Part shown: positions 1-64,000 of the stretch, piece after piece
Layout: every line of letters begins with the position of its first letter
Position numbering within the stretch: position 1 is the stretch's first letter
Origin: Mytilus galloprovincialis
Taxonomy: Eukaryota; Mollusca; Bivalvia; Mytilida; Mytilidae
Reading direction: 5' to 3'
Assembly: GCF_965363235.1 (NCBI RefSeq)
Contig: NC_134851.1
Span: forward strand, 26,900,847 to 26,964,846
Length of the DNA stretch: 64,000 bases
The notes under the pieces: generated by a model
Databases searched by the model: none
The model's input: only the letters and a program-made list of their open reading frames with translations
What the model was told of the DNA's origin: nothing
Translations under genes and position numbers: made by a program

Positions 1-29
1 ATATAATACCTGTTCAAATTATGATTAAG

Positions 30-330
30 AGTGGCGAAACATACAAAGAGACATTCAAACGCATAAGTCGAAAATAAACTGACAATGTCATCGCTAAAAA
101 GGAAAAGAAACAACAAGACCAAAAATGGTATATAAAACACTACAGGAAACAACTTATACACTGAGCAACACGAACCCAATAGAACAGCGGGTGTTCTCAA
201 ATGCTATGGAAGGGTAAGCAGATCTGTCTCTACATGTGGCTTCATTTGTGTTGCTCATTTTAGTACAAATCCTGCAATAAGACTTATTCGATAGGAAACA
301 TTCGGGGAAAGGATAGATTAATTCATCGAA
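30..330 (+). repeat. dispersed repeat family C, copy 1
   Basis: Contains the landmarks of a family seen again at 6150, 63285, inverted at 26225, and inside every unit of the 37-44 kb array: an 'aaaataaactgacaa' block, 'aacacgaaccc', then a 'gtaagcagat' block and 'acatgtggc'. No coding capacity is visible. Class unknown; a non-autonomous element is likely. Confidence 0.6.
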
Positions 331-2312
331 GGTCGACTTTTCCTGAGAGAGTCGAAACCTTAGTTTTTGAAAGTTTCAAAGTTTATCAATGGACGATTTT
401 AGAAAGATATATTATGCAACATCTCTGCACCCTAGTAGTGATTTTTGTTTAGCTGATGACGCCCACAGGGTCAGATAGTCTATAAGCAGAGGTAACCATA
501 AAATGCTGTAAAAAGGAAGAAAAAAAACACGTTTGAAAAAATAAAAATAACAAAAATACGTAACTCCGAGGAAAATTCAAACCGGAAATTTCCTAACCAA
601 ATGGCAAAAATCAAAAGCTAAAACATTTCAAACGAATTGATAACAACTGTCATGTTCCCGACTTGATAAAAGCATTCTCTTATGTAGAAAATGTTTGATT
701 AAATCTGGTTTAATAGCTAGGTCAACCACTCACTTGTATGACAGTCGCATATAATTTCATTATATTGACAACAATGTTTAAACAAAACAAACAAACATAC
801 TAAGTAAAAATGTCAAACATAGAGGTACATCCGTCAACATTAAGTTATAGGTATAATCTATATCAGTATGATAACAAGCAAACACATCAACATGAAAAAC
901 AAAAATGCAAACAGACAAAGCACATTAGCATAAACGAAAGAATACACATTTGTTGACCATCGCATAAAAAACACGAATAATACAATGACGGGATGTATAA
1001 AGGCAGAGCCACGTCAAATATATATTATCGAAATAAAACTTAACAGTTAAAGTTATGATTAACAAAGAAAAATGAAAGAATTCAATTACACGTTATTAAC
1101 TTAAGATGATTAACAACATCAGTACCTATAATCTATACGTTAAGATCATTGTGTATTATACATGAAGTTAATTCGGAATATTTATCAACAAAGTCTTGAT
1201 ACATGTTTCTTTCGGTGAACCTTTTCCGAAAAAGGACGAGACGTTCTTTGGCATATCCCTGGTTCATAACTTTCTGCTCAGACACTGTTGACGTTTTACA
1301 AAGTATGAGTAGCAGCTTAAAGCTTAGAGCTGTATAAAAAATTGTTAAGGCCAAATAAAGTACGAAGTTGAGGAGCATTAAAGACCAAAAATTCCAAAAA
1401 GTTTTGCCAAACACTAGTACAGCTAAGGTAATATATTTCTGAGGTAGAAAAGCCTTAGTATTTCATATATTCAAAGTTTTGTTAACAGTTGATTTATAAT
1501 TATGAACATATCAATGATATTTCAAGTCAACACAGAAGTGATGACTACAGTGTTGGTGATACCCTCGAGGAATTAAAACTCCACCAGCAGTGGCATCGAC
1601 CCAGTGGTTGTGAATAAACTCATCATAGATACCAGGATTGAAATTTTATATTTACACTAGACGCGCGTTTCGTCTACAAATGACTCATCAGTGACGCTCG
1701 AATAAAAAAATGTTAAACAGTTTGAGCTTTTAATTTTGCCATTTGATTAGGGACTTTCCGTTTTGAATTTTCCTCGGAGTTCAGTTTTTTTTGTGTTTTT
1801 ACTTTTTCCTATATTCGCTTTCTTTGAACTTTGTGAATATACGTCTTGACAATCATAACACATATTGGAATCTTATGAAATTAAAAACATTTTTGCTTTG
1901 CTAAATAAATTGTATGATAATATATTTAGAATGCGACTAAAAATGATATAAAATTTGACAGAAGTTTGCATTGTAATAGGTCCCTTAATAAAAACCAAAG
2001 CGTTGATAGCAATATTTTATCATCTTGCAAAGATTATGGCACTTAACCAAAATGAAACATTGGATTTAATGTCCCAAATCTGACCATAAGGCTATGTATC
2101 TATACGTTCCGTTCTGCAAACAAGACGCCAAATTTTGCAGTTTTTAGGGAGAGAAAAAGGTAACCTACAAAAAAAAAAAAAATTAGGAATACTGTAAAAT
2201 TGTTTATTGTTATATTATCCATACATAAACGTTATATCTAATAAATGCATCTTTGTATCTTTTGTTTCATTACTTATGCAATGAAATTGAACTATGATTT
2301 TTTATATTATAG
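331..2312. other. non-coding stretch with short repeat pieces
   Basis: No supported gene. Two short repeat pieces are visible. Family F ('ctccgaggaaaattcaaa') lies at about 505-680 and, inverted, at 1737-1815. Family G lies at about 1610-1720, inverted, with the 'acgcgcgtttcgtctac' motif that recurs near 3060, 52390 and 58230. The rest is AT-rich sequence without recognisable structure. Confidence 0.5.
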
Positions 2313-2680
2313 CTGGATTAACGGCATGTACTGCATCATATACATCTGGGAACAGAATGAAGTGTACACAAGTAGTATCAGCTCATGGTCTGCCCAATCC
2401 TCCTCCTTATAATAGCGTAGTTTTTAGTATTGCAAAAACTTGATTTTATCACGTTCTCGTTAATATACTATCGAAAGATATGAAAATATTTTATATTAAA
2501 TTAAATGGACGTAATTTGTCACGAACTTACTCTCACTGGGGCATTTCTAATGATGATGACGGGAAATTCACAGGCTCAACATCAGTTTTTATCAAAGCTG
2601 CAGTCAAAGATGGTATAACAATTGAAGGATCCGATGGAAATTTACAACAGGGAAGCTGTCTTACAGTGTTAAAACTTTAA
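2313..2680 (+). pseudogene. C1q-domain terminal exon with an in-frame stop
   Basis: After a good acceptor (tttttatattatag) a phase-1 exon opens with GLTACTASYTSG and ends GSCLTVLKL followed by TAA, the usual start and end of the globular C1q domain in bivalve C1q proteins. The middle carries YIKLNGRNLSRTYSHWG and TGSTSVFIKAAVKDGI. The whole 122-codon exon is in one frame and is broken only by a TGA at 2441-2443, near residue 43 of the exon. No upstream leader or coiled-coil exon was found on the + strand in the window. It is therefore either a decayed last exon or a solitary duplicated exon. It faces the intact C1q gene at 5-12.5 kb tail to tail. Confidence 0.72.
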
Positions 2681-4548
2681 TAATCGAAATATGAAAGAAA
2701 GATTTTGATGTAATTGTTGTTTTTGAAATGTCAAATGGAAACTGTTTATTGTTTTACATAAAACATTATTTGGAAAAGCATAAAATCACAGACATTTGTT
2801 TTTGTATAGAGTTGACAGAACATCACATATTAATAAGAGCACAATCTTTTTTGACAGCTGATCAATACTCTGATTTGTGTGTGAAACATACTCTTATAGA
2901 TATAGGAAGATGTGGTGTGAGTGTCAATGAGACAACTCTCCATCCAAATAACAATTTATATCTGTTTTAGCCGTATTTGGCACAACGTTTTGAATTTTAG
3001 GTCCTCAATGCTCTTCAACTTCATGCTTGTTTGACTTTTTAACTACGTTGATCTGGGCGTCACTGATGAGTCGTATGTAGACGAAACGCTCGACTCAAAT
3101 TATTTACAACATTGACATACACTAATAAATAATGAAAAAATGTTAAAAAATTTATAATCATTTTTGTGGCTTTCAATAACCTTTATAAATGCCACTGAAG
3201 TACATTATGCTACCGTTGACATTGATGAGATATCTGTATTTTAGAAAAAAAACAACGAATATGTTAATTTGTTGTAACCGTACTGTACTGTAAATTTACC
3301 GTTTAAAAAATGTTTCACTAGTCGAAAGGTAAATGTCTTTCTAAAACCTGGTATAAATTTGCTTCACACGTTTTATTGTCACAAATTATCTGGTTTTTTT
3401 TTTATGATCTTCAACGTATTTTGTTTGTTCTTCCAAGCGTTTGAATACGAAAGCAACTGAAAAGACTCAGGAAGACGTCATGCTCATCTGTCGTTTCAAA
3501 CCATTATACTGGTTTTTTTTGCAACCATATAACTTATACCAATGTTACTGCAATAATTGCGTATTTCGAAATAATGGTTGAAAAGCAATGTGGATTACTC
3601 CTCATTTTTTAAAGATTTTTTAGAATCCTTACGTTTTTTATGCTTATACGCGATTCTCTTTCACTACGGATATAATTTTTGCTCATTAAAAAACTTTAGC
3701 ATACTACAAAAGCAAGATAAGTCCTCTTATTTGCTGTTCAATGTGAAGTTCATTGTTACCATGAAGTTCTTATGATTTGCCAACATTTTATTTCTGTTGC
3801 TTATTATTTTTCTGATTTCTTTTACAAGATAAACATTTCATCTGAAGGACTTTGCAGTAGTGACATTCATTAGGAACTGAATGTGCTTACGTAACACTCA
3901 AAACCTGATATAGTACTGTATTTATTATTTTAAACAACTTGAACAATTAAGAGGACATCAATATTTATGGGTTTGAATGACAGAAACAGAAAGATAACTA
4001 TATTTATATATAACATTTGTTTTTCTACAAACTTTTGAAAAATAAGTACATCATATCAAATCAACGTGTAATATGTTCAATTGACAAGTAAACATGTATC
4101 GGGTATTTCAACGTCTTGCTATACAATGAAATCAATAACATGTTCCCTATTACTCATGTTTCTCATTTATAGATTACAATTGAAATCGATTATTATTGAT
4201 ATGGGCATTAATTGATCTGATTATCATTGAATGATAAAGATCCAGGTGTGACGGAAATGATGACGATACGTAAATTTCAGAGTCGACCGCCATTAAAGAC
4301 GTTTGATCCGAAATTGCTTTTCCCGATTTTAACCCCCAAATACCCCCACAAAAGATCGTGAAATGAACAAATAATCAACTACGCTGGTCCTTAGCCCTAT
4401 GTGGTATAAATAGTAGTCGTGGATTTTATGTGAAAAAAGAAAACGCGCCACCAAATTCAAACTCTATTCATTTAGTAATATATATACTTTGCAATTTACA
4501 TATGAAATCATCGTCTTCTCATTTCCATTTAAATATACAGAATTTCGA
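2681..4548. other. non-coding stretch with short repeat pieces
   Basis: No gene supported. About 2900-2960 carries the family A motif (gaagatgtgg, then atgagacaactctccatcc) and about 2995-3105 carries family G. The rest is AT-rich with no visible structure. Confidence 0.45.
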
Positions 4549-4880
4549 ATGCAAATTGGGAATGTATCAAAGAGACAACAACCCAACGTAAGGGATGGCC
4601 ATCATTTGGTCTTCAACACAGCGTGAAAATCCAGTATACAGAGGAATGTTCAGCTTTCCCTTATACATAAGTCTAACTTAGGCTAGAGGCGATTTTGAAC
4701 AAGAGCACACACGTGGCGGGGTTTAACAAGTTTTTATGAGATCTCAACCATTCCCATATACCTCTAGCTAATGTAGTTCAAACAAACACACATCACTAGC
4801 ACAGTAAAACACAATATAAACAACTCCGAGTCTGAGTTTAGAATAAGTACAAAAGAAACGTGACATGCTGCATACATCTT
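4549..4880 (+). repeat. dispersed repeat family D (Penelope-tail related)
   Basis: Contains 'gggaatgtatcaaagagacaacaaccc' in pieces, then 'cggggtttaacaag' and 'tcaaccattcccatatacctctag'. These landmarks also lie at 12815-13150, just 3' of the Penelope-like reverse transcriptase, and again at 33990-34340 next to the second copy, so this is probably a solitary tail of the same element. It ends close to the C1q gene's last exon. Confidence 0.5.
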
Positions 4881-5027
4881 TTATATAATAAAACTAAATC
4901 AGCAACGATGCCATCGAAATTATGTAAAACAAATTATAAATTTTCATCAAATGATTCTTCTGATTTACAAATGTCATTTTCTAAATCAGAAATAGTAATT
5001 GCGTACACAAGTATTCTTATGCTGGAG

Positions 5028-5362
5028 TTACAGCTGCACTATTGTTAGACAGCTTGAAAAATCTGTACTTGCTCCATGAATTGTAATAACATCATAAACA
5101 GATAGTTGCATAAAGGCTGATATTGGGGCTGAGAATCTGGCTGTGTGATCCGAGTCGCTATAATGAGACCACGACCTTGCTATTTCCTGACCATTCTTCC
5201 GAATGAAATACCCTCCCTGGTTACTTGACAGAAATCTAATAACATAATTATACCATTGAAAATTATTATAATGACTGGACACAAAAGACGGGTATATTGC
5301 AACTTGTTTTGTCTTAAAGCTAACATAAAAAATAATCATCGGCATTTGTGAAGAATATTCAT
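5028..5362 (-). CDS. C1q gene exon 6: globular C1q domain and stop
   Basis: 335 nt starting in phase 1 after ATGATAG, with a pyrimidine-rich run and a CTAAT-like branch site upstream. Intron 5 would be only about 108 nt. Diagnostic C1q parts are GGYFIRKNGQEIARSWSHYS, FSAPISAFMQLSVYDVITI and the terminal SSCLTIVQL. The first 30 residues (DEYSSQMPMIIFYVSF) match the family poorly, so the acceptor is the least certain boundary of this gene. Confidence 0.68.
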
Positions 5363-8300
5363 CTATCATGTGCATTAGGAAATACTACCAAGAGGAGTCA
5401 GGAAATACAATTATATCAGAATTTTTGTGACAATTACTATTGAAATTGTTCTGAGGAAACTGTAACTTACCTCTCTGTGAATGCTCATTCACTATCGCAT
5501 TGAGTTTGTTTGAAATTGATCCCTGAGATGTGGATAGAGAGTTTATTCTCCTGTCTAGATTTGCTATGTTCTTTTCCATCAATAAATCTGAAATAAAGAT
5601 ATTTTGATATTTTGTCATTCATAGATGATCAACATGCTTTTTTCTTCTTCTGTTTAGCGTATTTGTTACTCATTTCATTGAGTTTCCGTGTAAAACGTAT
5701 AAGCTTTTATATTAAAGTGTAAATGTGCATAAATTTCAAATTTCCCATGCCACTTTGTCGGGTTTTTTTATCCCTCCAAAGAGCAAGAAATGACAACTCT
5801 GCATGGTAGAATAGGTTTTCCTACACTACTTTATTGATACCCACATTACACAAATGTCCTTACAAAATCCTGACCAGTAGGGAGCAATTATGTGTTGATA
5901 TTAATTATTATTGATGTGCTCATGTGAATGAATAAACAGTTTTATGGTCTTCGATGCTCTTCAACTGCGTAATGTGTTTGGCCTTTTAACAATGTTTCAT
6001 AAGGGTATCACTGATGATTCAATTGAAGATTGTGAATATTACACAACTGCATGAGGAAAGAAACTGTGATTGTATCTATTGAAATCTTTATATTGTTTGC
6101 CTTTTAACTTTCAAATCGGATTAATACCGCCCGGTTGTACCACTGTCACTAAAAGAGGGACGAAAGATACCAAAGGGACAGTCAAACTCATAAATATAAA
6201 ACAAACTGACAACGCCATGGCTAAAAATGAAAAAGACAAACAGCAAAACAATAGTACACACGACACAACATAGAAAACTAAAGAATAAACAACACGAACC
6301 CCACCAAAAACTAGGGGTGATCTCAGGTGCTCCGGAAGGGTAAGCAGATCCTGCTCCACATGTGGCACCCGTCGTGTTGCTTATGTGATTACAAATCCGG
6401 TAAATAGTCTAATTCGGTAGGTCATATTCATGAAAGGGAAGGGGATTGTAGTTACGACGTAAGGAGCATATCCGATATCATTTCTGAAACGGTTATTCCA
6501 TAACGGTCAACCAACTCGATTTGATTCGTTATAGGCTTGATAGTGCCTTTTGTTTTCAAAGTTCTCTATATCGGTCTAGCATGTCTAAAACATATAAATA
6601 TGATGCCAAATACATGTAATGTTGTCGTCTCAATGAGTAACACATACTTACCCTTTTTTGTTAAAGTTTGAACAGTTGTGTTGATGAGCTTATCTGTCAC
6701 ATTCTGGGAAATACCAAGCCTACTCATCTTATCATTCAAACCTTTTATCTCCGAATCCGTTAATAAACCTGTAATCATAATAATGGTTCCTTTTGTAGAA
6801 TAATTTAAATTATCAATACATGTATCATAAAACTGCAATTGTTGTGCTATAAATCCTCAACCTCACGATGCCTGAAGTATGGTTATACTATAACTTAATA
6901 ACATGTTTTAAAAAACAGACAAAGGTTGTCAAGGGAACAAGAACTACTGACCCTTTCGAAGCACATGGGTTCATCTCGATTTTGTTCAATGGTCGTTTCG
7001 CTAAGCCTCTGTTTTTACTATTTCTTTTTATTGTCATTTGTCTGTTTGTAGTTTTAATGTATGTTCGTAGTTTTGTCTTTTATATTTACTTTGTATTTTC
7101 TATTGTTCCCATCTTAACCACTGCTATTTTCGCTTTAATCATGCTAGTGGTCTTTTTAACTTATATTTGACTAACTTTCACAGTTTCCGGTACCATATTT
7201 CTTTCGTCGACAATATAATAATAGATATTGTTGTAAAGTTTTTACTACGAGTGCTTACTGCTAAAAACAGTACTTTTCATTAACCTTTTACTTACTGGAA
7301 TATATGTCTCTTGATATTATAATGGAATGTCTTGGTAAACATAGTGCTAAACTGTCCAAAACGAAAGTCGAAATGATAACGTATATACATAAAGGTTAAC
7401 TCGATGAAATTGTTTTGATCGTATGACCATTGAAAATTTTACTGAGAAAAGTTACAACAGCGTTTCATATAAATGTGGATACTGACGTATACATCATGTG
7501 CACAGATAAAAAACCACAAAAAATCAATGGTTCATATTTGATTGCTATTATTCATCTCAAAATCACAATGAGACCTTCAACATGGTGCAAAAATTTTCTC
7601 ATATCATATTAGGTTTAAGCGGTCACTAGCACTAGTTGTTTGGTGAATTAAATTCGGAAGTAGTGTTTGCCTGTTAAATGCACTAAAAGATTGATAGTAG
7701 AAAACAAATGAAAAAGAGGCTACATAAGAGTATACATAAGAAAATGCCTTCTTGTTTTAATTTTCCTGGGAGTTTTTTTTATTATCTTGCTTTGTACAAT
7801 TTTGTGAGTATAATTAATGTACCAATACATGGTAGGGATCTTCTTCATGACTCTCAATAAAACTTACCCTTTGTAGTTAAACCAAGAACGGTTGTGTTGA
7901 CATCTATCATTTTATCATTCAAACGTTTTATCTTTTTATCTATTGTTGATCCTGTAATACGAAAAGAATAGTTCAGATTATAAGAATATGTAACATGTTT
8001 TATATGTCAATATACTGTTGACTCTCGTTATCTTTGTACTATAAAATATCTGTTATATCAATGTAAAACATACGTTCTAAATGATAAATGTCTATCGTAT
8101 TAGATACTCACTTTTTTATCCTGATACTAGTTTGTTTCTACTAATGTATTTTGGAACTGTTAGCCATCACTGATAATGGTTGCTACCGTGGCTACATGCA
8201 TGATGTAAAATCTCAAATTTAGGACCATCGTCATGCCTGATTTTTTTTTGTCAGTACGGATATATTATATGCATTAAAGTAATTGAAACTTCTCTTTTTC

Positions 8301-11300
8301 CAATCTTACAAGTGAAGAAAGTTTTTATGATAACGATTTATCTACATATATCCATAAAGGTTATGTGGTACTATTTTATAACATAGCAATCGAGAATGTT
8401 TTTCTTATTAATTGCCATGCCTTACGAAATCAAATCTTACCGTTATATATGTCGGTAAGTTGATGTTTGGCAAGACTTATATCCTTGTTATTCAACATAG
8501 TCAAGTTGTAAAGAGCACGAAAGTCCTCACTCCTTGGCTTGACTATAGTACGGTGACCAAGTAAGGAAAAGTCGCTTATTTAAGGAGTTTAATTGTCATT
8601 CGGACTATACGCCTATAAATCACAGTATTGGTAGTTCAAAGGTTAAACTTAACATTTTGACTTGTCGTCATAAAATCGTACGGTGCAATTTTCGTAAAAT
8701 GGGCTTTGAAGTACGTTAATTAACTTGAACGAAAAATCGACTAAGAAAAGTTTTGAGATCAACATTGTAAAATAACATCCGTGATATGATTTCTGTTATT
8801 ATTTACATTGTTCTTACACCTTATTCATATTATTTTAACGATTTCAAAGAAAGTTTAGCAAAATTAATTCGTTATTAAAGAGTTTTTGTAAAAGTTTAAG
8901 ACTACGAATACTTTGCATTTAATAGAGTACGTTCCAATTTAATTTCATGATTTTTTAACGCAAAATGTAAAATAATTAACATTTATATGTTATTTCATAC
9001 ATTTGTACCTTTATTAATCAATAATGTCAAATTCATTTGTCTCAGAAGCACTATTTCAGCAATTCAAGCCAGACAAAATTCATAACGCTCATATGACGGA
9101 GCTATTCGAAGCTCATATACAGCCTCTTATAGATACATATACGCTATTGAGATGTGATGTATTACTTATATTTACATACTGGGATATGTTCCCTGAAGCA
9201 GTAGACATTTAGCTGTCAAATGTTAGAGCAGAACGAGAGGGAAATTGGTCTCTTCCTTGAGATCGTCATATCAAATGTAAAATTATATTTTTGTAACCAA
9301 CCGTACTTCACGAAGGTGGATGCCATTTTACATACTCGATATGCTTCAATTTTCTGTGAACATTTGATCACCTTTTATAGATGGCTACTTTGCTTTTTAG
9401 ACAGATTCCTGGACATTTTAAAAGTACTATGACATGGCAACAGAAAAGACCATTATAAAAGCCTCAAGGGGATTAGGTGGCACTGTAGGCATAACAATTC
9501 GAAAGTCTGCGCTTGTTAGATGGGCCCTTACTAGACATTTTATAGAATCCATTAGTCGTGTTATACTGAAAAGGGATGGAAATGCTGAAAATTATGCAAA
9601 TTCACAGTAAGAAACAAAGCCAACAGCAATGAACAGAGATGAAGAACATGTTATTGCCATTTTGAACCATCTAAATGATCCATGACTGATCCCTTTGGTG
9701 TGGAATCCCACCCTCAATGTCTTATCAATATCTCTTTTCAAATGCATGCTTCAAGACATATTCGAGGTTCTTTGCACACAGTTGTCGAGGAAGGCTGGAA
9801 AATGCCTAAACATTTTATCATTAGTGCTCTTTCTTAAGATCACAAGGAGTTTTTATAGTCCAATATCAAAGTCAAACACAAACCTGAAAAATAAATCGGG
9901 GGAAATACTTTCAGGTCGCATAAATCCATAACTTGTAATTAGACGTGCACTAATTTCGGCAAAATGTAGAGATGATGTTATCATAGAACATGTGTTGTCG
10001 CACCCATTCCATTATCCCCTTTTCAAAATGACGGCACCATGAGAAAATCATGCAAGTCGGATTTTGTGAAGCAATTCGAATCTTAAGTCTCTTGTGCACT
10101 TTCCCTACCTTCCTTTATATCATCGCTCACAACTTACATAAGAGATGGTATGGCATTGGTTCAATTTATAAATGCTAAGAAAGGTAAAACATGCGGCGAC
10201 CTTGCAGCTTACTATTAAAAAAATATGTCCCAATGAATTTCTATGGCGCACATAGTAGCACATGTTTTTGACCGCTACGACACGAACAACTCTATAAAGT
10301 CTGCCGAAAGGGAACGCCGCACAGAGACTACAGCTTCCATCAAAGTGTATCAGATTATAGAGTGGAGAAGTATTCCTGACTGGAAAACCTTGACAAATCC
10401 GATAAGATTCCACCTGATGTGAGCTTTACATAGTCAGAACGTTTGAAACTTAGTTATTTATACCAACACTGTTCATGGCTGTCGTAACTTGTTCAGCACT
10501 CAAGAGAAGGCCTATACCCCATGCCTTAAACTTTGACACGGAGTTAAGGGAAATGTGAAAGAGTGGAAGAACAATCATACAGACCTCTTATACAATTGTA
10601 ATTGTTTTATGTGTTCGCTACTATAAAAATAGGACACATACAAGCGAGTTGTGGTTGTAGATGTGGAACATTAGCAGTGTAAATGATGGGCGGAGATTTT
10701 CACCCATTCAATAACTATGTGTCTGTAATTCCCCAACAATTTGTAAACTATTGCCTGGTGCACATGTACTTACCGGATGCGACGCAACTTCGTCTCTGTT
10801 TGGAGTAGGTATACAAACTGTCTACAAGACTTCGAAGGACACGCATGACTATTTCAGTTGTGTTTAGAGCTTCGGTAATATTGACAATGATGAAGCTCTT
10901 GTTTTGGCATGAAAGATAATTTCAAAGGTTTATGATCAGAACTATCTCTTTAAAACCACTCCATCATAATAATTATTCAAATTTACCATAAATAAAGGCA
11001 ACAGTAGTATACCGCTGTTCAAAACATAAGTAAGATGTAAGTTTATAGTCAGGTTACCTTCCTGCGAGACGGCACTGAAACAGTATGTTTTACGTACTTC
11101 GTTTTAAACTAAAAATTTGAAACGCATTACACATTGCTAAACCCCTATCAGGTCACCTTTAGAATACGGTTGGCGAGAGTAAAATGATTCATTACACCCC
11201 GTGTATTTTAAAAGGCATATTTCAGCAGAATTCTTGCAGGATCTTATGTCTTCATTGAAGGAAAATCTGCATGTGAAAGAGTCATGTGTTTGTTCACTAC

Positions 11301-12514
11301 AAAACCTTACATGTCCGGGGCTTTGGTCCTGTAAAGGGTCAGAATTATGTAGCATTTCAAATCATGTTCCTTGACAATTAACCAGAAGATATAATTCTGT
11401 TGTGTGGATCTCTTTGTTTGGAATATTGAATTGTAACTATTTTCGAATATTTGAGTGCCTTTTAGTTTTAATGAATTTCATGAATGGTCTTATGCAATAT
11501 ATGCCTTCATGACAGAAGGATGCAGGTAAAAATAATATTCATCATTTATTCATGAGGTTGGATGTTAGCCGGCAAGGTAACTACAGTAAATTTAACAGAA
11601 TATGTGTTGATCTTGTGTAATAGAACAAATATTTGAAAAACGCCAATTTTCAAAATAAATCGATTTCTTTTTCATTTTTTTTCTAACATTTTCGAAATGA
11701 TTCATTGAAAATTGATATAAGAAAACGTATTTATCTAGAATTTAACCTAAATTGTTGTATATTTCTTCAAATTTTGAAAGTATAGAAGAAGAAAAAATAA
11801 AAACAGAATTTGATCTTTGACCTCATTTTATGCAAAACTGTTACCACATTTCTTTTTGACGACATCGATATTTCAATAGTACTCATTTTTCCGAATCCAA
11901 TGATATATAATATAGCCATAAAGTATGTTTGACGATTAAATCTAAAAAATACTGGGTCTGGTCACCGTACTACTAGTTGTTTTTAACATATTTATTGCGT
12001 TATTTGTTTCCTGCAGACCGTTTGCAACATCCAAATTCTTTACTTGCTTTAGACTTTCTACTTCTTGATTTAGTTTATTACTGTCTATTTTAATTGCGAT
12101 GTTTTCGTTCAGCAATCTACTATAGTTCTGTTCCAAAACGGCCACTTTAGTATGTAGTTGTGTTATCTCAGCGTTCGTGGTCTGCAGACGACTATCAAAT
12201 GTATGTTGCATTGAAGTGAGATTTTCTAGACGATAAATATATGGTTGAAGGTAAATTGACATATTTTTAAGTTGTTGTCCACCATTATAATTCGACGCAT
12301 CTACTTTTGTCTGAAGTGTTGCAACAATTTGCTCTAACTGATGGCGTACCTGCTTTTCCTCGGTCAACGAATTCATCAATTGCGCATACTGACTTGTGGT
12401 TATATAGTGATTTTCACCATTTGGACCGACAGTACTACTATCCAGCAGAAATTTAAAGCAGCCATGGTAAAGCACGGATAAAGCTAATAACTTGGAAGCC
12501 CAAAAAATCAACAT
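5028..12514 (-). CDS. secreted coiled-coil C1q-domain protein, six exons
   Basis: Hand-assembled minus-strand gene: 12514-11974, 8542-8441, 7951-7868, 6768-6652, 5587-5471, 5362-5028. All five introns are phase 1 with GT-AG ends, giving 1,296 nt or 431 residues. Residues 1 to about 24 form a hydrophobic signal peptide (MLIFWASKLLALSVLYHG). Residues 40-320 are a heptad-rich coiled coil with several N-x-T/S sites. Residues 321-431 form a C1q domain ending SCLTIVQL. Bivalve proteins of this type are secreted, trimerise through C1q and the coiled coil, and often act as pattern-recognition lectins; that role is inferred from the family. Start chosen because this ATG precedes the signal peptide in the long open exon. 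Intron 1 coincides with a terminal-repeat DNA element. Family C and AT-rich sequence fill the other introns. Confidence 0.72.
5471..5587 (-). CDS. C1q gene exon 5: coiled-coil segment
   Basis: 117 nt, phase 1 to phase 1, donor AGAG|GTAAGT, acceptor TTTCAG. Encodes LLMEKNIANLDRRINSLSTS and QGSISNKLNAIVNEHSQR. Same length as exon 4, consistent with a modular stalk. Confidence 0.72.
6150..6545 (+). repeat. dispersed repeat family C, copy 2 (intron 4 of the C1q gene)
   Basis: Long copy: 'gagggacgaaagataccaaa', 'ccatggctaaaaatgaaaaa', 'aacacgaaccccaccaaaaa', 'ggtgctccggaagggtaagc', 'cacatgtggcacccgtcgtg', then a tail with 'aacggtcaaccaactcg'. Small open frames inside it are not conserved and are not called. 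Confidence 0.65.
6652..6768 (-). CDS. C1q gene exon 4: coiled-coil segment
   Basis: 117 nt, phase 1 to phase 1, donor AAGG|GTAAGT, acceptor TACAG. Encodes LLTDSEIKGLNDKMSRLGIS and NVTDKLINTTVQTLTKK. Heptad-like spacing of I, L, M and V residues fits a continuing coiled coil. Confidence 0.72.
7868..7951 (-). CDS. C1q gene exon 3: coiled-coil segment
   Basis: 84 nt, phase 1 to phase 1, donor AAGG|GTAAGT, acceptor ACAG. Encodes STIDKKIKRLNDKMIDVN followed by TTVLGLTTK. It resembles exon 4 (LNDKM and N-TTV-x-x-LT-K-K/G in both), so the two look like an old exon duplication. Confidence 0.7.
8441..8542 (-). CDS. C1q gene exon 2: coiled-coil segment
   Basis: 102 nt, phase 1 to phase 1. Reads SEDFRALYNLTMLNNKDISL and on to HQLTDIYN. 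The donor is ACG|GTAAGA. The acceptor CTATAG ends at 8543 and sits in the target-site duplication at the edge of the element that fills intron 1, after a pyrimidine-rich run. Confidence 0.65.
8546..11972 (+). mobile_element. 3.4 kb DNA element with 14-bp terminal inverted repeats, forming C1q intron 1
   Basis: Perfect terminal inverted repeats: TAGTACGGTGACCA at 8546-8559 and its reverse complement at 11959-11972. Both ends are flanked by CTA (8543-8545 and 11973-11975), a likely 3-bp target duplication. The interior holds a worn + strand reading frame (see 9024-11480). The terminal repeats look better kept than the interior. The superfamily cannot be fixed by eye; a 3-bp duplication occurs in PIF/Harbinger, CACTA and Zator, but no DDE catalytic block was recognised. 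Confidence 0.7.
9024..11480 (+). pseudogene. broken element-encoded protein of an uncharacterised animal family
   Basis: Read in the + direction, fragments in several frames recall a long protein I know as a repeated uncharacterised open frame in cnidarian, bivalve and fish genomes: FTYWDMFPEAVDI near 9170, MATEKTIIKASRG near 9432, RDEEHVIAILNHLNDP near 9640, SFYSPISKSN near 9850, and HVLTGCDATSSLFGVG near 10760. The last block lies in what looks like a nuclease-fold C-terminal half in the intact relatives. The copy is heavily broken and cannot make one protein. It is antisense to the C1q gene. Family assignment is from memory. Confidence 0.55.
11974..12514 (-). CDS. C1q gene exon 1: signal peptide and coiled coil
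   Basis: Encodes residues 1-180. Hydrophobic leader, then a long coiled coil (YAQLMNSLTEEKQVRHQLEQ onwards; NEVESLKQ-like heptads near the end). The open frame runs 10 codons beyond the proposed donor, into the inverted repeat of the intron 1 element. Two GT sites (11973 and 11970) both give phase 1; I chose the outer. Confidence 0.75.
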
Positions 12515-12814
12515 TGTCTCATCCTCCTCAGAATGTCAAATAAAATAAAAATATTCTGCATAAATTATCAACCAGATAATATTAAGGGTGCAGTTATCTG
12601 CGCATAGATACGTAAACTTGTCAGATAACTTGGTTTAAAGTAAATACTGCATTCTATTTTAAGCTATTTTAGATAAAACAAACATGATATAGATGACCTT
12701 TTACCATTAGTGTTTCGTTTTGTTGAAATGAATCTTAAAATCAGATAAAAAGTAATCCCGTCTGTCATAAAACGGGCACATAAGTAATAACAAAATAGCT
12801 TGAAGAATAAAATT

Positions 12815-14345
12815 GAGAATGGAAATGGGGAATGTGACAAAGAGACAACAACCCGACCATAGAAATAAACACAACAGCAGAAGGTCACCAACAGGTCTTG
12901 AATGTAGCGAGAAATTCCCACACCCGGAGGCGTCCTTCAACTGGCCCCTAAACAAATATATTCTAGTTCAGTGATAATGAACGCCATACTAATTTCCAAA
13001 TTGTACACAAGAAACTAAAATTAAAATAATACAGCGGGGTTAAACATGTTTGTGATATCTCAACCCTCCCCCTATACCTCTAGCCAATGTAGAAAAGTAA
13101 ACGCATAACAATACGCACATTAAAATTCAGTTCAAGAGAAGTCCGAGTCTGATGTCAGAAGATGTAACCAAAGAAAATAAACAAAATGACAATAAAACAT
13201 AAATAACAACAGACTACTAGCAGTTACCTGACATGCCAGCTTCAATTAGACTGACTGAAAGATTATGATTTCATCATATGAACATCAGGCACAATCCCGT
13301 TAGGGGTTTAGTATCATACCATCATAACACATATGAGAAGAACTTAACCCGTGTCATGCCAACAACTGGTTTTTGAATACATGTGTTTAGTTCCGATACA
13401 AAGACCCTATAAGTGAATCAATATTAACGCCAAAATATGCAATCTTTAATGACCTGACAACAGTATCGTAACTATATCCCTTCTTAAAATAAGTCTATTC
13501 AAAGGTTTTGTTAGTTTTTGAGGTGAATACTGACACCTTTGTGCTTTATAAAGAATATTTCCATAAAAAATTGGATGTGAAATACATGAACGTATAAGAA
13601 GTCTGCATGTTGAGCTATATTTACGAATGATGTCCTTATACCGATGATAAAATTTAGTAAATGTTTTTACTAGTTTGTGATATCGGAAACCCTGGTGTAA
13701 TAATTTTTCAGTAATACATAAATTTCTTTCGTTAAAATCTAAAACATTGTAACATACACGAGCGAATCGTACAAGTTGAGATACATAAACACCGTAAGAT
13801 GGTGACAAGGGAACGTCACCATCTAAAAATGGATAATTAACGATAGGAAATGAAAAATCATCTCTTTTATCATAAATTTTAGTATTCAGCTTTCCGTTAG
13901 TGATATAGATATCAAGATCGAGGAAAGGGCAGTGGTCATTGTTAGTATTAGCTTTATTTAAAGTAAGTTCAACAGGATAAATTTCTTTAATATACATACT
14001 GAAGTCGTCATTATTGAGAGCCAAAATATCATCCAAATATCTAAAAGTATTATTAAATTTGTTTATCAGATGTTGTTTCGATGGGTCTTTGCTTTTTTTT
14101 GTCATAAATTGTAACTCATAGCAATACCAGGTCCGCAATAAGTGGTGCACAGTTAGTCCCCATTGGAATTCCGATAATCTGACGATATACGGAATCCCCA
14201 AAGCGAACAAAAATGTTATCTAGTAAAAATTCAAGGGCATATATAGTATCAAAGCATGTCCAATTGACATAGTTTTTTTGTTTATTGCTACTAAAAAATG
14301 ACCTTAAAGAGTTTGAACATATTTTAGTTTGAAGAAGACAGGTTA
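12815..14345 (-). mobile_element. Penelope-like retroelement, 3' part
   Basis: Minus-strand remnant: a reverse transcriptase C-terminal half (13446-14210) followed by a tail at 12815-13445 that matches families at 4549 and 33990. A second, more worn copy with the same order lies at 33975-35700, which supports treating tail and RT as one element. No GIY-YIG endonuclease was recognised. Confidence 0.6.
13446..14210 (-). CDS. reverse transcriptase fragment (Penelope-like), 254 codons open
   Basis: Carries the RT active-site box as YLDD in NTFRYLDDILALNNDDF (residues 58-61 of the open frame), then FLDLDIYITNGKLNTKIYDK and RDDFSFPIVNYPF, then YGVYVSQLVRFARVC and the 'thumb-like' YHKLVKTFTKFYHRY. 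This set is typical of the YLDD reverse transcriptases abundant in mussels and other aquatic animals, which I place with Penelope-like elements. Just upstream, fragments in another frame recall the preceding RT block, so the 5' side is broken. Mobile-element gene, not host. Confidence 0.68.
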   Translation of the reverse strand: MFALGIPYIVRLSEFQWGLTVHHLLRTWYCYELQFMTKKSKDPSKQHLINKFNNTFRYLDDILALNNDDFSMYIKEIYPVELTLNKANTNNDHCPFLDLDIYITNGKLNTKIYDKRDDFSFPIVNYPFLDGDVPLSPSYGVYVSQLVRFARVCYNVLDFNERNLCITEKLLHQGFRYHKLVKTFTKFYHRYKDIIRKYSSTCRLLIRSCISHPIFYGNILYKAQRCQYSPQKLTKPLNRLILRRDIVTILLSGH

Positions 14346-17300
14346 TAGATGGGTAAAGCTGAGGACTATGCCATACAATGAATAAATATAGCGGGAATCT
14401 AATGAACCATTACTGGACAATACATATAAAGAGGTGCGTAAAAGGGGGGGGGGTATCTGCGCGGAAGAATGCGAAATAAAATTTATCTTTAACGCTGAAC
14501 GAACAATTACAAAATACTTGCATGTTGATCTTTGTACCGATTTCATGAAACACGGTGAATAACTAGCCTTGTTCACAGCTGTGTGTTTAATAAAAATGGC
14601 AAAACACGTTGCACGAAAATAACCCTTTACCATTCTCTGTGAATGTACACTAATTTCTTATTTACTCATCCTCGCGACAAATTTTGTTTTCAACCGGCAA
14701 ACAAAGCCTTCTTTGAATTGTTTTGTTGATATACGAAAAATGATTACCTTGAAGGAATTTCTACATCATTTACGAACAAGGAAATAAAATGAATCCTTCC
14801 TCCACGCTTGAAATAAGATAGGTACATGTAGTGTCTATCAATAAATGCTACTTTCAGATACACTACTTACTATTTTCAGCGATTAAGTTATGATATATGG
14901 TTTACGTGGATTTCATCATTGACTCTTTTTGAAGTGCTAAGCACCTATATTAGTTATCGTTTTTAAGGGAATTATTATACATAAGTCATAACTGTCTAAA
15001 GAACGTAAGAAAAATTAATTAAGAAGTGAAACACATCCGATATATACAAGGATTACATATGTTGAGAACTCGAGGAAAATATCGTATGTCAGTGATCTGG
15101 ATTTTCTATGAATGAGTTGATGAGTCTTGCCAGTTTGATACCGAAAACCAATACAAATCGGTTATAAATTGCATTGAGAATTTTCATCCCAAAGCTTCTT
15201 GAAGATAAGATTAAAAGCACGTAGAAAAAGTGTAGAATTCTTTGATTGTATATATACAGAATTTTGAACATCTTATTATTAAGTCACTCATTGAGAAACC
15301 AAGCGCAGAGGTTATATTTAATATTTGCACAATTAAAAAATCATTCTCAACATTATCAAACACGTGATATAAAAGGTAAAGAATAAAACTTTTCTATTAG
15401 TAATTGTCTATCGCTTTGTGTATCTTACCGTTGAATATTCGAATGCAAAGGTCTGTGAAAAAAAGACATAGATAAATATCCCAGGTTTAGGGGAAGGTTC
15501 GTATCCCGCTAACATGTTAAACCCCACCCAAATATGTATGTATGTGCCTCTCCCAAGTCAGGAGCCTGTAATTTGGTGATTGTCTTTGTTGATGAGTTAC
15601 ATTTTTGTTATTTGTTTCTTTTTTGTACATGAATTAGGCCGTTAATTTGTTCGTTTGAATTGTTTTACTTTTGTCATTTCGTGGCCTATCATAGCGGTAT
15701 GGGATTTGTTCATTGCTAAAGGCTGAAGCGTAACATATAGTTGTTTGTTTTAACAATCATACCACATCTTTTTTTTATATTTCAAATCTGTCTTGTACAT
15801 GTAGTTACAATGGAGTTCACATTACCTCCTTCTATACTTACTAGATTTTATTTGAGCAGAGAGTATTTAGACGTCAGAAAATGTTAGTTGCCGATTATAA
15901 AAAGAACATTGATCTAGACGTACCACAATTAACTAGGCACTGACGAAACATATGGATGACAGCTTTGCTTATACCTTTCCCTTCAATTTAAAGGCTGGCC
16001 TTGAATGGATAGATACTATTACTGACTATGAGTTTGTTTAATTTTATGTGTGCATGTATGTGTCAATAGTCAAGTTTGAAGATACAAAATATTGGTTCAA
16101 ATTTTTTGAAAACATAAATAAAACACAGTTGAGTCAATATATATGTTTTTTTTTATTAGTAAACCATTATGAATTTATATATAACATCTGCAAAAGTGAG
16201 TCTTATTTAAAGTTTGAAATAAACATTAAAATACGACTGTCATTCGGTATATTTAGAAACATGATTGTTACAGAATGCTTAACCATGTTAACGATGGTCG
16301 AGCATTGCAGATCTGGTATCTGATCGTGTATAAAATTAAACAACCTGCAGAAAATCTACTGTATTTTTAAAATACTGGACAAATCCGAAAAAAAAAATGC
16401 TTCTCACGATTATTTCACTTTCTCAATAATACTGTGAAACAGGTGGGAGAAAGTATGTGGGACTTAATGTGAAATCACAAAAAAACCGCAACACAAGGAA
16501 ATGTGATTCATTAAAAAAACATTTTGTACCTAAAATGGTCACATTCCAATATAATGATATATTTAAAACGTAATCTTTTTAAATGTGTCAGAAACTAATA
16601 AAAAAAATGCCTTGAAACCGTTCATTTTGTTATTGAATTTTGTTGAATTTTTCATAAAAAATTATAGTGAAAGATCGGGCAATGCATTATCTTGATTGTT
16701 GATGAAACAGTCGTGACCAAACGCTTTTTTTCCGTACCACTAAAATACATTTGCGCTTCAAACAATGTAGAAAATTGCGCTTTAAACTTTATTTTTCTGT
16801 ACAAAATTGACAAGACATTAGCGCTTTCAACCTCTATCAGTTTATCTGTAATCTCCAGAAAATTAACCAAGATTATATTCTTTGATAGTTCTTCCGAACA
16901 AACGACAAAATCAGAAAAAAAATTGGGTAATCAAGTCATATTATAAAAAAATGATTCTTGGTAAACGATAGAGAAAATGAAACTTTGTCAGGAGCCTTTG
17001 GCCTTTGTTAGTATTGTATCATTCATTACTAATTTTAGTTTCTTCTGTGTATTTCGGATTTTAGTATGACGTTCATCATCACTGAAGTAGTATACAGTTT
17101 TGTTAAGGGTCCAGCTGAAGAATGCCTCGGGGTGCAGAGGTTTTTCGCTGAATTGAATACCAATTAGTGGCCTTGGCTGTTGTCGGCTCTTTGGTCGGGT
17201 TGTTGTCCCTTTGATACATTCCCCATTTACATTCTCTATTGTATTTATGCTTTTTAACACTGAATTCTAATTACAACATTTTTCATTGGACGTAATTACA

Positions 17301-20300
17301 AAAAACTAAAAATGTAAATGTATGAAAATGGAGGTATTCTTTCACTATAATTGTTATCAATATAACGAATGAAAGCCGTGTAAAAACAACATTCACAATA
17401 CTGGTTTTGGTTAGAAAACAAATGATAATAATGACAATATACAGTTATATGAAGAGCAATGGAAAGCTTTTAACACGCATAAAACCATTATGGTTAAAAC
17501 TCAATATTTATTACTCAAATTATAAAGGATGTTACTTTAACCTTATAAAAGGGTGGGAGCTTTGTTCTTTAAAGTACAATTTCTCCTGTCAAAATTTAAC
17601 AAAGATATTCCTAAATCATCTAAACATTCACCACTAGTCAAGACCTCAGTCTATGAATATTATGATTTCTTAGATTATCTCATGAAGATGCATTGTTGAA
17701 ATGCAGTGCAGAACTAAGTTGTCTACGTCTTATGGTCTCTGAATTTTATTGGCCAGCCAAAATCGGTTGATTTCTTGAAAGTAAATTGTCCTTCGCAGAA
17801 TATTTTGAATAAATTGGTAAACAAGGTTAATGGCCTGAAGATATTTCACCTTTTTACTTTTGACTACATCTTGCAGATCGGTGTTCATTTGATTTCAAGG
17901 ATTGTTTTGGTTTTGTCAGATAGCTCTCCGTACCGCCAAAAATGTATGACTCAATTGGCATATATGACACGAAAACAAAATGGGCGAAATACAAATGATA
18001 ACAACCAGGAAAATAAACAAATTAGTCTCCCAATCTTGAATATAATGAGTATAATGATATTACATAAAACAATAATAACTATAAATATACTATTATAGCG
18101 AAAAAATATGGAAAAAAGATAAAATCGTATTTACAGAAATCATATGTTATTTATAAAAGCAAGTCATTTAGCTGTGGATATCTTCACGTTCTATGTGAAT
18201 AAATGGATTGCATTATGAAGGAGGTGCTAAGCAAAATCATGATTTTATCACAAGAATTCAAACATTTTAAATGCAATAATTCTGTATACTCGCTTCTTCA
18301 AATACTTACAATAACCAACAGTTCATGAGGCACTCTTATAAATTGAAAGCAATCCAAATGTGGTACATATAGATACAATAGTCAATACATAAAAAAAAAA
18401 TCATGAAACTCCAATATATAATACGATTCTATACAGTGTAACTAATTATCAGTTTAAGTCTGACATGGGCGATTTTGTACTCAATCCTTTTAAATTGGTC
18501 TGCATTCACATCGACATTCCTAGACTTTAGTTTTAAGTATATTGAACAGTCTAAACTTGCACACGACATGTATTTCACCAGGTTTTAATAATTTTGAAAA
18601 ATCTAAATGATAATCGACTCAAGCCTGAATCACACTCAACCTTACTAAACCAAGTTTTAACATTACTCCACCCTTTTTGTTATCAATATCTCTTATTTTT
18701 GCTATTAACAAGAATTATTTTCCTTGACTATACATTTTACCAGAAATACTATCTACAAAAGAGGTTTGTCTGATAAAACAAAAACAAAAAATAATAATGT
18801 AATATCTCAATTTGAAATAGTGGTTTCTAATTGATTATGTCATAATTATGAAAGCAATATTCATACAGTAGGAGTTTTTTTAGTTAAGTAAGGTTTATAC
18901 TTTAGTAGTATAGTTTAGGCTTTGGTCGAGTATGGTTCCTAGCTTTACGTCTTTCTGTGTGTACTGTGAAGACATTACATCAGATCAGGGACTGCTTATA
19001 ATTTTTCAGACTTTGAAGTAGTGTCAAGATAAGGATTGGTCAAACGTAAGTACAATTTAAGAGGCTGTCCAAGTAAATATCAGGCAAATCCTATGATATG
19101 GGTGGCACAACATAATTTTTTTGCCCACTGAATTTTTGGTTCCAATGCAATGTGTATATCATACAAAGGATATATATGTCAAAGATATTTATGAATCAAC
19201 AGTGGATGGCTCAGACAATGATTTTAAAGTTCACTAACAATGCAACAATTTTTTTTACAAAATGAGGAGTTATCTCCCCTTTTCAATGAATTTTCAGTGC
19301 TTTCTATGTATTTTTTACTCTTTCTTTGCTGCAGTTTATAAAAAACAGAATCTAACTTTGAGAAAGAATGAATTTGTGATATGAAATAGATGAAAAAATT
19401 TTGAAAACAAAATATGTCATGTGCCATCCACCGCCTGGTTTTTCCAAAGCCCTCTTAAAGTTAATAATGAAGTCGGGTCATATAAAATTAATTACAGATT
19501 CATTCAGAACGGTCGAGTAAGAATCAGTTCATATGTACAACTACTATCTCAGACTTTTACTGGTTGTTTAGAGAAAACCTGGAATATACAAATCACTAAA
19601 CAAATCAAACATTATAAAATTGAAATATGCACATAACTGATAATCAATAGAAAGCAAAATAACTTTAGATAAGAAATAAACATGTACACCTCCGAGCAGC
19701 CAAAAATTTCTAGAATTAAACTTTTTTTCTTAACCTGATTTTTGGGTTTATAAGACTGTAACAAAAATAATTGGTGAAGAAAAAATCATTGGGTGGTGCA
19801 CTTCTTTTTTTGCTCCGACCCTTTGAAAATGCCCAATTTTGATAATTTTCCCATTTTTCATCGATTTTTACCTATTTTTGAGCTATTATCGTGAAAAAAT
19901 CACAGAACCACAATTAAACTTTTTTCATACTTATAAAGATGAAGTGGACCAATCTGAATAAATTTTACTGAAAAATACTATAGGTAGGTGTTAATATACG
20001 AAAGTTTAATCATATTTTGACGCATTTTTGTGTAAAATTTACCATGCTGTCAATTTTGTATTGTTCTGATTTTTCTCAGTTTTAAGAACAAAATGCATAT
20101 TAATTCAACTTTTTTGTTATAAATGATTGAAAAAATACATATCTAAGAAATTTGAAAAGACCAAAATGATATGGGATGTGCATGATTCTTGTAAAATCAT
20201 TTTCTGTATCCCTAACCCATTTTCTCAAAATGTTGGCTAAAATAATAACTTGATCGGTCATAAAATTTGAAAACTGGATTTCTCAAAAACTATTCATTGT

Positions 20301-20781
20301 AAATACACAATTTTTTCACAGAGTTATGTTTGATTATAATATTTTTAAAATTCATTGATATTTTCAACTTGTATCGCATGTTTTGGAAATAATTCTAGAA
20401 CGAGATTTGAACGAGACTGAACGAGACTGAAAAGTCAGAAGAATACATCCCTAATACGAGTTTTATACTTATTCGGTCCAAAAACACATCGTTTGATATT
20501 TTAGCTCTTTTTCAAGTTCCTGATTATTGAAAATCTAGGAAAACGTTTCTGACTCATACAATACATCAAGTGTTATTTTGTTTTTGTATTTTAATTCATT
20601 TATTGAAAGCAGAAACAAAACATGATAAATTAAACAGGATTGAGTTTTCATAGCGTGAGATCTGTTTATATATCTTTTGGGATGGTCGAGGCTGTACTAT
20701 TATAAAAATTCAAAGCCTTTAAACGACATTGAAGAGCTTATATAAACGAAAAAAATACCAAACCCAAAATAAAAAATTGTG

Positions 20782-20785
<4 letters not shown>
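14346..20785. other. gene-free stretch between the C1q and Roc-COR-Death genes
   Basis: AT-rich, many short open frames but none with recognisable domains, codon pattern or splice context. An inverted family A copy lies at about 15485-15745 (gtcaggagcctgtaat) and an inverted family D piece at about 17040-17245 (ggtcgggttgttgtcccttt). A run of unclassified sequence at 19060-20480 has no recognised relative. Confidence 0.45.
15485..15745 (-). repeat. dispersed repeat family A, inverted
   Basis: Reverse complement of the block at 48140-48400: 'cccgctaacatgttaaa', 'caagtcaggagcctgtaat', 'gcggtatgggatttgttcat'. Confidence 0.6.

Positions 20786-20850
<65 letters not shown>
20786..20850. repeat. 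(TA)n microsatellite
   Basis: About 32 uninterrupted TA units, just 3' of the Roc-COR-Death gene's stop. Confidence 0.95.
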
Positions 20851-20853
<3 letters not shown>

Positions 20854-21027
20854 CAAATTAACAAATATATCTACTCTACTGCGCGCATGTTCTCGTTAAA
20901 AAGCTGTATATAGCTATAAATGTCCATTTGACATAGTCTTTGCAGGCTTAAAATGAATGTTTTGGAACAACTTAATTTAACTTCATTCGACGAATACAAG
21001 AGGAAATAGTTCAAGAATGCAAACAAG

Positions 21028-21341
21028 TCAGAATAAATCAGATAACGTGTCTTCAACAATTTTTATATGTTTGCCAATCTTGCTAAATGCCTGTGCAATT
21101 TTTCTCAAAGTTGGTTTAAGATTGTACATTTTACAAAAAGTATTTCTCCATTCCTCTAAGATTTCTCTATTGAGTTTTACCAAATCTCTTTCAACTGTGT
21201 GCCCGAAGTTTATCCATTCCCACGTATTGAAATCCATTTCAAGTTCAATCAGAAATTTTAAGGAGTTATTTCCAATTAATGGAGCTAATCTGTCAATATG
21301 TTTCTCTGTTGGTACAATGTCCCACTTTTCAGGTTCCTTAT
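21028..21341 (-). CDS. exon 20: Death domain 2 and stop
   Basis: 314 nt starting phase 1, acceptor TTATAAAG, ending at a stop codon at 21028. KWDIVPTEKHIDRLAPLIG, NNSLKFLIELEMDFNTWEWI, LEEWRNTFCKMYNLKPTLRK, AQAFSKIGKHIKIVEDTL: Death fold with the W-x5-F/W core. Confidence 0.76.
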
Positions 21342-24300
21342 CTTTATAATAAAACGAAAAGGAACTATTATTATATGTTTTTCATTTAAGATTAGAATTA
21401 TGGTTATTACAATATAATATGATATCATATATTAGTACAAATTTGATAAATAATAACTTACAATAATAAAGATATATACAAAACGAGGAATGCAATTCTA
21501 TATTAATTAAGTGATGAATTGATATTCTAACACAAGTCATAAAGCAAAACACTCTAAATTTTGATATATTTAAAGAATTGCTACGAAATGGGTTAAACAC
21601 ATATTTACATAGCGGGTTGGTCTTGGTGCATGATATAGAGGGGCTACAGTAGAGACTACCAGACACAAAGTCCCTCCACCGATCATGAAAAGAAAGTGTA
21701 TATACGTGATACTGATCACACACAGGTATTGTTAATTCATAAAACCAATTTGATATGCAGGTTTTGTATAAAAGCTGTATCCATATACTAGTAACCAAAT
21801 ACTTAAAATATAAAGTAAATAATAATTCGACTATTTACTACATCATTCGACCTTTCAATAGCTTGTCTGGTATAATGTTGTTCATACCTAGCTGTATAAA
21901 CACATTTTCCGTGATACCACATTAACAATCTGAAAGGCTTGATTATAAGTATAGAAAACATTGAAAGACACGCTTACAATGTCGAAGCATTATGTGAAGC
22001 ACTTCCATATTTTTTTTGATTATTTTTGTTATTAATAAGTCCGTTTTTTGCTTCATCTAAATCTTAACTATAAGTGAAGAACTGAATCTTCCTTCGCTGC
22101 ATTGAATTTCTAAATTACGTAAATTTCACCCGTGCGACATCAAATTGTTAAGTCTTCCAAGTGCTCCACAAAATCTGTTTTAAAATTATTACACTTATAT
22201 ATTGTGAAACTGCTTATTCTAGGGACTAGATGTGGATACTTCAAAATCGAAAGAACTTTTGGAAACGTAGAATTTGAATATCCTTCCGTTTGTACTGAAT
22301 TAAAACATTTGACCTCGTCCATACTACAACTATTCCCCACTTTAATTTAATTTGACATCGTTGGTTCCGCTTTGTTACATCAATAATTGATATTGAATGT
22401 CGGTTGATAACACAAGAAATCATTTCAGTTCCGATTGTGAAATTTTTATTCTTATGAAGCACCCATCTAGTAGCACCTGCTAATGAAATATATATCTCCT
22501 AATTGATACGGTATTCCTATTATAATTTTCGTGATAGAGAGATGCTACTTACAAAAGCTTTGAACCAAGAATTCAAAGAAGTGAAGTTAAAATCGTACAT
22601 CGGAACATTTTACGGAAGCCGCTACGATTTGTTTGACCATTATTGATATTTAGTTTCACTGATGACAACTGATATTTAGACAATATACGTATAGTGTCTT
22701 GAAATATGAAATTTATTTGTATGAGGCTTAGAAACGGGGAAATTGCGAGGTTCTACCGAGCATTTTCCCGTTTCGTGCCGAATACAAATAAATTTCATAT
22801 TTCAAGACACTATAAGTATATTGTTTTTATACTGAAATCTATAAAAAAATAAAAAAAAAATAAAAATATGTAACAAATATTGTTAAAAAATAGTGTTTTG
22901 GATTTCCCTCTTGGGTGTACCGTTTTCGGGTATTTCACTATGAGCGTAGTCCAGGCGGTAAGACATTGAAATTTTAAGAAATATGAACTTAAATAATAAC
23001 ATTTGATACACATGGTATATAAATTAACAATTTGAAGATATAACAAGTTTAAATACATAAAAGTTTGACCATTGTTACTACACGTTGTCATGGTTGTGAC
23101 GTGAAATACAGTATTTCCGGTTAGTAGGCGGGGCTTATAGGCTAGTTGGGGTCATTGACGTATAAAGCTAACGTTTATACGTATAGCTTTATCTGTATAG
23201 TAAAATAGCTAATTGCAGTATAAAATTATATAGTTGTAACCGTAAATCTCGTTCTCTTTCTCACCGAGTTCGAATTGTCAAAGTTTGATTTTTCTTTGTT
23301 TGACAATGTTTGAGGTTGGATAACACTTTTGTATATTTCGACTCTCTTTTACGTAATCAATTTGGTCTTCAACATTCCATGGGTTTTTCTGTGCACGTGT
23401 CGTTGTGAAAGTTCTAAATATTTACTCTTTTTATTTGATCACTCAGACACAATACAAACGTGTAACAAGAGGAATACAATACTTACATATATACAAACAA
23501 TACAAAACAATGGTGGATATAACAAAGGAAAAAAAAAGTTATAGTGAATAAGGTCTTGGCAAAGTATTTATTTTTCAACTACCGGTTAAATATTAGAGAC
23601 ATTTAGAACTTACCAAAATCAATAGGATCTCCTTTCACAAGCTGTAAAAAATATATTTGTTTATTTGTCATTATAAAATAAGAAGGTGTTTTAATTTGCA
23701 TCAAACTTTTGCATTTCAAATATTTTCTAAATTTTTCATCATTGTCAAATGATACAAATCAAGTGATTATCAAAAATAAAATAAATAGGAAAACACAAGC
23801 ATTATTAAGAGAATACGTACAGTAAACGTCAATGACGCAGACCTGATATCGACACAAATATTAGATATCTTCAGAAGTGCATTTGAAATATGTCAACCCT
23901 TAAAGCGTTTCGAATTTATAAAAATGTCACATACTGAAATACATATCTTTATTTATCACCTAGTTTTGCAGATAACGACACCTTGAAATATCATTTAGCC
24001 AAAGGAAAAGAACAACTATCCTGTTTTCGGAAAAACACAGGCGGTTGCATTTCACTTGTTTTGTACGATACGTTGATTTTTACTTGTAATTTTGTTTCAG
24101 TAAGTACGTTGATGCTAGAAAACATAACATTTTGAATTGACTGTCAGAAATGTCTTGTGGACTATCATGTGACTATTGAAATTAAGAATAATAGAATAAA
24201 AAAGACTAAATGATTTAACAAACAATTGATTTATTAGATATACGTTTTCGATTCATCAAAGTGTACCTTGCAAAGTCTGTGGATATTTGGTATATTGGCT

Positions 24301-27300
24301 CGTTCGAATGCTTCTTTAATATGTCTAAATGTTAACGCAAAACTATTTTGACATTTTCTGATGACTTCAAATTTCCATGTCTCTGTTTTTTCAATATGTA
24401 ATAGGTTGTGGAAAGCATCGGAACTCAACCCTAACTGTTGTGCAAATTCTCTTATCTCTTTTTTGGTGTACAATAAAGATAAGCGACGTAGGTCTAGGTC
24501 TGTTGGTTGTTCCTTCAAAAATTCTGCATTTGTAACTGTAATGGGAAATGGCATATATATCATATAGCAGTTGTTGACCCACTTACATCGATTGTTGAAA
24601 TGAATGATAAACCTGTGACATACGATGCTTATTAAGAGCTTCACATCTACTATCATTTACGAATCATCACAACAAACACATCCGATGCAGAGCCTCTTAA
24701 ACAGATCAATAAAAACAATCAACCTCGTAGCTCGCATAAGCTCATTATGACATTGGTGACATTTATCTGTGTCTATGAAACTTTACAAGTGTGGCTATCT
24801 TAGATTTCAAATGTTGTTCATTGTTTTTTTATATCTAATAATTCAAAACCTAGCTACAAACTGAACGCTTGGAGAACACAAATGCATGTGTCAGTCTGCG
24901 TTCAAAAATAATTTTCAGAAGTGGTCACCTTAAACAAAAACAGAGTTTTTAAGTAGATCGATTGAAATCAACACTGACATAATCATGTAACCGTCATAAT
25001 GCCGTACGTATTTAAATACACAATATATCGATGACCTAAATATAACGACATGTGTTTCGTAGTAAGACATCATAAGATACACGAAAAAACCGTCTCAGTC
25101 AGGATTTCACTTCGTCAAAATTAACTCCCTATAATTACGCCAGTTCATTTTTAAAATCGTAGAAATGGAAGCCATTGTAGAGATGACGGGCTGCCAGTTT
25201 AGTTAATACACATAGCACCATTAAGATCCTTATATGTTAGTTGTATTATTAAAGACGAATGTTTTTACTAGCTAATGAGCACCAGTTAATGTTCTAGTCT
25301 GCGTTGAGTCAACTAAAAACTATTGTCTGATCGGTTGTCAGGTGTAATTTTCAAAAATTCATAAACATCTAAAAACAATTCTAATTAAATACCTCTTGGA
25401 AGGGCAGACTAAACATTTTCAGTGGTTGAAGACTATAAACCCTAATTACCACACCCACAAAAGTGTTTTTTTTTCAAAGATATGCATTTTTGAGATCCTT
25501 CTTTGTTTTTGTGATTTATTAGCAAAGTATTTCACTTGACCCATATATTTCATCTTTTAGTACTTTGAATAGTTGATGTTATAAAGTCAACCTGCAGCCT
25601 TGATTTATAAAAATGAGAGAATCTGAAGCGAGATGATGTTTCAAATAGTTTTGCTTTATGCGTTTTCAATACAAAATATTCAACAAACACGCCCTTAAAT
25701 AAAAAAGTTAACTCGATTTTCGATTTTTTGGAATTTTTCCTTAGTAACATAATGGAAGTGCACACAAATTACTGAACTAATAGATTGATTTGTTCTCCGT
25801 CCCTGGTAAATATATTTTTTTTAAATCGGAGGTTAAGCATTTTCTATATCCAACTTGATATATACCCATGCTGTCGATTTGAAATTTAATTGTTCTGTTC
25901 AAATATGTAATAGATAAATACGTAATTGAGCAGAAAATTTTCATTTTATTTGTTTCTATTAAATTTTATTAAAATTTGTGTTACTTAAGTAAACATTACA
26001 GTAAGCATTTGTCGCCTTCTCTAACACAGAGCTTCGATTCTTTCGTTCTATTTCAACCGGGTTTCTGGCTGTTCTAATCAATAACTTTACCGATCGTGTC
26101 ATTCCCTAAGGTGAAGTGTTGAGTACATGTAATTGTGGAGTCGTATAGAAAGTTATGTATGCAGTCTTGTTTGTTACCTTGATTTGTCTTCCTATTCCGA
26201 TGTGTATGTTTCAATTGTTGTAACTACAAGCTCGCCCCCTTTCCGCCTAATATGACCAACCTAGTTTTGACTGGCTTGCACTAACATGATCAACACATTA
26301 GGCACCACACGTGGATATGATCTGCCTATCTTTCGGAGCACCTAAGATCATCCTAGGTTTTGTTGGGGTTCTTGTTGCTCAGTCTTTATTTTTTCATGTT
26401 ATGGTTTGTAAATTTTTGTTTGTCTGTCTTTTTTTCTTTTTAGCAATAGTGTTGTCAGTTTCGACATATGAATTCGAATCTACCTTTACGTTTAAATTTC
26501 ATTAAACTACTGTAGTTTTAAGGTTTATGACCCCTTCTGTAGCCATTTTTGTACGAAATTTTCACTATAGATATGATTGATAATAGAGATAGGTCATTTT
26601 GTACATATACCGAGGGGAAACTTGATGCATAGCATTATTATTTACTGTTTCATTGCATTAAATAGAAAAAGAGTACTTTGTGGCAAATAAACCAAGATTT
26701 TTATAGAAAATCCACAGCCTTTATTACAGACATTTTTGTTATAAAATTTAAAACATAGATTACTCACTTGTGCTAGTGTTTATTTTTTACAAAAAGTTCT
26801 AACCAACCTGTAAATTCCAAAATACCTCGTGCTGAGTCACTAAAGTCGAGCACACCCTAAAATGTGTACTTGATTTGGTCCATATTTATGTTTGTTTTAA
26901 TCAATAAGTACATTAATAAACTTGTTATAAGGAAATCAATGCTAGCACTGCATGCAATAATCCTATATCTATCAGTCATCAAATTGCCAAATATGAGATT
27001 ACAAGGATGAAGGCTGTGGATTTTCTATAAAATTTCCATATGTTTAACATTGAATCAACACAAGGGTGCATAATCCTTAATGCAGATTAGCTTTATATTT
27101 GTGCATTAATTTTGTTAGTAATATTTCTTATGAGTTCTACCCAAAATATAAAAAACATTGAAACTTTTAATGTGAATTTGGACTTGTAGCATCATCAATT
27201 GTAGAATCTCTTGGGCCAAATTTGACATTTTGAAGTGCTCATCTCTTTATAGTGACTAGTAATTTGTGATTTCAATCACATGTTTTAGAGGAAAACTAGA

Positions 27301-28056
27301 ATTAAGGACATTACATGTAACTGTCTAAAAAGAACTCATATGCAACATTTAGAATTAGTAGTTATACTTTGAATTAAAATATACATATTTTGTATTGTTT
27401 GTTAAAAAGAACATGAAGAAGTGATAGACAAGTTCCATTTTCTACCGGCTGGTACATCTGTCAAATGATAATAACGAATATATGTAAAACTTAATGCAAA
27501 AAAGACATTTGATTTCAAATTATGTTTATACACATGAACGTGTATCTTAATCATTTGATAAATTAAAAAATATGAAAATGATATGGTAGTTTTCAACATG
27601 GCATTATTAGCACAATAAGACCACTAGCAACGAGATGATATATCGTTAAGTTAATATGGCTGTCAATAATTCGCAAAAGTAAAATAAAATTAACTAACAA
27701 CATTTCTTTTCATTATTGCTTTATTTTAAATACAATACCTGGGCATTCTTGTTCACACATGTCTTCATCCTGCGAATATAAAAATTTGATAAGCGTTTTA
27801 GCCCTTACAAAAAATGTATCCCAGTAGGTTCGCTCTTACTATTCTACAGTGACATAACATTTCTCTCATTTCTTGATGTCTAAAAGTAAACAAAGAATAT
27901 TATTTATAAAAGCGTATTCATCAAATTGTTCCTATCGTCGTCTATGGAACGCCACAGCTGTCTTATGTGGAACTCTGATATTACGTGATGTTGTTCTATT
28001 ATTACTTGACGATAGTGTGTCTTTACATAATATGGTTTTGTCTAATGCTTAGTCCG

Positions 28057-28087
<31 letters not shown>

Positions 28088-31000
28088 TACATTTAAATGT
28101 TGTGTCGTTGTTCTCCTCTTATATTTAATGCGTTTCCCTCAGTTTTAGTTGTTTTGTTTTTTGTCCATGGATTTATGAGTTTTGAACAGCGGTATACTTC
28201 TGTTGCCTTTATTTCACATTACGTAATGATGTTTTGATATAACTAAATATGGAATAGTCATTACATAATGATTTTTCGATATTACATGATATGGTTTCGT
28301 ATTGACTTGATATAGTTTTGTCATTAGTTATTTGATGATAATGAACAGCATATATAAAGGTTGAAACTGAAAACAAATGCGGTCACTTCAATTTTAGACT
28401 TAACACATCTGCAGTGACGTTATTGTGGCATATTTCATAGATTAAAAAAACCCATTTTAAACTAAATTTAAGCGTCTTCACGACCATATCAGTTCAAATA
28501 TTTTACATTTACAAATGTAAACGACTTCAGACGACACTTATGTGTTTTAAAGATATCAAAAATCTTTCATCAGATGTAATTAACTTAAGCCGAAATAAGC
28601 ACCACCGGACATCTTACTTTACTAAGTGATATTTTTTTTTTATTTCATTCGTTAGCACAAAAATGAGCTTTCATTTGAATTTTGGTGTAAAACACATGAT
28701 GAACTGCTCTCACACGCGCAAGAACATATATCTACGGTAAGTTTTCGAAATTCACATTTATGATACGTGGGAAATATAACATTCTTACATCTCAAAAAAA
28801 TAAATAACCACCAAACCTAAGTGGTACAAGACGGATCGTCTTGAAATTAAAAGTTTAATGAAACCATTCATAATTATGTTATAAAAAAGCTACAAAAAGT
28901 CGTTTGAGAAGACAATTATCATGGACGGCACATTAAATGACCTAATCCAATCCTTAAAGACACATATTTTGTTTATACATGTGTAATAATTTATATCTCT
29001 TATTGGTAGCATTGCACAAAACGTCATTTATGTGTACGCTAAAAGAATCAATAAGATAAGTTGTATTCAATTAATTAAGTAATATAAAAATTTCATTAAT
29101 AATCATAACTCTATTGTATGTATACCTTTCCTGGGAACCAAGCAGTGATTGTTTGCATTTCGTGTTCAATGCCATGTAGAGGACATATCCATACTTTGCT
29201 GAATATTTTTAGCTGGCTGACGTCAACATGGTCAAGGATACAAGGGTTATCTGATGAGTTACAACATATTCTGGTTATAAAGGATGCATCACTGATTTGA
29301 TTCTTGTCGCTGCTGGTTCTTATATACAACTGACTTATTCTCTCCAAGGCAGATGTTAAACATTCATTGATGCTGGAAGCCAAATCCCTCTTTATTACTG
29401 CGTTTGTTCTAGCATGAACAAGACGGGCAATTATAGTCCCATCTTCACAAATAATGTACATATCCAAAGAAGGATTAATAGTAAAAACCCCTGATCTATG
29501 GAACAGCATGTCCTTATTTGTCTCACCGTATGTCTTTACCGCCCAGACATATAGACAGTAACTTAGAAATCTAAAGGATAATGCAGGAGGTATCATCAGT
29601 GATGAAGATTGAAAGGCTATTGCAATACTTCTTCTTGTGAAGCCATCTGACTTAAGGTATCCAGAATCATCTGTTGCTCTGACCATACTTGCAATATAGT
29701 AGAAATCTGCAGGTATGCGTTCGTTGTCTGAATCATACCTCTTTGGTTCTACCAAAATATCCAGATGGGTCATAACTTTCTGTAAATATTCCTTGTTGTT
29801 GTAAAATGTACGATATTTCTTTTTCTTCCAAACTGTTTGGATATCATTTTTTGATACCACTCCTTGCTTGCCCATCACATCCCACAAATTTTGTCTTTGT
29901 TTGTCTCCTTTATATAACCTTCTATCAGTAACAATAGATTTAAAGGCATCAATGAGAAGTGTGGGTGACAAAATTATATGTTTGTCCAATTTGTTTTCAT
30001 CAAAGTACAAAATCTTGCCTATTGAGTGCTGAAACTTCAAAAATACCTTTAACTCAGTTTCCGAAAGAGGTCTAATACGTTGCGCTGAGTTAATTGTATT
30101 TAGATGCTCTAGAGTAATCAGCGGAATGTTACGTCTGATAAGTGATGCAAATTCTAATTCTAGAGGGATGAAGCATTTCGGTAGAGATTCACCCCATGTT
30201 GGTTGATTTTCTGATTCTCTGATGATAACAGCTTTGATCTTCTGCATCTCTGGGTCATGTTCGTCTTTCGCGTTTACGAATATCTGATCATCAATCACCA
30301 AATGTTGCATTAATGGCGTTGGTGCAAACAACTCTCTGATTTCTGCGAAAAGTCTTAGTCTTTGGCTGTCAACCTCATTCTTAAAAATACAATGGAATGA
30401 TATAAACTGATTATCAGATATGTTAATCACCTGAGAAAAAATTGTTGGTTGATGCGTTTATAATAAGTCTTACCAGTCATCGATTATTTTTGATGTAGAA
30501 TGTTAATAGAATTTTTGTGTAAAAAGACGTGTTTTTTTAAAGTTTGAAAATTTAGTTTGATTCTTTAGATTCCTTAGATGAGCATAGTAAACATATAATC
30601 ACAGATCAAACTGCACCGATTGCAAATGTACAATTCCAAAATTGCTTTAAACCAAAAGTTTGAATATGATGCAACACTTATCTAAAGCATTTGTATTAAT
30701 AATAGAAGTTAAGATACCAAATTCTTGAAAAGATCGAAAACATAGAAAAGAGAAGGGTTTGAAATTCAACAGAAATCCAGGAAAAGTTTTTGACAAAATT
30801 CAGATGCAACCTTGGTCAAACTTCAGTTATACAGATTGTAAACTTAAGTTTTACATCAACATGTGATTTGATGTAAACCAGCAACATAATATTGAATATC
30901 ACTCTCAACAAGTAAGGATTAATTATATATAATTTTAAACACACACAAATTAAATTCCATTGTATTTGCGTCACATTAACTTGTGTTACTAAGACCAAAA

Positions 31001-34000
31001 CGCATATTTCCCCTAATAGATATCAATCCTAGTAATGACTTCTTCGGGGTAGTCCATAAATGTGTAAATACCAATTTATATAATAATTGAAACACACACA
31101 CTGTTTCCGCCATAAACAAGAAGTTTAGATTCAATCACTGTTTATCATTTTTTTTTATCAAACTATGATTACGTTGAAAATGAAAAAAAAACCCTCACCA
31201 TTCATATTACCAAAGATTTTGTTCACATACATATACTTACTGCCTTAACCTTGTCCTTATGCGTTAGAACAACCATAATTTTCGGAAAACCATTAATACT
31301 CCCCTTACAGTAGGTTACAATTGTGTTTATCCAGAATAATAGATAATCTGTCAAAGTAAACAAATAAAAAAGTGTAAATGATTGAAGACGAATTCCTGAG
31401 GAGTATCTGAATTGTAATTAATAAAAAAACTTAATTATTCACTCTTTCATCAAGTTCAAAGATGGACATAACTCATATGATGTATGCATTTAATATTTTA
31501 TGAAGCATATTGTACAGATTTCTATTGAAAATAAAATTATGTATTTATATACACACCTTTTGATGTTTTATGACCAGTCTTTCCTGGGAGGTACTGATCC
31601 ACAGGACAGGGGTCGTCAAGTTTTCTACTTCCATCCAATACAATCATGTAAATTGCTCTATATGTTAAAAATGTCTGATGAGTTGAATAGAAAACATCCT
31701 GTCCTCCAAAATCCCAGATAATTATTGGTGCTATCTTTTTACTATGTAACTTCTTCCTCCCAACTGTAGAAGACATTTTTGATAAATTTTCCTTTGTAAT
31801 TGACACTTTGACTTCTCCTACTTTTTTGGTAACGCCAAAAAAGGTTTTAAGCCTTCTAATCAGTCCAGGTTTAGTGACAATACGTGTGTGCCTGTCACCA
31901 GGGAAATCTGACTGTAAAGACGCATCATCTGATTCATTTAATTTTGTCTCAAAAGGAGTTTTTCTGTATTTGATAGAATCCGTACTTTCTCGGCCAGTTT
32001 CGTAATCATGATCAATGATTTCGTTATGATTGTTGATACCACCTGCACTGTTTTCGTCAAAAACTTAGCTTCCTAATGGTCTGCTGAAACTAGACATTTT
32101 CTTTTCTATACCTGACGGATACATGTCATCGGTGTATTGTGATTTCGTGTTTTGTTTATGCATATGGTCTATTGGCCTGTCGAAAACAAGTTGATTGATT
32201 GGTGCTTTATCTTGTGTTTCGTCTTCTTTTAAAAAGGATCTACTAATGATGATTTCTTCTAGGGAAAAATCTACAATCAGATAATATTTAAAAAGATTTT
32301 CAAATACATGTACACATGATACTTTAGAATTCTGGTCCAACAAGATAAACTATCAGTTAGTCAAAAAAGGAATGTAACTTATTTTTACCACTGAATATTT
32401 TGTGCTGTATTAGGACATTGCTTTATATCTTAAAATTAAAGCTAAACTTAAATGTATGTCTACATCGCATCCGATCAACAAAAATTTACAAAACATATCG
32501 ATACATTAGAAGACGATTACCATAACTGTCATAGTTTTCCATGTGTACAAGCTATACATCAGCATGTAATCCCAAGTGCTAAATTCTATAAAAACACCAA
32601 TATATGCATGATATGTAAACAACTAAAGAAATTTTTGCTGCAATGAAATGTCGAAATAATGTTACAACTGTCAGTTTAAAGGAAAACTTTTCTTTAAGAG
32701 CATCTTTCTGAAATTACCAGATGTGACGTAATATTATCTGGTGGTATTACACCAATAGATTTTTTTGGTTGAATAAAATTAATGTATTTGTTTACCACTT
32801 TGTCTTGCTTATAAGATTAATTTAATTTTCACATTTTCTCAAAGTTTCACATTTTAGTCCAATCATTTAAAAATTTTATATAGTTTTCACGTATGTATGC
32901 AAGAAATGTGTTAATAAATGAGCAACTGAGTATTCAAGCTTTATAAACTATAAAATTTAACTGATATGGAAATAAATTGAATTTACGCCCCACATTCGAG
33001 AGAGGTATACAAAACTTCCCTATAAGTGAATATTTTTTTATTGGGGTTTCCGAAAAAAATATTAACTTATAATTATGTATTTATAAGGGTGTTACTAATA
33101 GATTTTTTTTCTACTCAGGCAAAACATAAGAAATGAGAAAAATGTGCTGGCTTATATTCTTATATTCATGGTAGAATTCTATTTTAAGGCATTTTTCTCT
33201 TAAACTATGTTTTTGAGACTCAATCAACTCATAATATTTCATTATGTAATATATGACATAAATAATATGACATTTTAACAATGCCAAATGTGCATATGCA
33301 ACATCCAATTTTAGGTAATGTACATGTACCACCAGATTGATCTTTCTAATCTAAATTGTTCAGAATTTATCTGTGTTTCATATAAAGAAATACTTGGCAT
33401 GAATAAAGCTTGATCCTGTCAAGTGCAACAGTCAAATTTCACAAAAATTCGTTGTATAAAAAAATACATGTAATAATCATCACTGAAGGAAACAAATTTA
33501 AGAATTTCACATTTTTTTTTCTTGTGTACCAGCTTTAAATAACTATAAAACCTCAAGTTTTCTTTAAAATGTTATACAAAACACCAAATGATAACACAAA
33601 TTAATGGTAATATGCAGCACCTCAGTTTTAAGTTAATGAGTTTACTGCTATGAAATGTAGGATAAATTTCCTACAACTGTCAAATTCAGGTGAATATTTT
33701 TTTCAACCAACTTTCGTGGAAGTATTCTCAAGTTTTGTCAAAATAAGTTCAATAGTTTGATAAAAGTCTAGTATACTGTAAGATGACATCTACAGCGATT
33801 CGAGTAATATTTCTACGAAAATATCATAGCAATATAACCAATCAATAATCAAATAGTTATCACAAATGCCTACAACAGTTGAATATGATGCAGAATAAAT
33901 ACAACAGTAGTATACCGGTGATCAGAAGTCAGAAATCGTTAAAGGGTTACAAACTAACAAGATGAATATATCAAATTAATAATGAATGTTGAGAATGTGT

Positions 34001-37000
34001 CAAAAAGACAATACGAGGCCAAATCGCAAAAAGCAGCCGAAGACCACCAATGGGTTTTCACCATAGGGAGAACATTCTGCCCAGGCGGGATTAAGATTGC
34101 CATTACACAAATGTGTATTATTGTGCTAGTTAAATGTAAATGAACAACACATCAACCATATCAATAAATTAAAACCAAAAAAACAAAACATACAAGAATA
34201 ACAAATGACAGAGTTGGGACACGATCAAACATGCGACGGTGTTTTGTTGAATTTTCAACCCTTCCAATATAATTCTAACCATTTGAGAATAAACATATAG
34301 CAAGACAGTAAAGTTCAGTTTTCAAGAAATCAGAGTCCGATTCAGAATTGGCAAAAAAACTAAGCAAATTGACAATGATAATTGTACATAAATAAACACT
34401 GGACTACAGACATGCCAGCCTGAGACCTCAATTACACTGATTAACAGATTATGTTAAAAATCAATCAAATCCCTCCTGTAAGGGGTATGATGTCTTATCA
34501 TCATAAAATACTCGAGAAGAACATAACCAGTAACTTGACAACAAGTGGTTTAAGAATACACGAGTTTATATCAATGCAAATACCTTATGAGTGAATAAAT
34601 ATTAAAACCAAAATATGTCATCTTTGATGACATGACAACAGTTTTATAATTATGTTCTGTCTAAATAAGTCTGTCCTTATGCTTAATTAGCTATGGAGAT
34701 GAATGCCAACATTTTTTTACTTTGTATAGAATATTACAATAAATGATTGGAATGCAATACCAGGATGTATTAGATCTTATTTTTATTTCTATTTCTAAAT
34801 AATATTATTATATCGATGATAAAATTGCATAAAATAAATGTTTTTATATTAACCATCGAATCGAAGAAGTTGAGATCTGCAAACAACATAAGATGGTGAC
34901 AAGGGAACTTTACCATCTGAAAATATATTATTTACTGTAGGGAATGATAATTCATAATTCATTGATTTTGTATTTATCATCCCGATAAAAATATCAAGAT
35001 CCTTGAAAAGGCAGTGTTCATTGTTAATATCAGCTTTATTTGAAGTTAGTTCAGCATAATATTCTAAGGTTATTGCATGAATATTGTCCCGAGTAGAATT
35101 TATATTGCACGAGTTTGTTATTGCAATATATGTTCTACGAGGGACAATATTCCCCCATATTCATGCAATAACCCTTTTATTGTATAGCAATATAATATTT
35201 GAAAGTACAAATTGGTTTAAACTAAGATTTTGTCGTTGATGACATCAGGATTTTTGAAGATTTATGGCACTAGCAATGACTAGTGCAATATTATGATTTA
35301 TTGCACGCTAACTTTTGGTTACTTTATGTGGGAAATATAATATTGCTATGCAATAAACCTCTTTATTGCACATACTGAAGTCGTCATTATTAAGAGCCAA
35401 TACGTCATTCAAATATATAAAAGTTTTATTAACTGTTTGTATTTGATTTTGTTTTGATGGATTTTTGCTAATCTTAGTCAAAAATTATAACTCAGAACAA
35501 TACAGAAACAATTCCACCAGTTATGATGCACAATTGGACCACATTGGAATTCCGATAATTTATTGATATACAGAATCTTAAAAGCAAACAAAACCCTTTT
35601 CAATGTCATTTATCGAATTAAAGCAGGTCCATGGACATATTTCTTTTGTTTAAAAAAACTTTAAGTGTCTAAACCAAAGATGATGTAGTATGATTGCAAA
35701 GATTCTTATCAATGGTATAATCCGACATTGCTATAACAACGCACAATTTCTTCTATCGGGTCACTCGGATCATTTCATCATTTTTGTTGTTTATATATGC
35801 AAAAGGTGCGGAAAACAGTATCACATCAATGCCCATGATATTACCGGAGAGTATTGGTTGTTATGCAAATGAAGGATCCACATAGATACATTGATGGCAG
35901 ATATACATTGGAAAATAATCTTGGATGATGTGAGTGTCAGAATTATACAGCGCAATCACAATAGGTGTTTTTGAAAGATTGTTTATCCCGCTTATCAAAA
36001 TAAATCATCTTGAATGAATGCGTTTGGTAATTTGAATATTTTCGAGAAAAAAAAACCCAGTGCCAATTGTAGCTTACAGCGACTATAGTTGTATATTTAT
36101 TACAGTATTATTTACGAAATATGTTCTATTCTACTACTTAACATAAAAAACAAGGAGAAAAATTCAGGAAAAATCCAAGAAATACTGAGTATTGCTTGCT
36201 CTGTCTTTTAATATTCATGGTAGAGTCTTATTTGTAATACATTGTTTTCTTATAATGTGTTTTTGAGACTCAATCCACTAAGAATATTTCTTTTTTGGTG
36301 AAATTTTCTTGTATAGCATGAAGTTTTAACAAAAAGGATTGCATACAAGGTCAAATATGCATGCGTTTCATCCCAGGTAATATATTAGATGTGTACCATC
36401 GTTTATTAGTCGTTGTTTTATTTTGTACTTTTATAAGTGTTCAGAATGTATATTCGTTTAAGTTATAGAATTGCATGGCATGAGTTTTAATCTGTCCGGT
36501 ATATATTCTATCATGTCTATTGAAAAAACAAATAAAAATAGAATGATGATTGGAGACACCCAAGATGTATGCATTTTTTTGCAATGTAGAAATTCTGTAA
36601 TTGCAAAATACATCAATACTGGTACATATATGTTATCATCGTTTTTAATTCCTGCTTTATCTGAATTGAATTCTTATACCAATTAAATCACAGTCGCCTT
36701 TGAAAGAATTTGATAACAACAGTTTTACAATTTTCTATTCATAAATTAGTATATCGATACGGACGAATTAGTGTTAATTGTCTTGAATTATTGTTATAAG
36801 CATGAAACACTATCATGTTATTTTGAGGCGGTATGTGTATATTGGTGGAAGAAGACTAAGTGCCCGGAAAGAACCACCGTCATTCGGTAAAAAAACTCAG
36901 TGAATATTCTAGTCACTTACGATTGGAGTCGAGATTACGAGCCTTCATGTTTTTGCGAGATTTGAACTCACAACCTTAATTTTGCTAGGCTTGCGATACA

Positions 37001-37232
37001 GTAATTCAATGGTTTCTACAACTTGGTCTTGGTATAAATGAAAACAGATATGTTATAAACATGAACTTGGTACATTACATTTATGCAAAGCTATTATTCT
37101 ACAACCTGCACAGTAATCCGCAACATAGAAGGTTTCACTAACAGTCAATCATATGGAAACTTCCAGCCTTTCAGGGGATATAAACTCTAAGCCGGGAATG
37201 TCACAGTATATACCCTGTCTGAGACCTGAATA

Positions 37233-37266
<34 letters not shown>

Positions 37267-40200
37267 ATTCATGACCACACTGTCGAAAAGGAAATCGAAA
37301 TCACTGGAGCTGAGTAAACCAAATGAGCCAATAGACAGAAAGAATTCCGAAACGCGAAAAAGAGGACATGTGCGGATTTACAATATAATGCAGATAAAAA
37401 ACAGACATAGACGTTTGAGCTGGTAATCAGTCATTTTTGGTAAGCATACAAAGATATTTCCCATTAAATTAGTTTCACACATCATTCAATTGCTCCAAGT
37501 TGATGAAAGCCATGGAATTACAGAAACACTCGAGAATCACAAAGCAAAATGTACAAAATTGTCAAAACAAAATCTCAATATATTTTGTTGGAAAAAACAA
37601 AAACACACTCTTGAAGGCCAAGATGAGTCACTAATTGAAAGTACTAGTACAGAATGACCGATTCGATATTCATGCTGCTCTTCTGTTTAGACCCAATTTT
37701 ATCCTATTCTTGTCATAAATTCTTGGACTGAATTAGAATTCACAATGTTAGTGTAGACTTATTGCATCAACGTTCCTGATCATGTCCCGTTGAGTTTATA
37801 CGAGTATACCAGCTTTAGTTTTATCAGTTTTTATATTTTATATAAGAATTCATCATTATGCTAGTAGGTGATTCAGATGTCGAAAATCGATTTTAACTAG
37901 TAGTAGCTGTTAAAATAAGCTGTATAAGAAATAAATACCTGTATAACCTGTTCTTTCATATGTTCCTGAATAAACAAAATATCTATTCAGTAAGTATCAT
38001 ACACCTTTAGTCAAAATCATTTTTAACAAAACAAGATTTAAAATGACGCATTTAAAAGAAATACGAGACTATCTCTAGGTTGGAATAGCAGTTATTTGTT
38101 CTAAAACAACATAACTACTTGTTTAATTCAACTGGCACTGTTTACCAGATTGGTGAAAAAACCCATGAATCTCCGACAAAATATATAACGTAAATATGAT
38201 GACTTATTACTACACAAAATATGTCTTACGTTAAGAAGCTAATCAATGATAACAGGACAAATGTTTTGTACACCAATAGACTCATCAGGGACGCTTGAAT
38301 AAAAGAAACTCACTATGTTAAAGAAAAGAGGGACGAAAAATACAAGAGGTGCGAATGATATCCGAGGGACAGTCAATCTCATATATTGAAAATAAACTGA
38401 CAATGCCATGGCTTAAAATAGAAAAATAAACAGACACATAACAGTACGGAAGACACAACACGGAAAACTAAAGACTAAGCAACACGAACCCCACCAAACA
38501 CTGTTGGTGATTTCAGGTGCTACAACAAAGTAGGAAAATAAATGAGCACCGAAGAAACCCACACGTGTTTTTTTTTTTTTTAGAAAACACAGCTAAGGTA
38601 ATCTATTCCGCAGGGTTGAACATCCATTATATTTCCAACTATTTGAATCTCCGTCAACAGTCTATTTTAGAATGTGACCATATCAAACATATCTATATTA
38701 AGTTGTGTCACCACAGACGTAGTGATTGAAAACAGAAGTTTCAAATATCTTTAATGTCTTAAATCGTCACATAAGAAACTATGAACTTGATATTTTAGAA
38801 AATCGAAGAAACAAAGGTGATTTCAGGTGCTACAACAAAGTAGGAAAATAAATGAGCACCGAAGAAACCCACACGTGTTTTTTTTTTTAGAAAACACAGC
38901 TAAGGTAATCTATTCCTCAGGGTTGAACATCCATTATATTTCCAACTATTTGAATCTCCGTCAACAGTCTATTTTAGAATATGACCATATCAAGCATATC
39001 TTTATTAAGTTGTGTCACCACAGACGTAGTGATTGAAAACAGAAGTTTAAAATATCTTTAATGTCTTAAATCGTCACATAAGAAACTATGAACTTGATAT
39101 TTTAGAAAATCGAAGAAACAAAGGTGATTAAGCTTCGTATTATATCGTATTGACAAATTATCTATCCCGAAAGCTATAATCACCACTAACGATTAATTAA
39201 TTTCATATTATTATAGTTTCTAACACCGTATTTTTTTATTTTCGTTTTTTTTTTCACTTTATCGTGTCGAAAAGAAAACATTTAGTATCGAAATCACTGG
39301 AGCTGAGCAAACCAAATGAGCCAATGGACAGAAAGAATACCGAAACGCGAAAAGGAGGACATGTGCGGATTTACAATATAATGCAGATAAAAAACAGACA
39401 TAGACGTTTGAGCTGGTAATCAGTCATTTTTGGTAAGCATACAAAGATATTTCCCATTAAATTAGTTTCACTCATCATTTAATTGCTCCAAGTTGATGAA
39501 GGCCATGGAATTACAGAAACACTCGAGAATCACAAAGCAAAATGTACAAAATTGTCAAAACAAAATCTCAATATATTTTGTTGGAAAAAACAAAAACACA
39601 CTCTTGAAGGCCAAGATGAGTCATTAATTGAAAGTACTAGTACAGAATGACCAATTCGATATTCAAGCTGCTCTTCTGTTTAGACCCAATTTTATCCTAT
39701 TATTGTCATAAATTCTTGGACTGAATTAGAATCCACAATGTTAGTGTAGACTTATTGCATCAACGTTCCTGATCATGTCCCGTTGAGTTTATACGAGTAT
39801 ACCAGCTTTAGTTTTATCAGTTTTTATATTCTATATAAGAATTCATTATAGTGGTAGTAGGTGATTCAGATGTCGAAAATCGATTTTAACTAGTAGTAAC
39901 TGTTAAAATAAGCTGTATAAGAAATAAATACCTGTATAACCTGTCCTTTCATATGTTCCTGAATAAACAAAATATCTATTCAGTAAGTATCATACATGCA
40001 CACCTTTAGTCAAAATCATTTTTTAACAAAACAAGATTTAAAATGACGCATTTAAAAGAAATATGAGACTATCTGTAGTTTGGAATAGCAGTTATTTGTT
40101 CTAAAACAACATAACTACTTGTTTAATTCAACTGGCACTGTTTACCAGATTGGTGAAAAAAAACCATGAATCTCCGACAAAATATATAACGTAAATATGA

Positions 40201-43200
40201 TGACTTATTACTACACAAAATATGTCTTTCGTTAGGAAGCTAATCAATGATAACAGGACAAATGTTTTGTACACCAATAGACTCATCAGGGACGCTTGAA
40301 TAAAAGAAACTCACTATGTTAAAGAAAAGAGGGACGAAAAATACAAGAGGTACGAATGATATCCGAGGGACAGTCAATCTCATATATTGAAAATAAACTG
40401 ACAATGCCATGGCTAAGAATAGCAAAAAAACAGACACATAATAGTACGGAAGACAAAACACAGAAAACTAAAGACTAATCAACACGAACCCCACCAAAAC
40501 ATTGGTAGTGATTTCAGGTGCTCCAATAAAGTACGAAATAAATGAGCACCGAAGAAACCCACACGTGTTTTTTTTTTAGAAAACACAGCTAAGGTAATCC
40601 ATTCCTCAGGGTTGAACATCCGTAATATTTCCAATTATATGAATCTCCGTCAACAGTCTATTTTAGAATATAACCATATCATGCATATCTATATTAAGTT
40701 GTGTCACCACAGACGTAGTAATTGAAAACAGAAGTTTAAAATATCTTTAATGTCTTAAATCGTCACATAAGAAACTATGAACTTGATATTTTAGAAAATC
40801 GAAGAAACAAAGGTGATTAAGCTTCGTATTATATCGTATTGACAAATTATCTATCCCAAAAGCTATAATCACCACTAACGATTAATTAATTTCATATTAT
40901 TATAGTTTCTAACACCGTATTTTTTTATTTTCGTTTTTTTTTTTAACTTTATCGTGTCGAAAAGAAAACATTTAGTATCGAAATCACTGGAGCTGAGCAA
41001 ACCAAATGAGCCAATGGACAGAAAGAATTCCGAAACGCGAAAAAGAGGACATGTGCGGATTTACAATATAATGCAAATATAAAACAGACATAGACGTTTG
41101 AGCTGGTAATCAGTCATTTTTGGTAAGCATACAAAAATATTTCCCATTAAATTAGTTTCACACATCATTCAATTGCTCCAAGTTGATGAAGGCCATGTAA
41201 TTACAGAAACACTCCAGAATCACAAAGCAAAATGTACAAAATTGTCAAATTAAAATCTCAATATATTTTGTTGGAAAAAACAAAAACACACTCTTGAAGG
41301 CCAAGATGAGTCACTAATTGAAAGTACTAGTACAGAATGACTGATTCGATATTCAAGCTGCTCTTCTGTTTAGACCCAATTTTATCCTATTCTTGTCATA
41401 AATTCTTGGACTGAATTAGAATCCACAATGTTAATGTAGACTTATTGCATCAACGTTCCTGATCATGTCCCGTTGAGTTTATACGAGTATACCAGCTTTA
41501 GTTTTATCAGTTTTTATATTTTATATAAGAATTCATTATTAAGCTAGTAGGTGATTCAGATGTCGAAAATCGATTTTAAATAGTTGTAACTGTTAAAATA
41601 AGCTGTATAAGTAATAAATACCTGTATAACCTGTCCTTTCATATGTTCCTGAATAAACAAAATATCTATTCGGTAAGTATCATACATGCACACCTTTAGT
41701 CAAAATCATAATTTAACAAAACAAGATTTAAAATGACGCATTTAAAAGAAATACGAGACTATCTCTAGGTTGGATTAGCAGTTATTTGTTCTAAAACAAC
41801 ATAACTACTTGTTTAATTCAACTGGCACTGTTTACCAGATTGGTGGAAAAAACTCATGAATCACCGACAAAATATCTAACGTAAATATGATGACTTATTA
41901 CTACAAAAAATATGTTTTTCGTTAAGAAACTAATCAATGATAACAGGACAATCGTTTTGTACACCAATAGACTCATCAGGGACGCTTGAATAAAATAAAC
42001 TCACTATGTTAAAGAAAAGAGGGACGAAAAATACAAGAGGTACGAAGGATATCCGAGGGACAGTCAATCTGATATATTGAAAATAAACTGACAATGCCAT
42101 GGCTAAAAGTTAAAAAAAATAAACAGACACATAATAGTACGGAAAACACAACACAGAAAACTAAAGACTAAGCAACACGAACCCCACCAAACACTGGTGG
42201 TGATTTCAGGTGCTCCAATAAAGTACGAAATGAATGAGCACCGAAGAAACCCACACGTGTTTTTTTTTAGAAAACACAGCTAAGATAATATATTCCTCAG
42301 GGTTGAACATCCGTAATATTTCCAACTATTTGAATCTGCGTCAACAGTCTATTTTAGAATATGACCATATCATGCATACCTATATTAAGTTGTGTCACCA
42401 TAGACGTAGTGATTGAAAACAGAAGTTTAAAATATCTTTAATGTCTTAAATCGTCACATAAGAAACTATGAACTTGATATTTTAGAAAATCGAAAAAACA
42501 AAGGTGATTGAGCTTCGTATTATATCGTATTGACAAATTATCTATCCCGAAAGCTATAATCATCACTAACGATTAATTAATTTCATATTATTATAGTTTC
42601 TAACACCGTATTTTTTTATTTTCGTTTTTTTTTTTAACTTTATCGTGTCGAAAAGGAAAAACATGTAAGTATCGAAATCACTGGAGCTGAGTAAACCAAA
42701 TGAGCCAATGGACAGAAAGAATTCCGAAACGCGAAAAAGAGGACATGTGCGGATTTACAATATAATGCAAATATAAAACAGACATAGACGTTTGAGCTGG
42801 TAATCAGTCATTTTTGGTAAGCATACAAAGATATTTCCCATTAAATTAGTTTCACACATCATTCAATTGCTCCAAGTTGATGAAGGCCATGGAATTACAG
42901 AAACACTCCAGAATCACAAAGCAAAATGTACAAAATTGTCAAATTAAAATCTCAATATATTTTGTTGGAAAAAACAAAAACATACTCTTGAAGGCCAAGA
43001 TGAGTCACTAATTGAAAGTACTAGTACATAATGACTGATTCGATATTCAAGCTGCTCTTCTGTTTAGACCCAATTTTATCCTATTCTTGTCATAAATTCT
43101 TGGACTGAATTAGAATCCACAATGTTAATGTAGACTTATTGCATCAACGTTCCTGATCATGTCCCGTTGAGTTTATACGAGTATACCAGCTTTAGTTTTA

Positions 43201-46200
43201 TCAGTTTTTATATTTTATATAAGAATTCATTATTAAGCTAGTAGGTGATTCAGATGTCGAAAATCGATTTTAACTAGTAGTAACTGTTAAAATAAGCTGT
43301 ATAAGAAATAAATACCTGTATAACCTGTCCTTTCATCTGTTCCTGAATAAACAAAATATCTATTCAGTAAGTATCATACATGCACACCTTTAGTCAAAAT
43401 CATAATTTAACAGAACAAGATTTAAAATGACGCATTTAAAAGAAATACGAGACTATCTCTAGGTTGGATTAGCAGTTGTTTGTTCTAAAACAACATAACT
43501 ACTTGTTTAATTCAACTGGCACTGTTTACCAGATTGGGAGAAAAAACCCATGAATCTCCGACAAAATATATAACGTAAATATGATGACTTATTACTACAC
43601 AAAATATGTCTTTCGTTAAGAAACTAATCAATGATAACAGGACAATCGTTTTGTACACCAATAGACTCATCAGGGACGCTTGAATAAAAGAAACTCACTA
43701 TGTTAATGAAAAGAGGGACGAAAAATACAAGAGGTACGAAGGATATCCGAGGGACAGTCAATCTCATATATTGAAAATAAACTGACAATGCCATGGCTAA
43801 AAATTAAAAAAAATAAACAGACACATAATAGTACGGAAAACACAACACAGAAAACTAAAGACTAAGCCACACGAACCCCACAAAACACTGGTGGTGATTT
43901 CAGGTGCTCCAATAAAATACGAAATAAATTAGCACCGAAGAAACCCACACGTGTTTTTTTTTAGAAAACACAGCTAAGATAATCTATTCCTCAGGGTTGA
44001 ACATCCGTAATATTTCCAACTATTTGAATCTCCGTCAACAGTCTATTTTAGAATATGACCATATCATGCATATCTATATTAAGTTATGTCACCATAGACG
44101 TAGTGATTGCAAACAGAAGTTTAAAATATCTTTAATGTCTTAAATCGTCACATAAGAAACTATGAACTTGATATTTTAGAAAATCGAAGAAACAAAGGTG
44201 ATTGAGCTTCGTATTATATCGTATTGACAAATTATCTATCCCGAAAGCTATAATCACCACTAACGATTAATTAATTTCATATTATTATAGTTTCTAACAC
44301 CGTATTTTTTTGTTTTCGTTTTTTTTTAACTTTATCGTGTTAACAAAAGTAGATTGGTTTAAAAAAAAGTCATGCTTTCTGTCAAAACCATAAGTTTTAA
44401 GATATGTAAGTGTATACCTTTGCTACTTGTGCGTATGTTACTTGTTCTTCTGAATAGTCACACAGGTCTGCATTTCCCTAGAATAAAAGAAAAACAAATA
44501 AATATGTTGAGTAGGAGACGAATGTCCATTTGTCCGTAGTCAAAAAACTTTCAAATTTCTAAATTTGTCTTACTTTGAAAGAATGAATATTAAAAGAGAA
44601 GACACATGTTCTGAAATTAGTTCACGAAGTTTTACATATAGACTTTTTACATAGCATTTATCGAACCATTAAAGTATAATTAAAGTTGTAAACAAGGCTA
44701 TGCAAATGCAACAAAACTATACAGTATTTGCTTTTATATATCGAAGAGAATTATAGCATCGCTAGTAATTTGTCAAGTTTGGATTGGTTTAACGCCGACA
44801 CGTAGTGTTCCCATATGGATCCCTAGGCGGATAGTAAATTTTAGCCCAAAACTGCAAAAAGTGAAAATCCTTTTCCTTCTAAAATAATAGACAACACAGA
44901 TGCAAACTGTTGAAATTCGGTTTGAATTGATTTTGTAACAAGAACCATCTGATAGAAGGGGTGCTTACTGATATCAAGTACAATAATTTGCCGGCTCACC
45001 GTTTACAGCTGTCAAATTGACTAAGATTTTTGTTAACATGTTACTTTCTTGCAACATTGCAGCGTTGTGTGGACGACATGGAGTCTGTTTGGATCTCTGA
45101 CATCACGTCTATAATTTTCCTATACTTATATTATTTGTCGATAATTTCTAGCCTAAGGCCTTTTTATATCGCCAATCGCATCACCAAAACGTTCTTCATT
45201 TTCAGATTGAAAAAAGCAATTTCTGTTTATAAGACGGCAAGAACATTATAATGGCTACCACGTTTAACACCAACAACATCATTTTTGAATTATCAAAAAT
45301 TTTGCTTAAAATCTGTAAAGACATATTCGAGAGCTTTCTGTACTCAAAAGTAAGCAAGTTGCATCAGTTGTCTTTGCCATTCTACGTTTACTGCTTATAA
45401 TTCTCTATGAAATACCTTGGGAAATATCATCTCTATCCAACCGCAAAACAAAAACGACCATATGTCTGTATAAAGAATGAAATAACAGTGTAGCTACGGA
45501 CATTCATTGGCGCTTTATAATCTCCAATTGACTGGGACAGAGTATGTGAACGTTCATCTGTAATGCCTACCGCTCATGACGTACTTATTATAGACATTTA
45601 AATTGTGCGGTCACCAAAGGTTCTTAAAGCCTAAATACAATAATTTTAAAAAACAGGAATTACCGTTATGAATTAATTTATATTTAGTACGTAAACGTTC
45701 TTTTCTTGTGTATTTTTGCATATTTTGATAATCAATTTCCTAATATTATTATATCGCATGTTCTTTCAGAAAAAAAATGAATTAATTGGTTTAGAAGTTA
45801 GAATGCATGTGTTGATTGATTATCTTTTTTTCGGACGTCTAATCGATTTAACAATTGCAGTTGTTGAATTATGTCATCTTTTAACTTTAATCACGTCTAA
45901 AATCTTTTTTAAGAACGAATGCTTAAAAATTATGCAAATACAAAATGAAGACAGAATAATTTTCTGCCCTGTCTTTTTCTTACTTTCAATTTAATGGACA
46001 GTAAAAAAACACACTATAAGAATTTACGTTATTTTATAGGTCAAATGTATAATTTGGCGTATATAGGAATCTTGAAATTATTTGGATGCTTTGTGTCTTG
46101 ATCGAATTTTTATTGATGCCATCGCGTATGTTTTAAATAAGAAAAAAGGGGTAGAAAAAAGCCCCAGATGACTTTTAAAAATGTTTATATCATCAAAAAA

Positions 46201-49200
46201 GGTCCAAATTATCACCCTAGGTAAAAAAAATGCCATTTTGCTGCATCAAAAAATGATATAACCTTTTTCCCATCGGCGACTTATATATTTCATTTTTTTT
46301 CTTCAAATAAACTATACTTAAACTTAACTATTGTAAAGTTTAAGCGATTACTGTAGTTTTGTTTATTTTTTATTTTGATTTTACCCTTTTTTTCTTATTA
46401 GCTCAACTGAAAAAAAGATTTTTAACATAAATGCATGCTTCTTTCAAAGGCAGATTGTGAGCCTAGATGAACGGTGAACCCATATATGTATTATACTTTT
46501 CCATCAAGTTTAGGATAAAGTGTATTTATAGAAATAAAAAAGCGAAATCCTATATTTAAAACAAAAATTAATTGAGACACGCGAATTTTTAGAATTCACG
46601 TTTTTAAAGAAATAGAAAGAAAGAAGAAGACGCATACATCATCTAAATGTATCAAACGAATTTCTGGTTGTTTCATTAAGAAGATGGTATTAACCATTGA
46701 ATGCAGATATACGTTGTATGAGGCAGTAATACCTGATCTTTCTTTTCGTATTCTATATCCGTATCAAAATGGTCAAGATCATGTCTGGTGTCTGTATTTT
46801 CCTAAAGTAAAACATAAATATTGATATTTTAGCTGTCATGGTTTATAATTCGTCTGTGTTTTGGAAACATGCAGAATCGAATTGTTCATGTTGTTTGTTT
46901 ATTGATGAATATGTATCTAAATATAATCCACATGATCAAGGTACGAGGAGAACTATTCAGTGTCAATGTTCGTTATGTTTAATACATAAAATGCATGTGT
47001 TTTTTTATGCTGTGATGGTATACTATTGTTTCAGATAAAGGGAGACGGTTTGGTACCATTAAAACGTTTAATCCCGTTGCAAATGATTCTCTCTGTCCTA
47101 AGGCAGGACTCTGATGTGCAGTAGTTGTCATTTGTTTAAGTTATTTATACTTGTTTCTCGTTTTTTCTTTTTTTTTTTTTTGTATTAGAACGTTGGTTTT
47201 ACCGTTTGAATGGTTTTACACTAATAATTTTTGGGACCCTTTATAGCTTTGTTGTTCGTTGTGAGTCAAGTCTCCATGTTGAAGGCCGTACCTTGACATA
47301 TAATTGTTTACTTTATACAATGTAACTTCGATGGAGAGTTGTCTCATTGGCACCACTCATACCACATCTTCCTATACCGATGTTAAAATTGTCATACATG
47401 TCAATAACGGGTTCTTTCTATATAATATATTAAAATAACGACCGTCTTTACAGCTAAAAAAGTAGTCCTTGAGAAATTAATGCAATCAAATATGATACAA
47501 TTAATAGTAAAGCGTAATTAATTCCATCTACAGTTGTAGATGTACATAACATTTCAATCTGCTTACAATTTTAAAACTATATATTAATACCTGAGTTGAT
47601 TTATCGTATTCTTTAAGTTCTTCTGCGAAATCTGGAATTGAAAATAACATACACGCGAGCTACATTGTATTTAAGATATTAAAGTATAGCGTTCTTAACT
47701 TATAAAATCCGTATTGCCTTGACAGGTATACTTGTCGATTCTGCTATGGTGGAGACAATTATTTTAATTGGTAACAATGATGATGTGAGTCTCTCGATGC
47801 AATCAACGTAACTACATGAACTATACGAATTCGCTTCAGAAATGTTAACCAAAAAAGTCACTTTGACATGAATTTTCAGAATAACATGACTGATAGCAAC
47901 CAAAACGCTGAGATGAACTTAAAAAAAAAACCTATAATTGTTGTGTAGCAGGGTTCATACTTTGTATTATTATTTAATTTAATTGCATAAAATTTCGCAC
48001 TTGAAGTTTAAGTTGCCACATGATCATGGATATTCTTTGACGTTTTATATATAAAAAAGAGGATGTAGTATGATTCCAATGAGACAAGATATTAAATGAC
48101 ATAACAATTATTTGTCACAGTACGGCCTTCAACAATGAACAAAGGCCATACCGCATAGTCAGCTATAAAAGGCCCCAAAATGAAAAAGTGAAACAATTCA
48201 CACGAGAAAACTAACAGCCTGATTAATTAACAAAAATGAACGAAGAACAAATATGTTACACATAAACAAACGACAACCACTGAATTACAGGCTCCTGACT
48301 TGGGACAGTACATACATACAGAATGTGGCGGTATTTAACATGTTAGCGGGATTGAACATATTAGCGAGATCCAAACCCACCCCTAACCTGAGACAGTGGT
48401 GCAACAGTTCAACATAAAAACTAACTAAAACATCAGTTGTAAAGTGCTTAATCAGATGGATAGAAATACAAATACTACAAATACAAGTGGACGTGAGCGG
48501 ATACTTTTACATCCAAATAACAAATAGACACTTAGTACAGATATGAGAGTAAACGCAGTTACTGGCAGCTAGTTCAGAGCCTCTAAAAACTAATAAAAAA
48601 TCATGCATCTAAGGGTAAATGTTCATTTCTATTTTAAATTGTATTGAAATAAGCAGCAATAAGTTCATGTTTAGAAAAACGCTTAATTGTTTTGATATTT
48701 ATAGTTACCGAATTCCAAAGGCATAACTGTTGCTTTGATTTCGCCTGTTGTTCCACTGCCGTTTGATTTCTTATAAACATTATCAACAATATCAATTAGT
48801 GCTGCTTTCATTTGTTCATCAGTTTCAAAATGACGAGCATCAATATCGAAATCAAGGTTAACTACAGAAGAAGTAACCGTTTCTTTCTTTGTCATCTCGA
48901 AGAATGTGTTTTCTGAAGAAATAAAATAAGACGTGTTTGATATAAACATGGGTTTAGCTAAGGTAGACTTCGGTTCACAAAGTTTCTCTTCGAAAGTGGT
49001 GCATGTGGTGTACAGGGATCAATTAGATCCAAAAATATTTATTTTCTTCTTATCAGGGTAAATATTTCATTTCATAGTTACCGGACCCTAGCCTATATTT
49101 ACGTATTTTATTAAGAAAAAACTTTCTAAGGTTAAATTTAGAATATACTGGTTTCATCGAAGATGAGCTTGTGAATATTGACTGGTTGGGAAATTAATGT

Positions 49201-52200
49201 TTATCCCATTTTTAAAATGCCTGTGCCAAGTCAGGAATACGACAGTTGTTGTCCATTCGTTTGGTGAGTTTTATCATTTTATTTTGCCATTTGATTAGGG
49301 ACTTTCCGTTTTGAATTTTCTTCGGAGTTCAGTATGTTTGTGTTTTTACTTTTTACAAAATTCATACATAAACGTGATTTTAAGTACTAATTTTCTGAAA
49401 TCTTCAAATGACCTTGAACAATGTCAGGATTTAAACTGTGCATGAATTCAATTCTTTAACACTGTACAATGCCAAAAACTTATGATAGATACTAACATCA
49501 ACATTAAGTGTTCAAAGGGCAACAGACAGTCCCAAATGAAAGACACCGTGTCCGTGCGTATAACTTAAAGTTGAAGTGGGTACAAAGGACAGCTTCATAT
49601 CTCTACTATAATCTTGTTTGAATTTTTTGCGTAACAAAAGTATCTAGATAGACAATAAAGTATATTATTTAAAATGGTTTACCCTCAGAATATATCAACA
49701 CAACATCCACATATCCAGCTGAGGAAACGCTAATTATCTTTGTCTCAAGTATTGTGTTTATAAACGAGTATAATACAAGTTGCATTTTTTCATCTGTTTG
49801 CATTTCGTCAACAAGTATATCTACACAAAGGACTATACTTCCGGATGAAGCACATACAAAATTTATTCCGTTTAATCCCTGATTGATTTCATCTCTAAGA
49901 GAGTTCAGGATGCTAACTGGTATGTCATTCATGTCACTCTCAGTTTGAAAAACTATTTGTACACGCAATTTATCATTACCTTAAAAAAACAATTTAAAAT
50001 TGATTAAAGAGAGCATTGATAGGCATTCAATAACTTTCAAAAAATCAATTAATGCATTCAAAATAAACAGTACATGTCACGATGTTCATTTGTATGTCAT
50101 TCTGTTCAAATAATGTGATTAAACATTGAATATCACGTTTTACATCTTTAACGAATCATTTAAGCCTCATACGTACTGATTATTCCATCATAACTAGTCA
50201 ATGTTTTCCATTTACAAGTTATCAAATGTTTTTTTTTGATATATCAAAGATGAATATTAGAAATATTGAAGATAAAGACCATGCAGGTAGCAAATTCCTA
50301 AATAGTATATTTTCGTGTTACATGCAATTGTTGAAAACCGTGCGGAGACTATTTTTGTAAACATCTATATCGTTTAGTCTCTGGTTTCAGATAGACAACA
50401 AGTACCAAATGGTTAAATAAAGGCAACAGTAGTAAACCGCTGTTCAAAACTCATTAATCGATTGAGAAAAAAACAAATCCGGGTTACAAACTTAAACTGA
50501 GGGAAACGCATCAAATATAAGAGGAGAACAACGACCCAACAGAAACACAACCTTGAAATGTAACATCCAGAGAAACGAACTATAATATAACAATGACCAT
50601 TTTCCTGACTTGGTACAGGACATTTTAAGAATAAAAAGGGGAGGGAGGGCTCAACCTGGTTTGGTGGCTGCCCAACCTCCAGCTTTTGTGAGAGAAAACA
50701 CATGTTCGGTGTATTACCCATACTTCAATTAACGCTAAAGTACCCCGGGGAGAGTTTTGATATTTTTGTTACAACATCTGTGCGAAAACGACCGTTTGTT
50801 TGAAAATTGTGTCACTGCTTAGTCATGTTAGTAGTCTTGTATATTTATAATGAAAAAAATGAGGCATCATATAATTCTCTTACAATATTCATATGAACAA
50901 AGAAGATGTGGTATTCTTGTCAATGAGAACTATCCACAAGAAACAGTCACCGTCCGGCCTTCAACAATGAACAAAGCCCATACCGCATAGTCAGCTATAA
51001 AAGGCCCCGACATAACAATGTAAAAGATTCAAACGAGAAAACTAACAGCCTAATGTATGTACAAATATTGAACGAAAAGCAAAATATGTAACACAAAACA
51101 AATGACAACGACCGAATTACAGGCTCCTGATTGGGACAGGCACATACATACAGTCATGTTCGGTCAAAATAATTAATGTGTTATGGTTTTACCCATGTTC
51201 GTTATCCTCTCGATGTCGTGTCAAAATTGTAGATATGGACGATACCAACTTCTTGTTAAATCATGGTATTGGACTTTGATATTTAGTACAGTTTATACTT
51301 ATCCTTTTTGTTGTTTTTCGAAATCAAAACCTTTTTTTAAAGACAATATGTGTTTTGACTCAGACAACTGAGCACACACCTCTCGCACAGTTAAGTAACC
51401 TTTTCCTTTTTTGTTTATATTACCCAAAAATCAAGGAACAGTGGTGAGTTCTGAGCATAAAGAATATAATATTTTACCTTCTAATTTTTCTTGCTTAATC
51501 ATCGTTCGCAGATTCATAAGATTTTTTTCAAAAGTGTCGCCCCAGTAGTATTTAACCGGCTTACTTTCGTAATGCACTATACAATAGAAAATTATAGTAA
51601 AATTTGTATTTAAAAAAAAAGAAAACAGTTATATTTGTACATTCTGTTAGATGGTTAGTAATACACATTTCAATTGAAATTTTCTATTGAAGCAAAAGAA
51701 ACATTTTTTATCACTATCATCGTATTGTATTATATTTCTTATTTAATATATAAAGAGTTTTTCTAAGCATGTTTTAAGATAAAAACTAATATAACAAATA
51801 AACTAGAGGCTCCAAGAAACCTATGTCGCTCATATAATTTGTTTATTTACAGTGGATCATGACATAATGCAACAGTTATACTTTTGCTCTTGTTTCAGAG
51901 TTACAAGTCAAAAGCTGCATTTTCCAACTATGTTCTATTTTAGACATGTCTGCAATATTGGTTAGCAGGAAGGGTTATTGGACACATTTTCAAAATCTTA
52001 ATAACTAGATAGATATAGGAAGATGTGGTTTGAGTGACAATGAGACAACTCTCTTTCCAAGTCACAAGTCACCATTATAAAAGTAAACCATTATAGATCA
52101 ATGAACGGTCCTCAACACGGAGTGTAGGCTCACACCGATCAGTAAGCTATATCAATTACCATTCAAACGGGAAAACCAACAATCTAAACTATATAAAAAA

Positions 52201-55200
52201 CGAGAAACGAGAAACACTAAGGAACCACATAAACAGACGACAACCACTGCACATCAGATTCCTGATTTAGACAGGTGCAAATAATTGCAGAGGTAAGCTT
52301 ATATGTGGCCAAGTTTCAATGCTCTTTAACTTTGTACTTGTTTGCCCATAACTATTTTGATATGAGCGTGACTGATGAGTCTTATATAGACGAAACGAGC
52401 GTCTGGCGTACTAAATTATAATCCTGATACCTTTGCATCTACGCTGGCCAAGGGTTATGATCCACTCCCGCTCTCTTCATAGCGGGAGTGGATCGTAACC
52501 CTTGGCTATCGAAGATGGTACCTTTGATAACTATTTCATTAAATTTGTCTCAGTTGTGTCAGGAGAAGACTTTTGTAAAAGATAACAAAACTTACGAAAA
52601 TTTGTTCAACATGTTCAATTTGACTTTGGAGGTCAATAACTCCTTTTGGGGTCAATTGAACATTTTGGTCATGTTGACTTGTTTGTAGATCTTACTTTAC
52701 CGAACATTATTGATGTTTAAAAATTATCTCTTAGAATTCAAAAATGTAAGACAGCAATTCATTTGAGGTAATCAATAAATTAAATAAAATGGTAACAGTC
52801 TTGTTTTATCCAAACTTGATAGAACGTTCTTTTATCTTATTAATGATATCATGGATAAACAAGGTAACATCTCCCAAAAAGTAGTATTAAATAAATTCAA
52901 AGAAAAATCAAACTGGATAGCAGAACTTTCTAAACTAAAATCTTCAATCAAAAGGGAAAAGAAAATCATGTTAAAATCAAATCAATCAATTTTAACTAAA
53001 GTTCAAATAGACAGAAATCTTAACTTCTAAGCAAAACACAAAGCCAAATCAATTTGCATTGAAAAATTAAAAGCTAAAGATATATATAATTATATCAATT
53101 GTATAGAAAGTGACACACCTATTGGCTTCATATAATGGAAAAAAAAAGCAATCTTAAGTCCTCAAATCATATTCACTATATATTAAACTTTACATTTCAC
53201 CAGTTAAACGATAACAAACTAAAAAAGTTTAGGTGGAAATTGATCAATTATATATATATATATTATATATAACCATGCAAGCAACTGCTTTATCAATGGA
53301 AAATAAGGACGGATAATCAGTGTCATATATATCACTAAGTAGACAAGTATACTCATTTTTCTTAAAGAGTGTGAACTTTTCCAAACATTTTGGATTAAAG
53401 TTCGGTAATTACTAGATAAAACAAAATAGGTACACATATTTTATCAATGCAAAATTAATATTTGGATACAAAGTTCATGACAGTTCATATTTTGATATAA
53501 ATGTGTTGTTAACAATTGTTTTATTTCTGGTTTACAAAAGTAATTATGCATTAGAGTTAAAACACTAGTACATAAAAATGTATATAATGTTTTTAAATTA
53601 GAATTCTTAGAACGGTATGAAAATAGTACACTCTTAGAAAGAAAATGTAGTAAATTTTTGAAAGATACATTTAAATATATATAATTCACCGCAATGTAAT
53701 TCAAAAGGAGAGGTGTATAAGTACTCATGGTTGAGTAGTTGTGTGACAGGGAGTGTTTGTGTGTGCAAGTTTTGTGACCAAGTTTTTGTGTAGGTATATG
53801 TGTGGGTCTCTGTTTATGTGAAAGTTAAGACATTATACTTGTAGAGCAATATTATGTTTCTCATTTATGTTTGATGTATAGTGTTTCTCTGTTTACACGA
53901 AACGATTGACATTACTTTATACGAAGTATCAACAAAAACTCATTCTTTCTCCATGTTTTTGATCAAGTAAACTTACCATGAGAATGTCATCAATGATTGA
54001 TAAATACCCATAATGCTTTAAGCTTTCAGTATTCCGTAGCGCGTACAAGTTATCGTTAAAGACAACAAATCAGTTATTGCACAATTGGTTGTTAACACAT
54101 ACCCTAAAAGGTACAAAGTAAAACACAAAAATACTGAATTCCGAGGAAAATTAAAAAAGAAAAGTCCAAAATAATCTATCCCAAATAGGTTTATCCCTCC
54201 CTATGTGTGAATACTCAAATGAACCAAGGGATTCACATGATAAACTTTTTATAAGATTCAAAAGTGGTCAATATAATATTACAATCTATGGAGTTTACAA
54301 AATCTGCATAGCGACAAATCTAATAAACATACGTTATATCTGTTTACGTTTTTCTACTTATTTTAATTGTATATCACGTGGTATAGATGTTTATTTTATA
54401 TCTACAACACGGGTATTCTATTAATTCATGTGTGTTGGAATATTCTTATCTTATTTGGTTAGTTTTAAATTTCATGAAATGAACTAAATTAATATTTAAA
54501 AAGTATCTATACTAATGTTCAAAATAATAACCAAAAACAACAAATCTGTTTAAAATAACTGTATCAGGGGAAGCAATCTAACAGCAATTTGTCTGATTCG
54601 TCTGAAAATTTCAGGACATATATCTGTTAACCTGATGAACATTTTTCATCTCTGTCAAATTTGCTCTAAATGCCTTAGTTTCAGAGATGAATGCAAAAAA
54701 CTACATTTTACCCGTATGTTCCATTTATAGCCATGGCAGCCATCTTGGTTAGTTGGTCCGGTCATCGGACACAGTTGTTAAACTTAATACCCTAATGATG
54801 ATTGTGGACAAGTTTGGTTAAATTAGGCCCAGTAGTTTCAGAGAGGAAGATTTTTGTAAAAGTTAACGAAGACGGAAGACGGCAACGGACGGACGACGAC
54901 GGACAACAGACGCCAAGTAATGATGAAAAGCTCTATGTGAACTAAAAACGAAATTCCAAGGAAAATTATAAGAAAAAACAATTAAAAGGCAAAATTAAAA
55001 GCTCCAGCACACCAAAGAAATGGAAAACAACGATCATATTCCTGAGTTGGTACAGGCATTTCATGATGTAGAAAATGGTTAATTGTGGTTTTATAGCTAT
55101 CTTAACGCGTAAGTGTATGACAGCCATATGACAATCCATGGTATTGAAAACAAAAGGTAAAAATGTAAAAAACTAAAGGACAAGAGCTGTCAGCATTGTG

Positions 55201-57808
55201 TTATTATCTTCATCACTATAAAAAAAAATAAGGAAAATAAAGACAAACAAAATTGACTAACGACAACCTGTATCCATAGTATATATTCACAAAAGAAGAC
55301 AAAAAAAACAAAATGTAAAAAATAGTTCCAAAAAGTTTTCGGAATGATTTGTTTCCGATTAAAATACAAAACTTTATTTCCGTTTTCTTATTAGTTTGTG
55401 TATGTTATAAGTTTTGGACATCGCTTAAATTTGTATTTATATTTCTATTTAAATATTTGTCTTATATAACTTACGTTTAAGATTCTCTAATTCTTTGACA
55501 GCATTTTCGTACCTTGTCTGCATTTGGATATCCAACGGACACATCCTACATTCAATCACTCTCTGCTCATAGTTTGTTTTTCCGGTAAAATAAACATCAA
55601 TTCTCTCACAAATTTCACAAAACCTTACAAAGAAGGCATCACAGGTATTCTTGTCAATTTTTGCATCACATCTATGCGCAATTTTATTTCGTAACGTTCG
55701 GATACGTTCAATATCATCCGCAATTAGATTGTCAGTAGGATCAGGGTCTTTTCCCCATCCTTTCGAAGGTGGAGATATTAATGAAAAGTATCTAAAGAGT
55801 TTATAAATAATGGGTATATCTAAGAAAGAAAATGATTGTTTTAGTTTTAATGTCTTCAAATACGTTTGTTGGTCGGAAAAGCATGAACTAAGAAATTTTT
55901 TGTCGCATTTCTTATACATGTCTTGTGGAGAAATCGTTGACTGAAGTATGTCTCTAAGAATATCGGGAAATATTTCAGTGACTACAATTGCAATTCTGGA
56001 GTATAATTCCCTCATCATGGTCGTCCCAGCAGTTGTCATGATGGATGGAATAACTAGTGAAATGCGAAGAGAAATCACAATCATTTAACAAGGGTTGTAA
56101 TGATATATCACATGGAAGGAAGTCAAGTTAGATCACTTGGAAACATTTGACTGGTTTATTTAGTAATTTGTCAATTCTTTGAAATTGTTTTATTAGCATT
56201 TTTAAATGGACTTCGTTTTGATAAAAGTAATTGTACCAGATGAAAAACAAATCACTGTTTATTACTTTATTGAAGTCCTGTCAAGAAATGTTGTCATTTA
56301 AGTGTTATATTTAACATTGCCATAAAAAGAGGGAGGTTTCACTAACAACAAAACCACGGTCAACCTAACATTTTACCTTATATTGTTCAATACCAAGTCA
56401 GGAAAATGGCAAATGGTATCTCATAGTTTTTTTCTATGCGTGTTGCATTGTCCTTTTATTTTTGGTTACATTCTTGGGTTTCTGCTGTTTCGTTGGTTTC
56501 CTTTTATATTTGATGATATTCCCTTAGTTTTAGTTTTTGACCCAGATTTATTTTCCCAATCGATTTACTACTTTCGAACAGCGGAATACTACGGTTGCCT
56601 TTATTTACTACATATGGATATGAAGATTGTTGTTGCACTACATATTCATATGACGCTGCGTAATCAAATTCTACTGATGTTGCATTGTCACAACATTTTG
56701 ATCTGGACATTGATGGTCTTCAACAAAAAAAAACATCTACCTGTATTGTTGTCGGAAGGAAAATAAAACAAGTGTCTGACGTCAAATTGTCTGGTTGTAG
56801 CACGTTTACATTTTCCTGTATGCAGTATTTATATGAGCTTATTCTTTCGATTATTCCTCAGTTTGTTTGTCTTTGCAATATAGAGATGCAACATTTTAAA
56901 ACTTATTAAAGTTTGGCCAAGGATTGAAAGAACTGTTTCAAAAAGAAAAAACCTGAAAAAATCTTTTATTAGTTCCAAATTTCGCTTTCAGAAAATCATG
57001 CGACTTCAATAATCCCGTATGTTAATAACCACAGGCAAAACAGATGTTGATTATTTTCTAAAGAGAAAGAAGTATGGTAAGAATGAACATGTATGATGAT
57101 TTAACATGATTTGATAAAATAAATCCTCTATATTAATGTTGCGTTTTTTAAAGTCATTCAGTATATATTATAAATAAAAATAGGAAACCTGTATATTGCA
57201 ATAGGCATGACAATACATTTTAGAATTACACAATGGAACATTAATCTGATCTCTTTTTTAATCTTACCTTTAATTGGGTGTTTCAGTATTACTTCCTCGA
57301 GAATCTGAAGGAGTTCAGATACACTTATTTTCTGAATATGTAGATTTTGATACGATTGCTGACAAGTGTTTCCATTTAGATATGCATCAACTCTTCCAGT
57401 AATCCTTTTCACATTGTCGACATATGAATCACGAAACATCTTTGTAATCTCCTCTGAAGATTTGGTAATAACTTCATTGGACGCATTAAGTATCCTTTGA
57501 ATATCATCAGCAATGGCAATTTCTGTTTCATGCGGAATATTGCCCCATTTACACTTTGGTTCCCCAATTAAGTTTTCAAATCGAAGTATTTTATAGCAGA
57601 TTTCTATCGTGAAATCATCCATATTTGGAAGCATTTTCATTAAACCAATATCAGTTACCGTTAGTTTTGTATTCAATGTATGGTTTAAATACATTCTTTT
57701 AAGTGTTCCTGGTGTAATATGGTCTTTTAAAATGAACTGTACAATCGTTGGAAACAGTCTCAGAACAAAAACTCCCAATTGAGCATGCCGTTCTTTTGCA
57801 CCATCCAT
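21028..57808 (-). CDS. HEPN-HEPN-Roc-COR-Death-Death protein, 20 predicted exons
   Basis: Hand-assembled from 20 minus-strand exons whose GT-AG sites and phases all join; total 4,782 nt, 1,593 residues. Predicted order: DZIP3-type HEPN (1-180), second HEPN with RNKIAH (181-373), two related alpha/beta units (407-573), a short-exon linker with four 9-residue repeats (631-666), Roc-like region (672-945) with DFGGQ near 858 and THKD at 938-941, COR (946-1380), Death (about 1391-1480), Death (1490-1593). Roc-COR proteins are GTP-controlled scaffolds, Death domains recruit apoptotic or NF-kB partners, and HEPN domains are often RNases; a cytoplasmic immune or death-signalling role is inferred. One in-frame TAA (32065-32067) lies in exon 14. 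Start: ATG at 57808 opening MDGAKERHAQ. The two halves could be separate genes, but the phases argue for one. Confidence 0.6.
22681..22823. repeat. 42-bp-arm hairpin, probable MITE (intron 19)
   Basis: Arms 22681-22722 and 22782-22823 are inverted copies with one mismatch (caatatacgtatagtgtctt, then gaaatatgaaatttatttgt). The 59-nt centre is partly palindromic (cggggaaattg and cattttcccg). Confidence 0.85.
23614..23641 (-). CDS. exon 19: 28-nt exon between Death domains
   Basis: Phase 0 to phase 1, acceptor TTTTTTACAG, donor TTTTG|GTAAGT. Encodes LVKGDPIDF. Phases match both neighbours. Confidence 0.62.
24267..24535 (-). CDS. exon 18: Death domain 1
   Basis: 269 nt, phase 1 to phase 0, acceptor CCCATTACAG, donor TGCAAG|GTACAC. 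TNAEFLKEQPTDLDLRRLSL, KKEIREFAQQLGLSSDAF, WKFEVIRKCQNSFALTFRHI, FERANIPNIHRLCK: a six-helix Death-fold pattern with the conserved W. Confidence 0.74.
26225..26470 (-). repeat. dispersed repeat family C, inverted (intron 17)
   Basis: Contains 'cacacgtggatatgatctgc', 'tttcggagcacctaagatca' and 'ttgttggggttcttgttgct', the reverse complement of family C landmarks. An open frame across it is a shadow. Confidence 0.6.
26699..27032. repeat. 334-bp segment bounded by 23-bp inverted repeats
   Basis: ttttatagaaaatccacagcctt at 26699-26721 in two runs (ttttatagaaaa, tccacagcctt) is perfectly inverted at 27010-27032. Possible MITE in intron 17. Confidence 0.75.
27739..27769 (-). CDS. exon 17: 31-nt exon between COR and Death
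   Basis: Phase 0 to phase 1, acceptor TATTCGCAG, donor CCCAG|GTATTG. Encodes DEDMCEQECP. It supplies the one-base phase step between COR exon and Death exon, which supports it. Confidence 0.58.
28060..28087. repeat. (TG)n microsatellite
   Basis: Fourteen TG units. Confidence 0.95.
28100..28210 (-). repeat. dispersed repeat family B, inverted
   Basis: 'ctcctcttatatttaatgcg', 'tttccctcagttttagttgt', 'gaacagcggtatacttctgt', 'tgcctttatt'. Same block at 50415-50640 (direct), 56385-56605 (inverted), with fragments at 10985 and 33890. Confidence 0.65.
29126..30430 (-). CDS. exon 16: end of Roc and whole COR domain
   Basis: 1,305 nt in one open frame, phase 0 to phase 0, acceptor TTTTCTCAG, donor GGAAAG|GTATAC. 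Opens VINISDNQFISFHCIF and TPLMQHLVIDDQIFVNAK (end of Roc), then COR: PKCFIPLELEFASLIRRN, LKVFLKFQHSIGKILYFDE, IILSPTLLIDAFKSIVTD, YLQKVMTHLDILVEPKRYD, PPALSFRFLSYCLYVWAVK, and a cysteine-rich end FITRICCNSSDNPCI. COR dimerises Roc and passes the nucleotide state on in Roco proteins. This is the most secure exon of the gene. Confidence 0.85.
31241..31347 (-). CDS. exon 15: Roc domain, G4 motif
   Basis: 107 nt, phase 1 to phase 0, acceptor TTGACAG, donor AAGGCA|GTAAGT. Encodes DYLLFWINTIVTYCKG and KIMVVLTHKDKVKA; THKD is the G4 guanine-recognition motif (residues 938-941). Confidence 0.74.
31557..32270 (-). CDS. exon 14: Roc-like domain, first part, with in-frame TAA
   Basis: 714 nt, phase 1 to phase 1, acceptor CTGATTGTAG, donor AAAAG|GTGTGT. 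The C-terminal third is clear Roc sequence: APIIIWDFGGQDVFYSTHQ, TFLTYRAIYMIVLDGSRKL and DQYLPGKTGHK. DFGGQ is the switch II (G3) motif. No G-x4-GK-S/T P-loop is present in the roughly 185 residues before it. An in-frame TAA at 32065-32067 (codon 740) divides the exon between RPLGS and VFDENSAGG. It may be a null allele, an assembly error, or a sign that the real exon begins at the weak AG at 32065-32066 (in-phase TT after CTAAG). Confidence 0.66.
32389..32404 (-). CDS. exon 13: 16-nt microexon
   Basis: Acceptor CCTAATACAG, donor CAGTG|GTAAAA. Sixteen nt (HKIFS plus 1 nt) converts phase 0 to the phase 1 that exon 14 needs. Called only because it fits; a missed longer exon is the alternative. 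Confidence 0.35.
33115..33405. repeat. diverged duplicate segment, copy 1
   Basis: Shares 'tattcatggtaga', 'tgtttttgagactcaatc' and 'aggtaat' in the same order and orientation with 36160-36485. The two copies flank the second Penelope-like remnant. Confidence 0.55.
33975..35700 (-). mobile_element. Penelope-like retroelement, second worn copy with an insertion
   Basis: Same order as 12815-14345: tail landmarks ('aagacaat', 'cctcaattacactga', 'aggggtatgatgtcttatc'), then RT sequence in minus-strand fragments (DSVYQ and IIGIPMW near 35560; 'taagatggtgacaagggaac' shared with 13790). Interrupted near 35055-35370 by a separate AT-rich palindromic element. Broken throughout. Confidence 0.58.
35055..35370. 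mobile_element. palindromic MITE-like insertion inside the Penelope copy
   Basis: Sequence absent from the matching place in the first copy (about 13975-13995). Has 'ggttattgcatgaatattgt' near its left end and the inverse 'atattcatgcaataaccc' 80-odd bases on, followed by further 'ttattgca' arms up to the right end. Confidence 0.55.
36160..36485. repeat. diverged duplicate segment, copy 2
   Basis: Partner of 33115-33405; see that entry. No coding signal. Confidence 0.5.
37237..37266. repeat. (TA)n microsatellite
   Basis: About 13 TA units, directly at the left border of the 1.7 kb tandem array. Confidence 0.9.
37939..37965 (-). CDS. exon 12: 27-nt microexon, array unit 1
   Basis: Same splice sites. 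Encodes EHMKEQVIQ; one substitution (G to E) against exons 10 and 11. Confidence 0.5.
38511..38820. repeat. 310-bp duplication inside array unit 1, copy 1
   Basis: tttcaggtgctacaacaaag at 38511 recurs at 38821. The next 300 bases match except for a few changes and T-run length. Open frames of 69-70 codons in each copy are by-products of the repeat. Confidence 0.9.
38821..39130. repeat. 310-bp duplication inside array unit 1, copy 2
   Basis: Second copy of 38511-38820; it ends with the same 'aacaaaggtgatt' junction as the other units. Confidence 0.88.
39932..39958 (-). CDS. exon 11: 27-nt microexon, array unit 2
   Basis: Same splice sites. Encodes EHMKGQVIQ, identical to exon 10. Confidence 0.5.
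41622..41648 (-). CDS. exon 10: 27-nt microexon, array unit 3
   Basis: Same splice sites as exon 9. Encodes EHMKGQVIQ. Confidence 0.5.
43316..43342 (-). CDS. exon 9: 27-nt microexon, array unit 4
   Basis: Phase 0 to phase 0, acceptor GTTTATTCAG, donor ATACAG|GTATTT. Encodes EQMKGQVIQ. Confidence 0.5.
44418..44477 (-). CDS. exon 8: 60-nt linker exon
   Basis: Phase 0 to phase 0, acceptor TTATTCTAG, donor GCAAAG|GTATAC. Encodes GNADLCDYSEEQVTYAQ and VAK. It lies 77 bp upstream, in gene direction, of the tandem array that carries exons 9-12. Confidence 0.55.
46733..46801 (-). CDS. exon 7: 69-nt acidic linker exon
   Basis: Phase 0 to phase 0, acceptor TACTTTAG, donor ATCAG|GTATTA. Acidic peptide ENTDTRHDLDHFDTDI and EYEKKDQ. 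Confidence 0.55.
47060..47395 (-). repeat. dispersed repeat family A, inverted
   Basis: 'gatggagagttgtctcattg', 'gcaccactcataccacatct', preceded by 'catgttgaaggccgtacctt'. Lies in intron 6. Confidence 0.65.
47591..47631 (-). CDS. exon 6: 41-nt linker exon
   Basis: Phase 1 to phase 0, acceptor ATTCCAG, donor CTCAG|GTATTA. Encodes FAEELKEYDKSTQ. Confidence 0.55.
48058..48420 (+). repeat. dispersed repeat family A
   Basis: 'gaggatgtagtatgattcca', 'acggccttcaacaatgaaca', 'ccataccgcatagtcagcta', 'ttacaggctcctgacttggg', 'aacatgttagcgggattgaa'. Lies in intron 5. Confidence 0.65.
48709..48912 (-). CDS. exon 5: alpha/beta unit 2
   Basis: 204 nt, phase 1 to phase 1, acceptor TTTCTTCAG, donor TTCG|GTAACT. 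SSVVNLDFDIDARHFETDEQ followed by MKAALIDIVDNVYKK and EIKATVMPLEF parallels exon 4's SIVLCVDILVDEMQTDEKMQ-LVLYSFINTIL-VDVVLIY, so the two exons encode related units. Confidence 0.66.
49683..49979 (-). CDS. exon 4: alpha/beta unit 1
   Basis: 297 nt, phase 1 to phase 1, acceptor TTTTTTTAAG, donor GAGG|GTAAAC. Reads NDKLRVQIVFQTESDMND, then SSGSIVLCVDILVDEMQTDE and a last strand YVDVVLIYSE. Alternating strand-helix-strand pattern. Similar units follow HEPN domains in other bivalve proteins as I recall them; function unknown. Confidence 0.66.
50415..50640 (+). repeat. dispersed repeat family B
   Basis: 'taaaggcaacagtagtaaac', 'cgctgttcaaaactcat', 'actgagggaaacgcatcaaa', 'atataagaggagaacaacga', 'ccattttcctgacttgg'. 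Intron 3. Confidence 0.68.
50905..51150 (+). repeat. dispersed repeat family A
   Basis: Shorter relative of 48058-48420: 'gatgtggtattcttgtcaat', 'ggccttcaacaatgaacaaa', 'attacaggctcctgattggg'. Confidence 0.65.
51478..51576 (-). CDS. exon 3: linker
   Basis: 99 nt, phase 1 to phase 1, acceptor TTGTATAG, donor GAAG|GTAAAA. Encodes HYESKPVKYYWGDTFEKNL and MNLRTMIKQEKLE, a charged helical linker. Confidence 0.62.
51800..52010 (+). repeat. dispersed repeat family E
   Basis: 'ctagaggctccaagaaacct', 'gtcgctcatataatttg', 'ttggttagcaggaagg', 'ttggacacattttcaaaatc'. Related pieces at 52515-52720 and 54560-54930. Confidence 0.55.
52012..52300 (+). repeat. dispersed repeat family A
   Basis: 'tataggaagatgtggtttga', 'gtgacaatgagacaactctc', 'ggtcctcaacacggagtgta', 'gacaaccactgcacatcaga'. 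Directly follows a family E piece. Confidence 0.65.
52447..52506. repeat. 26-bp-arm perfect-type hairpin
   Basis: Arms 52447-52472 and 52481-52506 (ccaagggttatgatccactc inverted as gagtggatcgtaacccttgg), one mismatch, 8-nt loop. GC-rich against its surroundings. Lies at the head of a family E piece. Confidence 0.9.
52515..52720 (+). repeat. dispersed repeat family E, second piece
   Basis: 'ttgtgtcaggagaagacttt', 'tgtaaaagataacaaaac', matching the 'gaagatttttgtaaaagtta' block at 54850. Confidence 0.45.
52750..53730 (+). mobile_element. LINE, 3' end of the reverse-transcriptase ORF
   Basis: Plus-strand fragments read KLDRTFFYLINDIMDKQGNI, SNWIAELSKLKSSIKREKKI, SKAKDIYNYINCIE-like IEKLKAKDIYNYINCIESDT, then KKFRWKLINYI and LLYQWKIRTDNQCHI. 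The W-K-I-x5-C-x2 pattern with later H and C positions is the C-terminal zinc-finger region found downstream of RT in LINEs of the L1/Tx1 kind. Frame is interrupted in several places (for example TAA at about 53026), and everything 5' is absent: a 5'-truncated old copy in intron 2. Confidence 0.5.
54560..54930 (+). repeat. dispersed repeat family E, longest copy
   Basis: 'tgtctgattcgtctgaaaat', 'ttcaggacatatatctgtta', 'gccatggcagccatcttggt', 'ggtccggtcatcggacac', 'agacggaagacggcaacgga', 'cgccaagtaatgatgaaaag'. Ends in a purine-rich GAC-repeat-like tail. SINE-like in size, but no pol III boxes could be confirmed. Confidence 0.6.
54950..55150 (+). repeat. repeat family F pieces
   Basis: 'aaattccaaggaaaattata', 'aaggcaaaattaaaagctcc', 'tcctgagttggtacaggcat'. 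Relatives at 505, 1737 (inverted), 49283 (inverted) and 54125. Confidence 0.5.
55475..56053 (-). CDS. exon 2: DZIP3-type HEPN domain with R-x4-H
   Basis: 579 nt, phase 1 to phase 1, acceptor TTCACTAG, donor AAAC|GTAAGT. Blocks MTTAGTTMMRELYSRIAI, FPDILRDILQSTISP, GWGKDPDPTDNLIADDIERI, then LRNKIAHRCDA (R302, H307) and CERIDVYFTGK. The last residues (AVKELENLK) start a short helix. Ends in the same phase as exon 1, so the two HEPN exons look like a tandem exon duplication. Confidence 0.75.
56385..56605 (-). repeat. dispersed repeat family B, inverted (intron 1)
   Basis: Reverse complement of 50415-50640: 'ccaagtcaggaaaatggcaa', 'ttgatgatattcccttagtt', 'cgaacagcggaatactacgg', 'ttgcctttattta'. 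Open frames through it are shadows. Confidence 0.68.
57268..57808 (-). CDS. exon 1: DZIP3-type HEPN domain, degenerate motif
   Basis: 180 codons plus 1 nt, donor AAAG|GTAAGA. Carries the family's usual blocks: LGVFVLRLFPTIVQFIL, KWGNIP-x10-IADDIQRI and ITGRVDAYLNGN. Where HEPN2 has RNKIAH, this copy has SNEVIT (residues 110-115), so the R-x4-H catalytic pair is missing. ATG at 57808 is chosen because the conserved part starts directly after it; an upstream leader exon cannot be ruled out. Confidence 0.68.
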
Positions 57809-58734
57809 CTTTCTTATAAGGGTCAATAATTATGTGGCTTTCACTGTAAAACAAGTTAATTTTTGAGGTAGGGTTTCTACTACAAAAACAAATTAAAACT
57901 CCAAAAACAAACAAAGGGTACAAACGATGTGCTGGGTCCGTAAGATATTATTTGTGAATTGAACAGTAAGGCAGTAGATTCCAATACAGAAGATAACTCT
58001 CAATTTTTTAACAATAGATAAAGGAAGATGTGGAGTGAGTGCCAATGAGACAACTCTCCATCCAAATAACAATTTATAAAAGTAAACCATTATAGGTCAA
58101 AGAACGGCCTTCAACACGGAGCCTTGGCTCACACCGAACAAAAAGACTGTATAAGTGTACTGCATGGTGTCTAAACTATACTGGCTTTAATACTTAAGGA
58201 AGGTACCTGGTTTAAATTTTGATACGCCAGAAGCGTGTTTCGTCTACATAGGACTCGTCGTATTGAGTCTTAAGGCATATTTTTTAATCGAATTTTGAAA
58301 CTGAATATACAGTTCGGTTTATAGATAAAGTGAATCATCCTCATGACTTACATTGTTGATGACGTCTATATGCAATACGATTGTGATCCATTCCAAATCT
58401 TGCAAACATAACGCCATTGTTATAAGTAACATGACTGTAGTGTACATTATTTCCTTGTCATAACAGGTAAACGTATTATCTGAAACGATACATCGCGCAT
58501 TTAAATAAAGTTATAATAAATAATAAGCATTTGTGATAATTACCAGACGAAAAAAAAAACAACAAGGAAAAGAGGAATTATATTTTGTTACTAAGCTCTT
58601 CTTTGATTTTAATGAAAGTTCGCACAAAAATGTTGTCACCTCAACACGATAAAAACCCAAAAGCACTCGTTATTATGTCTCTAAATGGAAATTTATGGAA
58701 CGCCGTAACTGCCCAATGGTACTCTCTTCTTCAT
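57809..58734. other. 5' flank of the HEPN-Roc-COR gene
   Basis: Holds a family A copy at 58018-58150 ('aggaagatgtggagtgagtg', 'ggccttcaacacggagcctt') and an inverted family G piece at about 58195-58270. No upstream coding exon or clear TATA signal recognised. Confidence 0.4.
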
Positions 58735-58925
58735 CTTGATGAGGTTTTTCTTCATCATGATGAGCTTTTTCTTTATTATGATGAGGTTTTTCTTTATCAT
58801 GATGAGGTTTTTCTCTATTATGATGAGCTTTTTCTCTATTATGATGAACTGTCTATTATGATGAGCTTTTTCTCTATTATGATAAGGTCTTTCTCTATTA
58901 TGATGAGTTCTTTTCTTTATTATGA
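58735..58925. repeat. short minisatellite, ~18-21 bp unit
   Basis: About nine or ten copies of gatgaggtttttctttatta-like units. A 115-codon open frame across it is low complexity and is not called as a gene. Confidence 0.85.
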
Positions 58926-58959
58926 TTATTAAAACTCAAACAGCTCCAGTGTCGTTGCA

Positions 58960-59240
58960 CTCCCCGATAATATATGTAATCATGTGCTACTGACTATCCA
59001 GTCACAACTATCACACCAACGAGTATGTTTTACCCATTATATGGTAGCTTGAGCCATGCTATAGTCTAGTCCCAATTGTGTCACCAACAGGTAGGTTTGT
59101 CACATAATATATCATATGATACAATTAGTCCAGTTTCAACTGTCTCATCGTCAGGTAGGATGTCTCATGATATGATATCATGTATTATAGCCAGTTCAGT
59201 CACAACTATCTCACCCACAGGTACGTTTGTCTTATATGAT
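58960..59240 (-). repeat. inverted arm of the 67-bp minisatellite
   Basis: Three diverged units in opposite orientation to the main array: 'ctagtcccaattgtgtcacc' with 'aacaggtagg', then 'gtcaggtagg' and 'cacaggtacg'. Confidence 0.65.
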
Positions 59241-61790
59241 GCGTGTGTGAGATATTTGTGACTGGACTAGCTGTAGCACGAGCTGACATTTAATTGGCAA
59301 ACTCATTCAGTATTGTGATAGTTGTTACTGGATCAGCTGTAGCACAAGATGACATTTATTGAGTAATACTTACCGGTTTGAGAGATAATTATGATTTGAC
59401 TAGCTGTAGCACAAGCTGACATACATGTATATGAGACAAACTTATTCATTGTTGTGATAGTTGTGACTGGATCAGCTATGTCACAAGCTGACATCCTTTG
59501 AGGAATACTTACCTGTTTATGAGATAGTTATGACTGGACTAGCTGTAGCACGAGCTGACATACATATACAATGCGACAAACTGATCCATTGTTGTGATAG
59601 TTGTGACTGGATCATCTGTGGCACAAGTTGACATTCTATGAGGAATACTTACCTGTTTATGAGATAGTTATGACTGGACTAGCTGTAGCACGAGCTAAAA
59701 TACATGTATAATGGGATAAACTTATCCATTGTTGTGATAGTTGTGACTGGTTCATCTGTGGCACAAACTGACATACTATGAGGAATACTTACCTGTTTAT
59801 GACATACCTGTGACTTGACTAGCTGTGGTCCATGCCGACATATTTTGAGGAATACTTACCTGTGTATGAGATACCTGTGACTTGACTAGCTATAGCCCAT
59901 GCTGACATATTGTGAGGGATACTTACTTGTTTATAAGATACCTGTGACTTGACTAGTTGTGGCACGGGCTGACATATTTTGAGAAATAATTACCTTGTTA
60001 TGAGATACCTTTGAATTGACTAGCTGTGGTCCATGCTGACAATTTGTGAGGAATACTTACCTGTTTATTAGATACCTGTGACTTGACTAGCTGTGGTACG
60101 GGCTAACATATTGTGAGGATACTTACCAGTTTATGACATACCTGTGACTTCACTAGTTGTGGTCCATGCTGACATATTGTAAGGAATACTTACCAGTGTA
60201 TTAGATACCTGTGACTTGACTAGCTGTGGCGAGGGCTGACATAATGTTAGGAATACTTACCTGTGTATCAGATACCTGTAACTTGACTAGCTGTGGCACG
60301 GGCTGACATATTGCGAGGAATACTTCCCTGTTTATGAGATACTTGTGACTTGACTAGCTGTGGCACGGGCTGACAAATTGTGAGGAATACTTACCTGTTT
60401 ATAAAATACCTGTGACTTGACTAGCTGTGGCACGGGGTGACATATTGTGAGGTATACTTACCTGCTTATGATACATATTGTGAGGAATTATACTTACCTG
60501 TTTATGATATACCTGTGACTTGACTAGCTGTGCCAAATGCTGACATATTGTTAGGAATACTTCCCTGTTTATGAGATACTTGTGACTTGACAAGCTGTGG
60601 CACGGGCTGACATATTGTAAGAAATATTTACTTGTTTATAAGATACCTGTGAGTTGACTAGCTGTGGCATGGGCTGACATATTGTAAGGAATACTTACCT
60701 GTTGATGATATAGTTGCGACTTGACTAGCTGTTGCACGGGGCTGACATGTTGTGAGTGATACTTACTTGTTTATGATATAGTCGTGACTTGACTAGCTAT
60801 GGCACGGGCTGACAAATTGTGAGGAATATTAACCTATTTATGAGATACCTGTAACTTGACTAGCTGTGGCACGGGCTGACATATTGTGAGGAATACTTAC
60901 CTGTTTATGGTTTGACTTGACTAGCTGTGGCACAAGGTGACATATTGTGAGGAATTATACTTACCTATTTATGATATACCTGCGACTTGACTAGCTGTGG
61001 CACGGGCTGACATATTGCGAGGAATACTTACCTCTTTTAGATATACCTGTGACTTGACTAGCTATGGCACGGGCTGACATATTGTAAGGAATACTTACCT
61101 GTTTATAAGATACCTGTGACTTGCAATTGACTAGCTGTGGCACGGGCTGACATATTGTGAGGTATACTTACCTGCTTATGATACATATTGTGAGGAATTA
61201 TACTTTCCTGTTGATGATATACCTGTGACTTGACTAGCTGTGCCAAATGCTGACATATTGTTAGGAATTATACTTCCCTGTTTATGAGATACTTGTGACT
61301 TGACTAGCTGTGGCATGGGCTGACATAGTGTGATGAATACTTACTTGTTTATAAGATACCTGTGAGTTGACTAGCTGTTGCACGGGGCTGACATGTTGTG
61401 AGTGATACTTACTTGTTTATGATATAGTCGTGACTTGACTAACTATGGCACGGGCTGACAAATTGTGAGGAATATTAACCTATTTATGAGATACCTGTAA
61501 CTTGACTAGCTGTGGCACGGGCTGACATATTGTGAGGAATACTTACCTGTTGATGATATACCTGTGATTTGACTACCTGTGACAGGAGCTTACATATTGT
61601 GAGGAATACTTACCTGTTTATGGTTTGACTTGACTAGCTGTGGCACAAGGTGACATATTGTGAGGAATTATACTTACCTATTTATGATATACCTGCGACT
61701 TGACTAGCTGTGGCACGGGCTGACATATTGTGAGGAATACTTACCTGTTTTAGATATACCTGTGACTTAACTAGCTGCTGCACTGCCTGA
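59241..61790 (+). repeat. 67-bp minisatellite with a U1-5'-end-like motif, ~37 units
   Basis: Basic unit is 67 bp: 'gaggaatacttacctgttta', 'tgagatacctgtgacttgac', 'tagctgtggcacgggctgac', 'atattgt'. Early units (59240-59800) alternate as longer pairs with 'agttgtgactggatcagctg'. A higher-order duplication of about 710 bp is visible: the block from 60431 recurs from 61141. Roughly 16 units keep the exact 11-mer atacttacctg. Confidence 0.9.
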
Positions 61791-62504
61791 CATACTGGGA
61801 GAAGAAATTTAACGTATATTGATTCAGAAAATCAATTGACCTTTGACCCCTAGCACGTGTCGGACTTTGATGACAATACAATTTTTTTCTGCCAAAATTT
61901 CTTCATCCTTAATGCCAATTGAATATACATGTACAAAAAGTGTAAAAATGTTGATAACTTAGATACATTGTCTTTAAAACTATGTTTTCTGTTTACTTAA
62001 GCTTATTTTGTAGTTATCAGCTTTTTCAAATGATTTAAAAAGGGAATAAACAGAGAGAACAGTAATGAGATTGAAAAACTGAAAAAAATAAATTTGACTA
62101 AAACTGAACATATTTAGCAGGGTAGTGGTTATTCTAATATTACTTAAAGTATGTTTATGATTGTAACTGATTTGGTGGAAATGACAAAAAAATAAGCATT
62201 TAAAACTGGAGAACACAAAGGAGAAAAGGAGGAGGAAAAAAAGGGGGTACGGTCGGACCACTTTTTTTAACTTCTGATTTCGGAAACGAAGTATATCATC
62301 ATAGGGATATTTGGATTTAATTTAATCGAAATCGGGATTTATGTGTATTTACGTCCAGTAAATCAGGGTTTTCATTTATCGGGTATTAGTATTGTAATAC
62401 TGAAAAGTAACCCTCCCAAAGCTTCTGACTTTAATCCCCAAAAATGTGTTTGATTTTGGCGTTACACAATCTTGTTTCAATGCAATCTACAAAGTTATAA
62501 TAAT
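61791..62504. other. non-coding stretch
   Basis: AT-rich. Nothing recognisable except a purine-rich run (ggagaaaaggaggaggaaaa) at about 62219. Confidence 0.45.
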
Positions 62505-62695
62505 GTAAGTCACTGTGGCGGTGCATGCAGGGGCAGATCCAGTCATTTTAAAAAGGTGGATTCCCAAACTAGGACAAAAAGGGGAGTGTTGAGGGTTCCA
62601 ACTATATGTTCCAATTCAAATGCATTAATCGTCCAAAAAAGTAGGGGGGTTTCAACCCCCATAACCCTCCCCTTGGATCCGCCACTGCAGTGATC
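62505..62695. mobile_element. hAT-like non-autonomous element remnant
   Basis: Left end 'cactgtggcggtgcatgcag', then 'gggcagatccag'; right end 'cttggatccgccactg', the inverse of the CAGTGGCGGATCCA-type terminus of widespread hAT MITEs. G/C-run interior ('gtaggggggtttcaaccccc'). Left terminus is altered by an internal insertion. Confidence 0.45.
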
Positions 62696-63284
62696 ACTCA
62701 TAACACAGAGCTAAATAGACTTTATAATAAAAAAAAAATGGCACTCATACCACATCATCCTACATCTATTGACATAGTATCCTGACTACAGACTAGTTCA
62801 ACAAAAGTTGCAGAGAGATGAAGAGTGATAACGTGTACAATGCCTATCAAGTAACCGAGGAACATTGTTGCCTTCTTTTTTTTTAGCTCAAACTAGACAA
62901 CTTATTTATGTTTCTTTTAAGTTTTTGAATATAGCGCAGTATCTGTGTATATATAATCTGTTTTAAACTAGACTATATTAATAAGATACAGGGAATCTGC
63001 ACAACAGACACTCAGACTGGTTGCTTTGAACAGTGCACATTCAACAATCAATGTATTTTCCAAAAATATAAAAGCATGTAATTTTATCGGGATTTTGCGA
63101 TATTGTCATAATAAGGCTCTGGAAATCGAGATGAACAAAAGTAAACTCGGGATTTAGGAATTGGACCCATCTCAACCCCAAACCAACATAATGGAGCAGG
63201 TCTTATAGCAGTGCAAAAGGAAAAATTTCATATACATGCAATTTTAAATGGATTTACATTAGTCATATTTTAGGGCCTTTTGTA

Positions 63285-63655
63285 TAAGAGGGGCGAAAGA
63301 TACCAGAGGAACATTCAAAGTCAAAAATCGAAAATAAACTGACAAATATCAATTGACCAGTATTAGCCAGTATTGACCACTTGCGGAGTATAATTGTCCG
63401 CCCAACCTTGACGCCATGGCTAAACATGAAAAAGATAAACAGACAAACAATTGTACACATGACACAACATAAAATACTAAAGAATAAGCAACACGAACAC
63501 CATCAAAAACTGGGGTGATCTCAGGTGCTCCGGAATAGTAAGTATATCCTACTCCACATGTGGCACCCGTCTTGTTGTTCATGTTATAACAAATTCAGTG
63601 AATAGTCCAATTCGGAGGTCACATTTATGAAAGGGAAGAGGATTGTAGCTTACTG
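63285..63655 (+). repeat. dispersed repeat family C, copy near window end
   Basis: 'gaggggcgaaagataccaga', 'ccatggctaaacatgaaaaa', 'aataagcaacacgaacacca', 'ggtgctccggaatagtaagt', 'cacatgtggcacccgtc'. A 55-bp extra piece sits before the 'ccatggct' block. Confidence 0.65.
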
Positions 63656-63790
63656 TTCAGTGTCAGCCTACTTCGGCTCCGTGTTGAAGACCGTACTTAG
63701 ACCTATAATGGTTTTTCTTTTTTGCAAATTGTGACTTGGATTGAGAGCTGTCTAATTGGCACTCATACGACATGTTCTTATACCTATTGA
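63656..63790 (-). repeat. dispersed repeat family A, inverted, abutting family C
   Basis: 'ggctccgtgttgaagaccgt', 'gagagctgtctaattggcac', 'catacgacatgttcttatac'. Followed by unremarkable sequence to the window end. Confidence 0.6.
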
Positions 63791-64000
63791 TCGTGAATGC
63801 CATGTTTGCCAAGAAAAGATTAAATTATACTAAAAGATCAAGAATAAAATGCTTTATTTTGGGTATTTTATTTCGTTGGCTTTATATAACAAGTACAAAG
63901 ACAGGACAAAATAATTTTTCAAAATGTTCTAAATTAAGACTGAATAAAAAAAGTTCCTTCATCAAACAGCTAGTTCCATCTTATTGCTCAGCAGTTGTTT

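What the first reader, a model, noticed from the sequence alone, without database searches (positions are those of the whole stretch)
8541..11975. A whole DNA transposon appears to be intron 1 of the C1q gene, with splice sites at its target duplication
The 14-bp inverted termini (8546-8559, 11959-11972) sit at both edges of the intron that the coding phases require. On the minus strand the 3-bp duplication TAG supplies the G of the donor at one end (A|GTAGTA) and the AG of the acceptor at the other (CTATAG|TC). A pyrimidine-rich stretch inside the element precedes the acceptor. Splicing there joins exons 1 and 2 in frame (..KTTI KPRSEDFRALYN..). Simple excision leaving one CTA would put them out of frame within a few codons. 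This matches the route by which DNA-transposon 'introners' create introns, but here with a 3.4 kb element.
Basis: partly seen in the sequence, partly recalled or inferred. Interest (0 to 1): 0.8.

Follow-up and report, generated by a model that had tools for sequence, protein, structure and literature searches.

The report
Whole jumping gene acting as intron
A worn-out 3.4 kb jumping gene seems to sit right between two coding pieces of one gene, so the gene could be read through only if the cell cuts the jumping gene out of the message like an intron; whether it does so has not been shown.

Summary
Exact 14-bp inverted termini (8546-8559, 11959-11972), flanked by CTA, lie at the inner edges of two minus-strand coding pieces. 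Coding signal ends and resumes near the element's ends. In the rebuilt empty site the acceptor positions at the start of exon 2 score poorly, which argues against an older intron there. That the transposon became an intron is plausible but unproven: no RNA, ortholog or second copy could be reached.

Four corrections. (1) The termini also fit a 2-bp TA duplication with 12-bp TIRs. Of the two parses only this gives an open ancestral exon (KTTSIVKPRSEDF); CTA gives a frameshift and stop, which counts against intron gain. (3) The splice-site fit is weak evidence: the element placed at 50 TA sites gives an in-frame GT-AG pair at 15, and 3 (the real site included) reach the real site's score. (4) Pfam and PDB searches do not confirm C1q.

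Main rival: a gene broken by the insertion. Spliced transposons and introners are known.

The parts
8546..8559 (+). left terminal inverted repeat TAGTACGGTGACCA (under the TA parse the TIR is 8548-8559 and TA 8546-8547 is the duplication)
11959..11972 (-). right terminal inverted repeat, exact complement (TA parse: TIR 11959-11970, TA 11971-11972)
8543..8545 (.). CTA, left copy of the possible 3-bp target duplication
11973..11975 (.). CTA, right copy of the possible 3-bp target duplication
9997..10338 (+). decayed TE-protein piece with 3 in-frame stops; matches a TE-associated protein family that I recalled from memory
10568..10831 (+). next decayed TE-protein piece, in another frame, 2 stops, LTGCD..GVG motif
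   Evidence: tblastn E 4.7e-05, (recalled query, same caveat)
10989..11025 (+). 37-bp piece shared with four other places in the window, probably part of an interspersed repeat that landed in the element
   Evidence: blastn 85-97% identity
11975..12514 (-). exon 1 of the host gene, 540 bp (the exact end depends on the donor); by eye an N-terminal hydrophobic stretch, then coiled-coil-like sequence
8441..8542 (-). exon 2, 102 bp, phase 1 at both ends, followed by a strong donor G|GTAAGA
7868..7951 (-). exon 3, 84 bp, phase 1-1
6652..6768 (-). exon 4, 117 bp, phase 1-1
5471..5587 (-). exon 5, 117 bp, phase 1-1
11965..11970 (-). better donor candidates in the TIR, named by first intron base: 11970 TA|GTACGG (3.46, phase 1) and 11965 ACG|GTGACC (6.54, phase 0)
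8537..8544 (-). acceptor candidates: ATAG|TC (first exon base 8542, score 2.21) and TCAAG|CC (first exon base 8537, score 0.86)

Best explanation
A cut-and-paste type DNA transposon of about 3.42 kb landed at a TA inside a once continuous coding exon, antisense to the gene. Pre-mRNA of that gene is now made whole by splicing the entire element out. The branch and pyrimidine region comes from the other end of the element. The AG comes from the target DNA, at 8543-8544 or 8538-8539. Shown: TIRs, flanking repeats, coding signal up to both ends, in-frame pairs. Inferred: the TA parse, the continuity of the ancestral exon, the TE nature of the decayed protein (recalled family), and that splicing happens.
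For: TIRs and flanks. The TA-empty site reads straight through as LDVANGLQETNNAINMLKTTSIVKPRSEDFRALYN. Exon-1 tail 12043-11975 has coding score 0.328, reached by about 1% of 1626 stop-free 23-codon stretches, and the signal falls at the TIR. In the empty site the acceptor positions 8542, 8537 and 8532 score -6.3 to -0.6; with the element present 8542 scores 2.21, so an older intron ending here is unlikely. Exons 1-2 (642 bp) and 3-5 (318 bp) join with no stop, while the two TE-protein pieces carry 5 stops and a frame change.
Against: No transcript evidence. The splice sites are weak beside the gene's other donors (9.0-12.0) and acceptors (3.8-10.7); 23% of window AGs score as well as acceptor 8542. 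In-frame pairs appear at 15 of 50 TA sites, 6 of 50 at 5.6 or more, 3 of 50 (real site included) at the real site's best; on exon 1 alone the other orientation does as well (11 of 39 each). The CTA parse, which explains the flanks without a coincidence, gives a frameshifted empty site. TA duplications are in general those of the IS630/Tc1/mariner group (PMC10045372, passage), and no such transposase was recognised (9 of the 20 ORFs of 50 aa or more inside the element were scanned). Introns 2-4 are phase 1 at both ends, as this one would be with acceptor 8542, which would also fit an old intron. The strongest donor (11965) is out of frame with the strongest acceptor (8542). TIRs are perfect although the interior looks decayed.
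Confidence: 0.47

Rival explanations
1. The insertion broke the gene. The element is not removed, or only poorly or out of frame, and this copy (or this allele) is a pseudogene; the GT and AG near the ends are chance.
For: Splice sites are weak and chance pairs are common (15 of 50 TA sites). The last exon has only a weak phase-1 acceptor (5362, score 0.21), and neither Pfam nor PDB recognises its domain. Perfect TIRs would fit a recent insertion (inference).
Against: No stop in exons 1-5 as joined; coding signal runs to both edges.
Confidence: 0.3
2. There was already a phase-1 intron between exons 1 and 2, and the transposon inserted in it; the flanking intron DNA is gone, or the true splice sites lie tens of bases away (donor 12018 or 12043).
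For: The three other junctions that could be checked on both sides (2-3, 3-4, 4-5) are phase 1 and exons 2-5 are symmetric. The CTA parse leaves the two coding pieces out of frame, as exons parted by an intron may be.
Against: The region those donors would remove scores as coding. The intron left in the empty site would be about 46-81 bp (my arithmetic from the coordinates), with acceptor positions at exon 2 scoring -6.3 to -0.6; the one good acceptor printed there (5.85, CTGCAG|GAAACA) lies upstream, within exon 1, and does not mark the start of exon 2. Matching flanks point to a clean insertion.
Confidence: 0.18
3. Exon 2 is not an exon; exon 1 joins exon 3 and the element simply sits in a long intron.
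For: Donor 12018 is phase 1, like exon 3's acceptor. Exon 2's coding score is only modest.
Against: Exon 2 is open, scores in the top 11% of stop-free stretches, is phase matched and ends in a donor in the top 0.84% of window GTs.
Confidence: 0.05

Closest known systems
Introners (PMC9860276: abstract, section 7 and passages seen)
   Same: Elements, many with TIRs and short target duplications, that make an intron where they insert, with splice sites from the element, the duplication or the neighbouring exon; small in-frame changes at the junction are also described there.
   Different: Introner family medians are 30-654 nt with 5 to more than 2,000 copies per genome; here 3.4 kb, one copy seen, and remains that look like its own protein. 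The paper reports introners in only two groups among animals and land plants, both animals.
Spliced plant transposons: CACTA TgmR* in soybean (PMC4219821, passages seen); maize Spm and Ac (mentioned there; more is recalled)
   Same: A large whole DNA transposon removed during splicing; the paper states that Spm and Ac ends sometimes mimic splice sites.
   Different: TgmR* lies inside an existing intron and is removed with it (RNA-seq shown). Here the splice sites would lie at the element's own edges.
sC1q-like type II genes of bivalves (PMC6835236, passages seen)
   Same: By eye, N-terminal secretion-type stretch and coiled-coil-like region before a C-terminal domain.
   Different: C1q domain not recognised by Pfam or PDB searches.

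Membership tests
Cut-and-paste DNA transposon | terminal inverted repeats | tested here: met
   14/14 bp
Cut-and-paste DNA transposon | target site duplication | tested here: met
   CTA/CTA or TA/TA; the length is ambiguous
Cut-and-paste DNA transposon | transposase gene | tested here: inconclusive
   9 of the 20 ORFs of 50 aa or more inside the element scanned against Pfam, none above a curated cut-off (weak: HTH_Tnp_IS1 E 0.035 for 10715-10867); a TE-associated family recalled from memory matches at E about 1e-5
Introner | inserted into an exon and spliced out, restoring the mRNA | tested here: inconclusive
   coding signal reaches the element and the exons can be joined in frame; no RNA
Introner | many similar copies at introns of the same genome | not testable with these tools
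   no genome held; no second copy in the 64 kb window
Introner | length in the described range (family medians 30-654 nt) | tested here: not met
   about 3,427 bp; PMC9860276 section 7
Academ superfamily (considered from memory) | XPG-type nuclease protein and 3-4 bp duplications (recalled) | not testable with these tools
   the AcademH paper is not held; a word search for Academ with XPG found 0 papers
C1q-domain-containing gene | C1q domain | tested here: inconclusive
   no C1q hit in Pfam for the last exon or its relative at 2444-2677, none in PDB, poor model with pLDDT 46.8; the relative is 33% identical

The most novel reading that the evidence does not exclude
If so, an insertion of this family that meets a nearby in-frame AG could make an intron, and large autonomous-type elements, not only short non-autonomous introners, can do this in animals.
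Probability: 0.38. Interest if true: 0.66.

Novelty: new variant of a known kind. Interest (0 to 1): 0.45.

Why it matters
How new introns arise is a long-standing question, and the 2022 survey found introners in only two animal groups (PMC9860276). Here both edges, both flanks and the empty site can be read, so one cDNA or one element-free allele would settle it. It also gives a testable rule: this element carries possible donors in its TIRs and needs a nearby in-frame AG from the target.

Tried and rejected
Searches for relatives of the element or gene gave nothing usable. DNA against phages: none. Protein against phages: none. TIR pattern in viral contigs: 37 exact single matches, assumed chance and not examined. 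Protein scans of viral contigs and genome contigs: none confirmed by tblastn. A 30-base stretch of the repeat core inside the element, in viral contigs: 0. TIR with up to 3 mismatches in the window: 6 places, the two TIRs and four with 3 mismatches, against 2.75 expected. Upstream donors 12018 and 12043 were set aside because that stretch scores as coding. The predicted structure of the last exon was too poor for a fold search. TIR length alone is not rare (63 of 1000 shuffles). No tRNA in the window.

The controls with the element at other TA sites used exon 1 alone (39 sites, 11 with a pair and 3 at 5.6 or more in each orientation) and then the continuous exon in the found orientation (50 sites). 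With a 3-bp duplication at all 579 positions tried, 236 gave a pair and 136 scored at least 5.6. The coding-score comparison set leaves out the host gene's own minus-strand stretches, and compares exon 2 (33 codons) with 23-codon stretches. Papers of which passages were seen but which gave little: PMC11782384, PMC10045372.
Full report
What is there. The two 14-bp termini TAGTACGGTGACCA (8546-8559 and, inverted, 11959-11972) are exact and flanked by CTA on both sides. In dinucleotide shuffles of the surrounding 4 kb, 63 of 1000 contain some exact 14-bp inverted repeat at least 500 bp apart, but only 1 of 3000 contained one with at least 7 G+C. The interior carries remains that look like a plus-strand TE protein. 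Two stretches (9997-10338 and 10568-10831) match, in order, a TE-associated protein family that I know only from memory (E 9.5e-06 and 4.7e-05 without composition correction; 5 stops and a change of frame; the best hit elsewhere in the window is E 0.28). Of the 20 ORFs of 50 aa or more inside the element, 9 were scanned against Pfam and none passed a curated cut-off; the ORF at 10715-10867 has a weak HTH_Tnp_IS1 match, E 0.035. A 37-bp repeat piece shared with four other places in the window lies at 10989-11025.

The host gene. On the minus strand, exon 1 (12514 to the element, 540 bp), exon 2 (8542-8441, 102 bp), exon 3 (7951-7868, 84 bp), exon 4 (6768-6652, 117 bp) and exon 5 (5587-5471, 117 bp) join without a stop. 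The donors of introns 2-5 are strong (9.0 to 12.0) and the acceptors of exons 3-5 score 3.8 to 10.7. The last exon has only a weak acceptor in the right phase (5362, score 0.21). A 33%-identical relative lies at 2444-2677 on the plus strand.

Do the exons abut the element? As far as sequence can say, yes. A model of base composition by codon position, trained on the first 471 bp of exon 1 and on exons 3-5, gives positive scores along exon 1 from 12124 to the TIR and negative ones inside it. In the exon-2 frame, four of the five windows starting at 8630-8570 are negative and one is 0.07, and the windows starting at 8555-8480 are positive. The exon-1 tail (12043-11975) scores 0.328 bits per codon, reached by about 1% of 1626 stop-free 23-codon stretches; exon 2 is less telling (0.129, 11%). 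This disfavours the upstream donors 12018 and 12043.

Which duplication? The outer parse is a 3-bp duplication CTA with 14-bp TIRs. Because the TIR begins with the palindrome TA, a second parse is equally exact: a 2-bp duplication TA with 12-bp TIRs GTACGGTGACCA, the outer CTA match then being a coincidence (about 0.02). Removing the element under the CTA parse gives KTTSQAKE* (frameshift and stop); under the TA parse it gives KTTSIVKPRSEDFRALYN, open through exon 2. So intron gain inside a working exon needs the TA parse or some later repair of frame. A frame match has about a one-in-three chance, so this is suggestive only. TA duplications are in general those of the IS630/Tc1/mariner group (PMC10045372, passage), and no such transposase was recognised here.

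Older intron? In the empty site the acceptor positions 8542, 8537 and 8532 score between -6.3 and -0.6 under either parse, with an A-rich stretch upstream; the further AGs printed in exon 2 score between -9.8 and -2.2. The only good acceptor printed (5.85) lies within exon 1, upstream of the insertion. With the element present, acceptor 8542 scores 2.21. An intron ending here before the insertion is therefore unlikely, unless intron DNA was lost later. For it stands that introns 2-4 are phase 1, as this one would be.

Splice sites now. 11970 TA|GTACGG: 3.46, top 11%. 11965 ACG|GTGACC: 6.54, top 3%. With acceptor 8542 the first two are in frame; 11965 was joined in frame with acceptor 8537. Placing the same element at 50 TA sites of the continuous exon gives an in-frame GT-AG pair near both edges at 15, of which 3 (the real site included) reach the real site's best sum of 7.39. 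On exon 1 alone, 11 of 39 TA sites have a pair in either orientation. The element thus brings much of what splicing needs wherever it lands, and the fit at this site is not by itself proof.

Verdict. I put 0.47 on a transposon that became an intron, 0.30 on a gene broken by it, 0.18 on an older intron and 0.05 on exon 2 being false. Closest known: introners (PMC9860276: abstract, section 7 and passages), described with median lengths of 30-654 nt and in only two animal groups; and spliced plant transposons (PMC4219821, passages). I saw no mollusc case in the listings of searches (15 of 178 papers listed; 10 of 9,326 listed; 1 paper), and the word mollus- does not occur in the main text of PMC9860276; that covers only part of the held open-access library. 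I do not file it as an introner: its length lies outside the described range and copy number could not be tested.

Noticed in passing
2444-2677 (+): Plus-strand relative of the host gene's last exon (33% identity, ends GSCLTVLKL like SSCLTIVQL), tail to tail with the gene; the open frame just upstream of it (2291-2440) ends in a stop.
   Followed up: partly
37238-44253: Tandem array of about four copies spaced about 1.69 kb (one spacing 2.0 kb); the ungapped stretches listed are 66-98% alike.
   Followed up: no
59243-61802: Long satellite-like array with spacing mostly 67 bp.
   Followed up: no
13446-14219 (-): 257-aa open frame with a YLDD motif that looks by eye like a reverse transcriptase fragment; Pfam gave no family above its cut-off.
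   Followed up: no
28179-28214, 33894-33927, 50414-50450, 56572-56607: Other copies of the 37-bp repeat core found inside the element.
   Followed up: no
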